This document shows, piece by piece, positions 1-64,000 of a stretch of DNA of 64,000 bases. How positions within the stretch are numbered: position 1 is the first letter of the stretch; every line of letters begins with the position of its first letter. The position numbers and the translations under genes are program-made. The notes below the pieces were generated by a model. The model made no database searches, had not been told where the DNA came from, and was given only the letters and a program-made list of their open reading frames with translations. Source of the DNA: Candidatus Gastranaerophilales bacterium (lineage in GTDB: Bacteria > Cyanobacteriota > Vampirovibrionia > Gastranaerophilales > Gastranaerophilaceae); the NCBI GenBank assembly GCA_944322885.1, contig CALUQH010000024.1, positions 1 through 64,000 of the forward strand. The letters run 5' to 3'.

Positions 1-222
1 ACCTCCAGTGTACGGGTTATCGCGCCAGCGGTAAACGCCCGGTAGCTGTGTTCCAAGCGGATAAGTGCTGAAAGCATATAAGTACGAAGCCCACCGTAAG
101 ATAAGATCTCTCATGACACAAGTCAGTAAGTCCCCGTGCAGATTACACGGTTGATAGGTCAGAGATGTAAGAATGGCAACATTTTCAGTCGACTGATACT
201 AATAGGACGAGGGCTTTTCCTA
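1..222 (+). rRNA. rrl: 23S ribosomal RNA, 3' end (partial)
   Basis: The first ~220 bases match the conserved 3' end of bacterial 23S rRNA. Recognisable pieces are GTACGAAGCCCACC, the TTGATAGGTC helix and ACTAATAGGACGAGGGC near the 3' end. The 5' part lies outside the window. The exact 3' end is estimated from the usual position of the terminal helix. The ~95 nt spacer to the 5S gene contains no tRNA. Confidence 0.95.
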
Positions 223-316
223 GTGAAATTTCTAAATTTCAATACTAGTTAATGTGATTGCGTTAGCTTATAATCCTTATGCAGCTTTCAGAGTACAGTA
301 AGTACTGATTAAAAGA

Positions 317-436
317 CTTGCTGGTGACCAAGAGTGAGGAAAACACCCGTTCCCATCCCGAACACGGTAGTAAAGACTCATATCGGTGAAGATACTTGGC
401 GGGCCACCGCCTGGGAAAATAGCTCGTTGCCAGCGC
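317..436 (+). rRNA. rrf: 5S ribosomal RNA
   Basis: The conserved 5S core CCCGTTCCCATCCCGAACAC lies at about 348-367. The terminal stem pairs TGCTGG (319-324) with CCAGCG (430-435), giving a length near 117-120 nt as in other bacteria. It follows the 23S gene in the same direction and closes the rRNA operon. Ends are uncertain by 2-4 nt. Confidence 0.93.
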
Positions 437-447
437 CTATTTTTTAT

Positions 448-490
448 AAAAAGCCTTTGACATTGATTTTGTTGAAGGCTTTTTAATTTT
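448..490 (+). terminator. Intrinsic terminator of the rRNA operon
   Basis: AAAAAGCCTT pairs with AAGGCTTTTT across a ~17 nt loop and is followed by a T-rich stretch. It sits just after the 5S gene and before the next gene's -10 box. Confidence 0.75.
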
Positions 491-514
491 GCTTTTTTGA
501 GATATAATCTTTTT

Positions 515-934
515 ATGAGGAAGTTTGAGAAAAGAATTGTAAGTTTTTTAGTCACATTTTTGTTTATTGTAACAGGTGTTTATTATTTCGGACTAAACTA
601 TGTGCCAAAAGAGTTTTATGAAACACAGGTAATGCAGCCGGGGCAAAATGAGGCTTATTATGTTGAAAAATGGTGTTCTCCTGAATTTGGAAGACGAGAA
701 GCTGTTTTATGGGATTTAACAAGAGTTGACTGTTTGACTAAGGATTATGCAATTGAATTCGACTTTGCAAAAAAATGGGCTGAGAGTGTAGGACAATCAT
801 TATATTATGCAAAAATGACGAATAGACTGCCTGCTGTTGCTATAATTTTGACTAAGTGGTCTGATATGATTTACGTAAAAAGGATTGAGCGTTTAAATAA
901 CGGTATAAAAATATTTTTGATTAAAGCATTTTAA
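515..934 (+). CDS. Small single-pass membrane or exported protein, unknown
   Basis: A 139-residue protein whose family I do not recognise. After a basic N-terminus (MRKFEKR), residues ~8-28 are hydrophobic, suggesting a signal anchor; the rest would be outside the cytoplasmic membrane. The C-terminal half has two Cys residues and no repeats. I chose the ATG at 515 over an in-frame TTG at 497 because a TATAAT box lies at 503-508, only 6 nt upstream of the ATG. Transcription would then begin at or next to the start codon and the TTG would not be transcribed. No Shine-Dalgarno is visible, so the mRNA may be leaderless. It follows the rRNA terminator and precedes a zinc-ribbon protein. Confidence 0.6.
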   Translation: MRKFEKRIVSFLVTFLFIVTGVYYFGLNYVPKEFYETQVMQPGQNEAYYVEKWCSPEFGRREAVLWDLTRVDCLTKDYAIEFDFAKKWAESVGQSLYYAKMTNRLPAVAIILTKWSDMIYVKRIERLNNGIKIFLIKAF

Positions 935-970
935 AATTGACTATTTTGAAAAAATGATTATATCATTAGT

Positions 971-1354
971 ATGACTATATTGGAGTTATTCAAATTTAAT
1001 AAGGTTTGTGAGCATACTAAGGTGCGTCCTGATGTTGATTATGCGTATTGTCCGGATTGCGGAGAATTAATAGAAAATCAATGGTATCTTATAAGATGTG
1101 CCTGCTGCGGGGTTAAACTGAAAGGCTTTTTAAAAAACGGCAAAATTATTCCCGAAAAACATTTTTGCCACAATTGCGGAGCAAGGGAGTATATTATTGA
1201 AAGAATAAACAAGATTAATTTTATTGATATAAGTTATGCTGTTCTTGTAAAAGCGATTGTCAATCATAAATTTACAAGTTCTACGCAAAGCTGGGTAGAA
1301 ACGGATTTCAGAACATCAAATTACAGACCGCGATTGCTGCAACAATCCCTATAA
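971..1354 (+). CDS. Zinc-ribbon protein, unknown function
   Basis: A 127-residue protein with three Cys pairs, CPDCG (~27-31), CACCG (~43-47) and CHNCG (~65-69), plus an early CEH. This is the layout of a multi-zinc-ribbon fold. No catalytic domain is visible, so a nucleic-acid or protein-binding role is only inferred. The last ~47 nt overlap the 3' end of spmB on the opposite strand (convergent overlap). The true C-terminus may therefore be shared sequence, and the low-complexity end after residue ~100 looks unconstrained. A zinc-binding protein at 30027 has a similar small size but no clear alignment. Confidence 0.6.
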   Translation: MTILELFKFNKVCEHTKVRPDVDYAYCPDCGELIENQWYLIRCACCGVKLKGFLKNGKIIPEKHFCHNCGAREYIIERINKINFIDISYAVLVKAIVNHKFTSSTQSWVETDFRTSNYRPRLLQQSL

Positions 1355-1841
1355 AATCAGCAAGAAGTCCGACTATAAGTGCGTATCTAAGCTTAGAAAT
1401 TCCTACGGCTCCAAAATATACCGCAAGAACATAAAAAGTTGTTTCACTTGAGCCGACCATTACAGCAGCTAATTTTGTTGCATAAGCATCCGGTCCGAGA
1501 TTGTGAGCTATATCGGAAAATACCCCGAGTGCTGCAGAGCCTGACAGAGATCTTACTATCATAATCGGGATTGTGTCTGCAGGAACATTAAAATGACCAA
1601 GTATAGGAGAAAGTGCTTGACCTGTCATTTCTATAATGCCTGAGGCTCTTAACATCGAGATAGCTACAATTATAGCGACAAGATAGGGTATAATATTTAC
1701 TGCAACATGAAATCCTTCTTTTGCTCCGTCAGTAAAAACTTCATAGAGGGGAACTTTTCTGAATAGTCCTATTGTCAGAATTAGAATAATTATAGCAGGA
1801 AGTGCCCAGAGGGATATTATATTCATCAATGTTTGAAACAT
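1308..1841 (-). CDS. spmB: Spore maturation protein B-like membrane protein
   Basis: A 177-residue, strongly hydrophobic protein with about five membrane segments. It carries the nucleoside-recognition (Gate) type core, with NIIPYLVAIIVAISMLRASG, a conserved RSLSGSAALG segment and SSETTFYVLAVYFG. These are hallmarks of SpmB. It starts one base inside the spmA stop (TAATG), so the two are translationally coupled. SpmA and SpmB act together in spore cortex dehydration in Firmicutes, but they also occur in many non-sporulating bacteria, where their transport role is unknown. No sporulation gene is seen here. Confidence 0.85.
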   Translation of the reverse strand: MFQTLMNIISLWALPAIIILILTIGLFRKVPLYEVFTDGAKEGFHVAVNIIPYLVAIIVAISMLRASGIIEMTGQALSPILGHFNVPADTIPIMIVRSLSGSAALGVFSDIAHNLGPDAYATKLAAVMVGSSETTFYVLAVYFGAVGISKLRYALIVGLLADFIGIVAAIAVCNLMF

Positions 1842-2434
1842 TATTCATCCCCCTTTTGCGGTTTCCAGAATTTTTCAAAGATTTTTGCAAGAGTTATTGC
1901 ACTTAAAAACGTAATTGATGTTACAAGAAGTGTTGGTGCAATAATTTCAGTCGGATTTTTATAGCCTATTCCGATTAACACAGCAATAACTGTTGCGGGG
2001 ATTAGCTGAAATCCTGCCGTATTCATTGCAAGAAGCATACACATAGCATTTGAAGCTGATTTTTTGTCAACATTTATTTTTTGCAATTCTTTCATAGCTT
2101 TTATGCCTATAGGTGTTGCTGCATTTGCGAGTCCTAAAGCGTTTGCCGAAAAATTCATTGCAATATCGCCGACAGCAGGTGAATCTTCCGGGACTTCATT
2201 AAACAATTTTTTTGTTACAGGTTTAATTATTCTGGCGATTATTGCAATAAGTCCTGACTTTTCTGCAATTTTCATCATCCCGAGCCAGAAGGCCATAATA
2301 CCGATTAGCGAAAAAGCAACTTTAACAGACAATTCTGCCCCTGATAATATTGCATTAACGACATCTGAAAGTTTTCCGTTAATTGCACCCAAGATGACTG
2401 ATACCACTATTAAAAAATAAAATATGTAATTCAT
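1841..2434 (-). CDS. spmA: Spore maturation protein A-like membrane protein
   Basis: A 197-residue membrane protein with a nucleoside-recognition (Gate) domain. Family-typical motifs include GIMAFWLGMMKIAEKSGL, the conserved MNFSANALGLANAATPIG and MCMLLAMNTAGFQLIPATVI. Length matches SpmA. It is the first gene of a two-gene unit with spmB, overlapping by one base. Function outside sporulation is not established; a small-molecule or ion transport role is inferred from the Gate fold. Confidence 0.87.
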   Translation of the reverse strand: MNYIFYFLIVVSVILGAINGKLSDVVNAILSGAELSVKVAFSLIGIMAFWLGMMKIAEKSGLIAIIARIIKPVTKKLFNEVPEDSPAVGDIAMNFSANALGLANAATPIGIKAMKELQKINVDKKSASNAMCMLLAMNTAGFQLIPATVIAVLIGIGYKNPTEIIAPTLLVTSITFLSAITLAKIFEKFWKPQKGDE

Positions 2435-2478
2435 AGTTTAATTAAAGCATTAAAAGCAGTAAGGGTCAATTATTTTAC

Positions 2479-3072
2479 TTAATGTCTATGGTGATGGTGA
2501 TGATGGTGGTGCGGAGGAGGAAGCACCGGCGGATATATATAGGGATAAACCGGTACGTATGGAGTTACAATAACGGGATCTTCAAATTGTGAATCGTAAT
2601 CATCCATAATTGCTTCATATTCATCATAATTTATGGTATTAGGATTAGAGTCATCCTGATTATATTTTTGTGACACTTTTCTGAATTGGTTCTGCCATTG
2701 ATAAACCATTGTAGATGTTGCCATAATCGGATTAAAAGCATTCCAGTTGTTTATTTCTGTAGCAACAACTTCATTTTCGGTAAGTATGCCGTTTTCGTTT
2801 CTATCAATTTCTGAAAATCTTTCTTCTCTGGTCTTGCTTACTTGAACGTTTCTTGCATCACCATATTTAAAACTCGAAGGAACTTTTACCCTGCTCGAAA
2901 CCTGAATCTGTGTATTATAAGGATAAATCGGGTACTGTGCCTGAACATCGGTTGTCGGCGCCATTGCTGCAAGTGCTATTGTCATTGCTCCTGCGGCGTT
3001 TTTCAGTTTATTTTTTTTCTCCCCTGCAAAATATGTATTTCTTTGGTAATTTTGAATGGCTGAAACTCTCAT
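2479..3072 (-). CDS. EF-hand protein with proline-rich, poly-histidine tail
   Basis: A 197-residue protein of unknown family. Residues ~1-25 hold the recurrent lineage motif (NTYFAGEKK). A hydrophobic Ala-rich stretch ends in a VQAQ-type cleavage site near residue 46, suggesting export. Around residues 88-100 is a canonical EF-hand loop, D-R-N-E-N-G-I-L-T-E-N-E. A degenerate second loop (DDSNPNTINYDE) follows ~45 residues later. The C-terminus is rich in Pro and Tyr and ends in a run of eight His plus RH. This suggests an envelope protein that binds Ca2+ and perhaps transition metals. It lies alone between spmA and a prepilin fragment. Confidence 0.65.
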   Translation of the reverse strand: MRVSAIQNYQRNTYFAGEKKNKLKNAAGAMTIALAAMAPTTDVQAQYPIYPYNTQIQVSSRVKVPSSFKYGDARNVQVSKTREERFSEIDRNENGILTENEVVATEINNWNAFNPIMATSTMVYQWQNQFRKVSQKYNQDDSNPNTINYDEYEAIMDDYDSQFEDPVIVTPYVPVYPYIYPPVLPPPHHHHHHHHRH

Positions 3073-3156
3073 AAGTATTACTCCTTAATTAAAGACCATA
3101 TAATTATGATAGTTTATAAATAGTTTTTTTGAATATTTTTTAAGAAAATTTTACAA

Positions 3157-3440
3157 TTATTTATGATAAACTTCTCCTAAGAAATCTTTCCAGTAATCCC
3201 GTCCCGGTTTAGTTGGATGTGTATTAGTTAATGCATAATAGGCGCAAGATGTATTTTTTGAAATATCCGAGCTTGTATTTGAACAATATTGTGAACCTAT
3301 ATTGTTAAAATTCCAGCATGAACCATTACTGCTGTTACAGCCTCCCGGATTGTTTTTATGTTCCTGTCCCATGGGTATAACTTTTCCGTCAACGGTAAAT
3401 GTGAATAAAAAATAGTCTATGCCATATCGATTTGGCATTT
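3157..3440 (-). pseudogene. 5'-truncated prepilin C-terminal fragment
   Basis: About 93 codons that correspond to the C-terminal part of the prepilins in this window. Shared features are PNR-x-G-x-D-x-F-x-F, then GK-x-x-PMG and YCSNT. It aligns well with the other fragment at 19.6 kb. The N-terminal leader and the long hydrophobic pilin helix are absent; an in-frame stop lies a few codons upstream and no Shine-Dalgarno precedes the apparent ATG. It may be a decaying remnant or a silent donor cassette. It ends near the bidirectional regulatory region of the XRE gene at 3533. Confidence 0.7.
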
Positions 3441-3462
3441 TTTTAATTTACCTTTAAAATCA

Positions 3463-3495
3463 ACTATTATAATACTATATCTACTATTATAATAG
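3463..3495. promoter_or_regulatory. Twin direct repeat, likely operator of the XRE regulator
   Basis: ACTATTATAATA occurs at 3463-3474 and again at 3483-3494, a spacing of exactly 20 bp or two helical turns. The second copy extends to a perfect 12-bp palindrome CTATTATAATAG (3484-3495). It lies 38-70 bp upstream of a small XRE-type repressor gene, as expected for an autoregulatory operator. Confidence 0.5.
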
Positions 3496-3532
3496 TGTAG
3501 AATGTACATTGTCAATAGTTTAAAATTTTGTT

Positions 3533-3754
3533 ATGACAGATTATAAAGATGTTCTGAAAAAAATCGGATTAAACTTTAGGGTTGAACGAACCAAAAAACG
3601 CCTGTCGCAGGAAAAGTTTGCCGAACTTGCAAATGTTCATACCAATTATATCGGGAAAGTCGAACGTGGAGAACAAAATTTAACTGTCAGGAAAATTGTA
3701 GAATTAACAAATGCTCTTGATTTAGAAGTTGATAAAATTATGAATATGAATTAG
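3533..3754 (+). CDS. XRE/Cro-CI-type helix-turn-helix regulator
   Basis: A 73-residue single-domain HTH protein. The N-terminal half holds the five-helix XRE fold with FRVERTKKRLSQEKFAELAN and the recognition segment VHTNYIGKVERGEQN, then TVRKIVELTNAL. There is no sensing or oligomerisation domain, typical of small phage-like repressors or controllers of restriction and toxin systems. A TAAAAT box (3521-3526) ends 6 nt before the ATG, suggesting a leaderless mRNA. Twin repeats upstream are the probable binding site. A strong terminator follows at once, so it is a one-gene unit. The target genes are unknown; the prepilin fragment on the other side is the nearest candidate. Confidence 0.8.
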   Translation: MTDYKDVLKKIGLNFRVERTKKRLSQEKFAELANVHTNYIGKVERGEQNLTVRKIVELTNALDLEVDKIMNMN

Positions 3755-3770
3755 ATTTTTTTGAAAAAGT

Positions 3771-3800
3771 AACCCAATTGTCAGATATGACAATTGGGTT
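3771..3800 (+). terminator. Strong hairpin terminator after the XRE gene
   Basis: A perfect 13-bp stem, AACCCAATTGTCA / TGACAATTGGGTT, with a GATA loop. It starts 16 nt after the XRE stop codon. The T-run after it is weak. Confidence 0.65.
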
Positions 3801-3822
3801 TGTATAAATTGTTATCATTCAT

Positions 3823-4107
3823 TTATTTTTTTGTAATTCTGTGAAAAATTTGTTTAATTATCGATGGTTTTTTAAAAGGTTTGTTTAATTCTTCAATTTC
3901 TTTATACTTTTTTATATTACTGTTATACGCACGGTACCAGCTTTTCATCACTTTTATAGGGTTGTGTACTGATGGACCTGAAGTATCTGTTAATCCTTTA
4001 TAAATTTGCAGGTCAATACCTTCTAATTTTTGTTTTGATCCGCAGGTTATATCACGTCTGTCCTTAGTAGCTCCTATAGCTGCATTAATGGTTCTTTGTA
4101 TTCTCAT
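3823..4107 (-). CDS. Small basic protein, unknown
   Basis: A 94-residue, Lys/Arg-rich protein that I do not recognise. It begins MRIQRTINAAIGATKDRRD and has a single Cys. The C-terminal part (from ~60) is amphipathic and very basic, ending RITKK. No membrane segment or known motif is seen. The start is supported by AAGAAAGGC a few bases upstream. A hairpin terminator separates it from the acetyl-CoA synthetase gene upstream on the same strand, so it is probably expressed on its own. Confidence 0.5.
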   Translation of the reverse strand: MRIQRTINAAIGATKDRRDITCGSKQKLEGIDLQIYKGLTDTSGPSVHNPIKVMKSWYRAYNSNIKKYKEIEELNKPFKKPSIIKQIFHRITKK

Positions 4108-4130
4108 TTTTTGCCTTTCTTATTTGGGGT

Positions 4131-4170
4131 AAAAACCGGTCTTTTAATTTATAAAATATAAAAGACCGGT
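4131..4170 (-). terminator. Terminator of the ADP-forming acetyl-CoA synthetase unit
   Basis: A perfect 12-bp stem, ACCGGTCTTTTA (4135-4146) with TAAAAGACCGGT (4159-4170). Read on the minus strand it is followed by TTTTT. It lies ~35 nt after the acd stop codon. Confidence 0.85.
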
Positions 4171-4204
4171 AAATATTGTTTTTTGCTAGTTTTTTTGAAG
4201 AGAT

Positions 4205-6364
4205 TTAGCCGCAGCAGCAAGAAGATGCACATTGACATCCTAATGCTTCTTTAGCTTCTTCCATTCTTACTTTAATACGTCCGTCAACAGCAATTCCTTC
4301 ACCTGTAGTTTCAGAAATTAACAACGGGTTGATATCTAATTCATCAATGAATTTGAAATCATTTACTAACTGTGACAATCTTAATAAAGTTTCTTGAATT
4401 TGGTCGATTTGTGCAGGTTTTGTACCTCTTGCACCTTCTAACAATTTGTATGCCTTAACTGATTTAATCATATCCATAGCATCAACATCTGTTAAAGGAG
4501 CAATTCTGAAAGTTACGTCTTTCATAACTTCAACGAATACACCGCCTAAACCGAACATCATCATCGGGCCGTATTGAGGATCTGTTGCAATACCGCAAAC
4601 CATTTCGCGGCTGCCTTTTACCATTTCCTGAATAATTACGCCTTCCAAACCTTCAAGCAATCCTTTTGCTTCAAGTCTTTCAAGCAGTCCTTTGTATTCT
4701 TTTCTCAACTGTTCTTCTGATTTAATGTTAACAACAACACCGCCTACATCAGTTTTGTGTGATGTAGTTTTAGAAGTCATTTTCATTACAACAGGGTAGC
4801 CGATTGAGTTTCCGAGTTCTACAACTTCTTCTTCATTTGTTGCAAGACCGTATTTGCAAGCTCTGATTCCGTAAGCCTGAAGAACATCTATTGATTCCAA
4901 AGTAGTTAATTGTGCGCGATCTTCTGATAATGCGTTTTTAATAATTTTTTCTACCTTAGCTCTGTCAACATCGTAGCATGGAATTTTACCTTCCGGTCTT
5001 TCCATCCATAATCTCTGCTGGTTCAATCTGTTCAAACCGTCAGCAGCTTGTTCTGCGTACATAAAGAATGGCATATTAACGTTCATATCTGACAATTTAG
5101 AGAAGAATTCGTTTGTTGTCATAAATACGCCTACAACAGGTTTTTCAGGATGTTGAGCTTTAATTTCCATCAATGCTTTTGCAACATCAATATCTTTCAA
5201 GCCTAAGAACGGAAGATAGATTGTGATAATCATATCAACGTTTTCATCGGCAATTACTGTTTCAAGAGTTTGTTTGTAGTGTTCGATAGGTGCTGATGCA
5301 ATCATGTCTATCGGGTTTTTAACAGATGCTGCTGCAGGTAAGAAGCTTCTCAATTTTTCTTTTGTAGCATCTGATATTTTAGCCATTTGCATACCGTATT
5401 CACAAACAGCATCTGTAGCCATGATTCCGGGACCGCCTGAGTTTGTAATAATTGCTACTCTGTCGCCTTTTGGTATCGGGCTGTTAGCAAAAACTTTAGC
5501 TGTTTCAAACAGGTTTTGCAAAGAAAATTCTCTGATAACCCCTGATTGATGAAGCAATGCTGCTGCAGCTTTATCAGCACCTGCTAAGGAACCTGTGTGA
5601 GAAGATGCGGCAGAAGCACCTGCTGCTGAACGTCCTGCTTTTAATGCTAAAATTGGTTTCTTTTTAGTAATTCTTGATGCTAATTTTCTGAAATTAGCAG
5701 GGTTTTGAATTGATTCCATGTAAAGCAATATTTGCTGAACATCGTCATCATTCTCCCAGTATTCAATAGCAGTTTCAGCATTAACATCAGCCTGATTACC
5801 TATTGAAATGAATTGTGCAAAACCAAGATTTAAGTCTTTTAAGATATTTAAAATACCGCCGCCTAAAGCTCCTGATTGAGAAACAAAACCGATGTTTCCG
5901 CGTTCAGGTAAAGATTCTGCAAAGCAGCCGTCCATTCTGATTTCGGGGTTAGTATTTACAACGCCTAAGCAGTTTGGACCAACGCATCTCATACCGTATT
6001 CTTTAACTTTTTCAACTAATTGTTTTTCAAGTTCTGCGCCTTCTTTGCCGGTTTCTTTGAAGCCTGCAGTGATTATACATAAACCTTTAATGCCTTTTTC
6101 GTGGCACTGGTCAATTGTTGATAATACAAATTTGGCGTTTACAACAATAATTGCAAGGTCAACTTCTCCCGGAACTTCCAATACAGAAGTGTAGGCTTGA
6201 AGTCCTTCAATTATTCCGCCTTTCGGGTTTACAGGATAAATTTTTCCGTTAAATTTATATTCCTGTAATCTTTTCATGATATCTGAACCAATGGTGTGTT
6301 CTTTTGTTGACGCACCGATAACCGCTATTGATTTCGGTTTCATGATTTTGTCTAAAATGTTCAT
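4205..6364 (-). CDS. acdA: Acetate-CoA ligase (ADP-forming), fused alpha and beta subunits
   Basis: A 719-residue fused ADP-forming acyl-CoA synthetase. It converts acetyl-CoA, ADP and Pi to acetate, CoA and ATP, conserving energy in fermentation. Residues ~1-135 form the CoA-binding domain (KSIAVIGAS, then GPNCLGVVN). The middle carries SSHTGSLAG, which contains the catalytic phospho-histidine. Residues ~490-715 form the ATP-grasp domain (GYPVVMKMTSKTTSHKTDVGGV, read with one gap; GLGGVFVE). Length fits the family. An oddity is the last ten residues, CQCASSCCCG, with five Cys, which is not part of the family fold. A 73-residue protein and a radical SAM gene lie just upstream on the same strand with gaps of about 17 nt each, forming a likely operon. 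Confidence 0.92.
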   Translation of the reverse strand: MNILDKIMKPKSIAVIGASTKEHTIGSDIMKRLQEYKFNGKIYPVNPKGGIIEGLQAYTSVLEVPGEVDLAIIVVNAKFVLSTIDQCHEKGIKGLCIITAGFKETGKEGAELEKQLVEKVKEYGMRCVGPNCLGVVNTNPEIRMDGCFAESLPERGNIGFVSQSGALGGGILNILKDLNLGFAQFISIGNQADVNAETAIEYWENDDDVQQILLYMESIQNPANFRKLASRITKKKPILALKAGRSAAGASAASSHTGSLAGADKAAAALLHQSGVIREFSLQNLFETAKVFANSPIPKGDRVAIITNSGGPGIMATDAVCEYGMQMAKISDATKEKLRSFLPAAASVKNPIDMIASAPIEHYKQTLETVIADENVDMIITIYLPFLGLKDIDVAKALMEIKAQHPEKPVVGVFMTTNEFFSKLSDMNVNMPFFMYAEQAADGLNRLNQQRLWMERPEGKIPCYDVDRAKVEKIIKNALSEDRAQLTTLESIDVLQAYGIRACKYGLATNEEEVVELGNSIGYPVVMKMTSKTTSHKTDVGGVVVNIKSEEQLRKEYKGLLERLEAKGLLEGLEGVIIQEMVKGSREMVCGIATDPQYGPMMMFGLGGVFVEVMKDVTFRIAPLTDVDAMDMIKSVKAYKLLEGARGTKPAQIDQIQETLLRLSQLVNDFKFIDELDINPLLISETTGEGIAVDGRIKVRMEEAKEALGCQCASSCCCG

Positions 6365-6381
6365 GTTTCGTCCTTTCTTTC

Positions 6382-6603
6382 TTATTTAGTTATTAATTTA
6401 GATAATTTATTAATAATATTTTTAAATAAATTTTTCCTCGGGTAAGTTGTAACCTTAGGTTGTTTAGTTTTAAAGTAGTCTATTCTTGCATATTCAAAAG
6501 GTTCTTTCTGGTATTGTTTAAAAAGTTTAGCTAATTGTTCATTTTGAATTTCTTCAAATGTTTTTTGTGGTTTGTTTCCGAAACTTATTGCCGAAATTTT
6601 CAT
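6382..6603 (-). CDS. Small protein with lineage F-G N-terminal motif, unknown
   Basis: A 73-residue, Lys-rich protein that I do not recognise. It starts MKISAISFGNK, one of the clearest examples of the short N-terminal motif shared by several unrelated proteins in this window. The rest is predicted helical, with a Tyr/Phe-rich middle and a basic tail (IINKLSKLITK). It sits between the radical SAM gene and the acetyl-CoA synthetase gene with 16-17 nt gaps and is probably co-transcribed. A GAAAGG Shine-Dalgarno precedes the ATG. Confidence 0.55.
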   Translation of the reverse strand: MKISAISFGNKPQKTFEEIQNEQLAKLFKQYQKEPFEYARIDYFKTKQPKVTTYPRKNLFKNIINKLSKLITK

Positions 6604-6619
6604 TTTTTCCCTTTCGATT

Positions 6620-7234
6620 TTAATATCCTGCCGGAATCCATTCTCTAACTCTGAATTTTGCGCCTAAATCTTTTGCAATTTGTTCGCATTTTTCAAGGTC
6701 AAGGTGTCTGCCTTTGTAGCCCTCTACCACACTTGCAACAACAGAAATACCTTCATCAGAGCAAGCTTTAATGAATTTTTTCATTTCATCATAAGCTTCA
6801 GGGAATTTTGGTTGAGAAAGTTCGTCATACTCCTCTTTGGTAGCTCCGTTTAAACTTACCGAGAATTCATCAACAAGTCCTTTTAATTCCGGTACAACGT
6901 TTCTTTTATAAACAAAATTTGCATGTCCGTTTGTGTTTACGCGTATTTTTACATCGGGGTATTTTTCTTTGATATATTTAGCTACTTCTTTTAAAACATC
7001 AAGCTTCATCATAGGTTCCCCGTAGCCGCAGAATATAACTTCTTGTGTCGGCTCAAAAGTCTCAAACTGTTTTATTACATCAGTGGCAGTTGAATTTTCA
7101 TTATCAAGCCAGAGTTCCTGTCCCTTTACATCACTTTTATCTTTTCTCAGGCAAAAGATACAGTCATTTGTACATCTGTTAGTAAGATTAATATAGATTT
7201 TCCCGTCGAGTAAATATACTAAAGTGTTTGACAT
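6620..7234 (-). CDS. TatD-linked radical SAM protein
   Basis: A 204-residue compact radical SAM protein. The [4Fe-4S] motif is C21-x3-C25-x2-C28 (CTNDCIFC), followed by the SAM-binding glycine-rich strand CGYGEPM near residue 70. Later strands (RVNTNGHANF, SVSLNGATKEEYD) match the TatD-family-associated radical SAM subgroup, which is short and has no C-terminal SPASM domain. The substrate is unknown; in other genomes this family is linked or fused to the nuclease TatD. No tatD is in the window. It is the first gene of the unit with the 73-residue protein and the acetyl-CoA synthetase, and is divergent from a prepilin gene. Confidence 0.82.
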   Translation of the reverse strand: MSNTLVYLLDGKIYINLTNRCTNDCIFCLRKDKSDVKGQELWLDNENSTATDVIKQFETFEPTQEVIFCGYGEPMMKLDVLKEVAKYIKEKYPDVKIRVNTNGHANFVYKRNVVPELKGLVDEFSVSLNGATKEEYDELSQPKFPEAYDEMKKFIKACSDEGISVVASVVEGYKGRHLDLEKCEQIAKDLGAKFRVREWIPAGY

Positions 7235-7294
7235 GACAAGCCTTTCGATAACTAAATTATCGCATGGGCAAAAATATTTTACAAGTAATTTGCC

Positions 7295-7323
7295 TTGAAA
7301 AATATTTGGAAATATATTATAAT
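7295..7323 (+). promoter_or_regulatory. Sigma70-type promoter of prepilin gene 1
   Basis: TTGAAA (7295-7300), a 17-bp spacer and TATAAT (7318-7323). An AAAGGAG Shine-Dalgarno follows before the ATG at 7352. The gene thus looks fully set up for expression despite its broken frame. Confidence 0.75.
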
Positions 7324-7351
7324 TTAAATATAAATTTGAAAGGAGCTAGGT

Positions 7352-8085
7352 ATGCGTAAAATGTTACAAATTATTAAATCGGGGGGGGGGCAAATCTAAG
7401 CTCCGGTAAAGGTTTTACGCTTGCAGAAGTATTGATAACTCTTGGGATTATTGGCGTAGTCGCCGCTATTACTTTACCAGCATTAATTACAAATTATCAG
7501 AAAAAGCAGACAGTAGAACAATTAAAAAACGTATACTCTACATTAGAACAAGCATTTAAAATGTCCGAATTTGAAAACGGATTTTCAAATGAATGGGTAA
7601 CTGACGGCTCTACAATCGTAAATGAACAAGTTGTAACTGAATATTTTGATATGTATTGGAGACCTTATTTAAAAATTTTAAAGACGTGTAAATCTAATGC
7701 AGACTGTGGGTATAAACAGACACAATTTTATAATGCTTTAGGAAAAAGCTCTGGGGCTATGATTGTAGATCCTTCAACGAGAACTAGTATTATATTAAAT
7801 AATGGAATGCTATTAGTGTTTGTGCCTATGAATTGGAAGTCGGCTGGTAATCCTTATATGTCTAAAATTCAGCAAATAAGGGTTGATTTAAATGGAGCAA
7901 AAGGGCAAAATAGATATGGACGTGATGTGTTTAACTTTGTAATTGATTTAGAAAATCATTTTATAAAACCATGGGGATATAATGAATCCACACATGATTG
8001 TTCAAAAGGCTCAGAAGGACAAAGATGTTTAAAGCGTATTATAGATGACAGTTGGCAAATTAAGGGTGATGATTATCCATGGTAA
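7352..8085 (+). CDS. Type IV prepilin-like protein 1, frame-broken at a poly-G tract (phase-off)
   Basis: With one extra G in the tract at 7381-7390 this reads as a 244-residue prepilin. It would have a leader with MRKMLQIIKS and a Gly run, then the prepilin peptidase site G/FTLAE and the hydrophobic helix VLITLGIIGVVAAITLPAL. As given (10 G) the ATG frame stops after 15 codons at TAA 7397-7399. The downstream frame is intact to 8085. The globular part has four Cys, the shared segment QNRYGRDVF and a C-terminal DDSWQIKGDDYPW. Promoter and Shine-Dalgarno are strong. It may be a minor pilin or pseudopilin, or a competence or adhesion factor; the assembly genes are not in the window. Confidence 0.8.
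7381..7390 (+). repeat. Poly-G tract (10 G) in prepilin 1 leader
   Basis: An uninterrupted run of ten G within the leader codons. Eleven or eight G would restore the frame to the pilin body. Confidence 0.9.
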
Positions 8086-8096
8086 TTAAATATTTC

Positions 8097-9665
8097 TTAT
8101 TTTTTCTCTTTTGAATAATCCGCAGTTCCCGGGAAGCTGTTTTGACCTGTTGTCATTTTGGTAATCCAGTATTGCATTTTCGGAATTAATGTGGATAGGA
8201 ATAATGCTGATATTGCGAAACCGATTGACCAGTTGCAGGTGTTTTTAATAAAGTTTTCGCGGCAAGCTTTTTCAAGAACCTGTGAGGTAATATCTGTTTT
8301 ATTTTTACGCGCTTTTTCTATAACTTTTGCAACATACTGGTAGATATCTTCTTTCATCTCTGCAAGGTCTTCATAGTTTACATATTTGTATTTATCTGTT
8401 GAAGCATTTTGAGTTGCAACACTATATATGTTCTGCAAAAATTCAGGCATGTTGATTGCACCTTCTCTAAAGATATCTTTAACCTGATTTTTAGTAAGTA
8501 CTGATACCCCTTCAACTTGCGGCTGCAATTTTGACATACGTTCGCCAAGATCAGTATATTTAATTATATCATTATTTGAGAACTGTTTAGTTTCTTTCAG
8601 ATAATTTTTAAACTCGTTCAGAGTTATGACTTTGTGTTCATCAAATTTTCTGATTAAATCTCTGTCTATAAAGCCGACATTGCTGTTGTCGCCTGTTGCA
8701 ACTTTTGCAAAGTTTTCTACAGACATTTTGCCGCCATTTTCTTTCAGTACAGCTTCAAGATGATCGGTAACTTGTTTTGCCGATACTGGATCAAGTCTTG
8801 TTTTTCTTCCGTCTTCTATCTGGTTCAGCCATCTGTTAATATTTGGCATACTGAACATATAGAAGTATATTGATGTTAAATCACGGAATAAAACTTCTGT
8901 TCTTTCATGTTCGTTTCTGGAACTGATAGCACGCCCGCCGGCAATACCTACATCTGTTGAAAGAAGTTGATATGTCGCATCATTTTCAAATTTATTGGCA
9001 ATAGAAAGTAATGAATTATAATTCATTCCGAACGGGATATTTTTGTTATCTTGTGATTTAATGAACTTATCCATTGAAACCTGCGGGGAATTCATTTGTT
9101 GGGTGTTTGAACTGTTTTCTTTATTATCTTTATCCTGTCCGAAGTGTTTTTCGTGGTATACAGCAGTAATATGCTGGTTAATTTTTGGAACGACTAAGCC
9201 TACAAGCACATTGGCAAGTATTATACTTGAACCTATTTTTAATGCTTTAAATACTGCAATTTGATTTTTGGTAAGATTTTGTATTAATTTTCCTGTTTTT
9301 CCTGCAAGTTTTGCTTTCGCTTTTAATTGTTTGTCGTCGTGTAAAAAGTTTTTAAGCGGTTTTCTTACGCCGTCTTCCTGTGCGTCAAAATCCGATGTAT
9401 GCAGTTTAAGAATTCTTTTGCCTATATGGTCATTCATTTTGTTGAACATTTTTACACCGGCAAACCAGAATGCTGCTCCTATGGATTCTTCCGTAAAACG
9501 TTCTCTTGCTTCTTCAAAACCGCCTCTTTTATATGCTTGTAAGGTCCTACCGCCTGTTACAAAACATTCTAACAAAATTAAAGGAGCTAAACTGCGACTT
9601 GCAAGACCGCGGACAAATCTGCGGGGGTAACTGAATTGTGTAATTGTTTGAGGTCTTACTTCCAT
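8097..9665 (-). CDS. Large membrane-associated protein, unknown family
   Basis: A 522-residue protein whose family I do not recognise. It starts MEVRPQTITQF, then a basic stretch and moderately hydrophobic segments near residues 25-40 and 140-165 (SSIILANVLVGLVVPKI). A final membrane segment lies near 485-505 (WSIGFAISALFLSTLIPKM). The long middle (~180-470) is charged and helical, with an NGGKMSVENF segment reminiscent of, but not matching, EF-hand loops. It ends 11 nt from the stop of prepilin 1 (convergent). The next gene, divergent, encodes another multi-glycine membrane-like protein with a related feel (residues such as KINQHI versus KVSNFI), so the two may work together at the inner membrane. 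Confidence 0.55.
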   Translation of the reverse strand: MEVRPQTITQFSYPRRFVRGLASRSLAPLILLECFVTGGRTLQAYKRGGFEEARERFTEESIGAAFWFAGVKMFNKMNDHIGKRILKLHTSDFDAQEDGVRKPLKNFLHDDKQLKAKAKLAGKTGKLIQNLTKNQIAVFKALKIGSSIILANVLVGLVVPKINQHITAVYHEKHFGQDKDNKENSSNTQQMNSPQVSMDKFIKSQDNKNIPFGMNYNSLLSIANKFENDATYQLLSTDVGIAGGRAISSRNEHERTEVLFRDLTSIYFYMFSMPNINRWLNQIEDGRKTRLDPVSAKQVTDHLEAVLKENGGKMSVENFAKVATGDNSNVGFIDRDLIRKFDEHKVITLNEFKNYLKETKQFSNNDIIKYTDLGERMSKLQPQVEGVSVLTKNQVKDIFREGAINMPEFLQNIYSVATQNASTDKYKYVNYEDLAEMKEDIYQYVAKVIEKARKNKTDITSQVLEKACRENFIKNTCNWSIGFAISALFLSTLIPKMQYWITKMTTGQNSFPGTADYSKEKK

Positions 9666-9865
9666 AATTTAATTTATTTCCGTTAAAATATTTTTATTAA
9701 TATACCTGAAGTTTTTTTTTTGCCATAACTTAAACTTTTTTTAAGATTTTGTTACAAGATATAATGTATATTAAACACTAATTAAGAATTGTAAAAAATA
9801 TATGAAAAAATAACAATGTTTATTCTTTATTGTTTTTGTTAAAATGGAACAGGAAGGTAAGTAGT

Positions 9866-10642
9866 ATGGCAATACATCAAATAACATCATTTAACGGATA
9901 TTACCCAAATCAACAACAAAATCGGGATAAATATTTAAAACCGGGTGTTATTTTGACTTCAGCATTAGGTGTTGGAACAGCACTTGCAGTTATTGCTAAA
10001 AAACAGGGATTTTCATTAAGTCCTTCTGCAATTAAAAAAACACCGGTTAAAGACTGGGCCGTATTTAGATTATATGATAAAAAACATCCTGATAAAAAGA
10101 CAATTGAATTGGAAGAAAAAGAAATTATATCGCTGGCTGCAGCTTCTGTTGCCGGAGGTTTGACCGGCGGTGCAATATTTGATGATAAAAAACATTTTAA
10201 ATCTAAATTGAGAGAATCTGTTAATCAGATTTTAGGAAATGTACTTGTGCCTGTCGCTTGTGTCGGCGGGGCTTCACGCTTGTATAAGGCTAATAAAGAA
10301 AAAATTCTCGCAGTTATGCCACAGTTAAATGGTACGGGAAAATTTGCAAAAAATTTCAATAAAATTATAAAGGTTATTCCCGGTTCTGTTGCAACAATTG
10401 TTTCTCTTGGTATTGGAATTCTTGCCGGAAATAAAGTTTCTAACTTTATTAATGAAAAAATGTTCCACAAAAAAGTGGAAAGAAATATAAAAGGGACTGA
10501 TTTTGCTCCTCACGTTGATGATTTGGGTATGGCCGTTTCTTTGATGGCTGATAAATCAAAAGGTGCATCATTTATTCAAAGAATAGTTCCGTTATTCTTA
10601 TGTGTTCTGGGTATTGAAGTCGGTACACACAGGGATAGATAA
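9866..10642 (+). CDS. Membrane-associated protein with F-N-G N-terminal motif, unknown
   Basis: A 258-residue protein of unknown family. I chose the ATG at 9866 because AGGAAGG lies ~9 nt upstream; an upstream in-frame start at 9830 lacks one. The protein begins MAIHQITSFNGYYPNQQQN, a clear case of the shared N-terminal motif. Hydrophobic Gly/Ala-rich stretches occur near residues ~27-42 (VILTSALGVGTALAVIA), ~95-115, ~135-150 and ~180-205 (GSVATIVSLGIGILAG), plus one at the end. It is probably a polytopic inner-membrane protein. It is convergent with malQ, with a gap of only 6 nt. Confidence 0.6.
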   Translation: MAIHQITSFNGYYPNQQQNRDKYLKPGVILTSALGVGTALAVIAKKQGFSLSPSAIKKTPVKDWAVFRLYDKKHPDKKTIELEEKEIISLAAASVAGGLTGGAIFDDKKHFKSKLRESVNQILGNVLVPVACVGGASRLYKANKEKILAVMPQLNGTGKFAKNFNKIIKVIPGSVATIVSLGIGILAGNKVSNFINEKMFHKKVERNIKGTDFAPHVDDLGMAVSLMADKSKGASFIQRIVPLFLCVLGIEVGTHRDR

Positions 10643-10648
10643 ATCTAA

Positions 10649-12661
10649 TTATAATTTTTCCGACTCGGGTTCTTTCAAAATATCAGCATATTTTTGCAAT
10701 TCATCAAGAATGGGTTGATACTTTTCATAAAGATTTTTTCTTACGGAATCTTTATCTGAGCTTGTCGCAACGGTCATATCAATTTCGGCTTGCAGAGCCA
10801 TTTTGAGTATTTCCGGCATGTTCAGTGCGGTCGGATTTTCACTTGAAAGATTTTCATAATATTTGTCAAGAAAATCTGCAGGAATACGTTCTTTCCAATT
10901 ATCTTTGCTGTTTACCCCTCCGATATTATATATAATATCAGTTATCCCAAAAAGATCCGCAAATGATATTTCAAATCTTCTTGATGTTAATAGTTCCGCG
11001 AATTTGGCTTTTACACGTGCTTTATCCGCTTTATCAAGCATTTCCCCATCTTTTTTGGTGCCGTCCGGATTTATGTCTGAAATTTCTTCACAAAATGCTT
11101 TATTTTTATCAAGTCTTTGAGGATCTTGATTTAAATAACCTGCAAGATACATAGGCTCCCAGGCAGGGCTTTGTCTTATCCAGCCTTGTTGTTTAATCAT
11201 CAGTTGAGCAGGAAGGCTGTCATGCGAACCAACAATCGCCCAGCGTGTTCTTCCCTGTTTTTCCGAGCGTGCCCATTCAAGCTGGATTAGCTCCGGAAGT
11301 TTATGTTTTTCATAGAAGATTTCCTTGAACATTTTAGGATTGCTGCATACTGTTTCCCATATAGGATCTTGAGGTTTTAAGTTATGTTCTTTTAAAGTCG
11401 GAAGGATAATTTTTTCGATAATTCTCGGGTAATTATAGTAATCATCAATTTTTTGACCGTTTTCATAAGTTTCTGACATAAATGAGCCATGTAATTTACT
11501 GTAATCTATATTACCTTCATTATCGAGAACAATGCTGTCCTTTTTTATAAGATACGGTTCTACAAGTCCCAGAGCATGATCAATTCTTGTATTTTCACAA
11601 AATTCCAGATTGAAGTCCAGCTTTTCTTTTAGAAATTTCCCGCCCGTATTAAGCTCCATATCAGAACCTATAAATATTTTCTTTGGATCAAGTGCAGGAA
11701 TTCCCCATAACTGATGTTTGCCGGAATATTCAAACGCGCCGATGCTGTAATTATTTAAAAATGCGTCTTTGTAACGCCATTCATCCATTTTTGAACAGCC
11801 TATGAGAAGGTCATTTATATATTTAAAATCTTGTTTATCTCTCCATTCTTTATTTTCTTTGATTTGTTTGGTTGCAATAAACTGTTCAAATTTATATTGT
11901 TCTATCGAATTTTTATTTGTGTTTTTTATTGAATTGTATCTCTTAATTGCGTCGGGATTATTTTTATGTACTTCGGCCATAAGATTTTGATCGAGTTTAT
12001 TTTCCCAGGTTCCAAATTTGTCGGTTCCGTAATAGTTTGCGAGTACTTTAAATATACCTTCATCTGTTAAACGTTCATTATGCTTATTTAAAAATGTATT
12101 GAATTCGTTGTTCAAAGCTATTGCTTGCGGCTGGCCTTTAGCAAGATTTATTTTAAAGTTTTTGTAACTCTTGGTCAAAGCGGTATCATAAGTTTTAACT
12201 GCTTCGTTAAAATCTGTCAAATCATAATCTTTATCGTTAATTTCAAGAGGGGTTGTAACATTATTATATGTATCTTCAGATAATATTTTTCCGTATTTGT
12301 CTGTTGTAAGTTCTTTCAGATCGATAAATAATCTATTTTTGGCAAACGCAGAAGAATTATAAGGCGAGCGGTTAACATTGCCGTTATGCATCTCAAGTTC
12401 ACCACCGGGGCCGAGCTGGTTGCCGTTAAATCCATACAGCCGTAAAAAGTTTATGTATTCTTTTGCTGCATTCCCGTACGGCGAGCCAATGTGTGTATTT
12501 CTATCCACTGCAGGGAAGCATGAACCATGCGTAATTACAATTCTGTCTGTTGTGCCCATAGCTTCATAGGCTTTTTGGCATGCCGTTTGTAAACCCGGTT
12601 CTTCTTCTTTAGTAGGACGTCTTTCAAACGTAATTTTACTGCTTATCCCTAATACCTTCAT
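10649..12661 (-). CDS. malQ: 4-alpha-glucanotransferase (amylomaltase, GH77), divergent
   Basis: A 670-residue GH77 enzyme that transfers 4-alpha-glucan chains in glycogen or maltodextrin turnover. Visible landmarks are HQLWGIPALDP, the nucleophile strand RIDHALGLVEP, a probable acid/base Glu in IWETVCSNP, the third catalytic Asp in GSHDSLPA, and NIGGVNSKDNWKERIP, matching the family N-x-x-G...NWxxR loop. It is longer and more divergent than typical MalQ (~500 residues), with an N-terminal extension holding FNGNQLGPGGELE. It begins MKVLGISSKITFERRP, a variant of the shared N-terminal motif. It is the last gene of a same-strand cluster with bamA, ompH, udp and the FlhA-like gene. Confidence 0.85.
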   Translation of the reverse strand: MKVLGISSKITFERRPTKEEEPGLQTACQKAYEAMGTTDRIVITHGSCFPAVDRNTHIGSPYGNAAKEYINFLRLYGFNGNQLGPGGELEMHNGNVNRSPYNSSAFAKNRLFIDLKELTTDKYGKILSEDTYNNVTTPLEINDKDYDLTDFNEAVKTYDTALTKSYKNFKINLAKGQPQAIALNNEFNTFLNKHNERLTDEGIFKVLANYYGTDKFGTWENKLDQNLMAEVHKNNPDAIKRYNSIKNTNKNSIEQYKFEQFIATKQIKENKEWRDKQDFKYINDLLIGCSKMDEWRYKDAFLNNYSIGAFEYSGKHQLWGIPALDPKKIFIGSDMELNTGGKFLKEKLDFNLEFCENTRIDHALGLVEPYLIKKDSIVLDNEGNIDYSKLHGSFMSETYENGQKIDDYYNYPRIIEKIILPTLKEHNLKPQDPIWETVCSNPKMFKEIFYEKHKLPELIQLEWARSEKQGRTRWAIVGSHDSLPAQLMIKQQGWIRQSPAWEPMYLAGYLNQDPQRLDKNKAFCEEISDINPDGTKKDGEMLDKADKARVKAKFAELLTSRRFEISFADLFGITDIIYNIGGVNSKDNWKERIPADFLDKYYENLSSENPTALNMPEILKMALQAEIDMTVATSSDKDSVRKNLYEKYQPILDELQKYADILKEPESEKL

Positions 12662-12703
12662 AGTGTTTTAAAACATGAACAAGAATTTTTTTGCTATTAT
12701 TTA

Positions 12704-14182
12704 TTATATTTCGGAAATAATTTCTACTTGGGCGTTACATCCGATTTCTTCCCGTGAAAGAACCGTTATGTTATTCATATAATTGCTTAAAAGAGTAAAA
12801 ATCAGGTGTCTAAATTCTAACGGTACAAGTAATTTGGGGTTTTCTATATTTAATTTATTTATTTTTTTGTTTAATTTATCTGCAAGCTTTTCTGCAAAAT
12901 CCGCATCAATTCTGATTATTGCATCATCACTTTCATCAAAATCCGGTGTGAATTTTTCCAGAGTGGCATCAGATATTTCAAACGCACTTATTACACCTTC
13001 GGAATTTTGATTGTTTTTGCAAATTTGGCGTGAAAGCGACAACCTTAACTTTTTAATCAAGTCAGATTTTGTACTGTCAGCAGCAAAGTCATTTATTTTT
13101 TCAAAAATAGATGTAATATCTTTTATAGATATTTTTTCTCTTACCAAACTTGTTAACACAAATCTCAAATCAGATAATGATAAAAAATCGGGTATTATAT
13201 TTGTTACAAGATATTCATTATTGTTATTTACAACATTAATATATTTATCGAGTTCTTCATAATCAAGAAGGTCATCTACATATTTCACAGCGCAGAATTC
13301 AAGAGCACGTGCTATGTATTCTGCACTTGATATTCCTTCTTGCCAGAAATCTTTTGTTTTATTTTTTTCTATCCATATCACTTTGCGTCCTGTTATTTTG
13401 TCAATATCGTTAACAGAATCTTTAAATTTTTTCTCAAGATGTAATTCATCAGCATTGAACATTAAAAAACCGGGATAAACACAGGCTTTAAACACTTCAA
13501 GACCGTGAATTTTAATGCTAAACTCGTATGGATTAAGGTTTTCATCATCTTTAAAAACAATTTTTGGGATAACAAAACCTAAAGTTTCAGTAAGTTTAAG
13601 GCGTGATTTTACTGTTTCCGAAATAAGTTCTTCTTCAAGTATTTCACGGTTAGGTTCTGCATAGCCTAAAATTTCTTCACTTAGAAGAATTGATAATTTT
13701 TCTTCTTTAAGCATTGAATACATTGCATTTGGAGAAGTTGCATTTGCAAGTTTCAACTTTAATTCGTCTAATTCTTTAAGTCCCGCTGATATTTTATCAT
13801 TAAGCTTTTTTCTATTGACAGATGCAGGAGCTTCCCGTTCAAGTTCATCTTTTATTTTTGATATTTTAGTCTTTTGTTCACGAATTTTTTCTTGAATTTC
13901 AAGGCAAATCTCATAAGGGGACTGTGCAGGAGAGAGCATTTTTTCCATCTGGCTTTTAAAGGTAGAGATATTTATTACGTCAGCATTTGTTTCAACTGTC
14001 CCATATTCGGCTTCTTTCATAAAAATGCAGTGGCAGAGAACCTGACCGTCCTCATTTTCAACTTCTTGCATGCTGTAAAGCTCCCAGTTGTTCATGGACA
14101 TTTCGTTTAACAAATTTTGGAGCTCCTGGGTATTTTCGCTTGAACAGGTTTTTATAACATACTGCATTTTTTTATTAAACAT
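12704..14182 (-). CDS. Soluble FlhA/FHIPEP cytoplasmic-domain protein lacking the membrane domain
   Basis: A 492-residue soluble protein. Residues ~6-55 look like a small alpha/beta domain of the DUF4177 kind (NNWELYSMQEV). Residues ~85-150 are a predicted coiled coil. From ~165 to the end it follows the FlhA/YscV C-terminal domain: LGFVIPKIVFKDDENLNP, YEFSIKIHGLEVFKACVYPG, IPDFLSLSDLRFVLTSLVRE, KISIKDITSIFEKINDFA, LRLSLSRQIC and LLVPLEFRHLIFTLLSNYM. In flagella and type III secretion this domain forms the nonameric ring that docks chaperone-substrate complexes. The usual N-terminal eight-helix export gate is absent. The gene lies 9 nt after udp, inside the bamA cluster. A FliI/YscN-type ATPase is encoded at 26.5 kb. 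Confidence 0.78.
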   Translation of the reverse strand: MFNKKMQYVIKTCSSENTQELQNLLNEMSMNNWELYSMQEVENEDGQVLCHCIFMKEAEYGTVETNADVINISTFKSQMEKMLSPAQSPYEICLEIQEKIREQKTKISKIKDELEREAPASVNRKKLNDKISAGLKELDELKLKLANATSPNAMYSMLKEEKLSILLSEEILGYAEPNREILEEELISETVKSRLKLTETLGFVIPKIVFKDDENLNPYEFSIKIHGLEVFKACVYPGFLMFNADELHLEKKFKDSVNDIDKITGRKVIWIEKNKTKDFWQEGISSAEYIARALEFCAVKYVDDLLDYEELDKYINVVNNNNEYLVTNIIPDFLSLSDLRFVLTSLVREKISIKDITSIFEKINDFAADSTKSDLIKKLRLSLSRQICKNNQNSEGVISAFEISDATLEKFTPDFDESDDAIIRIDADFAEKLADKLNKKINKLNIENPKLLVPLEFRHLIFTLLSNYMNNITVLSREEIGCNAQVEIISEI

Positions 14183-14191
14183 AATTTCTCC

Positions 14192-14956
14192 TTAGTTTGT
14201 TGAAATAAGTATTTTTAAGGCTTCTACAGCTGTTTTAATAGCTTTATCAGTATCGTGGACAACGGGATTTTCAAGATTTTGTTTTTCTCTTTCCTGATTT
14301 GCAACTGTTAAAAATACAGAGCCCACTTTTACTTTCAAAAGGCTTCCTACTATAAACAGGGCGGCTGACTCCATTTCTGATGCAAGACAGCCAAGTCTTT
14401 TCCAGGCTTCCCATTTATTCAAAAGTTCATAGCTCACAGGCATTCTTTCGGGATTATGCTGCCCGTAAAATGAATCTTTACATTGAACGATTCCTGTATG
14501 GTACTCATAACCGAGATTTTTTGCGGACTGTACAAGTGCATTGATTATATCGAGGTTTGCAACGGCGGGGAATTCTATAGGTGCATATTCTTTTGTAGTG
14601 CCTTCCATTCTTATGGCACCCGTTGCAATGACAATATCTCCCCCTTTAACGTTAATATCCATACCTCCGCAGGTTCCAACCCGTATAAATGTTTTGGCTC
14701 CGACATTTACAAGCTCTTCCAATGCTATTGCAGCAGAGGGGCCGCCTATACCGGTTGAAGTTACGCTTACCTTAACGCCGTTTAAAAAACCGGTATAGGT
14801 TGTAAATTCTCTCCTGTCAGCAACCAATTTTGCATCATCAAAATATGCTGCAATTTTTTCACATCTTTTCGGATCACCGGGTAAAATGACGTATTCTCCT
14901 ATATCGCCCTTATTTAGCCCGATGTGATACTGTTCGCCGTGTTCTGAATAGTGCAT
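14192..14956 (-). CDS. udp: Uridine phosphorylase family nucleoside phosphorylase
   Basis: A 254-residue member of the nucleoside phosphorylase superfamily. It cleaves a nucleoside with phosphate to base plus ribose-1-phosphate. Landmarks are [13 protein letters not shown] (phosphate site), [37 protein letters not shown] and SEMESAALF. The last two fit uridine phosphorylase more than PNP, but substrate range cannot be fixed from sequence alone. Length is typical. It sits between ompH (16 nt) and the FlhA-like gene (9 nt) on the minus strand, so is probably co-transcribed with them. Confidence 0.85.
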
Positions 14957-14972
14957 TTTAGCTCCTTAAAAA

Positions 14973-15431
14973 TTAAAATTGACCGCTTTTTAATTTTTGT
15001 ATTACTAAATCAGATATATCTACACCGCCTACAAAAATTACTCTGTAGTCAACTATTGCGTCAAGTTTTTGCTGTACTAGCACTTCTTTAGTTGCTGCTT
15101 GAATTTTATTATAAACTTGTTCTTCTTTTTGCGCTTTTAACTTCATATAATTATCTTGTTTTAGTTTAAATTCTCGGGCTGTTTGTTCTTCAAAATTTTG
15201 TTTCTTTAAAGGTGTATCTAAAGATTTGTATTGCTTTTCTTTATCAACCATGTATTGCTGCATTTCAAGAGCTTTTGCGTCAATTTCTTTTATTGCCTGT
15301 TGCGCAAAAGGAAAGTTATCCTGAACTTTTTGGTAATCAATATATCCTATACCTGCTGCATTTGCCTGGCTGCCTAATGATAGGAATAATCCTGCCGTCA
15401 TTAAAAGTGCTGCTAATTTAAATTTTTTCAT
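14973..15431 (-). CDS. ompH: OmpH/Skp-family periplasmic chaperone
   Basis: A 152-residue exported protein. It has a signal peptide (KLAALLMTAGLFLSLGSQANAA), then IGYIDYQKVQDNFP, which is the conserved beta-strand start of the Skp/OmpH trimer. A long charged coiled coil (~residues 45-125) forms the tentacles, and the C-terminal segment DYRVIFVGGVDISDLVI closes the body. Skp holds unfolded outer-membrane proteins on their way to BamA, and the gene directly follows bamA (32 nt), the classic arrangement. Confidence 0.88.
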   Translation of the reverse strand: MKKFKLAALLMTAGLFLSLGSQANAAGIGYIDYQKVQDNFPFAQQAIKEIDAKALEMQQYMVDKEKQYKSLDTPLKKQNFEEQTAREFKLKQDNYMKLKAQKEEQVYNKIQAATKEVLVQQKLDAIVDYRVIFVGGVDISDLVIQKLKSGQF

Positions 15432-15463
15432 TTAATACCTCCTAAGTATTTTTTATTATTATA

Positions 15464-17419
15464 TTAGTACATTATATCGCCTACACCAAAAGTAAAGTAA
15501 CCGCCTCTGTTCCCGTTATCACCCGGATTTGTAAGCGGAATACCATAATCTATAGATAGCGGGCCCATTCCCGGAATATACAATTTTAAACCAATACCGG
15601 CAGATACCGCATACAAAGGTCTGTCATATATTTGATCTGTAACTGACGGGTTAAAGATTTTACCGGCATCAGCCCATACAGTAAATCTCAGGTTGTTTAA
15701 GAAGTTAATGCGGGTTCTATCCAAAAACGGTATTGGAGTTGCAAATTCGGCACTACCCATGATGAATGCATCACCGGTACCGACACCGCTCATTTTGAAA
15801 CCTCTTATAGTATACGGACCGCCCAGTCTGTATGCCATTACTTCAGGCATATTGTCGCCGTGAATTTTTCCGCCGCCTTTTGCGGTGAATGATAATGATG
15901 ATTTTTTCCCGACAGGAATGTATTGTTTTACCATACCTGTCAGTTTACCGTGTGTTTTGTCAAAATCAATAATGCCGATTTCTTCATCAAATCTGATACT
16001 TGCCATTGTCCCTTTTCTGGTAACGGTTGCATTATCACGGGTATCATACAATAATGCGGGACTTAATGACAGGAAGAAACCGCCTTCCAGTTGTTTGGCG
16101 CGTTCTGAAATAGGTATGTTGTATCGTGAATACAGACTGCTGATTTTATTGCCGTCACCTTCTGATACATCAATATTTTCTATGCCAAGTGAAAAAGTAG
16201 ATGTTACATGCTTGTTGCTTTTCATTCTGTGTGCAACTGTTGCTTCCGCACCTATTCTTCTTTCAATTGCAAGCGGTACCTGATAGCTGCCGAAATCTCT
16301 GTAGAAGATTTTGCTCATTAATGAAGTATCTGCATTGTAGAAGTATGGTTTGAAATAGCTCAATTCAGCCTGAAGATTCATTCTTCTTTTAATAGATGCA
16401 TCATTTAAAATTACACCTGTACCAACTATACCGTTTAAAGATAATCTTTCATTTCTGCCGAGGAAATTGTTATCCGCAATTCCAACAGATCCGAATACAC
16501 CTGTAACGGAGTCGATACCACCACCGATAGACACGCTTGCGGTTCTTTGTTCTTCAACATTAATAGTTATGTCATATTTATCGGGTTCTTCTGTCGGCTC
16601 AATTTCTCTTGTGACATCTTTGAATGCCTGAGTTGCATATAATCTTACAAGATCCTCTTTTAAAAGATTTTCATTGTATATCATACCGGGTTCGGTCAGT
16701 ATGTTTCTTTCAATGACATAATCTTTTGTTTTTTCGTTTCCGGATATCATGATTTTATTGACGGTGCCTTCTTTAATGCTTATATTTACGGTACCGTCTG
16801 GGTCATCAGTTACGGAGTCAATTCTTGCAAGGATGTAACCTTTAGAACTGTAGCAGTCCTGAATTTTTGCTATAGCTTCATTAAGCTGGGCAATATTTTG
16901 GGGTTTGCCTTTCATCGGCATAAGGTACGTAAGTATTTCATCGGTAGAGATAACAGTATTACCCTCAATTGTAAAATCTGTTATAGGGGCATTCTCTTCT
17001 AGGATAATTTTTAAGGTAACGGTGCCGTCATGGTTATTGACGGGGATAGCTTTCATTGTTTCAGTGAAATACCCCAGCTGGTAAATTGCCTTTAAATCTT
17101 GCTGAATAGCATCTCTGCTGTATACGGAACCTTTTTGAAGCTGCATTTGTTGAAGTATTAAGGATGTTTCAATAACATTGTTACCTAGGATTTCAATATC
17201 TTTAACGGTTTTTGACCCTTTAGGATTTTTAGTTTTTGAGGCAGAAGATTCAAGTTCGGGAGTATCTGAAGTTTGGACAGCAGAAGGAGTTTGGAGTTCA
17301 GGCGTTCCAGAATCCATTGTATCTCCCCAAAAATTTCCTTCGGCTACGCTCTGCAAAGGACACAGTATAACCAATAGCAGGGCTATTAAAGATATATATA
17401 TTTTGTTTAGTAAATTCAA
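15464..17419 (-). CDS. bamA: Outer-membrane assembly factor BamA/Omp85 with three POTRA domains
   Basis: A 651-residue Omp85 protein that inserts beta-barrel proteins into the outer membrane. It has a signal peptide (~1-27), a Pro/Ser/Thr-rich linker, then three POTRA domains starting near KDIEILGNNVIE (~70), ITDFTIEGNTVIS (~150) and VNKIMISGNEKTK (~225). The surface-antigen barrel runs from ~295, with the family GGPYTIRGFKMSGVG (VRGF-type lid-lock motif) and the closing strand GMGPLSIDYGIPL. Three rather than five POTRA domains is the cyanobacterial pattern. The start is a TTG supported by the signal peptide. It leads the minus-strand cluster bamA-ompH-udp-FlhA-like-malQ. Confidence 0.93.
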   Translation of the reverse strand: MNLLNKIYISLIALLLVILCPLQSVAEGNFWGDTMDSGTPELQTPSAVQTSDTPELESSASKTKNPKGSKTVKDIEILGNNVIETSLILQQMQLQKGSVYSRDAIQQDLKAIYQLGYFTETMKAIPVNNHDGTVTLKIILEENAPITDFTIEGNTVISTDEILTYLMPMKGKPQNIAQLNEAIAKIQDCYSSKGYILARIDSVTDDPDGTVNISIKEGTVNKIMISGNEKTKDYVIERNILTEPGMIYNENLLKEDLVRLYATQAFKDVTREIEPTEEPDKYDITINVEEQRTASVSIGGGIDSVTGVFGSVGIADNNFLGRNERLSLNGIVGTGVILNDASIKRRMNLQAELSYFKPYFYNADTSLMSKIFYRDFGSYQVPLAIERRIGAEATVAHRMKSNKHVTSTFSLGIENIDVSEGDGNKISSLYSRYNIPISERAKQLEGGFFLSLSPALLYDTRDNATVTRKGTMASIRFDEEIGIIDFDKTHGKLTGMVKQYIPVGKKSSLSFTAKGGGKIHGDNMPEVMAYRLGGPYTIRGFKMSGVGTGDAFIMGSAEFATPIPFLDRTRINFLNNLRFTVWADAGKIFNPSVTDQIYDRPLYAVSAGIGLKLYIPGMGPLSIDYGIPLTNPGDNGNRGGYFTFGVGDIMY

Positions 17420-17545
17420 AAAATCTCTACCTTAAAAACTTCATTATACTATCCTAAAAATATTATATCATAAATTAAAAAAAGTGGAACATTTAAATTA
17501 TAATTAAGCTATTTGTATGAGAGCGCTAAAGAATGCTGTAAATTC

Positions 17546-18355
17546 TCAATTCAAGCTTTTTTGATATATGTCATTTTTGTTAAATTTGTATAATGTTGAA
17601 AGAATTATTGAAATATCTTTCGCTGTATAGCCTTTAGTTTTTAATGCCGATATTTTTTCTTCAATATCCGCATTATCAACAGAAATTTTTTCCCTAAGTA
17701 CAGCTGCAACAATTTCACCTTTGAGCGGATTTGTTTGAAAATACTTGATAATGTTTTCTGTTTTATCGATTAAAACTTCTTCAAAAATTTTTGTCAGTTC
17801 TCTGCCTATTACGGTTGTTGCGCTTGGACGACATTGGCTGATGACTTCAAGCGTTTTCAATATTCTGTTTGGAGATTCATAAAATACTAAATCTGTTGTT
17901 TTGTATTTTGTTAAAATTTCTTCAATTTGTGTTTTATTCCTCGGGATAAAACCTATAAAAGTAAAATCTTCATTTTCTCTTGGAACCTGTGAGAGGAATG
18001 TTGCAACCGCATTTGCTCCGGGAAGTGATGTAACCGAATAATTATGTTTTTTCAGTTCTTTTACAATAATTGCACCAGGGTCGCAAAATAAGGGAGTCCC
18101 TGCATCTGAAACAAGTGCAATTTTTTTACCTTCATTCAAAAAATCTAAAAAGAAATTAATGCGTTCTTTTTCATTAAATTTGTGATACGAAATACATTTT
18201 GTTTTTATATCAAAATGATTTAGCAGCTTTTGAGTTACTCTCATATCTTCGCAGGCAATAATATCAACCGATTTGAGAATTTCAACAGCGCGTAAGGTTA
18301 TATCCTGCAGATTGCCTATGGGAGTTGGAACTATATAAAAATCGTATTCTTTCAT
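17546..18355 (-). CDS. rsmI: 16S rRNA (cytidine1402-2'-O)-methyltransferase
   Basis: A 269-residue SAM-dependent methyltransferase that modifies C1402 in the decoding site of 16S rRNA. Landmarks are YIVPTPIGNLQDITLRA, IACEDMRVTQKLL, VSDAGTPLFCDPG, SLPGANAVATFLS and FIPRNK. I chose the ATG at 18355 over an upstream in-frame ATG at 18382. A TATAAT box on the minus strand (18362-18367) ends 6 nt before it, and the protein then begins MKEYDFYIVPTPIG as in other RsmI. This suggests a leaderless mRNA. Divergent from rpsP. Confidence 0.92.
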   Translation of the reverse strand: MKEYDFYIVPTPIGNLQDITLRAVEILKSVDIIACEDMRVTQKLLNHFDIKTKCISYHKFNEKERINFFLDFLNEGKKIALVSDAGTPLFCDPGAIIVKELKKHNYSVTSLPGANAVATFLSQVPRENEDFTFIGFIPRNKTQIEEILTKYKTTDLVFYESPNRILKTLEVISQCRPSATTVIGRELTKIFEEVLIDKTENIIKYFQTNPLKGEIVAAVLREKISVDNADIEEKISALKTKGYTAKDISIILSTLYKFNKNDIYQKSLN

Positions 18356-18406
18356 AATTTTATTATATATTAAACATAGCATTTATTATGTTTTGTTAAC
18401 CTGTAC

Positions 18407-18436
18407 TTGATTAGCAAAAATTTTTGTGGTTATATT
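18407..18436 (+). promoter_or_regulatory. Probable rpsP promoter
   Basis: TTGATT (18407-18412), an 18-bp spacer and TATATT (18431-18436). The predicted start site is close to the 5' arm of the structured leader. Confidence 0.5.
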
Positions 18437-18439
18437 GAA

Positions 18440-18520
18440 GTCGGAACGGGGTAATTCCTCTTAACCTTGTTCAAGGAGATGACAGCCAAAGCGGCGGCTG
18501 CGTTGGATGACATTTCCGAC
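18440..18520 (+). ncRNA. Structured 5' leader of rpsP, unassigned
   Basis: GTCGGAA (18440-18446) pairs with TTCCGAC (18514-18520), enclosing ~67 nt. Inside are a small hairpin CCTTG/CAAGG (~18465-18476) and CAGCC pairing with GGCTG (18483-18500). It ends ~34 nt before the rpsP start codon. I could not match it to a known riboswitch, SRP RNA or tRNA. An autoregulatory S16 leader is the simplest guess. Confidence 0.4.
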
Positions 18521-18554
18521 AGTTACAAAAATATAAAATAAGGGAAATTTTGAA

Positions 18555-18950
18555 ATGTTAAAAATCAGATTAAAAAGAATGGGTGCAAAAAAGAACCCTT
18601 CATACAGAATTATTGTAATTAATTCAACAACAAAACGTGAAGGCAGACCGGTTCAGGAATTAGGTCATTATAATCCTAAAACTAAAGTTATGAAACTGGA
18701 TAAAACTTCTGCTTTAGAATGGGTTAAAAAAGGCGCTCAACCGACTGAAACAGTTGCTTATTTAATTAAAAACTGCAACGATGACGGTACATTAAATTAC
18801 GTTAAAAAAGAAACAGTAAAACTTTCTAAAAAAGCTCAGGCTAAAGCTGCTGCTGAAGCTGAAGCAAAAGCGAAGGCGGAAGAAGAAGCTAAGGCTGCCG
18901 CAGAAGCAGGAGAGGCAGCTCCTTCAGTAGAAACTGCTGCTGAAGCATAG
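18555..18950 (+). CDS. rpsP: 30S ribosomal protein S16 with Ala/Glu-rich tail
   Basis: A 131-residue protein. Residues 1-~85 match S16 (MLKIRLKRMGAKKNPSYRI, GRPVQELGHYNP, KGAQPTETVAYL), which binds 16S rRNA early in 30S assembly. Residues ~90-131 are an added low-complexity tail of Ala, Glu and Lys. Such tails occur in some lineages and are dispensable for the fold. A structured leader precedes the gene and a strong terminator follows, so it forms a one-gene unit, without the usual rimM/trmD neighbours. Confidence 0.95.
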   Translation: MLKIRLKRMGAKKNPSYRIIVINSTTKREGRPVQELGHYNPKTKVMKLDKTSALEWVKKGAQPTETVAYLIKNCNDDGTLNYVKKETVKLSKKAQAKAAAEAEAKAKAEEEAKAAAEAGEAAPSVETAAEA

Positions 18951-18966
18951 ATTTTATTCATTAATA

Positions 18967-18999
18967 GAAAAAAGGCGGATTTTTAATCCGCCTTTTTTT
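18967..18999 (+). terminator. Terminator after rpsP
   Basis: AAAAGGCGGATT / AATCCGCCTTTT hairpin with a TTT loop and a T-run. It starts ~18 nt after the rpsP stop, and its symmetry could also serve the opposite strand. Confidence 0.88.
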
Positions 19000-19016
19000 A
19001 TCTGAAAAATCTTAAA

Positions 19017-19496
19017 TTAGTCATTGTATTTACTGATTTCTGCAAAATAACTTTCCAGAGCTAAATAACCTTTATAAATTTCGTTTGAAATGTTTGCGTA
19101 GCTGTTAGCAACAATAAATTTTAATTCTTTTGTTCTAATTTCCAATATAGCATCAGAGTCATTTTTTAAAGTTTCGTCAGCAGACATTGACCATTTTTGT
19201 AAAAGAGCAAGTTCTTCGTACATCTGTTTTACAGTGGTATATTCAAGAGTGTTAAAATCATATTTAGCCAGAAGTCTTTTCTCCGTATTTGTAATTCTTG
19301 GCATAACAGCCTGAAATTTAAAAACTTTTTTGATAATAATGTAATTATCCGCAAGTTTTCTGTGAGAATAAGGAATTATATTTTTTGCTAAAAGTGCGGC
19401 GTAAGAACGTGATGTAAATACTTCATCATTTCTTGAAAAAGCACTTCTTGAAGTTAAGTCAAAATTTGATTTTTTTTCTATTAAATCTTCCGGCAT
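19017..19496 (-). CDS. Helical hypothetical protein
   Basis: A 159-residue protein that I do not recognise. It has no Cys, no signal peptide and no membrane segment. It is largely helical and charged, with an Arg/Ser-rich N-terminal part (SRSAFSRNDEVFTSRSY) and a region around residues 75-150 that could form a helical bundle. It is convergent with rpsP, separated by the shared terminator. A regulatory or structural role cannot be inferred. Confidence 0.5.
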   Translation of the reverse strand: MPEDLIEKKSNFDLTSRSAFSRNDEVFTSRSYAALLAKNIIPYSHRKLADNYIIIKKVFKFQAVMPRITNTEKRLLAKYDFNTLEYTTVKQMYEELALLQKWSMSADETLKNDSDAILEIRTKELKFIVANSYANISNEIYKGYLALESYFAEISKYND

Positions 19497-19572
19497 TTCT
19501 ACCCCCTGTTAAAAAAAATAATACAAAAAGAGAAAGTTAATGTCATGATGTAAAGTCAAATTTTTTACATAA

Positions 19573-19824
19573 ATTAATGACCCGAGCAGAATATATATAT
19601 CTGTGGATGTTAACGGGTATATCAAAGGCCCAAACAGGCTGGGGAAAGATTTATTTATGTTTCAGATAGATAAAGACGGTAAATTACTTCCAATGGGAGC
19701 CAAAGGAACTAATTATTATAGCGATAGTGATGAATATTGCTCTAACACGGGAACAAGCGGTATGAACGGGGCAGGCTGTACAGTTAAAGCCTTAAGTGAT
19801 TCTAAATATTTTTTAAGTTTCTAA
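19573..19824 (+). pseudogene. 5'-truncated prepilin C-terminal fragment
   Basis: The frame, open from just after a stop at 19570-19572, encodes a typical C-terminal prepilin segment (VDVNGYIKGPNRLGKDLF, then GKLLPMG and YCSNTG). The leader, pilin helix and first half of the globular domain are missing, and no usable ATG with a Shine-Dalgarno is present. The end differs from the DYPW-type terminus of intact prepilins and may be truncated too. It resembles the fragment at 3157-3440 more than the full-length genes. It is a gene remnant or a possible recombination cassette. Confidence 0.7.
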
Positions 19825-19827
19825 GAT

Positions 19828-19863
19828 AAAAAGAGCGCAGAAATTAATTTCTGCGCTCTTTTT
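19828..19863. terminator. Long perfect palindromic terminator
   Basis: AAAAAGAGCGCAGAAATT is followed at once by its reverse complement, an 18-bp arm. It ends in TTTTT on both strands. It separates the prepilin fragment from speD and can stop transcription both ways. Confidence 0.88.
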
Positions 19864-19880
19864 ATATCTATTTAATTTGT

Positions 19881-20336
19881 TTAGTCAGCAAATTGCTGCA
19901 TAATTTCAAAAGGTTTTTCAGCAACTCTAAGGGTTTCTTCGTCAATAATTCCTCTTTTTAATTCTGAAAAAGTTGCTTTTTTAGAATTAAATTTTTTCTT
20001 TAAAAATTCATACGAAATTTTAGGGTCGCATTTGTCTCCGCAGGTGAATAAATCAACTGCCGCATAACCGAGTTCCGGCCATGTGTGAATAGCAAGATGG
20101 CTTTCCGAGATAATAACAACTCCTGAAACGCCGTACGGATTAAACATATGGAAACATTTTTGAACGATAGTAGCACCACATTCAAGGGCGGCATCCACCA
20201 TGTACTTTTCTACTTTATCAATACTGTTTAATGTGTTTGGGTCACATTCAAAAAATTCTGCTAAAACGTGTTGTCCTAAGTGGATTTCTTTTTTGCCGTT
20301 TTCCTGAAACGCTGTGAAAGGTGATACTACTGCCAA
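19881..20336 (-). CDS. speD: S-adenosylmethionine decarboxylase proenzyme
   Basis: A 151-residue small-type (SpeH) AdoMet decarboxylase. It self-cleaves to create a pyruvoyl cofactor and makes the aminopropyl donor for spermidine. The cleavage and active-site segment SESHLAIHTWPE (~residues 78-89) includes the Ser that becomes pyruvoyl, and FTCGDKCDP carries the catalytic Cys. The first half of the frame includes HVLAEFFECDP. The TTG start at 20336 is chosen because AGGAGG lies 8 nt upstream. No spermidine synthase is adjacent. Confidence 0.93.
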   Translation of the reverse strand: MAVVSPFTAFQENGKKEIHLGQHVLAEFFECDPNTLNSIDKVEKYMVDAALECGATIVQKCFHMFNPYGVSGVVIISESHLAIHTWPELGYAAVDLFTCGDKCDPKISYEFLKKKFNSKKATFSELKRGIIDEETLRVAEKPFEIMQQFAD

Positions 20337-20547
20337 TTCATGTGCCTCCTATTTATAAATGTATACTTATAACTACTACAATTTGCTTTACGCAATTAAC
20401 ATATTACAATAAAAATCCAAAAATTTGTAAAATTTACACTTTAAAAATTTTTTTTTACAAATCTTATCATCTAAATATGCCTGAAAATCAAAAATATTGT
20501 ATCATTCGAACGGGTTATTTTTATTAATATTTTTTAACAAATTGAGG

Positions 20548-20576
20548 TTGTATTTTTTATTTTTTATATATAGAAT
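20548..20576 (+). promoter_or_regulatory. Promoter of the orphan response regulator, leaderless type
   Basis: TTGTAT (20548-20553), a 17-bp spacer and TAGAAT (20571-20576). The -10 box ends 6 nt before the ATG at 20583, so the transcript would start at or near the start codon. Confidence 0.55.
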
Positions 20577-20582
20577 TTAGTT

Positions 20583-21278
20583 ATGAATAAAATTCTTGTT
20601 ATAGATGATGATACTGCGATTAATGAGCTTATAAAAGTAAATCTGGAATTAAATGCTTACAAGGTGGTACAGGCTTTTGACGGAGTAAAAGGTTTTGCGT
20701 TATGCAAGCAGGAATTGCCGTCGCTTGTAATTCTTGATGTTATGATGCCTGATACTGATGGGTTTACGGTAGCGCAGAGAATAAGAAAAAATGATGAAAC
20801 AAAAGATATTCCGATTTTAATGCTTACTGCCCTGTCTCAGGTTAATGACAAGGTGAAGGGGTTTAATATCGGAGTTGATGACTATCTTGTAAAACCTTTT
20901 GAAATGGAAGAATTGCAGGTCAGAGTAAGAGCGCTTTTAAAAAGAACCAGACAGATTCCTGAGAGTGCCTCTACAAGAGAACTTTTAACACTCGGGGAAA
21001 TAACCCTTTTACCGGAACTGTACAGTGTAAAAATCGGAGAAAAACAGGCAAAATTAACTCCTATAGAATTTGATATATTTAATCTGCTTTTTCAAAATCA
21101 TGGAAATATGGTTTCATCGGCGCAGCTGTTAAAGGATATCTGGGGATATTCGCCTGATGATGATATTGAAACAATAAGAGTTCATATAAGACATCTGCGA
21201 AGTAAAATAGACAAAATTGCAAACGGGAAAAAATATATTGAAACTATATACGGCGGCGGTTATAAGTTAAATATTTAA
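20583..21278 (+). CDS. OmpR/PhoB-family response regulator (orphan)
   Basis: A 231-residue two-domain regulator. The receiver domain (~1-120) has acidic pocket residues in VIDDDTAI, the phosphoacceptor Asp in LVILDVMMPDTDGF and the conserved Lys in VDDYLVKPFE. The winged-helix DNA-binding domain (~130-231) has LTPIEFDIFNLL, then IRVHIRHLRSKI and TIYGGGYKL. No histidine kinase is adjacent. It resembles the cyanobacterial RpaA/RpaB type in layout, but assignment needs a tree. The promoter suggests a leaderless mRNA. Confidence 0.92.
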   Translation: MNKILVIDDDTAINELIKVNLELNAYKVVQAFDGVKGFALCKQELPSLVILDVMMPDTDGFTVAQRIRKNDETKDIPILMLTALSQVNDKVKGFNIGVDDYLVKPFEMEELQVRVRALLKRTRQIPESASTRELLTLGEITLLPELYSVKIGEKQAKLTPIEFDIFNLLFQNHGNMVSSAQLLKDIWGYSPDDDIETIRVHIRHLRSKIDKIANGKKYIETIYGGGYKLNI

Positions 21279-21356
21279 TTATTTTTCTGTTAAAAAAGTT
21301 TAAAATATAGCAAAAATTTTTCTTCAGCTGTATTCCTTTTTTGTAAAGGATTATTT

Positions 21357-22025
21357 ATGCAAATTTTAAACGGGCAACATAACTTTAAATCTCCTTATTT
21401 TACAGGCATACATATTGCAACTTCGACTAATTGTATAAAAAATGTTGAAACAAAAATTGATTTGTATGAAATTACAAGTAAAGACAAAGCTTTTTTGAAA
21501 AAACTTAAAGAAACTGTAAATATGGAAAACTTATTCCCTGACAAACGGATTTCAAAGGACGAATATCAACGCTGGCAGGACATGTTGTCTATTTCAGTAG
21601 ATCAAGCTTTTAACAATGGTAATAAATCTATTATTGCCGTGAAGGATAACAAACCCTGCGGGATTATTACATTTAAGCCGGATAAGAGAACTTATTTCCT
21701 TGCTTGTATATGCACTTGGCCTGTCGAAACGGGTAAAAAAGTTGTTCTTGCGGGACAAACTTTATTTAAGCAAATGTTTTCCGAGTTCTTAGCACAGAAG
21801 AGCAATTTTATAGAACTTGTTGCAATTTTAAACGGACCTTTTTCGGTTGTGCCTAAATATATGCGTTTGGGATTCAAACAAACCGGTGGAGAGAATTTTT
21901 TAGTTGCAATGCGAGCAAATCAGGAACGTGTAAAAAATATAATGAAAAATCTTGATGATATTATAATTACCGCTCCTGTAAATGATTCAAAAGACGTTAA
22001 TTTATTAGATAAATTGGATTTATAA
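21357..22025 (+). CDS. GNAT-like acetyltransferase with F-T-G N-terminal motif
   Basis: A 222-residue protein. It begins with MQILNGQHNF and SPYFTGIH, the shared N-terminal motif. From ~95 it has the strand order of a GNAT fold: SIIAVKDNKPCGIITFKP, a helix with GQTLFKQMFSEFLAQ, ELVAILNG, then YMRLGFKQTGGENFLVA. The acetyl-CoA pyrophosphate loop is not clear, so activity is uncertain. The C-terminal ~30 residues are an extension. AAAGGA precedes the ATG, and a terminator follows. Confidence 0.5.
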   Translation: MQILNGQHNFKSPYFTGIHIATSTNCIKNVETKIDLYEITSKDKAFLKKLKETVNMENLFPDKRISKDEYQRWQDMLSISVDQAFNNGNKSIIAVKDNKPCGIITFKPDKRTYFLACICTWPVETGKKVVLAGQTLFKQMFSEFLAQKSNFIELVAILNGPFSVVPKYMRLGFKQTGGENFLVAMRANQERVKNIMKNLDDIIITAPVNDSKDVNLLDKLDL

Positions 22026-22050
22026 AAAGCGTAAGTTTAACTTACGCTTT
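22026..22050. terminator. Bidirectional terminator
   Basis: AAAGCGTAAGTT / AACTTACGCTTT hairpin with a one-base loop and A/T flanks. It lies between the GNAT-like gene and the convergent 82-residue gene, overlapping the end of the latter. Confidence 0.75.
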
Positions 22051-22290
22051 CAAAAAATCTTTTAATACTGCATAAGTGCTTTTAAAGAAATTTTTTGCAG
22101 CTAGAATGTCTTTTTCTGTTACTGTTTCAGGTTTATGGTTCAATGAATTTTGAAGAATAACATAATCTTTGTTTGATTGTCCCAATACTTTTACCAATGC
22201 TTCTTCTTTTAACTTATTGAGAGTTAAGTTTTGAGCTCTGGCGTTTATTTTTAAATCGGTTCCAATATTCATTACTTTTTTTACGTTCAT
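22042..22290 (-). CDS. Small helical protein, unknown
   Basis: An 82-residue protein that I do not recognise. It starts MNVKKVMNIGTDLKI. It has no Cys and is mostly helical, with a Lys/Leu-rich pattern (LNKLKEEALVKVLGQ and FFKSTYAVLKDFLKA). It lies 61 nt downstream of era on the same strand and could be co-transcribed. AAGAAAGG precedes the ATG. Confidence 0.5.
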   Translation of the reverse strand: MNVKKVMNIGTDLKINARAQNLTLNKLKEEALVKVLGQSNKDYVILQNSLNHKPETVTEKDILAAKNFFKSTYAVLKDFLKA

Positions 22291-22351
22291 AACTTTCCTT
22301 TCTTATAACTACATTTACAAAGAATATAAATCCTGAACAAAAATAATTTTG

Positions 22352-23242
22352 CTATTGTTCTTGTTCATACCCGAAAGCTCTTAAAGAGTTTTGCTTTTTC
22401 CGCCAATCTTTTTCAATTTTAACTTCAAGGCCTAGAAATACTTTCTTTTCAACAATTTTTTCAAGTTCAATACGGGCTTCTGTTCCTATTTTTTTTAAAA
22501 GATTTCCGCCTTTTCCAATAAGAATTCCCTTCTGGCTTTTTGTTTCGCAGTAAATTGTTGCATAAATTCGATCGATATCATCACTTTCTGTATAGCTTTC
22601 AATTTTGACCGCAACAGAATGCGGGATTTCATCGGAAGTATTCAACAGGATTTTTTCTCTGATTATTTCTTCGGTTATATCGCGCATAGATTCTTCTGTT
22701 ACGATGTCCTCGGGGTACAAAAGACCGCCTTCAGGCAAGTATTTATATATATTTTTTAAAAGAGTATCTATATTACGTCCGGTTTTGGCTGAAATTCTTA
22801 CTACCGGATAATTTTTTTCAAACAGGAGTTTGTAAGTTAATAAATTTTCTTCAACTTTATTCATATTTTTCAATTTATCAACTTTATTCATAACAATAAT
22901 AACAGGAGTATCCGTTTGCAGTATATTTTGGGCAATCCATCTGTCGCCTTTTCCTGCCGGTTCCGAACCGTCTACAAGAAAAAGTATTAAATCAGCATCA
23001 GGGATTGCCATTTTGGATTCATCAAGAAGGAATTCTCCGAGTTTATTTAACGGTTTATGCACTCCCGGTGTATCAATAAAAACAATCTGCCCTTCGTCTG
23101 TTGTGTAAATCCCTTTAATTCGTTTTCGGGTAGTCTGTGCTTTGTCTGTTGCAATAACAATTTTTTGTCCCAAAATTTTATTTAACAAAGTAGACTTGCC
23201 GACATTGGGGCGTCCTATTATACTTGTAAATCCGCTTTTCAT
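22352..23242 (-). CDS. era: GTPase Era
   Basis: A 296-residue GTPase needed for 30S subunit maturation. The G domain has GRPNVGKSTLL (G1), KAQTTRKRIKG (G2), DTPGVHKP (G3), MNKVDKL (G4) and ISAKTGRN (G5). The KH RNA-binding domain has IGKGGNLLKKIGTEAR. Length is typical. On the minus strand a TACAAT box (23249-23254) ends 6 nt before the ATG, with no Shine-Dalgarno, so the mRNA may be leaderless. It is divergent from the AMIN-like gene. Confidence 0.96.
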   Translation of the reverse strand: MKSGFTSIIGRPNVGKSTLLNKILGQKIVIATDKAQTTRKRIKGIYTTDEGQIVFIDTPGVHKPLNKLGEFLLDESKMAIPDADLILFLVDGSEPAGKGDRWIAQNILQTDTPVIIVMNKVDKLKNMNKVEENLLTYKLLFEKNYPVVRISAKTGRNIDTLLKNIYKYLPEGGLLYPEDIVTEESMRDITEEIIREKILLNTSDEIPHSVAVKIESYTESDDIDRIYATIYCETKSQKGILIGKGGNLLKKIGTEARIELEKIVEKKVFLGLEVKIEKDWRKKQNSLRAFGYEQEQ

Positions 23243-23344
23243 AAAAAAATTGTAACATAAAAAGTATATTTTTTTAACAAAGTAGCAATTTTTTTTATCT
23301 CAAAGTATTATATATAATATAAGGGAAAAATTTAACGGTAGAAA

Positions 23345-25321
23345 ATGGTAGTAAAAAAGACAAACCTAATTGGTATAGCATTATTGCTTACTCTTGTGCT
23401 CACCCCTGTATCAACTGGATTTGCGCAAGGCGGTAATAATCTTGTTCAGCTTGATTTAAAACGTGCATCAAATGACTCCGTTAATGTAACATTATTTACC
23501 TCAAATTCTTATAATGACAATGTTCTTGTCAGGAAAAAATCCGATAATAAATACGTTATTTTAATCCCTAAGGTTCAAAGTTCGGGCTACAGTAACCCCA
23601 GCCTTTACGGTGTCAAAGATCTCGTTTCCAATATTGATGTCAAAACCGTTAATGATACAAGCGGAGGATATACAAAAGTTACTCTTATTACAACGAAACC
23701 TCTTGATATAAAGACAAGTACTCGTCAGAGCGGCCCTGTTACAGAAGAACAAAAAGAGTATAAAACTCTTATAGCCGAGGCAAACGCAATAAAAAATAAT
23801 ATTGCCAAACCACAGCAGCCTGTAAAACAAATACAGCCAAAAACAGAAATTACGGTTAATAAGGCTTCTGTTCAGCCGGAAAAAACTGTTCAAAATAAAA
23901 ATACAAATGCTTCAATAAAAGAACAGCCTAAAGAGCAACTTAAAGTAGTTCAAACAAAAGAACAACAGAAAAAAACATCAGTACAACCAAAATCTGAAAC
24001 CAAGCCCAATATTGAACTTAAAGAAATTTCTAATGACAATTTAGAAAGACAGGCAAGAAGAGAACATCTTGCCCAGCTTATAAAAGAAGTAAAGCAGGAA
24101 CAATTAGAAAAGCAGGTACCTGATGTCCCTATTACAGTCACGGATATCTCTTCAAATCAGCCTGCCGAGGTTAAAAATATTAACGAGATGCCAAAAATTG
24201 CCGGCAAGTCTGCTAATTCTTCCGTTAAAACAAAGATTAAAAATGTCTTTAATCGTATCCCTAAAAAATTTGGATTGATAACGGGTTCATTGTTTGTTCT
24301 TTTGATTTTGAGCAGATTTATCAAGGCACTGGCCGGTAATAATTCTGTAAAACAGACATCCGGACTTCAAAGCGGTATACGTTCGGCATCTGCGGCACAG
24401 AATAAAGATAAATACAGTAATATAACAAATAATAAAGAACTTTCATGGCAGGAAAAATATCAACAATACTTGGATGCTTCTGCCCGGCCTGTTTCCAGAG
24501 GTAAAAATAAAGGAAATTATACATTTATAAAAACTCCGGCACAGCCTGATGCAGTTGCTCAAAAACGTTCTGAGCTTGAAAAACTGCTGGAAGAAATGCC
24601 TGTTTATAATAATAATATTCAACCTGAAATTGTTGAAGATGTTCACAGTGAAGACACAGCAATCCAAAATACAATCAAATTTAAAGCATTTGATCATCAC
24701 AGACCGTCATTGCAGGCTACGGATCGTAACAAAGTAAAAAGCAGATTTAAAAAATATGAGGTTGAAATTCCTCTTCATGAGCAAAAAACAGTTGATCTCG
24801 GAACTTCTCCGCTTCATACAAACCCGAGAAGTTTGAAAGATGCAAACTTGAATATTGCGGATGTTGATAAAAACAGAATTAAGTACAAACCTACGGAATA
24901 CATAATGTCCTCTGTTGATGAATATTTTTCAATTCTGGATAAGGAACAAAAAGCAGCACCTGTAGTAGAGCAGCAGACAGTAATTCCGCAAATGCGTAAA
25001 ACGGGAATCGGAAAACAGACAAATCCGATTTCAAAATCTCATAATGAAACTAAATCTTCATATCTAAACAGCTTAATCATAAAATCGGGATATAATATTG
25101 ACGATAAAAAAGGTTTCTATATGGTTAACCTTGACGGGAAATCAGCTCTTATCGGAAAAGTAAATGATGAAATTACGGTATTGAAAAAGTATGATAAAGT
25201 TATAGACAAACCGGTTCAGGTAAGACATGATAATGCCAATGTATATATGGTCAAGGCTGAGGGCTTTAAGTCGCTTGTAGAAGTAAATGACGATAAAATG
25301 GGCGTTTTAATAGAGCTTTAA
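23345..25321 (+). CDS. AMIN-like envelope protein with one membrane segment
   Basis: A 658-residue protein. It has a signal peptide (~1-28, ending GFAQGG), then a domain (~30-125) resembling the AMIN fold of PilQ and AmiC (VQLDLKRASNDSVNVTLF; KVTLITTKPLDI). A long Gln/Lys/Pro-rich linker follows. A single hydrophobic segment at ~310-335 (KFGLITGSLFVLLILSRFI) would place a ~320-residue C-terminal part on the other side of the membrane. A small C-terminal domain (SYLNSLIIKSGYNIDD to the end) has strand-like repeats. It may bridge periplasm and cytoplasm, for example for pilus or export machinery. The solute-binding gene follows after 13 nt. Confidence 0.6.
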   Translation: MVVKKTNLIGIALLLTLVLTPVSTGFAQGGNNLVQLDLKRASNDSVNVTLFTSNSYNDNVLVRKKSDNKYVILIPKVQSSGYSNPSLYGVKDLVSNIDVKTVNDTSGGYTKVTLITTKPLDIKTSTRQSGPVTEEQKEYKTLIAEANAIKNNIAKPQQPVKQIQPKTEITVNKASVQPEKTVQNKNTNASIKEQPKEQLKVVQTKEQQKKTSVQPKSETKPNIELKEISNDNLERQARREHLAQLIKEVKQEQLEKQVPDVPITVTDISSNQPAEVKNINEMPKIAGKSANSSVKTKIKNVFNRIPKKFGLITGSLFVLLILSRFIKALAGNNSVKQTSGLQSGIRSASAAQNKDKYSNITNNKELSWQEKYQQYLDASARPVSRGKNKGNYTFIKTPAQPDAVAQKRSELEKLLEEMPVYNNNIQPEIVEDVHSEDTAIQNTIKFKAFDHHRPSLQATDRNKVKSRFKKYEVEIPLHEQKTVDLGTSPLHTNPRSLKDANLNIADVDKNRIKYKPTEYIMSSVDEYFSILDKEQKAAPVVEQQTVIPQMRKTGIGKQTNPISKSHNETKSSYLNSLIIKSGYNIDDKKGFYMVNLDGKSALIGKVNDEITVLKKYDKVIDKPVQVRHDNANVYMVKAEGFKSLVEVNDDKMGVLIEL

Positions 25322-25334
25322 AAAAGGATAATAA

Positions 25335-26474
25335 GTGAAAATACAAAAATATTTAAGGCTTGTAATTGTTTTAATAATGAGTTTATTTTTCATGTGCGGT
25401 TGTGCTACAAAAGATAACAGGACCGCAATTGAGTTTGCAAGCTGGGGCTCAAAGTCGGAAATTGATATTTTAGAGCCGCTCTTATCTGATTTCGAAAAAG
25501 AAAATCCTGAAATTAAAGTTGAATTTATGCATATTCCCCAGAATTATTTTCAGAAAATTCATTTGCTTTTTGCATCAAATACTGCACCGGATGTTATTTT
25601 TATTAATAATCTATATCTTCCGGTTTATGCAAATGCAGGAGTTTTGGAGCCTATAAATATTTCTGAAAATAAATTTTATAAACAGGCATTGGATGCTTTG
25701 AGTTTTGAAGGACAGTTATATGCGGTTCCTAGAGATGTTTCTGACCTTGTGATTTTTTATAACAAAGATATGTTTGATAATAAAAATGTCACATATCCTA
25801 AAAAGGGGTGGACATTTGAAGATTTTCTTGAAACGGCAGAAAAACTTACCGATAAAAATACTTTCGGGATAAGTTTTGAGGAAGATCCATTGTTTTACCT
25901 CCCTTATTTGATGAGCAACGGCGGTGGAATTCTGCCTGAAGAAATAAACAAAGCAGAGAGTCAGAAGGCGTTGAATTTTTATGCGGATTTAAGAAAAAAA
26001 TACCATGTTGCACCTAAAAAAAGTGAAAGTGCCAGTGCTACAATGGCTCAGATGTTTCTGCAGGAACGTTTGGGAATGTATTTGTCGGGACGCTGGATGG
26101 TTCCTAAAATACGTCAAGATGCTCAATTTGACTGGGATATTGTTGAGTTTCCAAAAGGAACTAAAGGCAGTATAGTTCAGCTTGACGCTTCCGGATGGGC
26201 CATCGCAAAATCTTCCAAACATAAGAAAGAAGCATTAAAACTTGTTCAATATCTGTCATCTCAAAAAAGTATCGAAGATTTTACAAAAAGCGGGCTTATT
26301 GTTCCTGCACGTGAAGATGTCGCAAATTCTTCCGTTTTCTTAGACGGGCAAAAACCTGAAAATGCAAAAATATTTCTGGATATTATCCCAAGCTCAAAGC
26401 CAACGCCTGTGACGGTTGATTATAGAGAGATTATAGATAAATTAAAAACAGATATGGAGCCGAGATTTAATTAG
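25335..26474 (+). CDS. Extracellular solute-binding lipoprotein, sugar type (orphan)
   Basis: A 379-residue family-1 solute-binding protein. The lipobox is FMCGC with Cys ~23. The fold is visible in AIEFASWGSKSEIDILEPLL, FEKENPEIKVEF, APDVIFINN, GQLYAVPRDVSDLVIFYNKD, the LSGRWMVPKIR helix and GWAIAKSSKHKKEALKLVQY. In other bacteria such proteins deliver sugars or oligosaccharides to an ABC permease. No permease or ATPase of that kind is here, so it is an orphan or serves a distant transporter. The GTG start follows AAAAAGGA by ~7 nt. It is coupled to the AMIN-like gene. Confidence 0.88.
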   Translation: MKIQKYLRLVIVLIMSLFFMCGCATKDNRTAIEFASWGSKSEIDILEPLLSDFEKENPEIKVEFMHIPQNYFQKIHLLFASNTAPDVIFINNLYLPVYANAGVLEPINISENKFYKQALDALSFEGQLYAVPRDVSDLVIFYNKDMFDNKNVTYPKKGWTFEDFLETAEKLTDKNTFGISFEEDPLFYLPYLMSNGGGILPEEINKAESQKALNFYADLRKKYHVAPKKSESASATMAQMFLQERLGMYLSGRWMVPKIRQDAQFDWDIVEFPKGTKGSIVQLDASGWAIAKSSKHKKEALKLVQYLSSQKSIEDFTKSGLIVPAREDVANSSVFLDGQKPENAKIFLDIIPSSKPTPVTVDYREIIDKLKTDMEPRFN

Positions 26475-26490
26475 CATATTTGTAAACTGA

Positions 26491-26518
26491 TTGAAAAATG
26501 TATAAAAATCTGTATAAT
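26491..26518 (+). promoter_or_regulatory. Promoter of the FliI/YscN-type ATPase, leaderless type
   Basis: TTGAAA (26491-26496), a 16-bp spacer and TATAAT (26513-26518), which ends 7 nt before the ATG at 26526. The predicted start site falls on or next to the A of the ATG. Confidence 0.65.
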
Positions 26519-26525
26519 AAGAAGT

Positions 26526-27872
26526 ATGGAAGGTTTGGATACAAGCAGGCTTGATGAGCTTAAAAACAGGGTTAAAAATAAGCTTGATGAAACAGAATTG
26601 TTTACCTATAAAGGCAGTGTTTCAAAACTTTTGGGTTTGACTGTAGAAGTTAAATTGCCAGGACTCAAAGTTGGAGATTTATGTTATATAGAAACTAAAG
26701 ACGGACGTAAAAAACCTGCGGAAGTTCAAGCTTTTAAAGGTGAAGCTGCTCAATTACTTTTGCTTTATGACGGAGAAGGTATTGGACAGGGCAGTCTTGT
26801 TACATCTACGGGAAAGCCTATTATTATTCCTGTTGGCGACTTCCTTTTGGGAAGGCTTATTAATCCTATGGGAGAACCGATTGACGGAAAACCTCTTGAT
26901 ACGACTGGAGCAATGTGGCGCGCTGTTGAAGGACCTCCGCCGGGGCCTTTTGAAAGACCTATTATTACGGAAGTGTTTTCAACAGGCGTAAGAGCAATTG
27001 ACAGCTGTATGACTATGGGCTGCGGTCAGCGTTTAGGTTTGTTTGCAGGTTCAGGTGTCGGTAAAAGTACGCTTCTGGGGATGATTGCGAGAAATTCAGA
27101 TGCCGATGTAAACGTTGTTGCATTAATCGGAGAACGCGGTCGTGAAGTTAAAGAATTTGTAGAAGATGCACTTGGCGAGCAAGGTATGGCCAAATCTGTT
27201 CTGGTTTGTTCAACAGGAGATCAGCCGCCTCTTATTCGTCAAAAAGCTCTGCTTACAGCAACTGCTGTGTGTGAATATTTCAGAGATCAAGGGAAAAAGG
27301 TTTTCTTAATGACAGATACTGTCACACGTTGTGCTATGGCGGGCCGCGAGGTCGGTTTGTCACTCGGGGAACCGCCTACAATGAAAGGTTATCCCCCCTC
27401 TATTTTTTCATGGCTTCAAAAAGTTCTTGAACGTGCCGGAAATAGCCCTAAAGGTTCAATTACCGCTTTATATACTGTATTGATGGAAGGGGATGATATA
27501 TCTGATCCTATTGTAGATATTGTAAGAGGTATTGTAGACGGGCACATTTTCTTGTCAAGAAAGGTTGCTGAGATGAACCATTATCCTGCAATTGATGTTC
27601 TGGGCAGTATCTCAAGGCTTATGTCGTCTATTGTTACTCCGGAACACAGGGAAGCGGCAGGTAAGATGCGTGCAATTATGGCATTGTACAGAGAAAATAA
27701 GGATTTGATTGATGTAGGTATGTATCAGCCAGGAACAAATCCCAGACTTGATACCGCAATTGAGATGATGCCAAAAATTAATGCTTTTCTTCAGCAGAGA
27801 ACATCGGATATAGTAAGTATGGAAACTACTATAAGTACACTTGTTGATATGATGAAAGATGTTCAAATTTAA
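26526..27872 (+). CDS. FliI/YscN-type type III export ATPase
   Basis: A 448-residue member of the FliI/YscN/SctN family, which unfolds and feeds substrates to a flagellar or type III export gate. Landmarks are the Walker A LFAGSGVGKSTLLGMIA, LIGERGREVKEFVED, CSTGDQPPLIRQKA, the Walker B strand KVFLMTDTVTRCAMAGREVG, GEPPTMKGYPPSIFSWLQ and LSRKVAEMNHYPAIDVLGS. The last two separate it from F1/V1 ATPases. No fliH, fliJ or gate genes are adjacent; neighbours are a sugar-binding lipoprotein and a ZIP transporter. A partner FlhA-type domain is encoded 12 kb away. The promoter suggests a leaderless mRNA. Confidence 0.93.
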   Translation: MEGLDTSRLDELKNRVKNKLDETELFTYKGSVSKLLGLTVEVKLPGLKVGDLCYIETKDGRKKPAEVQAFKGEAAQLLLLYDGEGIGQGSLVTSTGKPIIIPVGDFLLGRLINPMGEPIDGKPLDTTGAMWRAVEGPPPGPFERPIITEVFSTGVRAIDSCMTMGCGQRLGLFAGSGVGKSTLLGMIARNSDADVNVVALIGERGREVKEFVEDALGEQGMAKSVLVCSTGDQPPLIRQKALLTATAVCEYFRDQGKKVFLMTDTVTRCAMAGREVGLSLGEPPTMKGYPPSIFSWLQKVLERAGNSPKGSITALYTVLMEGDDISDPIVDIVRGIVDGHIFLSRKVAEMNHYPAIDVLGSISRLMSSIVTPEHREAAGKMRAIMALYRENKDLIDVGMYQPGTNPRLDTAIEMMPKINAFLQQRTSDIVSMETTISTLVDMMKDVQI

Positions 27873-27920
27873 TATTAATTTATTTTGTGGTACAATTTCT
27901 CTGAAAGGAAATATTTAATT

Positions 27921-28721
27921 ATGAATTTACCGCAGAATGTCGTCCCCGCTTTATTAATTACCCTGTTTGCAGGTTTGTCTACTGCAATAGGCGGTGCTAT
28001 TGCTTTTATCGTCAAAAAAGATAATCTGAAGGCACTTTCTGTAGGATTGGGATTTTCTGCAGGTGTTATGATTTTTGTTTCCTTTATGGATATGATTCCC
28101 GAGGCTGAGAAACTCTTGTCGGTGAATTTCCCTAATACCTCTCAGTGGCTTGCTTATGCAGGGTTTATAATAGGTTTGATTGTCGCAATTCTTATTGACT
28201 ATTTTCTCCCTGACCATATTGATACTGATGATGTTTTGCACCCTGACGAACCTTCACACAGAGATTACAAAATTAAGCGGGCAGGGATTTTTACGGCTAT
28301 TGCAATTTGTGTTCACAATTTCCCTGAGGGTATGGCAACTTTTTTCACTACTACTCAAAATATTACACTCGGGCTTTCGGTTGGTATTGCTATTGCTATT
28401 CATAATATTCCGGAAGGTATTTCGGTTGCTTTGCCTATGTATCATGTTACGGGCAAAAAACGCTACGCAATGCTTTATGCGGCATTGTCAGGTATAACGG
28501 AACCAATAGGGGCTCTTGTTGGGATGTTTATTTTTGGATTATTCCTTCCGCAGGCTTTAATAGGTGTTTTGATGGCAGCAGTTGCAGGTATTATGATTTA
28601 TATTTCATTTGATACGCTATTACCGTTGGCTAAAGAATACGGCGACTGGCACCAGTCAATTGTCGGGATTATTTCGGGAATTCTTGTTATATGGGTAAGT
28701 TTAATTTTAATCGGCGGTTAG
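27921..28721 (+). CDS. zupT: ZIP-family divalent metal transporter
   Basis: A 266-residue membrane protein importing Zn2+ and similar ions. It has about eight membrane segments. The metal-site helices TM4 and TM5 carry HNFPEGMATF and HNIPEGISVALP, diagnostic of ZupT-type ZIPs, and GFSAGVMIFVSFMDMIPEA marks TM2. A short acidic, His-containing loop (DYFLPDHIDTDDVLHPDE) could bind metal. The ATG at 27921 is chosen because AAAGGA precedes it and a TACAAT box lies upstream. The next gene starts 1 nt after the stop. Confidence 0.93.
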   Translation: MNLPQNVVPALLITLFAGLSTAIGGAIAFIVKKDNLKALSVGLGFSAGVMIFVSFMDMIPEAEKLLSVNFPNTSQWLAYAGFIIGLIVAILIDYFLPDHIDTDDVLHPDEPSHRDYKIKRAGIFTAIAICVHNFPEGMATFFTTTQNITLGLSVGIAIAIHNIPEGISVALPMYHVTGKKRYAMLYAALSGITEPIGALVGMFIFGLFLPQALIGVLMAAVAGIMIYISFDTLLPLAKEYGDWHQSIVGIISGILVIWVSLILIGG

Positions 28722-28722
28722 T

Positions 28723-29793
28723 ATGGTAAATTTATCGAATTTGTTTGATATCGGGAGAAATCTTTATGCGCTGCCTGCTTATAACAGTAGAAGCGGCCTT
28801 GCTCCTATACCTTTACGTTATTTTTTTGAATTAACTTACAGGTGTAATCTTCAGTGTCCTTATTGTTATGTCGGGGATGACAGAAAAAAAGATGAACTGA
28901 CGACTGACGAGTGGTTTAAAATTATTGATCAAATTCCCTGGTATTCTTTTGTTACGCTAGTAGGCGGAGAACCGTTAATAAGAAAAGATTTTATTGATAT
29001 TTTAATGAAAACTTCCAAAAAAACTTTTGGAAAACTCAATGTTGTTTCAAACGGTATTTTAATTAATGATGAAATTATTGATGCATTTATAAAAAGTAAA
29101 ATGATGCTTTTGTCTGTGTCTCTGGACGGTTACGGCAAAAATCATGATATAAATCGTGCAAAAGACGGCATCTGGGATAAAATTATGAACAATTTTGATA
29201 ATATGAATTCCCGCAAAAAACGCCCGATGGTTGATATTAAAACAATTGTTCTTGAAAATAATCTTGACGATTTAGTGAAACTTTATAAAATGTGTGACGA
29301 AAAGAAATTTAATTTTCTTTCGATTTCTTTTTTGAGAAATAATAATTTGAAACAAAATTCTGTTTTATTCGATAGTTTTGTCCCTGAATTTAATGCGAAT
29401 TATCCAATAGAAAAATATTTTGATATGGAGCATTTTAAAGAAGTATACAGGGAACTTGAAAGTTTAAGCAAAAAATCAAAAGTTAAAATCAGATTTTCTC
29501 CGAAATTTGAGTATTCAAATAATCCGCTTGCTAAGATTGAGGAATTTTTCAATACTCCTGCGGACAAACCTGTATCAGAGATTTATAAGCCGTGTATGTA
29601 TCCGTATTCCAATATGATGATAAATCCGCAGGGAGATGTTTATCCTTGTCTTTCTCAAAAAATCGGGAACGTTAAGGATATGCCTTTGAAGGATGTGTTT
29701 AACCTTCCGCATTACAGGTGTTTCAGAAAAAATTTAAAGGCTTCAAAGGTATTTGGCGCCTGTCAGATGTGCTGTGAACTGATTGTAAAATAG
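28723..29793 (+). CDS. Radical SAM/SPASM protein
   Basis: A 356-residue radical SAM enzyme. The cluster motif is CNLQCPYC (~residues 40-47), then LVGGEPLIRKDF. The C-terminal SPASM-like region has Cys in KPCMYPYSNM, GDVYPCLSQKIG and GACQMCCE, fitting one or two auxiliary [4Fe-4S] clusters. The family includes peptide-modifying and cofactor-maturing enzymes, but no precursor peptide is evident nearby. It starts 1 nt after zupT and ends before a ~230 bp regulatory gap. Confidence 0.85.
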   Translation: MVNLSNLFDIGRNLYALPAYNSRSGLAPIPLRYFFELTYRCNLQCPYCYVGDDRKKDELTTDEWFKIIDQIPWYSFVTLVGGEPLIRKDFIDILMKTSKKTFGKLNVVSNGILINDEIIDAFIKSKMMLLSVSLDGYGKNHDINRAKDGIWDKIMNNFDNMNSRKKRPMVDIKTIVLENNLDDLVKLYKMCDEKKFNFLSISFLRNNNLKQNSVLFDSFVPEFNANYPIEKYFDMEHFKEVYRELESLSKKSKVKIRFSPKFEYSNNPLAKIEEFFNTPADKPVSEIYKPCMYPYSNMMINPQGDVYPCLSQKIGNVKDMPLKDVFNLPHYRCFRKNLKASKVFGACQMCCELIVK

Positions 29794-29882
29794 CTTCACA
29801 AGGTACGTCAGGAGATATTTTTATCTGTCATTTTCATAATAAATGCATGGAGTTATTATTTTGTGTTTGGTCAATCATAATA

Positions 29883-29916
29883 TATGCATGAAAACATGGA
29901 TATGAATTCATGCATA
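29883..29916. repeat. Inverted repeat upstream of the phage-like region
   Basis: TATGCATGAA (29883-29892) and TTCATGCATA (29907-29916) form a perfect 10-bp inverted repeat with a 14-nt gap. It lies ~35 bp upstream of a TATACT box (29951-29956) and could be an operator. The rest of the 29794-30026 gap holds a weak stem (GTGGTTAA with TTTACCAC, 29963-30004) and no gene. Confidence 0.45.
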
Positions 29917-30026
29917 CATAAGTGTGGACTTTTCAAATTTTTAAAATACGTTATACTGAAAATGTGGTTAAGGTTCACGCCCAAAGACGGCAAAATTGTT
30001 TACCACGCGGGTTAGGGGATAGTAGT

Positions 30027-30407
30027 ATGGGTTATATACACTGCTGCGGTGCTCTGCATAAGACAAGAACTTTTCGTCTTGTTCCGCAGGATAATTTTGT
30101 TGTGTGTGAACTTGATTATCTGGCAAAATGTCCTGTGTGCGGGCATACCGTTGTTCAGCTTACAAGAATTGATGATAGTGATAATATTTCTATTGTCAGG
30201 AAAGTTAACAAGAAAGCAAAAATATTTTTTGAAAAGTTAAAAAATTTTATTTTATATGAAATTCGTTCAATTAATTATAACAAGATAAATACAGGAAAAT
30301 TTTACCTTAATTATAATGAATTCGGTGTAAAAAAAAGATGCTATTCAAATTTGAGAACATTAAAAATTGGATTGGCAGAAAATAAAGACCTGAAAATAAA
30401 TCCTTAA
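30027..30407 (+). CDS. Zinc-ribbon protein at the edge of the phage-like cluster
   Basis: A 126-residue protein with HCCGALHKTRTF near the start and KCPVCGH (~residues 33-39), giving a CC...CxxC zinc site. The second half is basic and Tyr/Asn-rich. I use the ATG at 30027, since the region upstream in frame looks non-coding and contains the promoter. It is similar in kind to small phage-encoded zinc proteins but cannot be assigned. A strong terminator follows, separating it from the structural genes. Confidence 0.5.
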   Translation: MGYIHCCGALHKTRTFRLVPQDNFVVCELDYLAKCPVCGHTVVQLTRIDDSDNISIVRKVNKKAKIFFEKLKNFILYEIRSINYNKINTGKFYLNYNEFGVKKRCYSNLRTLKIGLAENKDLKINP

Positions 30408-30423
30408 AATTATCTTACTCTCT

Positions 30424-30450
30424 GGGCGGATTACCCGCCCTCTTTTTTTT
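30424..30450 (+). terminator. Terminator
   Basis: GGGCGG / CCGCCC stem with a 5-nt loop and an eight-base T-run. It is GC-rich against an AT-rich background. Confidence 0.88.
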
Positions 30451-30531
30451 GAACGGAATTATTATGAATGAATTTTTAATATTTTTTAGTACGCTGAATG
30501 TAAAAATTTAAACATAAAGGGATTAAGAACA

Positions 30532-30786
30532 ATGATACTATCTCCAAGAGAAGAAAAAGTATTGTCTTTGGTCGCACTAGGGTATTCCGATAAACAAATA
30601 GCAGTAAAATTAGGCATATCATACGGAACAGTAAGAAATCATGTAGATAAGGCGGTTTTGAAATTGAATGCCCAGAACCGGACACATGCGGTGATGATTT
30701 ATAAGTTTATGAAAAAAGACTGGTTAGAGGAATTTTATGAAGCGAATAATAATACATTGGAGCGCGGGAGTATATTATCCGACTGA
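30532..30786 (+). CDS. Single-domain LuxR/GerE-type HTH regulator
   Basis: An 84-residue protein that is essentially one LuxR-type HTH: LSPREEKVLSLVALGYSDKQ, then IAVKLGISYGTVRNHVDKAVLKL. There is no receiver or autoinducer domain. It overlaps the start of the amidase gene by 50 nt, so the two are likely co-transcribed and co-evolved. It may control the lysis or particle genes. Such small LuxR-type proteins occur in phages of several phyla. Confidence 0.8.
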   Translation: MILSPREEKVLSLVALGYSDKQIAVKLGISYGTVRNHVDKAVLKLNAQNRTHAVMIYKFMKKDWLEEFYEANNNTLERGSILSD

Positions 30787-31228
30787 ATTTGAAAAAGAAC
30801 ATTATCATTTTTTGGTTGACAAAGACGGCAATGTTCATAATGGCAAATTTAAGCCTGAGGATAATGAATTTTGCAAAGTCGGAAAATATGCTGCACACAC
30901 AGGCGGCGGAAATACCGGAAGTATAGGAGTTGCATTGTGTGCAATGGCAGGATTTAAAAATAAAAATTCTGTTGGTAATTATCCGATTTTAAAAAAGCAG
31001 TTTGAAAGTGCAATGGAATTTTGTGCAAAGCTTTGCAGGAAGTACAAAATAGATGTTACACCGCAGACTGTAATGACACATTACGAGTTTGGAGTAAAAA
31101 ATCCAAAGACAACATCTGCCGGAAAAATTGATATTATATATCTCCCGTCTTATCCATGGGTTGCGCAGGAGGAAATAGGCAGTTTTATTCGTTCAAAAAT
31201 TAAATGGTATATGGTAAAGGGGGTATAA
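30737..31228 (+). CDS. N-acetylmuramoyl-L-alanine amidase (phage-type endolysin)
   Basis: A 163-residue single-domain amidase of the T7-lysozyme/PGRP fold. It cleaves the bond between MurNAc and L-Ala in peptidoglycan. Zinc ligands are likely His in IIHWSAG (~7), His in VMTHYEFGV (~117) and a distal Cys or Asp equivalent. AAHTGGGNTGSIGVALCAM is the conserved central strand. There is no signal peptide, as is usual for a holin-released endolysin. It is the first structural or lysis gene of the cluster and abuts the tail accessory gene. Confidence 0.85.
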   Translation: MKRIIIHWSAGVYYPTEFEKEHYHFLVDKDGNVHNGKFKPEDNEFCKVGKYAAHTGGGNTGSIGVALCAMAGFKNKNSVGNYPILKKQFESAMEFCAKLCRKYKIDVTPQTVMTHYEFGVKNPKTTSAGKIDIIYLPSYPWVAQEEIGSFIRSKIKWYMVKGV

Positions 31229-31232
31229 ACCT

Positions 31233-32741
31233 ATGGAAGTTTCTTACTATAATTTGGCCGGCGGAATAAATCAGTCGTTGACAAAGACAGAACTCGGGCT
31301 TGATACAAAAAAGATTTATTGGACAGATTCTGAGAATGTCGAAATATTTCAAAACAGGGGTATTATCAGACAGAATGGTAATTCTATATTTACAACGGTT
31401 GAAGAAGAAATTACGGGAATTGCCGAAATGTCTGCTTATGATAAGAGTAAGCTTGTTATAACAACGATTTCAGGGAAAATTTATATTTATAATGAAGTTA
31501 CAGCTGAAAAAATTCTTGTTGATAAAACTCTTACCGGAGTAAAGCCTGTATTTTTAAACTTTTTAAACGGCATACTTATAATGAGCGAGAGTGACGGGTT
31601 ATTTTACATTAAGAATAACAGCTCTTATGAAGTTGTAGACTGTAATTTAAAAGATCTGTCAGATAATGTTTTAACCGGCGGGGTCCTTGCAGTTTATAAA
31701 GGAAGAGTCTGGGTCGCAAAGGATGCAACAATTTATTACTCGGCTCTCGGTACATACAATGATTTTACAACTGAAAATGATGCAGGGTATATAAACGAAT
31801 TTCATACAGACACCGGTTCTATTACGGCCTTGAAAATGTATAAAGATTATCTTGCGATTTATAAAAAAGACAGTGTTTATCTATTGACAGGAACCAGCCC
31901 TGATGATTTTGCAATTACTCTGTTTGCAAATAAAGGAGCTGTGGCCCCTAAAGCTATAGCAAATGTTGAAAATAAACAATACTTTTTGAGCAACGGAATT
32001 TTTGCTCTTGAACAGGTTGGAGAACTAAACCAAATTCAGCTGGGGAACGAAATATCTTTGAAAATCAAAGAAGAATTTTCGTCTTTCGGAAAACTTGAAA
32101 ATACAATTTGTCTTCATTATGAAGCGAAAAGTCAGATGTGGTATTTCTTCCCTTATGCTGATGATGATTATTTTCATACGATATGGATAAATGACTATGT
32201 TAATAAGGCCTGGTACAAGCGTGTTGTGCCGCAAAATATTGTAACTGCCTGTATTTATGACGGAAATGTTTATACGGCAGACAGTTCAGGAAATATTTAC
32301 AGAGAAGATTTTGGGACAACTTTTAACGGTCAGGTTATTAAATTTATGTGGAAATCGCCGTTTCTTGCAATTACAAATGCTCACCACAGAAAAATGATAG
32401 ATGAGTTTTATTTTCTGCTTGATACAGAAAATGATAATGATTTTAATTTTTCTGTATATAAAGATTATGATAGTGAAATAGCCGATGATCCGGAAAGAAT
32501 TTATTCTGTACATCCGGAACATTTGATATGGGCGGATGAAACAACATCAGAAAGTCTTCCATGCCACTGGGCTAAAGATGATGAAAGTTATCCGGTTTGG
32601 CCGGTAAACAAAGATACTATGGAAAAAGCCGAGATATCTGAGTCAAACTACTCAATACAGCTTTGTGTATCAGGGGAAAATTCCGGTCAGTCATGCGCTA
32701 TTATAGGTCTTCAATTCAGAGAAATTTATAATGATGACTAA
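31233..32741 (+). CDS. Podovirus-type tail accessory/stabilisation protein (P22 gp10-like)
   Basis: A 502-residue protein, all-beta in appearance. It has an N-terminal GGINQSLTKTELGLDTK and repeated blade-like segments (GKIYIYNEVT; LAIYKKDSVYLLTGTSPD; KQYFLSNGIFALEQVGE). Position, length (P22 gp10 is ~470) and the opening segment fit the head-completion/tail-needle hub of P22-like podoviruses. I could not check this by structure, so the name is an inference. It starts 4 nt after the amidase stop. Confidence 0.6.
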   Translation: MEVSYYNLAGGINQSLTKTELGLDTKKIYWTDSENVEIFQNRGIIRQNGNSIFTTVEEEITGIAEMSAYDKSKLVITTISGKIYIYNEVTAEKILVDKTLTGVKPVFLNFLNGILIMSESDGLFYIKNNSSYEVVDCNLKDLSDNVLTGGVLAVYKGRVWVAKDATIYYSALGTYNDFTTENDAGYINEFHTDTGSITALKMYKDYLAIYKKDSVYLLTGTSPDDFAITLFANKGAVAPKAIANVENKQYFLSNGIFALEQVGELNQIQLGNEISLKIKEEFSSFGKLENTICLHYEAKSQMWYFFPYADDDYFHTIWINDYVNKAWYKRVVPQNIVTACIYDGNVYTADSSGNIYREDFGTTFNGQVIKFMWKSPFLAITNAHHRKMIDEFYFLLDTENDNDFNFSVYKDYDSEIADDPERIYSVHPEHLIWADETTSESLPCHWAKDDESYPVWPVNKDTMEKAEISESNYSIQLCVSGENSGQSCAIIGLQFREIYNDD

Positions 32742-32804
32742 TTATTTTTGAATATTTGCACTACTCATATTTATACTAGTTTAACAAAAGAAAGGAAACA
32801 AAAA

Positions 32805-33674
32805 ATGGCACAAGAATCTTCAACAAATGCTTATTCCGCATTTATTCCGGAAATTTGGAGCCAAAAATTAAACAACATGCTTACAAAAGAGTGTGTTATG
32901 CTCCAATGTGTTAACAGAAACTGGGAAGGCGAGATTAAAAATCAGGGCGATAAAGTAAAAATTATTCAGCCTGCTGACGTAACTATTTCGACTCTTGGAA
33001 CTGATACGCTTGAATATAAGGAATTAGCACCTACTTCTTTAGATTTGGTAATTGATCAGAAAAAATTCTTTGCATTTAAAATTAATGATGTTGCTCAGGT
33101 TCAGGCAAACACTGATATTATGGAAGCTCATCTTAGAAATGCTAAAAAAGCTATTGAAGAAGTGCAGGATGCTTATCTGCTTTCATTGCATTCAAATGTT
33201 ACGACCGCAAATACTGTAGGCTCTGAATCTTCAGCAGTTTCTCTTGACAAGACTACAATTTACTCAAAATTTGTAGAACTCGCCTTGTGTTTGAAAAATT
33301 CAGATGCCGTAACTGCAGGTACAAGACCATGGGTTGTTATTAACCCGACTATTGAATCTTATCTCCTTCAAAGTTCTGAATTTATCGGTGCACACAATGT
33401 TGCTGATGAAACTTTGAGAGAAGGTGCAATAGGAAGAATTGCCGGCATGGATGTTCTTGTAAGTACAAATTTAACTGATGTTTCAGGGAAATACTACGTT
33501 CTTGCAGGTACAAACGAAGCTATCACTTTTGCATCTCAGCTCGCTAAAATTGAAAGCTTAAGAGATCAAAGCAGCTTCTCTGATCTGGTAAGAGGCTTAT
33601 ATTTATACGGAGCAAAAGTTGTCCAGCCGAATGCATTAGCTAAAATGATAGTTACTGCTCCAACAGGTGATTAA
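32805..33674 (+). CDS. Major capsid protein (HK97-fold, P22/coat-like)
   Basis: A 289-residue coat protein. The N-terminus (TNAYSAFIPEIWSQKLNNML) and the axial-domain segment RPWVVINPTIESYLL are typical, as are GRIAGMDVLVSTNL and the closing GLYLYGAKVVQPNALAKM. The ATG at 32805 is chosen because AAAGGAAAC precedes it; an upstream frame from 32748 lacks support. No delta-domain scaffold or protease is fused. A hairpin follows, so capsid mRNA may be stabilised or segmented. Confidence 0.85.
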   Translation: MAQESSTNAYSAFIPEIWSQKLNNMLTKECVMLQCVNRNWEGEIKNQGDKVKIIQPADVTISTLGTDTLEYKELAPTSLDLVIDQKKFFAFKINDVAQVQANTDIMEAHLRNAKKAIEEVQDAYLLSLHSNVTTANTVGSESSAVSLDKTTIYSKFVELALCLKNSDAVTAGTRPWVVINPTIESYLLQSSEFIGAHNVADETLREGAIGRIAGMDVLVSTNLTDVSGKYYVLAGTNEAITFASQLAKIESLRDQSSFSDLVRGLYLYGAKVVQPNALAKMIVTAPTGD

Positions 33675-33701
33675 TAACAACTGATTGCTTCTTATACCCC
33701 G

Positions 33702-33735
33702 AATGCATCTTCGATAATTTTTTCGGAGATGCATT
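33702..33735 (+). terminator. Hairpin after the capsid gene
   Basis: AATGCATCTTCGA pairs with TCGGAGATGCATT (13 bp with one G-U). There is no T-run after it, so it may be an mRNA-stabilising or processing stem rather than a full stop. Confidence 0.5.
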
Positions 33736-33756
33736 ATTAAAAAAATGAGGTAAATT

Positions 33757-33993
33757 ATGTTTAGTAAATTAAAGGAAACTATTAAGGAGCTTGCAAAAAC
33801 TGCTGTCGTAAAGGCTGAAGAAACTCTCGGAAGCCAAAAAGGACAGGAGAAAAAAGATATGGCAATAAATTATATAGTTAGTCATATTCCTGTGTTCGCT
33901 CCTTTAAAACCGCTGATTTCAATGCTTTTATCATCTTTTATTGATGATGCGGTTGAATTTGCAGTGGAATATATGAAAAGTGAGGTACTATGA
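33757..33993 (+). CDS. Small holin-like protein
   Basis: A 78-residue protein with an amphipathic Lys/Ala N-terminal helix, a KGQEKKDMA hinge and a moderately hydrophobic C-terminal half (IVSHIPVFAPLKPLISMLLS). The layout recalls the short LL-H-type phage holins, which carry a similar KGxEKK segment. One membrane segment at most is visible, so the call is tentative. It overlaps the next gene by 4 nt (ATGA). Amidase and holin would be split by the tail and capsid genes. Confidence 0.4.
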   Translation: MFSKLKETIKELAKTAVVKAEETLGSQKGQEKKDMAINYIVSHIPVFAPLKPLISMLLSSFIDDAVEFAVEYMKSEVL

Positions 33994-34640
33994 ATCCGAC
34001 AAATATAGAAAATCTTTCATCCTACGCCGGTAATCAAACTGCGGCGGGCGGAAATCAGCCGTTGAATAATGATTTACAATCAATAAAACAAACGGTTTTA
34101 AAAGACATTCAGGTTATTGAAAATCTTGTACAAACAGGAGCCATGACGCAAGAACAAGGACAAAATTTAATGAATTATGTTACTAAAAAGGCGTTTGAAA
34201 AGTATACATTAAGTCAACAGAACAGTCAGAACCCTGTTAATATGATGCAACAAGCTCCTTCTGTAGCTCAAAATGTTCCGGCAGCTGATGTCGTTCCGGA
34301 ATTTTTTAACAGAGATGGAAGGCTTGACGTTTTTGATTACCTGAAAAATTCAAATGCTGCATTTGATCAGGATGAACTCTCTAAGATATCAGCTCTGGTG
34401 GAAAAAATTGAAAATACCGCTATTGAAAGATACTTGAGAGAAAAAAATCACGAAAAAACATTAAACAGCGAAAACGAGGCCGCTAAGCAAAAACTTCGTG
34501 CTTATGCACAAAATTCTGCTTATGACGGTAATAAGAATCTGGTTTTTACCCGTGAACAAATCGGCAAAATGAGTGGTGCAGAATTTGCTAAATACGAACG
34601 TATGATTATGGATCAGTTAAGGAAAGGTCTTATAAAATAG
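33990..34640 (+). CDS. Putative scaffolding-type protein
   Basis: A 216-residue, highly charged, Gln/Asn-rich helical protein. Low-complexity stretches lie near residues 1-30 and 75-100, and the C-terminus is basic (MDQLRKGLIK), as in P22-type scaffolds whose basic end binds coat protein. It has no Cys and no membrane segment. Direct linkage to capsid and holin-like genes supports the guess. It could also be a portal-proximal accessory protein. Confidence 0.4.
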   Translation: MNPTNIENLSSYAGNQTAAGGNQPLNNDLQSIKQTVLKDIQVIENLVQTGAMTQEQGQNLMNYVTKKAFEKYTLSQQNSQNPVNMMQQAPSVAQNVPAADVVPEFFNRDGRLDVFDYLKNSNAAFDQDELSKISALVEKIENTAIERYLREKNHEKTLNSENEAAKQKLRAYAQNSAYDGNKNLVFTREQIGKMSGAEFAKYERMIMDQLRKGLIK

Positions 34641-34664
34641 CAAAATTCAAAAAACTTTTAAGGG

Positions 34665-34694
34665 AAAACAGTCTTTTTTAAGGCTGTTTTTTCT
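34665..34694 (+). terminator. Terminator after the scaffold-like gene
   Basis: AAAACAGTC pairs with GGCTGTTTT (one G-U) across a T-rich loop, then TTCTT. Confidence 0.65.
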
Positions 34695-34716
34695 TAAAAG
34701 CAATGAAAGGAAATTT

Positions 34717-35355
34717 ATGAACTATTTGGAACTTATTAATAAATGTCTTGTGGAATTAAATTATAAACAGGTTAATGCTTTTTCGGAATTAACAAAAAAT
34801 GACCATAAAAAGTTAAAAAATATTTTAAATATTGTCAACACTGATGTGTGCGGTTTTGACAGATGGAATTTTTTAATGAGAAAGAAAACAATAACTTTAC
34901 CGGCCCAAACCGGAGAAATTGATAATACGGTAGAGGGACGAATAGAAGCAGTAATTGCAGACGGAGTGAAATTTGACTATTATCAGGACTTTGAAACATT
35001 CTTTGTTAATACTCAGCCTCAAAATACGTATAGTTTATTTAATGATAAGATTTTGTTTCCTGTTTTTAATAGGGACAAAACTATAGAAATTTTATATTAT
35101 ACAAAAAATTGTGCAGTAAATTCACAGGGTTTGGAAAAATTACAGATGGAAGAAGAGGAAGACTCCTCTTTAATTCCGGAGCCTTATGTTGAACCTATAC
35201 TTGTTTACGGAGCTTGTATGAAGCTGAAAGGCAATCCGGAACATGTTCGTTTTAGTTACTGGTACAGCATGTACAAAGAGGCTCTTGCAAATTTGCGCTC
35301 AAGAGTTTCCCCAAGCATTGATGACACTCCGTCTGTAAGATTATTCAGAAGGTAG
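34717..35355 (+). CDS. Head-tail adaptor protein (P22 gp4-like)
   Basis: A 212-residue protein. The N-terminal helices (YLELINKCLVELNYKQVNAF) and the DRWNFLMRKKTITLPAQ strand, then KILFPVFNR and EPILVYGACMKLKG, follow the head-completion adaptor family that lines the portal exit in podoviruses. Length is near that of P22 gp4 (~166) and the T7-type adaptor (~195). AAAGGAAA precedes the ATG. A 334-bp gap without a plus-strand gene follows. Confidence 0.55.
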   Translation: MNYLELINKCLVELNYKQVNAFSELTKNDHKKLKNILNIVNTDVCGFDRWNFLMRKKTITLPAQTGEIDNTVEGRIEAVIADGVKFDYYQDFETFFVNTQPQNTYSLFNDKILFPVFNRDKTIEILYYTKNCAVNSQGLEKLQMEEEEDSSLIPEPYVEPILVYGACMKLKGNPEHVRFSYWYSMYKEALANLRSRVSPSIDDTPSVRLFRR

Positions 35356-35528
35356 CAAAGCGGCTGCGTGTAGCATTGCCGTTCGCGATAAACGGTACCG
35401 CTCACAACAACACCGAAAACTCAACGTTTCCGTTGATTGTTGTTCGTCTTTCGCTATGCTCATACCTCTGCTCATTTTCAGCCATGTATAACGGGTTTAT
35501 GTAAGACTTAATGTGGCTACATGCGTAG
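35356..35528. other. Gap with hairpin-forming sequence, no supported gene
   Basis: No coding frame is convincing. The segment holds nested inverted repeats (CAACG TTTC CGTTG near 35418-35432; CCGTT / AACGG near 35384-35398). A 28-codon minus-strand frame exists but has no Shine-Dalgarno. It could be structural or packaging-related. Confidence 0.4.
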
Positions 35529-35602
35529 CATAAAAAAAACAGGAAGTTTAAAATTCATTTTCCCCTCCTGTTAAGATTTACACTAGCCGAAATATAAATA
35601 GC
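35529..35602 (-). ncRNA. Short minus-strand RNA inside the phage-like cluster
   Basis: On the minus strand a promoter (35609-35637) is followed ~7 nt later by a ~75-nt stretch. It ends in a hairpin, AACAGGA / TCCTGTT (35542-35572) with an inner AAAAT / ATTTT, and then eight T. An AGGAGG and a 13-codon ORF (ATG 35558, stop at 35517) overlap the hairpin, so a tiny peptide is possible but the ribosome site would be partly folded. It is antisense to nothing known and lies just upstream of terS. Confidence 0.5.
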
Positions 35603-35608
35603 ATGTTT

Positions 35609-35637
35609 ATTATACAATTTTTTTTCAAAAAATACAA
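35609..35637 (-). promoter_or_regulatory. Minus-strand promoter of the short RNA
   Basis: On the minus strand TTGTAT (35632-35637), a 17-bp spacer and TATAAT (35609-35614). No gene other than the short RNA lies downstream on that strand. Confidence 0.55.
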
Positions 35638-35689
35638 ATTATACTAAGATTTGTAACGAAAGTACATAATTAAACAAATTTATAAACCA

Positions 35690-36124
35690 ATGAAAAAATT
35701 AACAAACCAGCAGAAAAAATTTGTTTTGGAATATATAAAATCCCTTAACGGCGAACTTTCAGCCCAAAAGGCAGGATATAAATCAAAAGACTTAAAAACA
35801 ATTGCATCTGAACTTTTATCAAAAGATTCTATCATACACGAAATTAAATCTCAGTTGAAGAAGCAGATAGCTTCTTTGAGAGTGAATAAAGGTTATGTTA
35901 TTCAAAAACTTCTCCAGATAGCTGAATTTTCTCTTGAGGAAGAAGATATTCTTGATAAAGAGGGATGCATTACCGGAAAAAAGAAACTTAGAGATACATC
36001 CGCAGGCTTAAAAGCGCTGGAAAGTCTTTGCAAATATCTGGGATTTACGTCAAATCAGGGTGAGGAAGAATATAAGCAGGCAAAAATTATTACAATTTCT
36101 AATCTTGATGACAGCAAAATTTAG
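35690..36124 (+). CDS. Terminase small subunit
   Basis: A 144-residue protein. The N-terminal HTH-like DNA-binding region is LTNQQKKFVLEYIKSLNG, then AQKAGYKSKD and LLSKDSIIHEI, the classic layout of phage terminase small subunits (Terminase_2 type). The central helices (GYVIQKLLQIAEFSLEEED) form the oligomerisation part. It recognises the packaging site and works with TerL. TerL lies 2.7 kb downstream, split from it by two unrelated genes and the portal, which is unusual. No Shine-Dalgarno is obvious. Confidence 0.82.
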   Translation: MKKLTNQQKKFVLEYIKSLNGELSAQKAGYKSKDLKTIASELLSKDSIIHEIKSQLKKQIASLRVNKGYVIQKLLQIAEFSLEEEDILDKEGCITGKKKLRDTSAGLKALESLCKYLGFTSNQGEEEYKQAKIITISNLDDSKI

Positions 36125-36142
36125 TTAAAAGGAGATTTTTTT

Positions 36143-36493
36143 ATGAAGAATAATAATGCGGAAGAAATGCTTTTAAACAATACATCTTTGGATGAACTCA
36201 TTAAAATGCGGATAGAAAAAGAATTTATGGATGATTTGAAAAAATCGAAAGAAAAGCCTGAAAAGAAAGAATACACAAATATAAAAGATTTACCGAAAGA
36301 TAAGATTTTTTCAAAATATTCAGTATTTCGCTGTTTCAACAGAAATACAAAATGTGAAACTTTCATAAACGGAATTCAGGCAGATGCACTTATCGGTATT
36401 CAGGATACGGTGAGAAAAAATATGCTTGAGGGGAAATTAAGTGCATTTACAACTGATGATTCTTATATAAAGTTTGAGAAGGCTGTATTTTAA
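36143..36493 (+). CDS. Charged small protein, unknown
   Basis: A 116-residue protein that I do not recognise. The N-terminal half is acidic and Lys-rich and likely helical (DELIKMRIEKEFMDDLKK). The second half has FSKYSVFRCFNRNTKCETFI and may be a small folded domain. AAAAGGAG precedes the ATG. It overlaps the GNAT gene by one base (TAATG), so it is translationally coupled to it and probably its functional partner. Confidence 0.5.
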   Translation: MKNNNAEEMLLNNTSLDELIKMRIEKEFMDDLKKSKEKPEKKEYTNIKDLPKDKIFSKYSVFRCFNRNTKCETFINGIQADALIGIQDTVRKNMLEGKLSAFTTDDSYIKFEKAVF

Positions 36494-36993
36494 TGACTAA
36501 ATTTATATCACCTTTTGCAAAACCTGCGTATTTTGAGCAGGCTTTATTTTTGTACTCGAAATATTGCGGTTTTATGGATGATGACTATGCTTTGAACGGC
36601 AGGTCGCTTTTTGAATATTTTTATAATCTTATTTTAAGAACTCAGCCGTTTTTCTTTGTCATTGCAGAAGACGACATTGTCAGCGGGTTGGTATATCTGG
36701 ACAATATAACGGGTGACAGCGAGAGACTTCACAGTGCAGAGGTTACAACCTGTTTTGATAAACGCTTTTGGGGTGATTACACAAAATATTGTGCAAAGTT
36801 ATTTTTTGAATACTGTTTTAAAAAATACAATTTCGTAAAAATAAAAGCACTTGTTTATCCTGAGAATTTTCGTGTAAAAACTCTTTTAAAGGCTGCAGGT
36901 TTTGAGAGGGAAGCGCTGCTGAAAAATGAAACATTAAGAAAAGGAAAATTACAGGATATAGAGGTATATTCGGTTTTTAATAATTATTGCTGA
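36493..36993 (+). CDS. GNAT-family acetyltransferase in the phage-like cluster
   Basis: A 166-residue GNAT protein. The strand and helix order is visible in FFFVIAEDDIVSGLVYLDNI, AEVTTCFDKRFWGDYTKY, then VKIKALVYPENFRVKTLLKAAGFEREALLKN. The last segment is the standard end of RimJ/RimL-like GNATs. Its acceptor is unknown. Acetyltransferases of this kind are often found near terminase genes in phages. It is coupled to the gene before it. Confidence 0.75.
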   Translation: MTKFISPFAKPAYFEQALFLYSKYCGFMDDDYALNGRSLFEYFYNLILRTQPFFFVIAEDDIVSGLVYLDNITGDSERLHSAEVTTCFDKRFWGDYTKYCAKLFFEYCFKKYNFVKIKALVYPENFRVKTLLKAAGFEREALLKNETLRKGKLQDIEVYSVFNNYC

Positions 36994-37004
36994 AAATATC
37001 ATAG

Positions 37005-37097
37005 GTCTGATGAATATCGACGGAAAGGATAAAAGAGGAGGTGTAACCTCTGGCATGAATATTAAAAGTCTGATGAATATTGACGGAAAGGATAAAA
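37005..37097 (+). repeat. 63-nt tandem duplication before the portal gene
   Basis: A 30-nt unit at 37005-37034 recurs at 37068-37097 with one mismatch, a 63-nt period. Each copy carries GGAAAGGATAAAA, so the portal's ribosome-binding region is duplicated. Between them is a GAGGT-GTA-ACCTC palindrome (37037-37049). Confidence 0.75.
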
Positions 37098-37100
37098 AGA

Positions 37101-38765
37101 ATGAAGATAGAAACAGAAGATTTAACACAGAAACTTTCTCCTGTTGAAGAAAGTTTTTTATTAGGGAATATAACCGAAAAATATGATCGTTTTAACGAAC
37201 AGAGAAGTTCACAGCTCAGTGATATTAAACTTGTCAGGGATGCTGTTTATAACACCGGTATTCCGGTTGGAAACAGTTGGGACAGTAATATTGAACTGCC
37301 CGATATTTACGAGCTTGCACAGACTTTGAAATCACATATAAGCGAAAATTTGTATTCACATCCCGATGCTATGTTTGATGTCGGGGGAACAACTCCGCAG
37401 ACACAAGGTTTTGCGAACAAGCAGAAAGCTATGCTTGTAAATACTTTTGAGAACATGAAACTTGAGGATGAGATTGAAAAGGTTATAGACAGTATAGTTG
37501 AAACAGGTGAGAGCACTCTGTTTGTCGGCTGGGAAACGAAGATTAAATCAATAAGGCGCCCTCAGACGATTGAAGAACAGCTTTTGAACCCGGAGAAAAA
37601 CGGTTTTGTTATTGATGAAAAAGTTATCTATGATAATGCAAAAGTAAAACATATAAACGCCGAAGATTTTGTTTTTGACAAATATAATGTCGATAACTGG
37701 GATAAGTGTGCAAAAATTTACAGAACTTATTCGACTATAGATGAATTGTTTTCGGATAAGGCAAATAACATGCTTGATGATAGAAAACTGGAAGTATTGA
37801 AAGGAGTGGTGGCAGGTAAAAAATATCCTAATAATGACGATAATGACGGCGCAGTTGAGGGCAAAAAAGTAGAAATTCTTGAATACTGGGGAGATATTGA
37901 ACTTTCAGACGGCCGGCTTTTGAAAAACTGGTTAATTGTTGTTGCTGCAAGGCGCGAGATTATAAGATTTGAAAGTAATCCTTTTGTGATAAATCCGTTT
38001 ATCCACGCAAATATTATAGAATCTCCTTACACAAGAAGGGGTATTTCTCCTTTAAGAGTTGCTTTGATATTAAATAATCTCGCATCAACCATTATGAATA
38101 AACAGATTGATGCGCTTGCACTAATGATAAATCCTCCTTATCTTGCGCCTAAAGGGTGTTTTAAGGGCCAGCAGGATGTAAAACCCGGAAAAATTATAGA
38201 ATACGATGCGGCATTAATGCCTACAGCACCGACTCCGTTGTCATTTGACAAAGCTATGGTCGGCTGGGATTTCTTAAATTATTTCAAATCAACAATTGAA
38301 AGTGCGACGGGAATTTTCAAAAATATGGCGGGAAATATTCAATCGGCACAAAGAACAGCTACGGAACTTAATTATTCTGTTAGCGGTCAGGAAGCCCGAT
38401 TGAATATGATACTTGACGCTATAAACAGAAAAATTATTGTCCCGATGGTTGAAAAAACCGCAGAAATTATATCTTACTTTAAACTCGGAAGTGAAGTAAT
38501 CGGAGTAAACGACAGAGGAAAAACAAGTTTTCTTGAAATAACTGATGAAATCAGAAATGCGACTTACATATACAGATACGGCGACAGGAAAGCTACATTT
38601 GAGAGAAAGGCAAGATTAAAAGAACTTTTTGAGGTTGTAAGTTCATTTGCGCAGGTTCCTGAGGTAGAAGAAAAAATAGATTGGCTTGAGTGTTTTAAAT
38701 TTGCACTTGAACAGTACGGAATAGAAAACGCAAACAATTTTTTACTTGGTGACGACAAAACATAG
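37101..38765 (+). CDS. Phage portal protein (podovirus type)
   Basis: A 554-residue portal protein, the dodecameric gate through which DNA enters the capsid. Family features are the N-terminal QRSSQLSDIKLVRDA, NSWDSNIELPDIYELAQTL, the wing region with WETKIKSIRRP, LIVVAARREIIRFESNPF, SPYTRRGISPLRVALILNNL and the SAQRTATELNYSVSGQEARL crown. The ATG at 37101 is chosen because AAAGGATAAAA precedes it. Length fits P22-like portals minus the long barrel. A hairpin terminator lies right at its end, before terL. Confidence 0.85.
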   Translation: MKIETEDLTQKLSPVEESFLLGNITEKYDRFNEQRSSQLSDIKLVRDAVYNTGIPVGNSWDSNIELPDIYELAQTLKSHISENLYSHPDAMFDVGGTTPQTQGFANKQKAMLVNTFENMKLEDEIEKVIDSIVETGESTLFVGWETKIKSIRRPQTIEEQLLNPEKNGFVIDEKVIYDNAKVKHINAEDFVFDKYNVDNWDKCAKIYRTYSTIDELFSDKANNMLDDRKLEVLKGVVAGKKYPNNDDNDGAVEGKKVEILEYWGDIELSDGRLLKNWLIVVAARREIIRFESNPFVINPFIHANIIESPYTRRGISPLRVALILNNLASTIMNKQIDALALMINPPYLAPKGCFKGQQDVKPGKIIEYDAALMPTAPTPLSFDKAMVGWDFLNYFKSTIESATGIFKNMAGNIQSAQRTATELNYSVSGQEARLNMILDAINRKIIVPMVEKTAEIISYFKLGSEVIGVNDRGKTSFLEITDEIRNATYIYRYGDRKATFERKARLKELFEVVSSFAQVPEVEEKIDWLECFKFALEQYGIENANNFLLGDDKT

Positions 38766-38790
38766 TGCCGCAAAAGCGGCACTTTTATTT
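38764..38790 (+). terminator. Terminator between portal and terL
   Basis: AGTGCCGC / GCGGCACT, an 8-bp stem with an AAAA loop and a following TTTTATTT. It starts at the portal stop codon. Confidence 0.85.
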
Positions 38791-38800
38791 AGATGGCAAA

Positions 38801-40105
38801 ATGACAGAGAATGTTATGGAATACAAATTATTAAAAGCCCAGAGGGAATTTTTGGAAATTCCCCATGATTACACACTGGATGTTGCTGTTTATCAGGGAG
38901 GTTACGGCTCAGGCAAAACTTTTGCAGGTTCTCTTCTAGGAATTTTGCTTGCATTAAAATTTCCGGGAGTGCGCGGACTTGTCGGTGCACAGACTTATAC
39001 TCTTGTAAGAGATACGACATTACAAACATACTTTGAACATCTGGAAAATTTTGGTTTTGTTGACGGAATAGACTATGAATGGTCGTCAACTTTACAAAAA
39101 CTTACTTTTAAAAACGGATCGGAAATCCTTTTCAGGCATTTTGACGAGCCGAATAAATTAAAGTCTTTAAATCTGGGATTTGTAGAGATTGAGGAAATGT
39201 CTGATATTCCTTACGATACTTTTAAAATGCTTATCGGACGTATGAGACAGAGGGTTAAGAAAGTATGGAAAAATTTTACTTATCGAATTTTCGGACATAC
39301 TAATCCAGAGATGCAAAGAGGCTGGATTTATAAAACTTTTGTTGAAAGTCCGGCTCCGAATTACAGGCTTATTACGGCTCCGACAACCCAGAATATTTAT
39401 CTGCCCGAAGGCTTTTGTGATGAATTGAAAAAACTTTATGATGAGCAGTATTACAATATTTTTGTACTTGCACAAAACGGCGAATATAATAACGGGCTTG
39501 TTATAAAGGATTTTACCTCTGAAAATATAAGGGATATAACTTATCAGCCAGATATGGATTTGCATATTTCGTGCGATTTTAATGTTGACCCTATGTGCTG
39601 GGTTTTTGCACATAAAACTGATGATAAGGTTTTTTATTTTGACGAAATAGCTATGGAAAATACCACAACCGCAAAAGCCTGTGATGAATTTTACAGACGG
39701 TACCCCAATCATAAAGGAAAAGTTATAGTAAACGGCGACGCATCAGGCGATAACAGAAGCTGCACAAGTGAATATACAAATTACGTAATAATTAAGAAAA
39801 AACTTCTGCAATACGGGTATGATGTAGAAATTCAGATAAAAGCATTTAACCCGCCTATAAAAAACAGGATTATGGCATTTAATGCGAAAGTTCGTTCAGC
39901 AGAGGGTGAAGTCTGTCTTTTTGTTGATAAAAAATGTGAAAAACTCCTTTATAACATCTACAACCTGAAATATAAGGAAGGTTCTTCTAAAATAGACATT
40001 CCGACCTATCAGCAGATAAAACAGTCCAAAGAACTTAAATTCTTATCTCACCCGATAGATGCCGCTTCATATCTTGTGGATTTTTACTGGCCGATAAGTT
40101 TGTAA
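38801..40105 (+). CDS. Terminase large subunit
   Basis: A 434-residue packaging motor. The ATPase domain has the Walker A GGYGSGKTFAG (~residues 35-45) and Walker B with catalytic Glu in LGFVEIEEMSD. The nuclease domain has three acidic sites: SCDFNVDPMCWVF, VNGDASGDN and HPIDAASYLVDF. All key residues appear intact. The ATG at 38801 follows the terminator. It is the last large gene of the cluster; a hairpin and a ~320-bp gap follow. Confidence 0.92.
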   Translation: MTENVMEYKLLKAQREFLEIPHDYTLDVAVYQGGYGSGKTFAGSLLGILLALKFPGVRGLVGAQTYTLVRDTTLQTYFEHLENFGFVDGIDYEWSSTLQKLTFKNGSEILFRHFDEPNKLKSLNLGFVEIEEMSDIPYDTFKMLIGRMRQRVKKVWKNFTYRIFGHTNPEMQRGWIYKTFVESPAPNYRLITAPTTQNIYLPEGFCDELKKLYDEQYYNIFVLAQNGEYNNGLVIKDFTSENIRDITYQPDMDLHISCDFNVDPMCWVFAHKTDDKVFYFDEIAMENTTTAKACDEFYRRYPNHKGKVIVNGDASGDNRSCTSEYTNYVIIKKKLLQYGYDVEIQIKAFNPPIKNRIMAFNAKVRSAEGEVCLFVDKKCEKLLYNIYNLKYKEGSSKIDIPTYQQIKQSKELKFLSHPIDAASYLVDFYWPISL

Positions 40106-40141
40106 GAGTTTACTTATTTTAAAAACTCAGGAAAAATAATA

Positions 40142-40166
40142 AGCCTTCCCTGATTAGGGAAGGTTT
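40142..40166 (+). terminator. Hairpin after terL
   Basis: CCTTCCCT / AGGGAAGG, an 8-bp stem with a GATT loop and three T. It lies ~38 nt after the terL stop. Confidence 0.65.
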
Positions 40167-40238
40167 GGATGGGTATTAATTTGATGCAAAAATTTATTAA
40201 AGAAGATAGGAAGATAAGAAGGTAACCTATTAAAGTAG

Positions 40239-40354
40239 ACAGAGGGCACGAGGTCAGGATGTCAAGCTAGTATCATTAATAAGTCTTTGAACAATTTTAT
40301 CACCCCGTCTATAAATGAAAGTAGCCTGTCTTCCTGACCTCCGTGGGCTTCTGT
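40239..40354. repeat. Long imperfect inverted repeat
   Basis: ACAGAGGGCACGAGGTCAGG (from 40239) pairs with CCTGACCTCCGTGGGCTTCT (within 40331-40354) with a few mismatches, ~70 nt apart. No gene lies inside. It could be a small degenerate mobile element, a structured RNA or a particle packaging element. The rest of the 40106-40424 gap has no gene. Confidence 0.45.
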
Positions 40355-40377
40355 TTTCCGACAATCACCCACCCCTG

Positions 40378-40397
40378 CCCTCCCTAGCCAGGGAGGG
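40378..40397 (+). repeat. GC-rich perfect hairpin
   Basis: CCCTCCCT / AGGGAGGG, an 8-bp stem with an AGCC loop, in an otherwise AT-rich region. It lies ~28 nt upstream of a small coiled-coil gene. There is no T-run, so it is not a classic terminator. Confidence 0.6.
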
Positions 40398-40424
40398 ATA
40401 TATTACAATAAAAAGGAAATAAAA

Positions 40425-40655
40425 ATGGAAAAAATTATAGAATATTCTCCAATAATAATAGTTGTGTTGATGTTTTTTGTTCAACAAAGGCTCTTTGTAA
40501 CTCCCGAACAGCTTGAGAAAAAACATAGAGAAATTATCGAGGAAATTGAAGAAAAATTTGTTACAATACACAGTTTTATAGACTTAAAAGATCAATTTTC
40601 CGAAGTCAAAGACAAAATTGATAAAATATATGATTTGCTGATTGATTTAAAATAA
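40425..40655 (+). CDS. Small membrane-anchored coiled-coil protein
   Basis: A 76-residue protein. Residues ~7-20 form one membrane segment (SPIIIVVLMFFVQQ), and the rest is a charged coiled coil (LEKKHREIIEEIEEKF; FSEVKDKIDKIYDLLID). Small TM-plus-coil proteins next to terminase genes are common in phages and can act in lysis or as accessory spanin-like factors. AAAAGGAAA precedes the ATG. The exact role is unknown. Confidence 0.55.
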   Translation: MEKIIEYSPIIIVVLMFFVQQRLFVTPEQLEKKHREIIEEIEEKFVTIHSFIDLKDQFSEVKDKIDKIYDLLIDLK

Positions 40656-40790
40656 TGTTAATAAATGTAACATTTTTGTTTTTGTTGTTTAAAGTTTTGA
40701 CTGTGAAATGCCGTTATAACGAATAACAGACATGTTGTTACTAAGATATCATAAAAATTCAGGCAAAATCATCAGAAAGGATTAAAAAAA

Positions 40791-42485
40791 ATGGGATTGG
40801 CAGCTTCACAAGCAAGATTTTTGGCCATAACTTCACGGAAGATGAACTGTGAATTTCAGTCCATGCAAATTGCACAGGACAAACTTTCAGTTACCCGTGA
40901 CCTGCAATCTGCTGCTACCAAATACCAGAATTCAATGAATGCAACAAAACTTGTCTGGGATACTGATACTGATGAAGTTTATGATTTGTCTTATGATTTA
41001 TTAATGACCCCTTCAGCCTTGAATGATTATAACCCGTATTTGATTACGGATGCACAGGGCAAAATTGTTCTTAGTGATACTATGTTTGCGGCAGCTCTGG
41101 AGGCCGGTATTATTAATGAAAAAGGTGACCCGACCGGTAAGGCAATGTACACACAATCCGGTATTGAAATCGGCGGGGAAAAAGTCACTGCAGGTTCCCG
41201 TGATGCATTTATAGATGCACTTGTCAGCAATGGTGAACTTGCAGCAACAACTGCAGATTCTGTTAAGTCTCATGATTATACCAAATCAGGAATCGGTGGA
41301 GAAATTCTTGACAAAACAATTGCAAACGCCTTGACAATAACAGCTTTAATACAGGAATTATCTGGAACATATGAAGAAGATGATGAGAGTGGTCATAAAG
41401 AAGGTGAATTAAAATACAGCTTTGCAGAGGCATTAGGGATAGATTTAAGTGATTCTAGTACTGCGGATAAAAAAATGGATGATATGTTCTGTTATACTAC
41501 TTCTCCTAATACTTCAGAACAGAATGAGGATGGGGATTATATAATTTCAAATAATGGAACCGCATTAACCAGAGACGAAATAAAAAATCTGTCTATCGGT
41601 GATTTGCTGTCCGGTAAATATTCTATAACAAAAGTAGGCGCAGATGATTTCGATGTAAAAGCTGAGATATTAGAAAAACTTGCTACTGCTCTTGGGTATG
41701 ATGGAGGCGATAAAATTACCGGTATAGGGATAAATGTTGATGACCAATCGGCTAGTGCTCTTAGTTCTGCACTAAGTTTTACAAACCAGCATTATCTTGA
41801 TAATGCGGAAACTGTCAGCGGCGGTAGTACAGCCCAGAAAATTGCAAATCTAATTAACAAATCACCTGATTATAACGGTGTTATTCATTCAGATGTCGGG
41901 GAATCTGTAAGTTTAACGAACCTGTTGAAAACATATTTGACTTATTTTGCGATAGCTCTTGACGGAGCTGAAAGTACTTTATTTAGTATTGAAGATAAAA
42001 CATCAGAAAGTCAATATGTTACAGATGATTATAATTACTATTTCCTTATAAGCGACAGTGAAGCTGTTACTGAAACGGACTTATTAACTACAGATTTTTA
42101 TAACCAGTTGTATAACCAGATATGTACGAACGGTGCCACCACAGATGCAATCAAAAGAGATATGGTGCAAGATCCGGAGTATTTGATGCAGGCCTTGAAA
42201 AACGGTCAGTTATTTATTTCCAGCTTAAATACAGACGGATATTTCTATCAGGGACATTATACATTAAACGGCTACGTTGCCGAGGTTACTGATGAAGCAG
42301 CAATTGCACAGGCTGAAATGGAGTACGAAATTACAAAAACCAAGTTGAATTATAAAGAAGAAACACTTGATTTGAAAATGAAAAATATAGATACTGAATT
42401 ATCGGCGTTAACAACCGAATATGATACGGTTAAAAACCTTATCAGTAAAAACGTCGAAAAAGTATTTACAATGTTTAGTACTTAG
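40791..42485 (+). CDS. Large flagellin-like / type III-like filament candidate
   Basis: A 564-residue protein that does not match a named family for me. The N-terminal ~60 residues are helical and resemble export and polymerisation segments of flagellin-like proteins: MGLAASQARFLAITSRKMNC, then SVTRDLQSAATKYQNSMNA. The C-terminal ~70 residues are a coiled coil (EITKTKLNYKEETLDLKMKN; LSALTTEYDTVKNLISKN) ending KVFTMFST. The middle (~90-490) is variable and Ser/Thr/Asp/Gly-rich. Helical conserved ends around a variable centre are the plan of flagellin, hook-associated and EspA-like filaments. No signal peptide is present, which fits type III export. AGAAAGGA precedes the ATG. Confidence 0.5.
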   Translation: MGLAASQARFLAITSRKMNCEFQSMQIAQDKLSVTRDLQSAATKYQNSMNATKLVWDTDTDEVYDLSYDLLMTPSALNDYNPYLITDAQGKIVLSDTMFAAALEAGIINEKGDPTGKAMYTQSGIEIGGEKVTAGSRDAFIDALVSNGELAATTADSVKSHDYTKSGIGGEILDKTIANALTITALIQELSGTYEEDDESGHKEGELKYSFAEALGIDLSDSSTADKKMDDMFCYTTSPNTSEQNEDGDYIISNNGTALTRDEIKNLSIGDLLSGKYSITKVGADDFDVKAEILEKLATALGYDGGDKITGIGINVDDQSASALSSALSFTNQHYLDNAETVSGGSTAQKIANLINKSPDYNGVIHSDVGESVSLTNLLKTYLTYFAIALDGAESTLFSIEDKTSESQYVTDDYNYYFLISDSEAVTETDLLTTDFYNQLYNQICTNGATTDAIKRDMVQDPEYLMQALKNGQLFISSLNTDGYFYQGHYTLNGYVAEVTDEAAIAQAEMEYEITKTKLNYKEETLDLKMKNIDTELSALTTEYDTVKNLISKNVEKVFTMFST

Positions 42486-42590
42486 TAAATCTATTATGTA
42501 AAATATAAATATTTCCTTAAGGGATATCAATTTTTCCTTGTCCATGTTAGTATTATAAATATAATACCAGACGGAGAGGAAAATTTTATA

Positions 42591-45227
42591 ATGATAAGTT
42601 TCTTATTAAAGTTATTAGGCGACCCTAACGAGAAAAAAATTAAAAGTATAATGGGGATAATTGATCATATTAATGCGCTTGAACCTCAGTTTGAAAAGAT
42701 GACGGATGAAGAATTACGCGCTAAAACAGATGAGTTTAAAGCTATTCTTGCAAAACGTCCCACATCAAACGATTTTAAAACGGATAGAAAACTTGAAAAA
42801 GAAGCCCTTGATAAAATTTTACCTGAAGCTTTTGCAACTGTCAGAGAAGCAGGTAAACGCGTTTTAAATATGCGTCATTTTGATGTTCAGCTTATAGGCG
42901 GATATTTTTTACATAACGGTCATATCGCAGAGATGAGAACAGGTGAAGGTAAAACCCTTGTTGCGACTTTACCGGCATATTTGAACGCCCTAACCGGAAA
43001 AGGCGTGCATGTTATTACCGTAAATGACTATCTGGCTAAACGTGACAGCGAATGGATGGGTAAGATATATAAATTTTTGGGGCTTACTGTTGGTGTAATT
43101 CTCTCCGGCGGCCGAACTGCAGATGATTTTGCAGCTAAAAAAGCAGCTTATGACTGTGATATTACTTACGGAACAAATAATGAATTCGGTTTTGACTATC
43201 TTCGTGATAATATGGCCGCAAGTCTGGATATGCTTGTTCAAAGGCCTTATAACTATGCTATTATCGATGAAGTTGACAGTATTTTAATTGATGAGGCCAG
43301 AACTCCGTTAATTATCAGCGGACGTCTTGAAAAATCCGCCGAAACTTATAAGCTTATGGCAAAAATTGCTCCACAGCTTGAAAAGGTTAAGGATTACGAA
43401 GTTGATGAAAAAAATAAGAACATCATCTTGACAGAAGACGGTATTGACAGAGCTCAGGAACTTATAGGCGTTAAAGATCTTTTTGATATTAACACACAAT
43501 ATGCACACCATCTTTTACAGGCGTTGAAAGCCAAAGAATTGTTTGTCAAAGATACTGACTATGTTGTTAAAAACGGTGAAGTAATGATTGTTGATGAATT
43601 TACGGGACGTCTTATGGAAGGCAGACGCTGGTCAGACGGACTTCATCAGGCAATCGAAGCAAAAGAAGGGGTTAAAATTCAGGACGAAACCCAAACACTT
43701 GCAAGTATTACATTCCAGAATTTGTTCAGATTATATCCGAAGTTATCCGGTATGACAGGTACTGCGATGACTGAAGAAGCTGAATTCGGAAAAATTTATA
43801 ACCTTGAAGTTACGACAATTCCGACTAATAAGCCTGATATCAGAATTAATTACCCTGATGTTATTTATAAAACTGAACGTGCAAAATTCAATGCGGTTAT
43901 AGAAGATATTATACAAATGCATAAAGTTGGAAGACCTGTTCTTGTCGGTACAATAAGTATTGAAAAATCTGAATATGTGTCGGCACTGTTAAAGCAGCGA
44001 AAAATTCCTCATCATGTTTTGAATGCAAAACACCATGAGAAAGAGGCTTATATTATAGCGCAGGCAGGTCGTGTCGGAGCTGTTACAATCGCAACGAATA
44101 TGGCAGGCCGAGGAACAGATATTCTGTTAGGCGGTAATGCAGAATTTCTTGCAAAAGATATGCTTGACAGCAAGGGGATAACTCCTGACAGCCCTAACTA
44201 CGAAGAAGAAAAAAATAAAGCGCTTGCAGAAGCACGTGCAATAACAGAATCTGAACATGCAAAAGTTGTTGAAGCGGGCGGGTTACACGTTATAGGAACA
44301 GAGCGCCACGAATCCAGACGTATTGATAATCAGTTGAGGGGCCGTGCGGCACGTCAGGGGGATCCTGGTTCTACAAGATTTTTCCTTTCAATGGAAGACA
44401 ATTTGATGAGAATTTTCGGTGGCGAAAAAATGATGGCGTTGATGGATATGCTCAACGTTGAAGAAAATATGGCTATTGAAAATACGCTTATTACAAAACA
44501 AATTCAATCAGCACAGAAAAAAGTCGAAACTTATCATTTTGATATAAGAAAATCAGTTCTTGAATATGATGATGTTATGAATATTCAGAGGGAAAAATTC
44601 TACGCACAGCGCCGTAAAGTTCTTGCCGGAAAAGATCTGTCAGAAGATATTTACTATATGATAGAAAAAGAAATAGACAGACTTTTAAGAAGCTACATTG
44701 CTCCAGACCTTCATCCCGAAGAATATGTTTACGAAGATTTGCAGACAATGATAAAAGAACTTCATTCAATTATTCCGCAATTGTCAGGAATTCAGGTTTC
44801 TGATGTTCAGAATTTGAGATTTGAACCTATTTACGATAAGTTGAAATCTCTTGCAATAAGTGCATACAGACAACATGAAGAAGAAATTATAAATTTCTAT
44901 AATCAGGTTATTTCGCAGTATGATCCAAATGCTGAATTGCAGGAACCATTCAGTGATAACAATGTTGTAAGAAACCTTGAAAAAGATATCCTGCTTCGTG
45001 TTGTTGACAACAAATGGATTGATCACCTTCATAATATTGATATGCTGAGGGATGGTATCGGGCTTCGTGCTTACGGGCAGAAAGATCCGTTGATTGAGTA
45101 TAAACGCGAAGCTTATGATTTGTTTAACAAAATGATGTATGAAATTCAGGGCGATACCGTAAAACACCTGTTTAGAACCAAATTTGGTATACAGGTTATC
45201 GGACCTGATAACGAAGATGTCGCATAA
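42591..45227 (+). CDS. secA: Protein translocase subunit SecA
   Basis: An 878-residue SecA, the ATPase that drives proteins through SecYEG. Landmarks are [20 protein letters not shown] (Walker A), [36 protein letters not shown] (DEVD), [18 protein letters not shown] and [20 protein letters not shown]. The C-terminus ends without the usual zinc-binding CxCx8CH tail, so SecB-type docking is unlikely. GAGAGGAAAA precedes the ATG. ychF follows after ~25 nt. Confidence 0.97.
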
Positions 45228-45252
45228 ATAGGAAGTAAAAGGAAATATAAAT

Positions 45253-46350
45253 ATGCTTAGAACTGGAATTGTAGGACTGCCTAATGTTGGGAAATCAACT
45301 TTATTTAATGCTTTAACAAGTGCAAAAAATGCGCAGAGTGCTAATTACCCGTTTTGTACTATTGAACCGAATGTCGGGGTTGTTAATGTCCCTGATGAAA
45401 GGCTTGCCGTACTTGCAAAACTTTGCAAAACGGATGTGATTATTCCGACAGCAATCGAATTTGTGGATATCGCGGGTTTGGTGAAAGGCGCAAGCAAAGG
45501 TGAAGGTCTTGGCAACCAATTTTTGCACAATATAAGAGAAGTCGATGCGATTATTCAGGTTGTAAGATGTTTTGATGATCCGAATACTATCCATGTTGCA
45601 GGTAAAGTAAATCCGCTTGATGATATTGAAGTAATTAATACAGAACTTGCTCTGGCAGATCTTGCCTCTGTCGAAAAACGTCAGGCAAGAATTTCCAAAC
45701 AGGCAAAAGGCGGCGACAAAGCTGCCGTATTAGAAGACGGTGTTTTAACTAAGTTAACCGATTTGCTTTCCGAAGGTACATTTATTAATGTTAAAGATCA
45801 TTTTAATGAAGATGAAATCCCTGTTGTAAAACAACTTAACCTGATGTCAACAAAACCTGTAATTTATGCAGCGAATGTTTCAGAATACGATTTAAAAGAC
45901 GGAAATGCTTATACTCAGCAAGTTAAAGAATATGCTTCAAAACATAATGCAGAAGTAGTCCTGATTTCTGCCAAGATTGAAGAAGAACTTGCAGAACTTG
46001 GTGCTGACGAAGCCAAAGAGTATTTAAAAGAATTAGGTGTTGAAGACAGCGGTATAGACAGGATGATAAAATCTGTTTATAAACTGTTAAATTTACTTAC
46101 GTTTATAACTGCCGGAGAAAAAGAAGTTCATGCTTGGACAGTTCCGGCGGGTGCAAAAGCTCCTCAGGCGGCAGGCGTTATTCATACTGATTTTGAAAAA
46201 GGATTTATCAGAGCTGAAATTACACCTTATGACGATTTTGTAAAATACGGTTCTTACGCTGCCTGCAAAGAAAAAGGTGTTACCCGTCTTGAAGGAAAAG
46301 ATTATATTGTTCAGGATGGAGATTTGGTTCATTTCAGATTTGCGGTTTAG
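45253..46350 (+). CDS. ychF: Redox-regulated ATPase YchF (Obg family)
   Basis: A 365-residue Obg-family P-loop protein that binds ATP and associates with ribosomes. Landmarks are GIVGLPNVGKSTLFNALTSA, ANYPFCTIEPNVGVVNVPDE, FVDIAGLVKGASKGEGLGN, the variant G4 motif YAANVSEYD and a C-terminal TGS-like domain (TAGEKEVHAWTVPAGAKAPQ to the end). Length is typical. AAAAGGAAA precedes the ATG, and a terminator follows. Confidence 0.96.
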   Translation: MLRTGIVGLPNVGKSTLFNALTSAKNAQSANYPFCTIEPNVGVVNVPDERLAVLAKLCKTDVIIPTAIEFVDIAGLVKGASKGEGLGNQFLHNIREVDAIIQVVRCFDDPNTIHVAGKVNPLDDIEVINTELALADLASVEKRQARISKQAKGGDKAAVLEDGVLTKLTDLLSEGTFINVKDHFNEDEIPVVKQLNLMSTKPVIYAANVSEYDLKDGNAYTQQVKEYASKHNAEVVLISAKIEEELAELGADEAKEYLKELGVEDSGIDRMIKSVYKLLNLLTFITAGEKEVHAWTVPAGAKAPQAAGVIHTDFEKGFIRAEITPYDDFVKYGSYAACKEKGVTRLEGKDYIVQDGDLVHFRFAV

Positions 46351-46357
46351 ATATAAA

Positions 46358-46388
46358 ACAACATCCGGTTATTAACCGGATGTTTTAT
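46358..46388. terminator. Terminator between ychF and the GH13 gene
   Basis: ACATCCGGTT / AACCGGATGT stem with a 3-nt loop and T/A flanks. It can act for both convergent genes. Confidence 0.82.
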
Positions 46389-46400
46389 TTTATGTAGTTT

Positions 46401-49400
46401 TTATTTACTTATTAATGCAAGTTTTGAACCGGTTGTAACTTCTGCTTTTTGTTTGTATGAATTTTGAGGTGTGAAGTTATATTGCGGGTTATATAAAATT
46501 CTTCTTCCGGTAAAACTCGGGGTTTCTTTCTTGAAATTAGGATCATAATAAAGAATCAATGTAGAGTCTTTAAATTTGATAGGTTGATGATCAGGACCTG
46601 TTATCTGGTTATTTCCGTTAACATAATAGATTTTTGTATCCTTCTCGTCGGCATTTCTGAACATTAATCCTGGTTTAAGTCCGCCGGGTAAACCTACATT
46701 TTCATCGGCTTCATTAAGATCAATATTGTCTAATACTATATATTGTGAATCATAATAGTCATCATATTTATGCGTTAGGCCGGTAGTATTAAATACGGAA
46801 ACAGTCATTCGTCCGTCAGGACTTTGTCTTAGTAACGCGGATACTTTAATATTTTTGTTGCCTTCTTTAGCATCTTGCGGTTTTAAAACAAATGGTGTCC
46901 CATCATTCAATGGCTGTAATTCTTTTCTTGTGCGTAAATTATAAGCTAGTTCGAGATACTCTTTAAAGCGTTTTACAAATTCTTTTTTGTCAGCCCATTC
47001 CTCATGGATTATATTTCTGTTTTGAAGATACATATTTTTAGTAGTAGTTTCAAAACCCGTTGAACCATACTCATCGCCTGCAAACAATGTCGGGTTTCCA
47101 AGCAGTGCTACTAAAAATTTTGTCTGCCCTAACAGTTTTGACATTGCAGGATCAATGATATTTTCAAGAGCTCTGTCTTTAAGTTTTGTTTTTTCACTAT
47201 TTGTTAAACTTTTTGATTTATCAGGCTCCAGATAATCCATTTCGGTAAGAACTAAATCCAGTGCGGTATTGTAGTCTTTTGCACCAAACCCTTCAGCCTC
47301 AAAAACTTTATCTTTGAAGCGTCCTCCGGCAATATTTGATAAAGCTTTGAGCATCATCTCATAAAGGTATTTGCTTCTTTCTCCGCCGGCATTTATTTCG
47401 TTTGTGGCTTTCCCCATTCCGCTGGCAATAGATTCACATTTTGCTATTGCAAGAGTGCTTACGCGGTTAAAGTCGTAAGCATTAACCTCATCGCTGTTAA
47501 TTTTATCGCCGTATCCTTTTGCATTTAAGATTTTGTATGCTCTTTCACGGTAATCATAATTACTTTGTTCTGTCAAATCTGTGTAAACCATATCCATATC
47601 CATTGCAAAGCCGTCTAAAGCACGGGCTTTATCATGGTTTCCTGCAAAAGTGTACGAATATAAAAGGGATTCCAGCGGGCCTGATGTTATAAAGTTTACA
47701 AGTTGTTTATAAACCGATTCGCCATGTTCAAGCCCTTTATCCGGAGAATGTTCTCCGTCAAACTCAAATTCTTTGCCAAAAATTCTTGTCAAATCTGATG
47801 CAAAGTAGCCGTAATTTGCCAGTGTCGTGAAACCGGCTTCGTTTATTAATTTTTTTACGGCTTCCTTCGTATTTGAAAATCTTGTGCCTGATTTTTCTCC
47901 TTTGCCGGCTCCATAAATCTGGTCTTCGTTAGTAACTTCTGCCGCGATATAAGCATCAGGATGATATTCTTTTACTGCATCTGAGAATTTTGACCAGAAT
48001 TTAATAATATTATTCCATGTATATTCAAAATCTGTTTTTTGGTTTTTTAAAGAACCTATATCGCCTATATCTTTTGTCGCGTCTATTCTCCAATCCAAAC
48101 CGGCCTCTGTTCTGTTTACAATCATTTCTGCAAGTTTAAAGCTATTAGCATCAGTTCCTTGAATAGATTTCCACAGGGCATTTGTAAAATCATTTTTATC
48201 GTTTTCATTAATTTTTTTAATTCTGGTTCTGATTTTCGATACTAAGGATATAGCTTCATCTTCAGGACTTACCGGGATTATTCCCATACCTAGCAATGAA
48301 GTATTTTTTAAATTTTTGTAATTATATGTGATTTCTCCTGTTTCTTTATCATAAGTAAATTTAGCATCTGGAGAAACAGATTTGATTATTGCAAATCTGG
48401 CAATTTCCGAAGTTAAAATAGGTATTACGTATTTGCCGTAATCCGTAGGATTGCCGTTTTTGTCGCGAAGTTTATTTCCACTGTCTTTTTCAATTCTGGT
48501 TTCAAGAGATTTGAGAATTTCTTCGGCGAAAGTTTTCATCTCGTTTGTGTACATTCTGTCAGTCAATTCATAAGCGTGTTTAAATTGCGGAAGTACATGT
48601 TTGTTGCCGTTTTTGTACATATCAAAACGACTTACGCCGAGCTGCTTATCAGTAATTGCACGTTTTGTCATAAACGGTGAAGCCAATACTGCCGCGATGT
48701 CATCTCCAACCTCAACAGAATCCAGAGGTAAATCCATAAGACCACGTATAACCAAATCGTCATACGAATCATTTGAATCTGTACCGTGGAGGAAATATGA
48801 ACCGTTCAGCACATTTGTAACAATATCTTCATTTACATCCATATCTTTCGGGAGTATTTGTCCGTTTGACAAAGATGTAATTTTTTCCATTATTTCATGA
48901 GGATTTTTGCCTTTTATATTTTTTAAATTTTGAGCTACATAAAGATTTAGTATATCATTTGTTTTTTTTGTCCAGAATTTTGCGGAAGAAATTGCATAAT
49001 CCTGAACCTGCATATTATTTTGTTTTAATATTTCAGCAGCCTCTGCACGTTTGTTAGGATTTAATATGTTTTTAAGTTTTTGGGTATCGGTATGTGAATA
49101 AACATAGTTTAATTTTGCAATATCCGGGTTTGCATCCCATGTTTCAAAGCCGCTTTCATGTTTGCCGTCAAGACCGAAATATTCAAAGTGGGATACAATT
49201 CTTGTACCTAATCCGCTGTAAAGTTTAATTCTTTTTTCCGGCTGAACTTTTTTATTATATTCGTTCAGATTTTCAACATTTTTTTTGTAAGTGTCGGAAT
49301 CTATTCTAAAGCTGTACGGAACAACAGTATCATTATGTGTATTAATGTCTATGTGGTCGGAGTTAATCTTGTTATAGGCACGGATTAAGTCTTCACTAGA

Positions 49401-50516
49401 CATTTTTTCCGCATTTTTTATTCTGTTATCGTAAATTTGTATGTATGTTGGTTTTTTCGCATCATATAAATGATTGCGTCTGATTTTAACTGAACCGTCT
49501 GGGTTTTGCTCAAATGTATATTTAGCATTAACAAGTCTGTGTGTAATATGTTTTGTCTGTTTACCAAATACACCAAGGCTCAGCGGACCTGATTGAAGAT
49601 CGGAAATTTTGAACCAGTTCATATATGGAGATTGTGTACCCCATTGTAAAATGTGTTTGAAGTGAATCCCCTCAAGACCCTCGTTTACATAAGCCCCGTC
49701 AGCAACAAGGTTCATACCTTTAGCAAAAAGTTTTTTCTGTAAGGATGTGTAATTATTAATATTGCCAAGGCTGTGAGCCATCTGCATACAGTTTTTATTC
49801 CAGTAGGCATGGGCCGTAAGGCTGTCATCTGTAAATAAAGGCAGAGTTATTATTCTTGTAAAATTATCAAGTTTCCCATCTTCAAGGTCTTTTTCAATAC
49901 CGGCAAGCGAACCGCCGATTTTATTTGCAAATGTTTTTGAAACATGTCTTAAATTATTAATGTGGGGATTTTTAACAATTTTGTTTTTATCATCATAAAT
50001 CCACATTACATTATTAATATCAGGGATAATTAGTTTCATTGCTCCGCCTTTTGAAACGGTGGAAGCTCTGTCTGTTACAATATTATATATTTCCCAGGGT
50101 TTTTTATAGGCTTCATTTATAATATTTCCTGCTTCTATTTCCCATTTTGCATCTTTACGTGTCCCTTTCGGATATAATTTATAATGATAAGCAAAAGCTT
50201 CATCAGGGGCTATGCCAAACTCTCCGGTCAAATCAACTTTAGTTGCCTTGCCGCTTTTTAACTTAAGTCCTTTTTCTTTCGGATCGGCATCTTCAGGATT
50301 TTCTGGCTCCCAAGGGCGTATACCCGTTACAAAATAGTTGCCGTTCGGATCTTTATCAACTTTAAAAATTTCCAAATAGCAATCGTATTTGCTGTCATCA
50401 TAAACATAGTTAAATTCATACTCTTTGTCGCCATAATCGGATTTTACGGGTTTATATCCTTCAAATTTAATATTATTATTGGTTTTGGGTACGTTTAAAC
50501 TAAGATTGACTTTCAC
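46401..50516 (-). CDS. Very large GH13-type alpha-glucan enzyme with F-E-G N-terminal motif
   Basis: A 1371-residue protein. Residues ~1-150 contain the shared motif NNNIKFEGYK and a CBM48-like region (AFAYHYKLYPKGTRKDAKW). The TIM-barrel catalytic part shows GH13 strands: GLDWRIDATKDIG (nucleophile Asp), AYIAAEVTNE (acid Glu) and TFAGNHDKARAL (third Asp). The end has a beta-sandwich feel (ALLRQSPDGRMTVSVFNTTG). It is far longer than normal amylases or branching enzymes (~600-750), with long insertions around residues 350-750. It probably acts on glycogen or starch; specificity is unknown. The GTG at 50516 is chosen because AAGGAG lies 9 nt upstream. Confidence 0.8.
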   Translation of the reverse strand: MKVNLSLNVPKTNNNIKFEGYKPVKSDYGDKEYEFNYVYDDSKYDCYLEIFKVDKDPNGNYFVTGIRPWEPENPEDADPKEKGLKLKSGKATKVDLTGEFGIAPDEAFAYHYKLYPKGTRKDAKWEIEAGNIINEAYKKPWEIYNIVTDRASTVSKGGAMKLIIPDINNVMWIYDDKNKIVKNPHINNLRHVSKTFANKIGGSLAGIEKDLEDGKLDNFTRIITLPLFTDDSLTAHAYWNKNCMQMAHSLGNINNYTSLQKKLFAKGMNLVADGAYVNEGLEGIHFKHILQWGTQSPYMNWFKISDLQSGPLSLGVFGKQTKHITHRLVNAKYTFEQNPDGSVKIRRNHLYDAKKPTYIQIYDNRIKNAEKMSSEDLIRAYNKINSDHIDINTHNDTVVPYSFRIDSDTYKKNVENLNEYNKKVQPEKRIKLYSGLGTRIVSHFEYFGLDGKHESGFETWDANPDIAKLNYVYSHTDTQKLKNILNPNKRAEAAEILKQNNMQVQDYAISSAKFWTKKTNDILNLYVAQNLKNIKGKNPHEIMEKITSLSNGQILPKDMDVNEDIVTNVLNGSYFLHGTDSNDSYDDLVIRGLMDLPLDSVEVGDDIAAVLASPFMTKRAITDKQLGVSRFDMYKNGNKHVLPQFKHAYELTDRMYTNEMKTFAEEILKSLETRIEKDSGNKLRDKNGNPTDYGKYVIPILTSEIARFAIIKSVSPDAKFTYDKETGEITYNYKNLKNTSLLGMGIIPVSPEDEAISLVSKIRTRIKKINENDKNDFTNALWKSIQGTDANSFKLAEMIVNRTEAGLDWRIDATKDIGDIGSLKNQKTDFEYTWNNIIKFWSKFSDAVKEYHPDAYIAAEVTNEDQIYGAGKGEKSGTRFSNTKEAVKKLINEAGFTTLANYGYFASDLTRIFGKEFEFDGEHSPDKGLEHGESVYKQLVNFITSGPLESLLYSYTFAGNHDKARALDGFAMDMDMVYTDLTEQSNYDYRERAYKILNAKGYGDKINSDEVNAYDFNRVSTLAIAKCESIASGMGKATNEINAGGERSKYLYEMMLKALSNIAGGRFKDKVFEAEGFGAKDYNTALDLVLTEMDYLEPDKSKSLTNSEKTKLKDRALENIIDPAMSKLLGQTKFLVALLGNPTLFAGDEYGSTGFETTTKNMYLQNRNIIHEEWADKKEFVKRFKEYLELAYNLRTRKELQPLNDGTPFVLKPQDAKEGNKNIKVSALLRQSPDGRMTVSVFNTTGLTHKYDDYYDSQYIVLDNIDLNEADENVGLPGGLKPGLMFRNADEKDTKIYYVNGNNQITGPDHQPIKFKDSTLILYYDPNFKKETPSFTGRRILYNPQYNFTPQNSYKQKAEVTTGSKLALISK

Positions 50517-50660
50517 TATAAAACACTCCTTACTACTAAATTTATAACTCAACTGAAGATTTTTTTTTGTCATGATGTATTATTTTATTAAGAAAATTTT
50601 ACAAAAAAAGATATAAAAAATCTTTCTTGGTATAATGCAGCTTGAAAAGGAGAAAAATAA

Positions 50661-51929
<1,269 letters not shown>

Positions 51930-51937
51930 TTAAAACA

Positions 51938-52816
51938 TTAAAATAAATATGAAAGAAGTACCGTTGAAATCAATTTAACGGTATTTCTTTTTCCTAATTT
52001 TTCTCTTTCCTGCCATAAAAATCTGATTGTTTCGGGACGGATTTTAATGTTATTTTGAATGTTTATTTTTGTTATATAATCGCTGTGCAGTCTTTTATCC
52101 CCTGTTACAAGAGAACAGTTGCCGGCATTATTTTTATGGCGTCTGTAACCAATAAGAGGTGTGAAAATTATTGCCGAACCACCTATTAAATTTGCAAAAT
52201 TAAACAAAAATTTATCGGGACAAATTTTCCACTTATCAGCATTTTTGTAATCTGGTATTAATTCAATTGACGCTTTTCTGAACATTGCAGAACTGTTAGG
52301 AGACCAGTACCAGCCTCCGAAACGTTTATTTTTTAATATTTTAAAATTGACTTTTTCTCCTGTAAGCAAAGTTTCAAGATTATCGCAATGCGGTGATGCT
52401 TTTGAATACATTGTGTGAATTTCATTATCTTCCCCTATTTCAGCAATCTGACAGGAGGTAAAAGCAACGGAACTCTCAAGATGGACTCTTATGTGGTTTT
52501 GTGCATATTCAGGCATTAATATATCATCGCTGTCTATAAAACTTACAAACTGTCCTTTTGCAGCTTTAAGTCCTGTTATCATTGATGCAAGCTGGCCGGA
52601 ATTTTCTTTATGTTTAATTAAAGTGATTTTTAAATCCTGATTATACGATATAAAATCTTCTATGATATTACATGAATTATCGCTTGAGCAGTCATCAACA
52701 ATTATAATTTCAAAATTTTTATAGGTTTGCAACTTAATACTTGCAAGCGTTTCCGCTATATATTTTTCGTAATTATATGATGTTACGACAAATGAAACAA
52801 GCGGGAGTTTAAGCAT
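51938..52816 (-). CDS. Family 2 glycosyltransferase
   Basis: A 292-residue GT-A fold glycosyltransferase. The nucleotide-sugar site has PLVSFVVTSYNYEKYIAETL and IIIVDDCSSDN; the metal site is the SFIDSDDIL DxD-type motif, and RFGGWYWSPNSSAMFRK lies in the acceptor half. No membrane segment is seen, so it acts at the cytoplasmic face, probably in surface polysaccharide or glycolipid synthesis. The ATG at 52816 overlaps the end of the TerC-like gene by 8 nt, so it is translationally coupled. An earlier in-frame start at 52894 would overlap by 86 nt and is less likely. Confidence 0.88.
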   Translation of the reverse strand: MLKLPLVSFVVTSYNYEKYIAETLASIKLQTYKNFEIIIVDDCSSDNSCNIIEDFISYNQDLKITLIKHKENSGQLASMITGLKAAKGQFVSFIDSDDILMPEYAQNHIRVHLESSVAFTSCQIAEIGEDNEIHTMYSKASPHCDNLETLLTGEKVNFKILKNKRFGGWYWSPNSSAMFRKASIELIPDYKNADKWKICPDKFLFNFANLIGGSAIIFTPLIGYRRHKNNAGNCSLVTGDKRLHSDYITKINIQNNIKIRPETIRFLWQEREKLGKRNTVKLISTVLLSYLF

Positions 52817-53885
52817 TTTCACCGCCGTTTTGTTCTTGTGCAAGAAGTCTTTCCATTTTTTTATTGTGCATAATAGATGATATAAATGCTGCAACGATAA
52901 AACCTAATCCGATACCGCCTGTAACAACTTCCGGAATTTCTTTTACCGTTGAAACAAGCATTAAGCAGGCTAAGGCTCCTATTGCCCAGTGTGCACCGTG
53001 TTCAAGGTATAAAAATTGTTTAAGAGTTTTCTTTTCAACAAGCATTATTGTTAAAGACCTTACAAACATTGCACCGATTGCAAGACCTATTGAAATAATA
53101 ATTATATCTTTACTCAGGGCAAAAGCTCCCAGAACACCGTCCAAAGAGAATGATGCGTCAATTAATTCAAGATAAATAAAGCTGATAAGCCCTGTACATC
53201 CTGCCCCTTTTGCTGCGCAGCTTGCAAGCCTCATTTCTTCATGTTTTTCAAGATAATGGGTAAATCCGTCAATTGCAAGATAAGTTATAATACCTGAAAT
53301 TCCTGCAATCATTACATGGAGTTTTTGTTCTTCAGAAACAACATTCTGTGTTGCTAGAAGCATTAATAGAGAAATAATAACTTCAATACCTTTTATATGA
53401 TCAAAGTGTGAAAGCCATTTTTCAACCGGTTTAATCCAGTGAACTTCTTTTTCGTGGTTGAAAAAGTAGTTTAAGAACAGCATAATCAAAAACATTCCGC
53501 CGAAAGTAACAATCGGAGCATGTGTTTGATGTAAATAATAAGCGTATTTATCTGCATTGGTGAGTGCAATATTTGCAACATCAAGCATGCTCAATTTTGA
53601 GAATATTGAAACTACTAATATCGGGAATAAAAATCTCATCCCAAAAACAGCTATTATAATCCCCCATGTTAAGAAACGGTGACGCCACTTATGGCTCATT
53701 TTTTCAAGTTTCATTGCATTAACAACCGCATTATCAAAAGACAGACTGACTTCCAGTATACCAAGCACGATTGCAATGAACACACAGGTCAATCCTGTTC
53801 CGTTATGTACATGCTCTCCCCATAGGTATGCTCCTATAAGACCCGCTATTGTTACTATATATGAACCTAAAAAGTATTCTAACAT
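52809..53885 (-). CDS. TerC/DUF475-family membrane protein
   Basis: A 358-residue protein with about nine membrane segments. Family marks are LGILEVSLSFDNAVVNAMKL, KWRHRFLTWGIIIAVFGMRF, the LISFIYLELIDASFSLDGVL repeat, and HWAIGALACLMLVSTV. The two acidic SLSFDNA / SFSLDGV segments form the putative metal path. The DUF475 branch of TerC is thought to handle metal ions (for example Mn2+), but its role is not settled. An AAAAGGAGAA ribosome site precedes the ATG. The GT2 gene is coupled to its end. Confidence 0.85.
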   Translation of the reverse strand: MLEYFLGSYIVTIAGLIGAYLWGEHVHNGTGLTCVFIAIVLGILEVSLSFDNAVVNAMKLEKMSHKWRHRFLTWGIIIAVFGMRFLFPILVVSIFSKLSMLDVANIALTNADKYAYYLHQTHAPIVTFGGMFLIMLFLNYFFNHEKEVHWIKPVEKWLSHFDHIKGIEVIISLLMLLATQNVVSEEQKLHVMIAGISGIITYLAIDGFTHYLEKHEEMRLASCAAKGAGCTGLISFIYLELIDASFSLDGVLGAFALSKDIIIISIGLAIGAMFVRSLTIMLVEKKTLKQFLYLEHGAHWAIGALACLMLVSTVKEIPEVVTGGIGLGFIVAAFISSIMHNKKMERLLAQEQNGGENA

Positions 53886-53982
53886 TGATATTCTCCTTTT
53901 AATGTAAATTATATTTGAAAATCTCTTTTATTAAATCATTCAAATTTTGTAGACTTGAAAAAAATAATGATATATGTTAATA

Positions 53983-53998
53983 TGTTAATATATTAACA
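53983..53998. promoter_or_regulatory. 16-bp palindrome upstream of prepilin 2
   Basis: TGTTAATATATTAACA is a perfect palindrome. It overlaps a GTTAATAT direct repeat (53976-53990) and is followed by GTTAAC. It lies 21 nt before the prepilin 2 ATG and could be an operator. The match is A/T-rich, so chance symmetry is possible. Confidence 0.4.
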
Positions 53999-54018
53999 CA
54001 AGTTAACAGGGGCAGTTT

Positions 54019-55694
54019 ATGAGAAAGATAGAAACTTTAGATTTGTCATTACACAGAATTTCGGAATATGAAAAATTTGAAAAATTTAGTATCAGAAAAG
54101 TCGGGGGGGGGGCACTTCTTTAGCTCCTGAAAGGGTTTCCGGCGGTTATACCTTAGCAGAAATTGTTATAGTAATGCTTGTGATTGCAGTTATAGTTGCT
54201 GTAAGTATCCGCGTAACAAAGGCTAAGCTTGATAAAATAACATCTTATACATATTATTCTGCTTATTCAACACTGCGTCAGGTATCGCGTAAGATGCTCG
54301 GGAATTTTAACGCAAAAGATGATAAATATATTTTATCTGCAAATTTATTTGAATTACCTGTGTATGCTGAAATGAAAAGATGGTATCATTGTGCACGGGA
54401 AGCATACGATGTAATTCCTGGAACAGCAGCGGCCCCACAGCTTAACGTTACTTATTCTGTGGCAAAGTCTTATGATATAAATTCTTTAGATTGTTCCACA
54501 ACTGAAAGATGGTTTGAAGCAAATGCTTATGAAGTCTCACGCAATTATTTCAGATTTGAAAAATGCCCGGGGAAATATGTTTTTCCGGAAGGAAACAGAA
54601 CAAATGAGTACTGGGACGCGGATAGGCTGAGAGATACATATATAATTCGTACAAATATAGATCCTTGGAACCACACGCGCTATGAATGTACTTTCCCTTG
54701 TGGGGACGGAACAAATAATTGCGGTAATTTAGCCGTTAGATCTTATCCAGAGCGTTTTTTTTGTTTAGCTGGAAGTGGAGAAACAAACCATCAGTTTGTA
54801 AAGTCTGTGGAAGATTCATTGAACAGCTGGCCTATTTGTTATTATGAATATGAAGAACCTGATCCTGTACCGGAGCTTCCTGATTGTAATACACCCAGTT
54901 TAATTGAACAAGAACATGCATATTGTTTGCATGGTTATCAGGGATTTAATTCAAGTCCGGATGTTTGCGATTACACTATAAAACCGTCATCCTGGCCTCC
55001 AGTATGTGAAGACGGCTACCGTTGGAATAATCTTGAAACAGATTGTAGATGTATTCCGGAAACACGTACTTTACCGCGCAACGGAGAGAATTTTTGTAAA
55101 TTGTTTGTAAGTTATGTAAATACTAAAACCAACAGTCCGGAATGTTCCGGAGATGCTATATCAGATAACATAACTGATTTAAGTTCCAAGACGGCCGATA
55201 TTACTTTCCGCAACGGGATGCGTTTATATAACGTCAGCCAAAATCCGCAGGAAATACCTGACTTGGCTAATAATAAAGAAGGCGGAAGTTATGAAGGAGT
55301 TCCGAATGTTAATACTTTCGGCTACACAGTGTATGTGGATATTGACGGAGAAAGCGGAAGTTCTACGTTGTGGGAAGATGTTTATCCTTTTTATATTACA
55401 ATGTCAGGAATGGTAATTCCTGCCTACGACAGTGAAAATCCTGAAGTATCGGGAGGTGACAGCAGAAACCACCTTATTATAAGTGTGGAAAAAGACAGCT
55501 ATACACTTGGTCGTCGTCAAATTCAATGGCTAAAGAAAAGTGTTTCATTTAAAGAAGGAGCTTGTTCCAGCGGGTTTATTGCTCCGGAGACTCCGTATTG
55601 TTCAGGTATAGTAGAGGAAAACAGTTGTGTTTCTGGAGATGGTAGGAACCTTTGCAGAATAAAGCATATAAAACCTGTAAAATTTTTATTCTAG
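54019..55694 (+). CDS. Large Cys-rich prepilin-like protein 2, frame-broken at a poly-G tract (phase-off)
   Basis: With 11 G instead of 10 in the tract at 54103-54112, this is a 558-residue prepilin-type protein. Its long leader is MRKIETLDLSLHRISEYEKF plus KFSIRKV and Gly residues. The processing site is SGG/YTLAE, with the helix IVIVMLVIAVIVAVSI. As given, the ATG frame stops at TAG 54121-54123 after 34 codons. The large globular part has ~20 Cys, including CDYTIKPSSWPPVCEDGYRW, suggesting many disulfides, and no DYPW terminus. It may be a tip adhesin-like minor pilin. It and prepilin 3 form a tandem pair. Confidence 0.75.
54103..54112 (+). repeat. Poly-G tract (10 G) in prepilin 2 leader
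   Basis: An uninterrupted run of ten G in the leader codons. Eleven or eight G would restore the frame. Confidence 0.9.
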
Positions 55695-55695
55695 C

Positions 55696-55724
55696 TTGAA
55701 TTATAAATATTAATTTATTATAAT
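55696..55724 (+). promoter_or_regulatory. Sigma70-type promoter of prepilin 3
   Basis: TTGAAT (55696-55701), a 17-bp spacer and TATAAT (55719-55724). It starts just after the prepilin 2 stop codon. Confidence 0.75.
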
Positions 55725-55758
55725 TATTTTAGTAATAACCAAAGAAAGGGAAGCTGAC

Positions 55759-56531
55759 ATGATAAAATTTTGGTATAACAAAAACTTCGGGGGGGGGGCA
55801 CTCTAGGCTTTACCCTTGCTGAAGCGTTAATTACTTTAGGTATAATCGGGGTGGTAGCCGCGATAACAATGCCTGCAGTAGTATCTAATTACCAGAAAAA
55901 CGTAACTGTAAATTCATTAAAAAAAGTTTATTCAAGTTTGAGTCAGGCAGCAAGTATGTATCAGGCTGACAATGGAATAACAATTAATGAATTTGATACA
56001 TCTTTACCGGCAAAAGAGTTTATGAATAAATATATTACTCCCTATATGCGTATAATAGCTGAGTGTGATTCTATTTCAGATTGTTATACAACTTTTCCTT
56101 TAGCAATTGACAGGTCTACTAAAATTACGGATATAGATTATTTGTCAATATTATCTGATGGCTCTTATTTAGGAGTATTGCAATCCCCGCTATCGGGAAA
56201 AGTCTTTCTTTTTGATATAAACGGTAACAAAGGGCCTAATTATTCCGGACGGGATATTTTTTATTTTTATCTAGTCAATGCGTCAACTATGGGTTATAAT
56301 GAAGCATGTGCTCCTATGATGAAGAATCTAGAATCGGGGCTGTATCCCGGCGGATATGGTAATTGTTATGAACCTTCTACAAAATATAGCCGTGATGAAT
56401 TACTTGGAACTTCCTTCCACAGGGGCTGTAATAGAAATGCAAAACTAATCTCCGCTAGAGAACCATTTGATGCGTGTGCGGCTGTTATAATGATGGATGG
56501 CTGGAAAATAGAAAATGACTATCCCTGGTAG
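55759..56531 (+). CDS. Type IV prepilin-like protein 3, frame-broken at a poly-G tract (phase-off)
   Basis: With 11 G in place of 10 at 55789-55798 this is a 257-residue prepilin. The short leader MIKFWYNKNF plus a Gly run is followed by the G/FTLAE site and ALITLGIIGVVAAITMPAVV. As given, the ATG frame ends at TAG after 15 codons. The body has six or more Cys, the shared NKGPNYSGRDIF segment, and ends MDGWKIENDYPW, matching prepilin 1. The promoter is near-consensus. It is upstream of prfA, which has its own promoter. Confidence 0.8.
55789..55798 (+). repeat. Poly-G tract (10 G) in prepilin 3 leader
   Basis: An uninterrupted run of ten G directly after codon 10. Eleven or eight G would restore the frame. 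Confidence 0.9.
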
Positions 56532-56542
56532 CTTGTTTTTAT

Positions 56543-56570
56543 TTGAAAAAATTTTTGTTCCTGTTATAAT
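56543..56570 (+). promoter_or_regulatory. prfA promoter, leaderless type
   Basis: TTGAAA (56543-56548), a 16-bp spacer and TATAAT (56565-56570), which ends 6 nt before the prfA ATG. CAGGGT between them is also a weak purine-rich stretch. Confidence 0.65.
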
Positions 56571-56576
56571 CAGGGT

Positions 56577-57659
56577 ATGAAAGATATGTTAGACAAAATT
56601 CTCCAGATTGAGAAGAAATATAATGAATTAGGAACAACCCTGTCAGATCCGGAAGTTATTCATGATTATAAAAAATTCCGCGATCTTTCAAAACAACGCA
56701 AATCAATGGAAGAAACGGTAAACCTCTATTATGAGTGGAAAAAAGCTGTGGATGCAATTGATGAAGCAAAACAGATGATGCACGAAGAAAAAGACGAGGA
56801 AATGAAAAGTTTTCTCAAGGCCGAGATTGAAAGCAATGAGGCAAAACTTCCCGAATATGAACAAAAAATGAAGGTTCTTCTGCTTCCGCGCGACCCTATG
56901 GATGACAAAGATATTATGCTTGAAATCCGTGGCGGCGCAGGCGGTGATGAAGCTAACATTTTTGCAGGCGATCTTGCAAGAATGTATATGAGATATGCCG
57001 ATAAAAAAGGCTGGCAGACGCAGGTTTTGAGTAAAACAGAATGTGAAGCCGGCGGTGTTTCCGAAATCATTATTTCAATAAAGGGTGATGCTGTATATTC
57101 GCAGTTGAAATATGAGTCCGGTGTTCACAGAGTTCAAAGGGTGCCGGCAACAGAATCTCAGGGACGAGTTCATACTTCAACCGCTACGGTTGCCGTTATG
57201 CCGGAAGTCGATGATGTCGAAGTTGAATTGAATATGAATGATGTTGAAATAACCACTGCACGTTCAGGCGGCGCAGGCGGTCAAAATGTTAATAAGGTTG
57301 AAACCGCTGCGCGGGTTTTTCACAAGCCTACAGGGATAATGATTTTCTGTACGGAAGAGCGTTCACAGCTTCAAAACAAGGAACGCGCACTTCAAATTCT
57401 TAAAGCAAAACTTTATGATATGGAAGTTCAAAAGCAAATGCAGGAAATTACGGATCTTCGCCGTTCGCAGGTAGGAACAGGCGACAGAAGCGAACGTATA
57501 AGGACTTATAATTTCCCTCAGGGACGTCTGACCGATCACAGAATTAATCATAACCTAAACGTAAATACTGTTATTGACGGTGATCTTGATGAGTTGATAA
57601 ATCTGCTTATGGAACACGACCAGAAGTTAAAATTAGAAAAATTAGCAGAGGTAAATTAG
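56577..57659 (+). CDS. prfA: Peptide chain release factor 1
   Basis: A 360-residue class I release factor that reads UAA and UAG. The peptidyl-hydrolysis motif GGQ is in [17 protein letters not shown]. The stop-codon selector in [19 protein letters not shown] has P-A-T, the RF1 type (RF2 has S-P-F). Length is typical. It begins a translation-factor unit with ylxR (1-nt overlap) and infB. Its -10 box suggests a leaderless mRNA. Confidence 0.96.
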
Positions 57660-57904
57660 TGGCAGATAGAAAATGCGTCGGTTGCGGAAAACTTAAAAAT
57701 AAAGATGATTTAATAAAAATTACAAAGCAAAACCCTGACGGCAGCATTATTATAAACCACAGTAACAAAATATTTGGCAGATCTGTTTATCTTTGCTATA
57801 ATAATTCTTGTATAGAAGCCGCTTTAAAAAAAAATAAACTTGCAAAAGCTCTGAAAGCTCCTGTACCGGAAGATTTGAAAGGAAAATTAATAAATGAGTT
57901 TTGA
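57659..57904 (+). CDS. ylxR: YlxR-family RNA-binding protein
   Basis: An 81-residue protein of the YlxR (DUF448) family. RKCVGCGKLKNKDDLIKI is the family signature, and later IFGRSVYLCYNNSCIEAALK carries the second Cys pair. It binds RNA and in other bacteria modulates ribosome assembly or RNase P. The GTG start overlaps the prfA stop by one base and its end overlaps infB by 11 nt, the standard nusA-ylxR-infB arrangement except that nusA is replaced here by prfA. Confidence 0.9.
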   Translation: MADRKCVGCGKLKNKDDLIKITKQNPDGSIIINHSNKIFGRSVYLCYNNSCIEAALKKNKLAKALKAPVPEDLKGKLINEF

Positions 57905-60386
57905 AACAATCAGAATAAATGAATTAGCAAAAGAGCTCGGGCTTACGAGTAAAGAAGTTATAGAAAAATTTGCGCAGATTTCTGTAACCGGCAAAACTCA
58001 TTCAAGCACAGTTACCCTGGATCAGGTAAAGAGATTAAAAGAGTTTATTGCATCAGGCGGTGTAAAAGAAGCTAAAAAACCTAAAGCTTTTGTTGTGAAA
58101 AAAGCAAAAACTTCCGAGGCGGAACCAGAAGTTAAAGAAGAAGTAAAAGAAGAAAAAAAAGTTCAGCCAAAAGTAAATATTCCAAAAGTTGAAGTAGTAA
58201 AGACAAAGCCTCAGAGCAGGCTGGAAATTGTTCGCCGTGCACCCCAAAAAACTGCTGTGGATAAACCGGAAACCGAGCCAAAACGTCAGGCAACACGTCC
58301 GGAAAGACCTTTAAGAGGCGAAAAAGGCAAACCTTTCCCTGCGAAAAAAGATGGCAACGCTCCTGTTAAAAAGCCTTTTGAACGACCGGCAGGTGAAAGA
58401 AAACCTATCCAAAGAACGATTATTTCTCAGGATATTTATGAAAATAAAGGACCGGGGAGAAAACGTTCAGCTGACGCCAAGAAAAAAGGAAAAGATTTTA
58501 ATTCTAAAAAAGAAGAGCAGGAAAGAATATCTTTAGAAAAAGCTGCTGCTCAAAAACACAAGAAAAAAGTTCATAAGGAAGAAGAAGTTAAAGAAGTCAA
58601 ACAGATTGTTGTCAACAGAGCAATGACTATCAGCGAGCTTGCGGAAAAAATTCAGAAAACTCCTGCTGAAATTGTTAAATTCTTGATGTTTCAGGGAATT
58701 ATGGCGACTGTCAACCAGCTTATTGATGTGGATGTTATTAAGAAGGTTTGTGCAGAATATAACTTAGAAGTTCTGGATGAAGATCTTGATGCTTATATGG
58801 AAGAAGAACTGGAAAAAGAAGAAAAGGTTAAAAAATTAAAAGAAGTTGATTCAAAATTATTAAAAAGACGTGCTCCTGTTGTAAGTATTATGGGACACGT
58901 TGATCACGGTAAAACAACACTGTTGGACAGCATCAGAGCTTCAAAACATAAAATTGTGGCAACTGAGGTTGGCGGTATAACACAATCTATCGGTGCCTAC
59001 ACTGTATATCTTGATAACAATAAAGAAAAGAAAATTGTATTTGTAGATACTCCGGGACACGAAGCTTTTACAGAAATGAGAGCCCGCGGAGCAAAAGCTA
59101 CGGATATTGCAATTCTTGTTGTTGCTGCTGATGACGGTATAATGCCTCAGACAATTGAAGCTATTAACCATGCGAAAGCCGCAGAGGTTCCTATTATTGT
59201 TGCCGTAAACAAAATTGATAAACCGGATGCTAATCCTGATAAAGTATTGCAGCAGTTGACAGAACACGGACTTGTTCCGGAAGCTTGGGGCGGTGATACC
59301 ATTGTTGTAAAAGTGTCTGCTTTACAGGGAACAGGTATTGATGAACTGCTTGAATATATTCTTCTGGTTGCAGAAATTCAAGACCTTAAAGCTAATCCGA
59401 AAGCTGAAGCTTCCGGTGTTGTAATTGAAGCTAACCTTGATAAAGGTAAAGGTCCTGTTGCCACATTATTGGTTCAAAACGGGACTTTGCGTGTCGGCAA
59501 CTGTATTGTTGTCGGTACTGCTTGCGGGCGTGTCAGGGCATTGCTTTCTGACAGCGGAGAAAGAATTCAAAAGGCTGAACCTTCTACTCCTGTTGAAATT
59601 TTGGGATTAACCGAAGTCCCTCAGGCCGGAGATTATTTTGAAGTTGTTCAAAATGAAAAAGAAATGAAAGCAATTGTCGAAGAACGTAAGGAAAAAGAAC
59701 GTAATAAACGTCTTGAAACATTGCTTCCGGCACATGTAAGACGTGAAGCGGCAGCCGGTGAAGATGATATTCCTCAATTGAATCTTATTATTAAGGCAAA
59801 TACAAACGGTTCTGCCGAAGCTGTTTCTCAGGCAATTGCCCAGCTGGATTCCAAAGAAATTAAGACAAAGATTATTCATGTCGGAGTCGGTGATATTTCT
59901 GAAGCTGATGTAATGCTTGCTTCTGCTTCGAATGCTTTGATTTTGGGCTTTACGGTTAAAGAGGATTCTAATGCACTTGCGGCTGCGGAACGTGAAGGCG
60001 TTACTATCAAGAAATACGATATTATTTATCAAATTCTTGAAGATATTGAAAAGACAATGCTTTCGCTTCTTGAACCTGAAATTAAAGAAGTTGAACTCGG
60101 TAAGGCGGAAGTTCGCCAGGTATTTACAATCGGTAAAACAACAAGAATTGCGGGCTGTTATGTAACCGAAGGTAAGATTGTCAGAAGTAAAGATGCCGTT
60201 CTTTACCGTGACGGTAAAGAAATATTCCGCGGTGCAATTGATCAGCTTAAACGTTTCAAAGATGATGTAAAAGAGGTTGCTCAAGGCTTTGAATGCGGTA
60301 TTTCATTTAGCAAATGGAATGATATTGAAGTCGGCGACATTATAGAAGTATCTACGAAAGAAGAAGTTGAAAGATCAAGTTTATAA
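57894..60386 (+). CDS. infB: Translation initiation factor IF-2
   Basis: An 830-residue IF-2 that brings fMet-tRNA to the 30S subunit. The N-terminal IF2_N domain has [21 protein letters not shown] basic linker (~60-240) is rich in Lys, Glu and Pro. The second IF2_N repeat has [20 protein letters not shown]. The G domain has [33 protein letters not shown] and [12 protein letters not shown]. Domain 2 to C-terminal parts follow to the end, with [16 protein letters not shown]. It overlaps ylxR by 11 nt and the convergent prepilin 4 by 6 nt. Confidence 0.96.
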
Positions 60387-61166
60387 TTTGCGCGGGTAAT
60401 CTTCTTTGAATTCCCAGTTGTCATATTCTAAAAGGCCTGAACAATAATATCCGTTTGTTTTGCAAGCATTTATAAGTTCTGTTCGGCTATTATGGATTTG
60501 TCTTTTAGTACATAATGCTTTATTGCTGCTTCCACAAACAGATCTTCGGGCTGAATCCGTGAAACACATATAAAATACGAATTTGTCCCGTCCGGATATG
60601 TTAGGCTTTTTATCGCCGTTTGTGTCAAAAATAATATCCATACAACTGCCGTTGTTAAAATCAAACTTTGAACCGTCAGCGAGATAAACGGTACTTTGAC
60701 TCCCTCCTGTTATTTCACCATTTTCATCCGTAAAATTTCGTCCGTCAGTAATTTTTAAATATTTAAAATATGGAGCTAAATATGTCATAAAAAAGTCTTT
60801 TGAAACTTTACCGTTGGCTTCATAATCTATATTGCCCTCATCATCCTTTCGGGTAGGAGCTTTTATCCACTCTTTTGAATCTCCGTTATCCGCTTCACTT
60901 AGTCGTATTGCTTGCTCCATTGAGGAATAAAATTTTTTTAATCTTGCGGAAGTTTCAAGTTTTTTATGATGACTTATGATTGCAGGCATTGTAATTGATG
61001 CAACTACTCCGATAATTCCGAGAGTAATTAAAACTTCGGCAAGAGTAAAAGCTGCTTTATTCCCAAATGATAATCTGTCACAAAAATCTTTAAATCCGAT
61101 AAAATCACTTTTGTATATTATCTTTTCGGGGGGGGGGGCGATTCTCAGCTTCTTATTCTTAACCAT
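60381..61166 (-). CDS. Type IV prepilin-like protein 4, intact frame (phase-on)
   Basis: A 261-residue prepilin. The ATG at 61166 is chosen because AAGGAG lies 7 nt upstream. The leader (~35 residues) includes APPPEK, where the 11-C tract encodes the prolines, then the AA/FTLAE site and VLITLGIIGVVASITMPAII. The globular part has eight or so Cys, DTNGDKKPNISGRDKFVFYM and a C-terminus [14 protein letters not shown], a variant of the DYPW ending. It lies antisense between infB and rbfA, interrupting the usual infB-rbfA-truB order. A TTGACA-17-AATAAT promoter is visible on the minus strand upstream. It may be the one expressed pilin of the four. Confidence 0.85.
   Translation of the reverse strand: MVKNKKLRIAPPPEKIIYKSDFIGFKDFCDRLSFGNKAAFTLAEVLITLGIIGVVASITMPAIISHHKKLETSARLKKFYSSMEQAIRLSEADNGDSKEWIKAPTRKDDEGNIDYEANGKVSKDFFMTYLAPYFKYLKITDGRNFTDENGEITGGSQSTVYLADGSKFDFNNGSCMDIIFDTNGDKKPNISGRDKFVFYMCFTDSARRSVCGSSNKALCTKRQIHNSRTELINACKTNGYYCSGLLEYDNWEFKEDYPRKL
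61128..61138 (-). repeat. Homopolymer tract (11 C on the coding strand) in prepilin 4 leader
   Basis: Eleven G on the plus strand, read as 11 C in the coding strand. This length keeps the pilin frame open. Confidence 0.9.
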
Positions 61167-61291
61167 AATCAAACTCCTTTTCTGTTATTTTTATTATTTA
61201 TTATTTTTCTTTATTTGTCAATTCTTTTGTCCTTTTATTCTATTTTATTTTTAAGATTTCATGTTATAATTTTTTTACTAAGGAGAAAATT

Positions 61292-61636
61292 ATGACTTTA
61301 AGAAATGAACGTGTTAGAAAAGAATTAATGAGAGATATTTCTGATATTTTGAGAAAAGAAGTCAGAGGACTTGCCGGTGTTGTATCGGTTGTTGATGTTG
61401 AAGTTTCTCATGACAATTCATTTGCAAAAGTTATATATAGTGTTCTGGGCTCTGATGAGCAGGTAGAAAAAACAAAAGAAATTATTGAAAAAAGTACCCC
61501 GAAAATCCGCTATGAAGTTGGTAAACGTATAAGACTCAGATTAACTCCGGAATTAAAATTTGTTTATACCGATTCTCTGGAAAAGGGTTCAAGAGTAAGC
61601 GAAATTATTGATAAAATTTCCCGCGGAGAACTGTAA
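61292..61636 (+). CDS. rbfA: Ribosome-binding factor A
   Basis: A 114-residue KH-fold protein needed for late 30S maturation and cold growth. Landmarks are RNERVRKELMRDISDILRKE, VVDVEVSHDNSFAKVIYSVL and a C-terminal RIRLRLTPELKFVYTDSLE. AAGGAG precedes the ATG, with TATAAT upstream. It starts a second operon piece with truB, and is separated from infB by the prepilin 4 gene. Confidence 0.95.
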   Translation: MTLRNERVRKELMRDISDILRKEVRGLAGVVSVVDVEVSHDNSFAKVIYSVLGSDEQVEKTKEIIEKSTPKIRYEVGKRIRLRLTPELKFVYTDSLEKGSRVSEIIDKISRGEL

Positions 61637-61641
61637 TCCTT

Positions 61642-62493
61642 ATGTTTGGATTTTTGAATATTTACAAACCCAAAGGTATGACATCCCATGATGTCGTGGC
61701 AAAATTAAGACGGATTACAAAAATAAAACAAATAGGACATACCGGAACTTTGGATCCTTTTGCCGAGGGTGTTTTACCTGTTTGTATAGGAAAGGCAACG
61801 CGGCTCATTGAATTTTTAAGCGATGACAAGGAATATCTTGCAACGGTTCAATTCGGGGCTTCAACAACGACTTATGATTTAGAAGGCGAAAAGACTTCTG
61901 TTTCGGATAAAAGGGTAAACCAAGATGATATTGAGTGTTTTTTGAAAGATTTTGAAGGTGAAATTTCTCAGCTCCCTCCGATTTACTCGGCAATAAAAGT
62001 TAACGGTAAAAAGCTCTATGAATATGCACGTAAGGGCGAAAAAATTGAGGTTGCCCCGCGTAAAGTTACTGTATACAGTATAGAATTAAAAAGTTTTGAT
62101 TATGATTTGCAGCAGGCTGAAATTAGTATTAAATGTTCCAAGGGAACATATATTCGCTCTATTGCGCATGATCTCGGACAAAAACTCGGGTGCGGTGCGT
62201 TCCTTGTAAAACTTGTTCGAACTCAGGCGGGGAGTTTCGGGATTGAAGATTCAATTGAATTAAAAGACGATATGAATATTTCTGATAATCTTATCAACCC
62301 TGTTTGTAAGCTGAATTATCCCCAATATGCCGTTGAAGATGATGAACTTGATAAAATTAAACATGGAATGCCGATAAAAAATAAAAATATTGAGTATGGA
62401 AGTATTGTTATTTTGATTTATAATAATGATGAAATCTGCGCTGTTGGAGAAGCAGATAAGGATAAGATAAAACTAAAGAAAGTGTTCATATAA
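61642..62493 (+). CDS. truB: tRNA pseudouridine synthase B
   Basis: A 283-residue enzyme that makes pseudouridine 55 in tRNA. Landmarks are GFLNIYKPKGMTSHDVVAKL, the catalytic Asp in IGHTGTLDPFAEGVLPVCIG, PPIYSAIKVNGKKLYEYARK, and KGTYIRSIAHDLGQKLGCGA. A short PUA-like C-terminal end is visible. It starts 5 nt after rbfA, and the next gene overlaps its stop by one base. Confidence 0.95.
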   Translation: MFGFLNIYKPKGMTSHDVVAKLRRITKIKQIGHTGTLDPFAEGVLPVCIGKATRLIEFLSDDKEYLATVQFGASTTTYDLEGEKTSVSDKRVNQDDIECFLKDFEGEISQLPPIYSAIKVNGKKLYEYARKGEKIEVAPRKVTVYSIELKSFDYDLQQAEISIKCSKGTYIRSIAHDLGQKLGCGAFLVKLVRTQAGSFGIEDSIELKDDMNISDNLINPVCKLNYPQYAVEDDELDKIKHGMPIKNKNIEYGSIVILIYNNDEICAVGEADKDKIKLKKVFI

Positions 62494-63347
62494 TGAAAAA
62501 GATTTTATTGACAATAATGCTGTTGCTTGCAGGACAAATAGGATTTGCATCATGTGAGGGGCAAAATTGTGTTGCTCCTTATGACTTGACATCGGGCTTT
62601 TCACGATTTTTCAGTAAGGTTACGGGACAAAATTTTATCGCTGAAAAAGTTGGTGAAAGTATTGCAAAGAAAGCGATAAAAAAGGAAATTACAAGCGGTA
62701 AAATTGATGTTAATTTAAAATCTTTCAGTACAAGAGATTTGAAGGCCGGCAGGTTCAAGTCGCTTGAAATTACCGGCAAAGATGTTATTGTAGACGGTAT
62801 TTATATTTCGTATTTTGATACTAAGACTCTCTGTGATTTCAATTATGTTGTTCAGGATAAAAACGGTGATTTTATTGTAAAAGAAGATATTCCTGTTTAT
62901 GCCAAAACAATTATAACGGAAGACAATTTGAATAAAACAATGAACTCTGCTGATTATAAGCGTATGGTGAATGACATAAATACGCTCGGCGGAACTTTAA
63001 ATTTATTTCAAATTGTCTCTACTTCGGTAAAACTCAAAAACGGAAAAATGTTTTATATAATGAAATATGCGCTTCCGTTTGTAAGAAAACCTCAGGAAAT
63101 AGTTATAAGTGCTGATTTGTGCATTCATAACGGAGAGATAATTCTTGCAAATACCGAACTTGTGAATGATAATTTGTCTTTAGATGTCCATAATTTTTCT
63201 AAAATATTGAATTATATTAACCCACTTGATTTTTCTGCAAAAATACTGGAAAATAAAAATGCTAGATTTAACATCCAAAATGTAAAAGTTTCAAACGGTG
63301 AAATTTTTATTGACGGACAAATTACCGTTTTAAAAGATAAGGAATAA
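62493..63347 (+). CDS. LmeA/DUF2993-type exported lipid-binding protein
   Basis: A 284-residue exported protein with a signal peptide (KKILLTIMLLLAGQIGFASC). The body resembles the LmeA/DUF2993 fold: SFSTRDLKAGRFKSLEITGK, VDGIYISYFDTKTLCDFNYV, PVYAKTIITEDNLNKTMNS and VSNGEIFIDGQITVLKDKE. These proteins bind phospholipids at the envelope and are frequent in cyanobacteria. It is in operon with truB and the GerMN gene. Confidence 0.7.
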   Translation: MKKILLTIMLLLAGQIGFASCEGQNCVAPYDLTSGFSRFFSKVTGQNFIAEKVGESIAKKAIKKEITSGKIDVNLKSFSTRDLKAGRFKSLEITGKDVIVDGIYISYFDTKTLCDFNYVVQDKNGDFIVKEDIPVYAKTIITEDNLNKTMNSADYKRMVNDINTLGGTLNLFQIVSTSVKLKNGKMFYIMKYALPFVRKPQEIVISADLCIHNGEIILANTELVNDNLSLDVHNFSKILNYINPLDFSAKILENKNARFNIQNVKVSNGEIFIDGQITVLKDKE

Positions 63348-63352
63348 AAAAC

Positions 63353-63958
63353 ATGCGTAAGAACGAAAGAGTCTTTTTATTAATAACAGGCGTAATAATG
63401 GTTGCAGTATGCTGTATATTGGGTTTGCGAATGTTTTATCACAATGATGAAAGTATTTCAGGCCCTTTAACTCCTGTCCCTGAAACACAAATTCCGCCGG
63501 AAGAAAAAGAACCTGTGCAAAAACCGGTTGAAAAAGTCTATGTTAACGTTTTCTTTATCGGGCAGAATGCTAACAAAGAAGAAGTATATAAAGCTGTTAA
63601 CAGAGAATATGACAAAGATGTCGACGGTTCTAAAATAAAATTTGCAATTCAATCCTTGATTGCAGGACCTAAAACTGATGAAAAAGCAAAGGGTGTTTAT
63701 TCAGAAATACCTGCCGGAACAAGGCTTATTTCAATAAATGAATCGTCTGATAAAGTAATTATTAATCTCAGCGGAGATTTTGAAAATGGCGGAGGAACTG
63801 ACAGTCTTTATAAGAGACTTTATCAAATAATAAAAACCGCTAAACAAAACACTACAAAACCTGTGTACCTTTATATAGAAGGTAATAAAGCAGATGTAAT
63901 AGGCGGTGAGGGTATAATGATAACACAGCCTTTGAACGAAAATTCTCTGGACGGATAA
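63353..63958 (+). CDS. GerMN-domain exported protein
   Basis: A 201-residue membrane-anchored protein. Residues ~7-25 form a signal anchor, followed by a Pro/Glu linker. The GerMN domain (~65-195) has YVNVFFIGQNANKEEVYKAV, FAIQSLIAGPKTDEKAKGVY, then KVIINLSGDFENGGGTDSLY and PVYLYIEGNKAD. GerMN domains occur in spore germination and cell-wall-linked proteins and probably bind ligands. It starts 5 nt after the LmeA-like gene. Confidence 0.82.
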   Translation: MRKNERVFLLITGVIMVAVCCILGLRMFYHNDESISGPLTPVPETQIPPEEKEPVQKPVEKVYVNVFFIGQNANKEEVYKAVNREYDKDVDGSKIKFAIQSLIAGPKTDEKAKGVYSEIPAGTRLISINESSDKVIINLSGDFENGGGTDSLYKRLYQIIKTAKQNTTKPVYLYIEGNKADVIGGEGIMITQPLNENSLDG

Positions 63959-64000
63959 ATGAGCACAAAAGATTTAGACTACTACCTCAATTTGAATTGG
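63959..64000 (+). CDS. Start of the next gene (partial)
   Basis: An ATG immediately after the GerMN stop codon opens a frame to the window end, MSTKDLDYYLNLNW. Only 14 residues are visible, so no function can be assigned. Tight spacing suggests the same operon. Confidence 0.4.
   Translation, partial: MSTKDLDYYLNLNW

What the first reader, a model, noticed from the sequence alone, without database searches (positions are those of the whole stretch)
12704..14182. FlhA export-ring domain without its membrane gate, inside a bamA-ompH cluster
The protein matches FlhA/YscV C-terminal sequence over ~320 residues, but the export-gate helices are replaced by a small N-terminal domain and a coiled coil. 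A free substrate-docking ring is not a form I know. The neighbours are outer-membrane assembly genes, not flagellar genes.
Basis: partly seen in the sequence, partly recalled or inferred. Interest (0 to 1): 0.8.

Follow-up and report, generated by a model that had tools for sequence, protein, structure and literature searches.

The report
Stand-alone FlhA cytosolic-domain paralog
A gut bacterium that has no flagellum carries a free-floating copy of the 'landing ring' part of a protein-export gate, without the gate and without the site where cargo normally lands, and nearly all its relatives keep it beside a second, unstudied flagellum-like export machine.

Summary
The 492-aa protein at 12704-14182(-) is a soluble FlhA-type cytosolic domain. 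It matches only the C-terminal half of the FlhA family (PF00771, 160 bits) and its model matches FlhA-C structures (Z 29.7). The eight-helix gate is replaced by a small beta-alpha-beta-beta domain and a coiled-coil hairpin. It is under strong purifying selection and was found in 45 of 47 Gastranaerophilales genomes checked, but in none of 48 genomes from other orders of the class.

(1) The genome lacks a flagellum (no flagellin, no FliG) but encodes a second, paralogous flagellum-type export system, present in every genome of the order examined. Its ATPase, FliI2, lies in this window. (2) 'Free substrate-docking ring' is unlikely: residues of the chaperone-docking dimple and Gly-368 are lost in the stand-alone family, while the D1-D3 interface and linker are kept. 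Other truncated FlhA2-type paralogs lack the docking subdomain D2 altogether.

Best explanation: a docking-dead FlhA2 paralog that joins or caps the FlhA2 export ring as a regulatory subunit. The mechanism is inferred, not shown. The bamA-ompH neighbourhood is only lineage-specific synteny.

The parts
12704..14182 (-). Stand-alone FlhA cytosolic-domain protein (SA), 492 aa
   Evidence: Pfam, NCBIfam, PDB sequence and structure matches; purifying selection
14012..14167 (-). N-terminal beta-alpha-beta-beta domain (residues 6-57), weakly DUF4177-like, the most conserved part of the protein
   Evidence: AF2 model of the domain alone, pLDDT about 90 over residues 11-40; DUF4177 at E 0.01-0.09 in nine of nine divergent members, below the Pfam cut-off
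13739..13918 (-). Antiparallel coiled-coil hairpin (residues 89-148) in place of the membrane domain; its second helix aligns with the FlhA2 linker helix
   Evidence: AF2 model; alignment
13703..13819 (-). FlhA2-type linker (about residues 122-160, LKELDELKLKLANATSPNAMYSML)
   Evidence: Alignment with FlhA2 linkers (LGQLENVRQNMQDLVNPNRMYERL); flagellar FlhA1 linkers differ
12707..13705 (-). FlhA cytosolic domain D1-D2-D3-D4 (residues 160-492)
   Evidence: subdomain mapping
26526..27872 (+). FliI2: type III export ATPase of the second system, the only T3SS_ATPase_C hit in this genome
   Evidence: PF18269 98 bits and PF00006 277 bits; genome search
40791..42485 (+). Candidate exported protein of the second system: conserved N-terminal (about 1-97) and C-terminal (about 453-563) ends, variable middle, many paralogs
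   Evidence: Search of 19 genomes; no Pfam family. Its role as a substrate is inferred
14192..17419 (-). Upstream genes in the same apparent operon in this lineage: phosphorylase (14192-14956), ompH (14973-15431), bamA (15464-17419). Context only, not part of the system

Best explanation
The protein is a soluble paralog of FlhA2, the export-gate protein of a second, non-flagellar flagellum-type export system of the order. Shown: the FlhA-C fold; loss of the gate; a linker of FlhA2 type; loss of the chaperone-docking residues together with retention of D1-D3 interface residues; near-universal presence in the order alongside the second system, including in genomes without a flagellum. Inferred: it works by joining or stacking on the nonameric FlhA2 ring through its linker, D1 and D3, as a docking-dead regulatory subunit. 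The N-terminal domain and coiled coil would then set when, or to which partner, the ring is opened. It would thereby help to control export of the order's expanded family of end-conserved secreted proteins.
For: Fold and C-terminal-only match. Purifying selection. Distribution: 45 of 47 order genomes, 0 of 48 from other orders of the class. Second system: FlhA2, FliP2 (12), FlhB2 (17), FliI2 (18), FliF2 (21), FliE, FliH, FliO, FliQ, FliM/N, FliK, FliJ and FlgE-like (31, 32); no flagellin (51) and no FliG (79) in this genome. Best BLAST relative is an FlhA2-type protein for 97 of 98 members, and the linker is of FlhA2 type. Docking residues lost, interface kept: F459 is T/S in 94 of 98, T490 is R/K in 72, H491 is A in 77, G368 is S in 97, while E547 is kept in 96 and K548 is R/K in 77; roles of these residues from PMC8166844 and PMC9431611. 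SA-FlhA2 identity is lowest in D2 (0.15) and D4 (0.18) and highest in D1a (0.34) and D3 (0.36). Other FlhA2-like paralogs keep linker, D1 and D3 but delete D2; one kind is fused to the system-2 operon protein X. In one genus the gene is directly upstream of fliJ-fliK-flgD-flgE on the same strand.
Against: No evidence of interaction with FlhA2 and no multimer model. The C-domain tree does not settle the sister group (AU test rejects none). Genome position is not conserved with system-2 genes. G135 (98% complete) has system 2 but no SA, and class relatives with an FlhA2-type protein lack it, so it is not essential to such systems. Because both SA and system 2 are near-universal in the order, co-occurrence within it says little. 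A changed docking site could mean altered specificity rather than loss.
Confidence: 0.42

Rival explanations
1. It is a cytosolic receptor or shuttle with a re-shaped docking site: it binds a different set of chaperones or substrates (for example the end-conserved protein family) and brings them to the FlhA2 ring.
For: All four subdomains including D2 are present and D456 is kept in 97 of 98. The substrate-like family is long and expanded in this order, where SA occurs, and has only short members in class relatives that lack SA.
Against: D2 is the least FlhA2-like part and the dimple residues are changed, T490 often to R or K. Sister truncated paralogs drop D2 completely.
Confidence: 0.22
2. 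It is a cytosolic competitor of the gate: it binds FliJ, FliH-FliI or the FlhA2 linker in the cytosol and keeps the export apparatus off until needed.
For: The linker and coiled coil sit where FlhA normally meets FliJ and neighbouring subunits (roles of the linker from PMC8166844). It is adjacent to fliJ in one genus.
Against: That adjacency is to the flagellar fliJ of a genome with both systems and occurs in one genus only.
Confidence: 0.16
3. It has left secretion: the FlhA-C fold serves as a scaffold for an unrelated cytosolic function, perhaps envelope-related given bamA-ompH.
For: It is encoded away from system-2 genes in most families; it shares an apparent operon with bamA-ompH in one family.
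Against: The neighbourhood changes from family to family. The retained linker and D1-D3 interface would not be needed.
Confidence: 0.17
4. It is a decaying duplicate or pseudogene-like copy of FlhA.
For: A full-length FlhA exists in the genome.
Against: Omega 0.03-0.06; order-wide conservation at full length; a distinct conserved N-terminal domain.
Confidence: 0.01

Closest known systems
Flagellar FlhA (TIGR01398, PF00771), cytosolic domain FlhA-C
   Same: Same fold over D1-D4 (7amy Z 29.7), FlhA-type linker, D1-D3 interface residues
   Different: No eight-helix export gate; a beta-alpha-beta-beta domain and coiled-coil hairpin instead; docking-dimple residues and Gly-368 lost
SctV/YscV/MxiA/InvA of injectisomes
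   Same: Same cytosolic fold (Z 22-28)
   Different: No membrane domain; sequence closer to FlhA
FlhA2 of the same genome (contig C15)
   Same: Closest relative by BLAST for most members, with a similar linker
   Different: FlhA2 is a full-length gate and keeps F/Y459, T490 (8 of 11), H491 and G368
DUF4177 (PF13783) small domain
   Same: Weak sequence similarity over residues 13-58; beta-alpha-beta-beta order in the model
   Different: Below the Pfam cut-off; no clear structural match for the domain

Membership tests
FlhA/SctV export-gate family (FHIPEP) as a functional gate | N-terminal eight-helix membrane domain | tested here: not met
   Profile match starts at position 321; no transmembrane-type segment in the window protein
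FlhA/SctV export-gate family (FHIPEP) as a functional gate | Four-subdomain cytosolic fold | tested here: met
   Z 29.7 over 332 residues to 7amy
FlhA/SctV export-gate family (FHIPEP) as a functional gate | Hydrophobic dimple that docks chaperones (D456, F459, T490) | tested here: not met
   D456 kept 97 of 98; F459 replaced in all, T490 R/K in 72 of 98. By residue identity only; no binding assay
FlhA/SctV export-gate family (FHIPEP) as a functional gate | GYXLI motif with Gly-368 | tested here: not met
   Serine in 97 of 98
FlhA/SctV export-gate family (FHIPEP) as a functional gate | Nonameric ring assembly | not testable with these tools
   Interface residues E547 and K548 largely kept, but no multimer modelling was available
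DUF4177 (N-terminal domain) | Score above the Pfam gathering cut-off | tested here: not met
   13-17 bits against a cut-off of 25 in nine members
Flagellum (for the second system) | Flagellin filament and FliG rotor protein | tested here: not met
   No PF00669 and no PF01706 match in the window's genome; both present in relatives that also carry FlhA1
Type III export apparatus (for the second system) | FlhA, FlhB, FliP, FliQ, FliR and the ATPase | tested here: met
   FliR by position and sequence in L088 and L093
Injectisome (for the second system) | Outer-membrane secretin | not tested
   No secretin search was made

The most novel reading that the evidence does not exclude
An order of gut cyanobacterial relatives runs a universal non-flagellar secretion machine derived from the flagellar exporter, and regulates it with soluble, docking-dead copies of the gate's own cytosolic domain that join its ring: a class of regulatory pseudo-subunits not described for type III export.
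Probability: 0.38. Interest if true: 0.82.

Novelty: new variant of a known kind. Interest (0 to 1): 0.66.

Why it matters
As far as I know, every studied FlhA/SctV couples gate and docking ring in one chain. A natural free ring domain that has lost docking but kept the ring-building surfaces would separate those functions and give a natural test of what the ring does. It also points to a second export system that earlier work counted as remnants of a flagellum: Soo et al. 2014 (PMC4040986) reported only a subset of flagellar genes in most Gastranaerophilales. Here each of FlhA, FliP, FlhB, FliI and FliF has two copies in relatives with a flagellum and one copy, of the second type, in those without.

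Tried and rejected
Pseudogene or truncated copy: rejected by omega 0.03-0.06 and order-wide conservation. Link to outer-membrane assembly: rejected as general, because the synteny is limited to one family. Component of the flagellum proper: rejected, because it is present in genomes with no flagellin and no FliG. Phage- or plasmid-borne gene: no relative of the N-terminal domain in viral contigs; the listed plasmid hits are only ordinary FlhA at about 25% identity. Tree placement of the C domain: unresolved, AU test keeps all three sister hypotheses. N-terminal domain fold: no Foldseek match below E 0.02, best VIA Z 6.0 (KCTD5 C-terminal domain), within the range of chance; no PDB sequence relative. 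Literature searches for a stand-alone FlhA cytosolic domain and for type III secretion in Melainabacteria or Vampirovibrionia gave no description; the library holds open-licence papers only.

Full report
What is there. The minus-strand ORF 12704-14182 encodes 492 aa with a good ribosome-binding site. It matches the FlhA family only in its C-terminal half: PF00771 positions 321-655, 160 bits. The nearest solved structures by sequence are FlhA cytosolic domains (3mix, E 2e-20). An AlphaFold model from 60 orthologs (pLDDT 79) matches FlhA and SctV cytosolic domains over residues 154-492 (7amy, Z 29.7, 332 aligned). The window protein has no transmembrane-type segment. Upstream of the FlhA part lie a beta-alpha-beta-beta domain (residues 6-57), an acidic spacer, and a coiled-coil hairpin (89-148). 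The N-terminal domain is weakly similar to DUF4177 in nine of nine divergent members but under the cut-off, so its family is not settled.

It is a real, conserved gene. 79 further loci were found in one scan, those with organism names being Gastranaerophilales, Melainabacteria or uncultured cyanobacteria, and an extended set of 98 members was used for residue counts. Omega is 0.03-0.06 across the whole gene. Counting the genomes examined once each, 45 of 47 genomes of the order have the full-length protein; G135 and G028 (83% complete) do not. None of 48 genomes from other orders of the class has it: there the profile matches only the C-terminal part of FlhA proteins, mostly at full FlhA length.

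A second export system. All 192 genomes of the order that were searched have FlhA-family matches. In the 24 read in detail they are of three main kinds: a roughly 860-890-bit FlhA (FlhA1), a roughly 690-730-bit FlhA (FlhA2), and the stand-alone protein. FliP, FlhB, FliI and FliF follow the same rule: two copies where FlhA1 is present, otherwise one, of the second type. The second set forms operons: fliE-fliF2-X-fliH-flhA2 (L094, L091), FliM/N-like-fliO-fliP2-fliQ-fliR (L093, L088), and fliJ-fliK-FlgE-like near flhB2 (L095, L089, L098). The window's genome has only the second set, no flagellin and no FliG; X sits where fliG would be. Its ATPase, FliI2, is in this window at 26526-27872. Earlier papers saw the incomplete flagellar gene sets and read them as loss of flagella (PMC4040986, PMC3787301). 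The two-copy pattern indicates a separate, retained machine. Its function is not known.

Candidate exported proteins. The 564-aa protein at 40791-42485 belongs to a family with conserved ends and variable middle. It gives 17 matches in this genome, some of them two pieces of one protein. It occurs in all 12 searched genomes with an FlhA2-type gate and in none of 7 class members without one; the hits in the three class outgroups are short proteins with weak scores (E 3e-5 to 1e-3). This is the architecture of axial or filament-type export substrates, but secretion is inferred only.

How the stand-alone protein relates to the gate. Its best BLAST relative is an FlhA2-type protein for 97 of 98 members and its linker resembles that of FlhA2, not FlhA1. 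The tree shows the family as monophyletic (support 100) but cannot place its sister. Residues were mapped on Salmonella FlhA through the profile alignment. F459 and T490 of the chaperone-docking dimple and G368 of the GYXLI motif (roles: PMC8166844, PMC9431611) are replaced: T/S in 94 of 98, R/K in 72, S in 97. FlhA2 has F/Y at 459 in 11 of 11, T490 in 8 of 11 and G368 in 11 of 11. By contrast E547 (96 of 98) and K548 as R/K (77 of 98), on the D1-D3 face, are kept. Identity to FlhA2 is 0.34 in D1a and 0.36 in D3, but 0.15 in D2 and 0.18 in D4.

An independent parallel. Some genera carry further FlhA2-like paralogs: 592-593-aa proteins in which the domain of operon protein X is joined to a membrane hairpin, an FlhA2-type linker and an FlhA-C lacking D2; and 285-296-aa proteins with linker, D1 and D3 only. 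Loss of the docking subdomain with retention of linker, D1 and D3 has therefore happened more than once, which favours a role in the ring rather than in docking. The fusion also ties protein X to FlhA-C.

Neighbourhood. In this family the gene follows bamA-ompH in an apparent operon, but the gene between ompH and SA changes, and in other families of the order SA stands in unrelated places. In genus g36 it is directly upstream, on the same strand, of the flagellar fliJ-fliK-flgD-flgE. The outer-membrane context is therefore not a clue to function.

Verdict. Observation confirmed; interpretation half right. The most likely role is a docking-dead accessory subunit of the FlhA2 ring of the second export system (0.42), with a re-specified receptor (0.22), a cytosolic competitor (0.16) and an unrelated function (0.17) as rivals. 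The protein architecture is a new variant of a known kind; the wider system deserves study in its own right.

Noticed in passing
Window 40791-42485(+) and paralogs: Multi-copy protein family with conserved N- and C-terminal ends and variable middle, no Pfam match, found in genomes with the FlhA2-type gate and not in seven class relatives without it; a candidate secreted family.
   Followed up: partly
L094:7294-8316(+); L091:6492-8025(+): Protein X in the position of fliG in the second-system operon, without a Pfam match; tandem copies in G013.
   Followed up: partly
L127:5042-6823(-); L128:4633-6411(+): Fusion of the X domain, a membrane hairpin and an FlhA-C lacking D2, encoded beside a conserved pair of response-regulator genes.
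   Followed up: partly
L129:4567-5424(+); L130:4146-5036(+): Short FlhA2-like proteins with linker, D1 and D3 only.
   Followed up: partly
L145:14408-16185(+) compared with L127:2737-4981(-): A similar pair of response-regulator genes lies about 4 kb downstream of SA in G012 and beside the X-FlhA-C fusion in G041 and G049.
   Followed up: no
Window 30737-40105: Stretch that by eye looks like a prophage: amidase, capsid-, portal- and terminase-like genes.
   Followed up: no
L091:1519-4413(+): In G013 the second system's operon is preceded by rod-type genes (FlgE/F/G-like, Flg_bb_rod) and a transglycosylase; these do not precede fliE in G018 (L094).
   Followed up: partly
G135 (L131-L134): 98% complete genome with second-system genes FlhA2, FliP2, FlhB2, FliI2 and FliF2 but no stand-alone protein; a natural knock-out for comparison.
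   Followed up: partly

Follow-up and report, generated by a model that had tools for sequence, protein, structure and literature searches.

The question raised by this locus is whether a compact run of phage-type genes in a gut bacterium is a decaying prophage or a particle kept by its host, and what such a particle might carry. The window, 64,000 nucleotides in length, covers positions 1-64,000 of contig CALUQH010000024.1 in assembly GCA_944322885.1 of Candidatus Gastranaerophilales bacterium, and the gene cluster occupies positions 30532-40655. The original prediction had left open whether the cluster was a domesticated particle or a defective prophage. The first of these is strongly supported by the analysis reported here, whereas the second is contradicted by genes that are intact and constrained. 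We propose, with a probability of roughly 70%, that in the Gastranaerophilales, a family of non-photosynthetic gut cyanobacteria, the cluster specifies a domesticated podovirus-like particle whose capsid is loaded with tagged enzymes by scaffold mimicry.

All genes named in the original prediction were recovered as intact open reading frames, every one on the + strand; Pfam and PHROG matches are given with each gene that has them. The cluster is headed, as had been claimed, by a single-domain LuxR/GerE helix-turn-helix regulator (30532-30786; Pfam GerE, 1.5e-16), which is also the first gene in most carriers. It is followed by an N-acetylmuramoyl-L-alanine amidase with a presumed role in lysis (30737-31228; Amidase_2, 5.5e-13; PHROG 5867 endolysin, 1.5e-35), a gp10-like tail nozzle protein (31233-32741; PHROG 3287, 4.8e-19, and fold comparison), the major capsid protein (32748-33674; PHROG 267, 2.1e-50; Phage_capsid_4) and a holin-like protein (33757-33993; Phage_holin_6_1, 7e-5, slightly below the Pfam cut-off; PHROG 6918, 6e-7). 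The scaffolding protein (33990-34640) has homologues between portal and capsid in five free phage contigs, and PHROG assigned no name to the scaffolds of free phages. Its predicted model is largely helical and ends in a C-terminal helix-turn-helix (34545-34637), the sequence that recurs as a cargo tag; a Foldseek search with the model returned nothing below E 0.6, as expected of a floppy helical protein with a mean pLDDT of 66. Further downstream lie the head-tail adaptor (34717-35355; SU10_adaptor, 8.9e-6, slightly below the cut-off), the small terminase TerS (35690-36124; Terminase_2, 1e-18), a conserved 116-aa protein (36143-36493) weakly related to a small protein that intervenes between capsid and adaptor in some free phages, a GNAT-family acetyltransferase-like protein (36493-36993; Acetyltransf_4, 3e-7), the portal protein (37080-38765; SU10_portal, 7e-18; PHROG 332, 3.9e-33) and the large terminase TerL (38816-40105, in an ORF listed from 38765; Terminase_3, 2.5e-20). 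The TerL family tried first, PF03354, gave no match in the window's own genome because this TerL belongs to Terminase_3. A 76-aa membrane/coiled-coil protein (40425-40655), also found near TerL in free phage contigs, forms the conserved end of the cluster. A small zinc-ribbon ORF (29922-30407, + strand, conserved from about 30027) precedes the regulator in most carrier loci, and weakly related ORFs occur in the free phage contigs L262, L267, L300 and L305; it is probably associated with the cluster and may belong to the set. Genes for an integrase, a repressor, replication or a tail fibre are all absent from the cluster ORFs, as predicted, and there is no tRNA in the window and no Rfam RNA at the gathering threshold in 28000-43000.

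The claim that several terminators interrupt the cluster held only in part. One strong + strand hairpin with a T tail (GTGCCGC..GCGGCAC, 38764-38783) lies within it, in the portal-TerL gap, and an intrinsic-terminator-like hairpin upstream (30424-30440, + strand) divides it from the preceding genes; the remaining candidates on the + strand are weak, most of them falling within coding sequence. A scan of both strands found 16 terminator-like elements, against 6.7 +/- 2.7 in shuffled sequences. The portal-TerL hairpin is present in several other genera, where its loops are longer, and in other carriers the same gap holds cargo genes. Since the GTG listed as the start of TerL (38765) falls within this hairpin, a start near 38816 is the more likely; orthologues begin at query residues ~15-18.

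On gene content, the cluster has all the parts required to form a procapsid and to pump DNA inside (capsid, scaffold, portal, TerS and TerL), along with a connector and nozzle and the lysis genes amidase and holin. Portal, adaptor and nozzle are of the podovirus-like SU10/P22 type. The AlphaFold model of gp10 (pLDDT 81) matched podovirus nozzles in Foldseek, including those of Pa223, SU10, Pam1 and P22 gp10, with E values down to 5e-18. The tail is thus partly retained, as adaptor plus nozzle-fold gp10, and a simple reading of the locus as tailless was rejected on the strength of the predicted nozzle fold. The closest phages examined were the free phage L359 (IMGVR_UViG_3300010163_000089, 37.9 kb) and the prophage L097, with TerL at 62-65% and capsid at 42-45% identity to the cluster and with homologous portal, adaptor-like ORF, gp10 and GNAT-like ORF; such related phages occur in the same hosts or habitat. 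Unlike the cluster, they keep the TerL-portal-scaffold-capsid order and carry ejection-type proteins. In L359 the series continues through adaptor, gp10 and GNAT (13468-13848, 3' of gp10) to the ejection proteins, which bears out the earlier remark that the order in the cluster is permuted. An S74-type ejection protein of the free relative, sought in 20 carriers, was missing from 19, four of these 19 giving weak partial matches. No receptor-binding protein was found and the cluster has no fibre, so that of the podovirus traits ejection proteins (S74 type searched) and a receptor-binding fibre or spike (cluster searched) are missing.

The cluster is widespread and inherited with the host. Scoring as carriers those genomes with a capsid at >=70% identity, and counting by hand, we found it, with gene content and gene order unchanged and normally as a single copy, in 62 of 146 family genomes and in 17 genera; the 146 are a sample of the family, and absences may be gaps because most are metagenome-assembled. 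It sits mostly at one host locus, and all six other sampled genomes of the window's own genus carry it. The cluster tree shares 14 of 24 splits with that of rpoB (500 shuffles: mean 0.24, maximum 3), with two pairs of deep splits in conflict, and the two distance sets correlate closely (Mantel r 0.827; maximum 0.44 in 2000 permutations). Purifying selection acts on every cluster gene, with omega between 0.003 and 0.30 wherever dS was estimable and changes were many, dS being saturated in many comparisons. The packaging genes rank among the most constrained, all catalytic motifs are retained in 89 of 89 distinct TerL proteins, and past residue 13 no stop interrupts the compared genes in any of 29 loci. 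The check suggested with the original prediction, for the same cluster in relatives, therefore came out in favour of a maintained locus, and the absence from sister strains that would have spoken against it was not seen. Individual genera depart from this picture. Some genera have lost the cluster, which is therefore not essential; one of them is g2, which lacks it in all five genomes, without any clean empty site being seen; gp10 is lost from all six genomes of g17, so the nozzle is not required there; and g8 has partly decayed copies (L091).

Scaffold-like tags suggest what the particle might contain. Lysozymes, muramidases, lipases, nucleases and DUF6973 proteins carry copies of the scaffold's C-terminal helix-turn-helix, often as a tandem pair; one or two copies lie behind the peptidoglycan-hydrolase, lipase, nuclease or DUF6973 domain. 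Their genes lie inside the cluster or at other places in the genome, many far from it, and so partly outside the coordinates to which the original prediction was confined; the tagged enzymes change the likely purpose of the particle. An HMM built from 30 scaffold tails matched non-scaffold ORFs down to E 2e-26; among its 50 'other' ORFs, L311 is a phage scaffold rather than cargo, and L149 represents a single gene split in two. In a survey of the 146 genomes with a profile of 13 scaffold tails, tagged matches, counted by hand, were present in 51 of 62 cluster genomes, whereas of the 74 genomes in which no cluster was found, 9 had one (Fisher p 4e-17). The latter group leaves out ten genomes, all with tag matches: in nine (G008, G037, G046, G066, G067, G079, G095, G115, G133) there is a divergent cousin cluster, and in G051 the TerL is close but the capsid match only distant. 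Of the 11 carriers lacking a tagged match beyond the scaffold, ten have the scaffold alone and G083 (57% complete) has none. The window's own genome encodes one cargo protein (G000:C26:30762-31043), with two tags. PHROG 13678, a family of unknown function, is matched over its final 30-40 residues by two cargo proteins (E 0.003-0.005).

A second lineage has an unrelated scaffold tail, and that tail occurs on the same enzyme families, at the exact C-terminus in three of five proteins and followed by four further residues in the other two; taken singly, these matches are short and weak (E 3e-4 to 0.5; 3e-5 to 3e-4 with a shorter model). In the main lineage, tags were closer to the scaffold of their own genus than to those of other genera in 41 of 84 cases (Wilcoxon p 0.20), genus g17 being the exception (mean +15.2, 8 tags), and the mean tag-scaffold BLOSUM score was 21.9 against 99.1 between scaffolds. 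The regions upstream of the cluster and of the cargo gene in the window's own genome had no common motif above shuffles (score 18, shuffle mean 19.3).

From these patterns we infer that the enzymes are effectors and that mimicry of the scaffold brings them into the capsid. The LuxR-type regulator would turn the cluster on in some cells, and scaffold and tagged enzymes would co-assemble with the capsid protein, so that the enzymes end up inside. TerS and TerL would pack DNA into the head, by analogy that of the host, and holin and amidase would lyse the producer. The released particle would then carry DNA plus enzymes, the latter replacing the lost ejection proteins and helping entry into, or attacking, a neighbouring cell.

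An ordinary fossil prophage would account for the missing integrase, replication and tail-fibre genes and for the decayed copies in g8. It is already contradicted by the open genes, the low omega and the single order across genera; we rejected it and regard it as extremely improbable. Strictly defined, a gene transfer agent (GTA) carries mostly random host DNA, in fragments too short to hold its own genes, into recipient cells. Features of a GTA seen here are chromosomal genes for particle structure and packaging, the lack of replication and integration genes in the cluster, and vertical transmission of a host locus under purifying selection. The mostly fixed locus and order are not those of a prophage, and on gene evidence we read the cluster as a podovirus-like particle that has been domesticated and not as a passing prophage. 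Head and packaging genes without a full tail also resemble capsid-forming satellites, mobile islands that carry an integrase and borrow the tails of a helper, and phages related to the cluster are at hand, so the locus might be a satellite or interference element that has become immobile and uses its capsid parts to sabotage or hijack infecting phages. The cluster ORFs include no integrase, inheritance is vertical at a fixed locus, the lysis genes are retained, and PADLOC found no match among the 8 proteins scanned beyond similarity of the helix-turn-helix. A capsid-forming satellite was rejected on the first two grounds, and we consider this reading very improbable.

Two further readings accept the particle or the tag and dispute the link between them. 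The particle could be a plain GTA that packages random host DNA only, the scaffold-like stretches on enzymes doing something else or being relics of recombination; the gene set and 10-kb size match those described for FpGTA operon I (TerS, TerL, portal, scaffold, capsid; PMC12946183), and the strong constraint on packaging genes fits. Against it, tagged proteins co-occur with the cluster, they retain recognisable enzymatic domains, and the second lineage uses its local scaffold tail on its enzymes, which makes this reading unlikely. We consider it somewhat more doubtful still that the tag has a separate function as a general helical domain of host effectors, for example in binding a secretion adaptor, and is shared by chance with the scaffold. 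The distance of tags from scaffolds, the lack of genus-level matching and the remoteness of many cargo genes speak for it; yet the same sequence ends free phage scaffolds in the canonical portal-capsid position, genomes without a cluster mostly lack the tag, and the different tail of the second lineage is matched on the same enzyme families.

Loading by scaffold mimicry into a domesticated particle has partial parallels. RcGTA-type GTAs of Alphaproteobacteria share vertical inheritance and strong constraint and probably also the release of particles by host lysis, but RcGTA is siphovirus-like, whereas the cluster genes are podovirus-like. The T4 capsid targeting sequence, found on Alt and internal proteins, is a peptide of the lytic phage's own, while here the tag copies the scaffold, often doubly, and the shell is a host-inherited particle; the case for capsid-targeted effectors of the T4 CTS type comes here from the sequence likeness of tag and scaffold tail. 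The MuF-linked toxins of phages form a comparable class. Alt is an enzyme packed in the T4 head and delivered with DNA, and polyvalent proteins with PBECR nuclease, LPD3, lysozyme and MuF-like domains are predicted to be packed and injected (PMC5512222). The word 'scaffold' does not occur in the main text of that paper; as those proteins are described there, the present ones differ in a visible loading tag and in genes lying in trans to a domesticated head. In P22, scaffold residues 238-303 or 141-303 are enough to load fused cargo (PMC9962691); there a scaffold helix-turn-helix at the C-terminus suffices to bring a fused protein into the capsid, and the tag here likewise copies such an element. 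The P22 fusions were engineered, and the genes here look like a natural set.

By gene content and published description, the cluster is most like the FpGTA of Faecalibacterium. As reported in PMC12946183, FpGTA is encoded by a chromosomal operon of ~10 kb that comprises TerS, TerL, portal, scaffold and capsid genes; it is predicted to be podovirus-like, is conserved across a gut genus and has holin and endolysin in its system, and its particles and their 8.4-8.9 kb of random host DNA were measured. The Gastranaerophilales set shares the ~10-kb chromosomal format and these head, packaging and lysis functions. Compared with that description, it belongs to another phylum, has nozzle and lysis genes at one locus in 17 genera, is accompanied by scaffold-tagged enzymes, and has no receptor-binding protein that we found. 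Within PMC text, which leaves preprints and most subscription papers outside, we found nothing on a Gastranaerophilales particle or on natural scaffold-tagged enzymes.

The odds seem to us about even that these elements form a new class of delivery machine, with an inherited DNA-packaging head, swappable enzymes encoded in trans and addressed by copies of the scaffold tail, and two tail types in the family. If the proposal is right, a family-wide domesticated particle of podovirus type would be added from an uncultured gut lineage related to cyanobacteria, shortly after the first report of a podovirus-like GTA candidate. Scaffold mimicry would account for the routing of effectors into a capsid, the engineered P22 trick would be a natural mechanism, and the signature, a scaffold tail with copies elsewhere in the genome, would predict hidden cargo of other GTAs and phages. 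Public viral collections contain host-encoded particle genes of this kind labelled as viruses.

The cluster occupies window positions 30532-40655 and comprises, in this order and all on the + strand, genes for an HTH regulator, an amidase, a gp10-like protein, the capsid, a holin-like protein, the scaffold, an adaptor, TerS, a 116-aa protein, a GNAT protein, the portal, TerL and a 76-aa protein, every one of them open according to ORF calls and family matches. Both flanks consist of host genes: a FliI/YscN-type ATPase, a ZIP transporter and a radical SAM gene upstream, and downstream the gene for a 564-aa protein followed by two more, presumably those for SecA and YchF. G+C content is 34.9% in the cluster versus 35.2% in the remainder of the window, which comes from contig C24 of a genome of 1.86 Mb. 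The 564-aa protein (40791-42485) is fast-evolving, being 67% identical between the window and locus L061 while its neighbours are 98-100% identical, and the motif with which it and its homologues start is also present in a protein adjoining prophage L097.

TerL and capsid matches were each detected in 91 of the 146 sampled family genomes. At a capsid identity of at least 70%, 62 genomes from 17 genera were counted as carriers, by hand from the capsid search and with the G140 cluster in two pieces; the cluster is single-copy in each carrier, except for divergent extra copies such as a prophage in G101. Gene order is identical in the 29 fetched loci (L061-L089), single genes being undetected in some; 25 of them have a radical SAM, zinc-ribbon or ZIP gene immediately upstream, and 20 have a member of the 564-aa family immediately downstream. 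A TerL search of named records yielded 205 confirmed matches, of which 80 were kept, the records being Gastranaerophilales or Melainabacteria MAGs, some with evidently wrong or unspecific names. None of the 44 named loci (of 80) holding both amidase and TerL had another gene order: 39 showed the full order, four had no detectable holin and one was missing gp10, holin and GNAT. The five genomes of genus g2 have the radical SAM gene and no cluster, nor any remnant nearby except one HTH match. Genus g17 is missing gp10 in all six genomes, and GNAT, holin and the 76-aa protein went undetected by tblastn in its three loci; even so, capsid and scaffold, the packaging genes and tagged proteins are all retained.

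A concatenated tree of eight cluster proteins from 27 genomes had 14 of 24 splits in common with the rpoB tree (shuffles: mean 0.24, maximum 3) and recovered nine of the ten supported rpoB splits, two pairs of supported splits being in conflict; the Mantel r was 0.827, where permutations reached at most 0.44. Omega was low in every cluster gene, ranging from 0.034 (TerL) to 0.169 (scaffold) between the window and L062, with several dS values in these comparisons saturated, and dN between the window and L063 was 0.041 for TerL and 0.031 for SecA. Walker A, Walker B and three nuclease motifs are intact in all 89 distinct full-length TerL sequences. No stop was found after residue 13 of the stretches compared in the 29 loci, and those at or before it look like start-site artefacts. 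Between the closest two species, the window's and that of L061 (G099), dS over 26.5-40.7 kb is 0.31 at fliI and 0.25 at the portal but stays at 0-0.09 across most of the cluster, a pattern suggesting that species have exchanged segments of the cluster by homologous recombination.

The capsid search of IMG/VR matched 62 contigs. Since the 42 at 71% identity or more have the compact order, often with host genes at their ends, they look like host fragments carrying the cluster that were filed as viral; L246-L261, L326-L357 and others are host-like in this way, and some end in SecA, YchF or radical SAM. Below 71%, single contigs matched at 55%, 45% and 39% and the remainder at 33% or less. The 45% match, the 37.9-kb free phage L359, has the order TerL-portal-scaffold-capsid-adaptor-gp10-GNAT plus ejection-type proteins. 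Its S74 ejection-type protein matches the G101 prophage (E 4e-107) and was not found in 19 other carriers, with weak partial matches in four. Named phages came no closer than 31% identity in TerL and 42% in the capsid.

By its genomic features the cluster is a candidate GTA. The main text of the Faecalibacterium GTA paper (PMC12946183) contains no occurrence of Gastranaerophil-, Melainabacteria, Cyanobacteri- or Vampirovibri-. The gp10 model is all-beta (pLDDT 81, pTM 0.83), with podovirus nozzle proteins, including Pa223, SU10, Pam1 and P22 gp10, as its best structural matches; the scaffold model consists of long helices and a C-terminal helix-turn-helix (pLDDT 72-85).

Copies of this helix-turn-helix occur as tags on other proteins. 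When all ORFs of the loci collected by then were searched with an HMM built on the final 62 residues from 30 scaffolds, 172 scaffolds scored at E <=0.01, as did 50 ORFs of other kinds (37 distinct; best E 2e-26), many of the latter with a tandem pair of tags. Tagged ORFs lie in the portal-TerL gap, near TerL or elsewhere; 26 portal-TerL gaps among 65 loci exceed 400 bases, and 11 of these hold one. Their front domains include Glyco_hydro_108 (E 4e-27), DUF6973 (1e-13), Lipase_3 (7e-8), PBECR1 nuclease (2e-13), LPD3 (7e-8) and Phage_Mu_F (8e-7). One tagged protein (L469, 1289-2110) bears a domain that is surprising for a bacterial protein, serum amyloid A (SAA, Pfam PF00277, E 1.7e-18). In most tagged cargo proteins (e.g. 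L435, L442-L474; L496-L501) there is a second motif, either VYVxPYTRxDGTxVxGYYRS or WVTINGNHVLI, which usually lies at the extreme C-terminus.

A profile of 13 scaffold tails matched in 80 of the 146 genomes. At least one match besides the scaffold was found in 51 of the 62 carriers, the scaffold alone in 10 and no match in one (57% complete), versus one weak match each in nine of the 74 genomes without this or a cousin cluster (Fisher p 4e-17, the genomes being related and hence not independent events). A single cargo gene is present in the genome to which the window belongs, a 344-codon ORF with two tags on another contig (G000:C26, ~30192-31163), whose front is lysozyme-like (PHROG 27932 tail lysozyme, 2e-18; Pfam below cut-off). 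Two small ORFs, LuxR/HTH-like by eye, adjoin it on the opposite strand (L435, 2701-3161); the cluster itself is headed by a single-domain LuxR HTH.

In genera g24, g28, g29, g34 and g40, TerL is ~57% and the capsid ~25% identical to the window's, and the scaffolds have a different tail, exemplified by KKRLTDMTPEEL. A profile built from five such tails matched the scaffolds and also recovered the tail in further ORFs, located either on a different contig or at another place on the scaffold's own. Among five proteins examined, the tail is exactly C-terminal in three (one DUF6973-like, two lipase-like) and four residues short of the end in two, both lipase-like; in these proteins the second cargo motif, as YxRxDGTxVxxxxR, precedes it. 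The profile had no match in controls G000, G099, G012 and G032 and one, internal to a protein (E 0.23), in control G001; the main-lineage profile had none in G024, G028, G029, G034 and G040 and one weak match in G131 (0.005). Judged from sequence, the tail on these shared enzyme families differs between the lineages and in each resembles that of the local scaffold; of the arguments that the tag serves loading, this is the strongest.

According to passages of the cited sources, scaffold residues 238-303 or 141-303 suffice for scaffold-fusion loading of engineered P22 (PMC9962691), and T4 Alt illustrates that head-packed enzymes can be delivered along with DNA (PMC5512222). On these precedents, tagged enzymes are probably packed into the head by scaffold mimicry. 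DNA would probably be packed too, since TerS, TerL and portal remain constrained, and the particle would be set free by lysis. The outcome may be gene transfer, killing or both. Enzymes that degrade wall and lipid would suit entry, and the nucleases would equally suit attack.

A cousin compact cluster in genera g36 and g37 (L093-L096) has the order HTH-amidase-gp10-adaptor-GNAT-capsid-scaffold-TerS-portal-TerL-76aa, is located near neither radical SAM nor SecA and possibly represents the same domestication, rearranged; that of g36 has its own tagged DUF6973-like proteins. In genus g8 (L090, L091, L179) the cluster is reduced: capsid, gp10, GNAT and TerL are there, no portal or TerS was found, and several tagged lipases adjoin it; in genome G046 the tag matches total 16.

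Between portal and TerL, a hairpin, GTGCCGC..GCGGCAC followed by T (38764-38783), occurs once in its own genome and may be a terminator, a small RNA or a processing site. The same or a near-variant hairpin is present in several genera (L069, L075, L079, L081-L083, L126, L128, L134, L156, L157 and others), with loops that differ among genera, many having a CTCCTC-like pyrimidine stretch.
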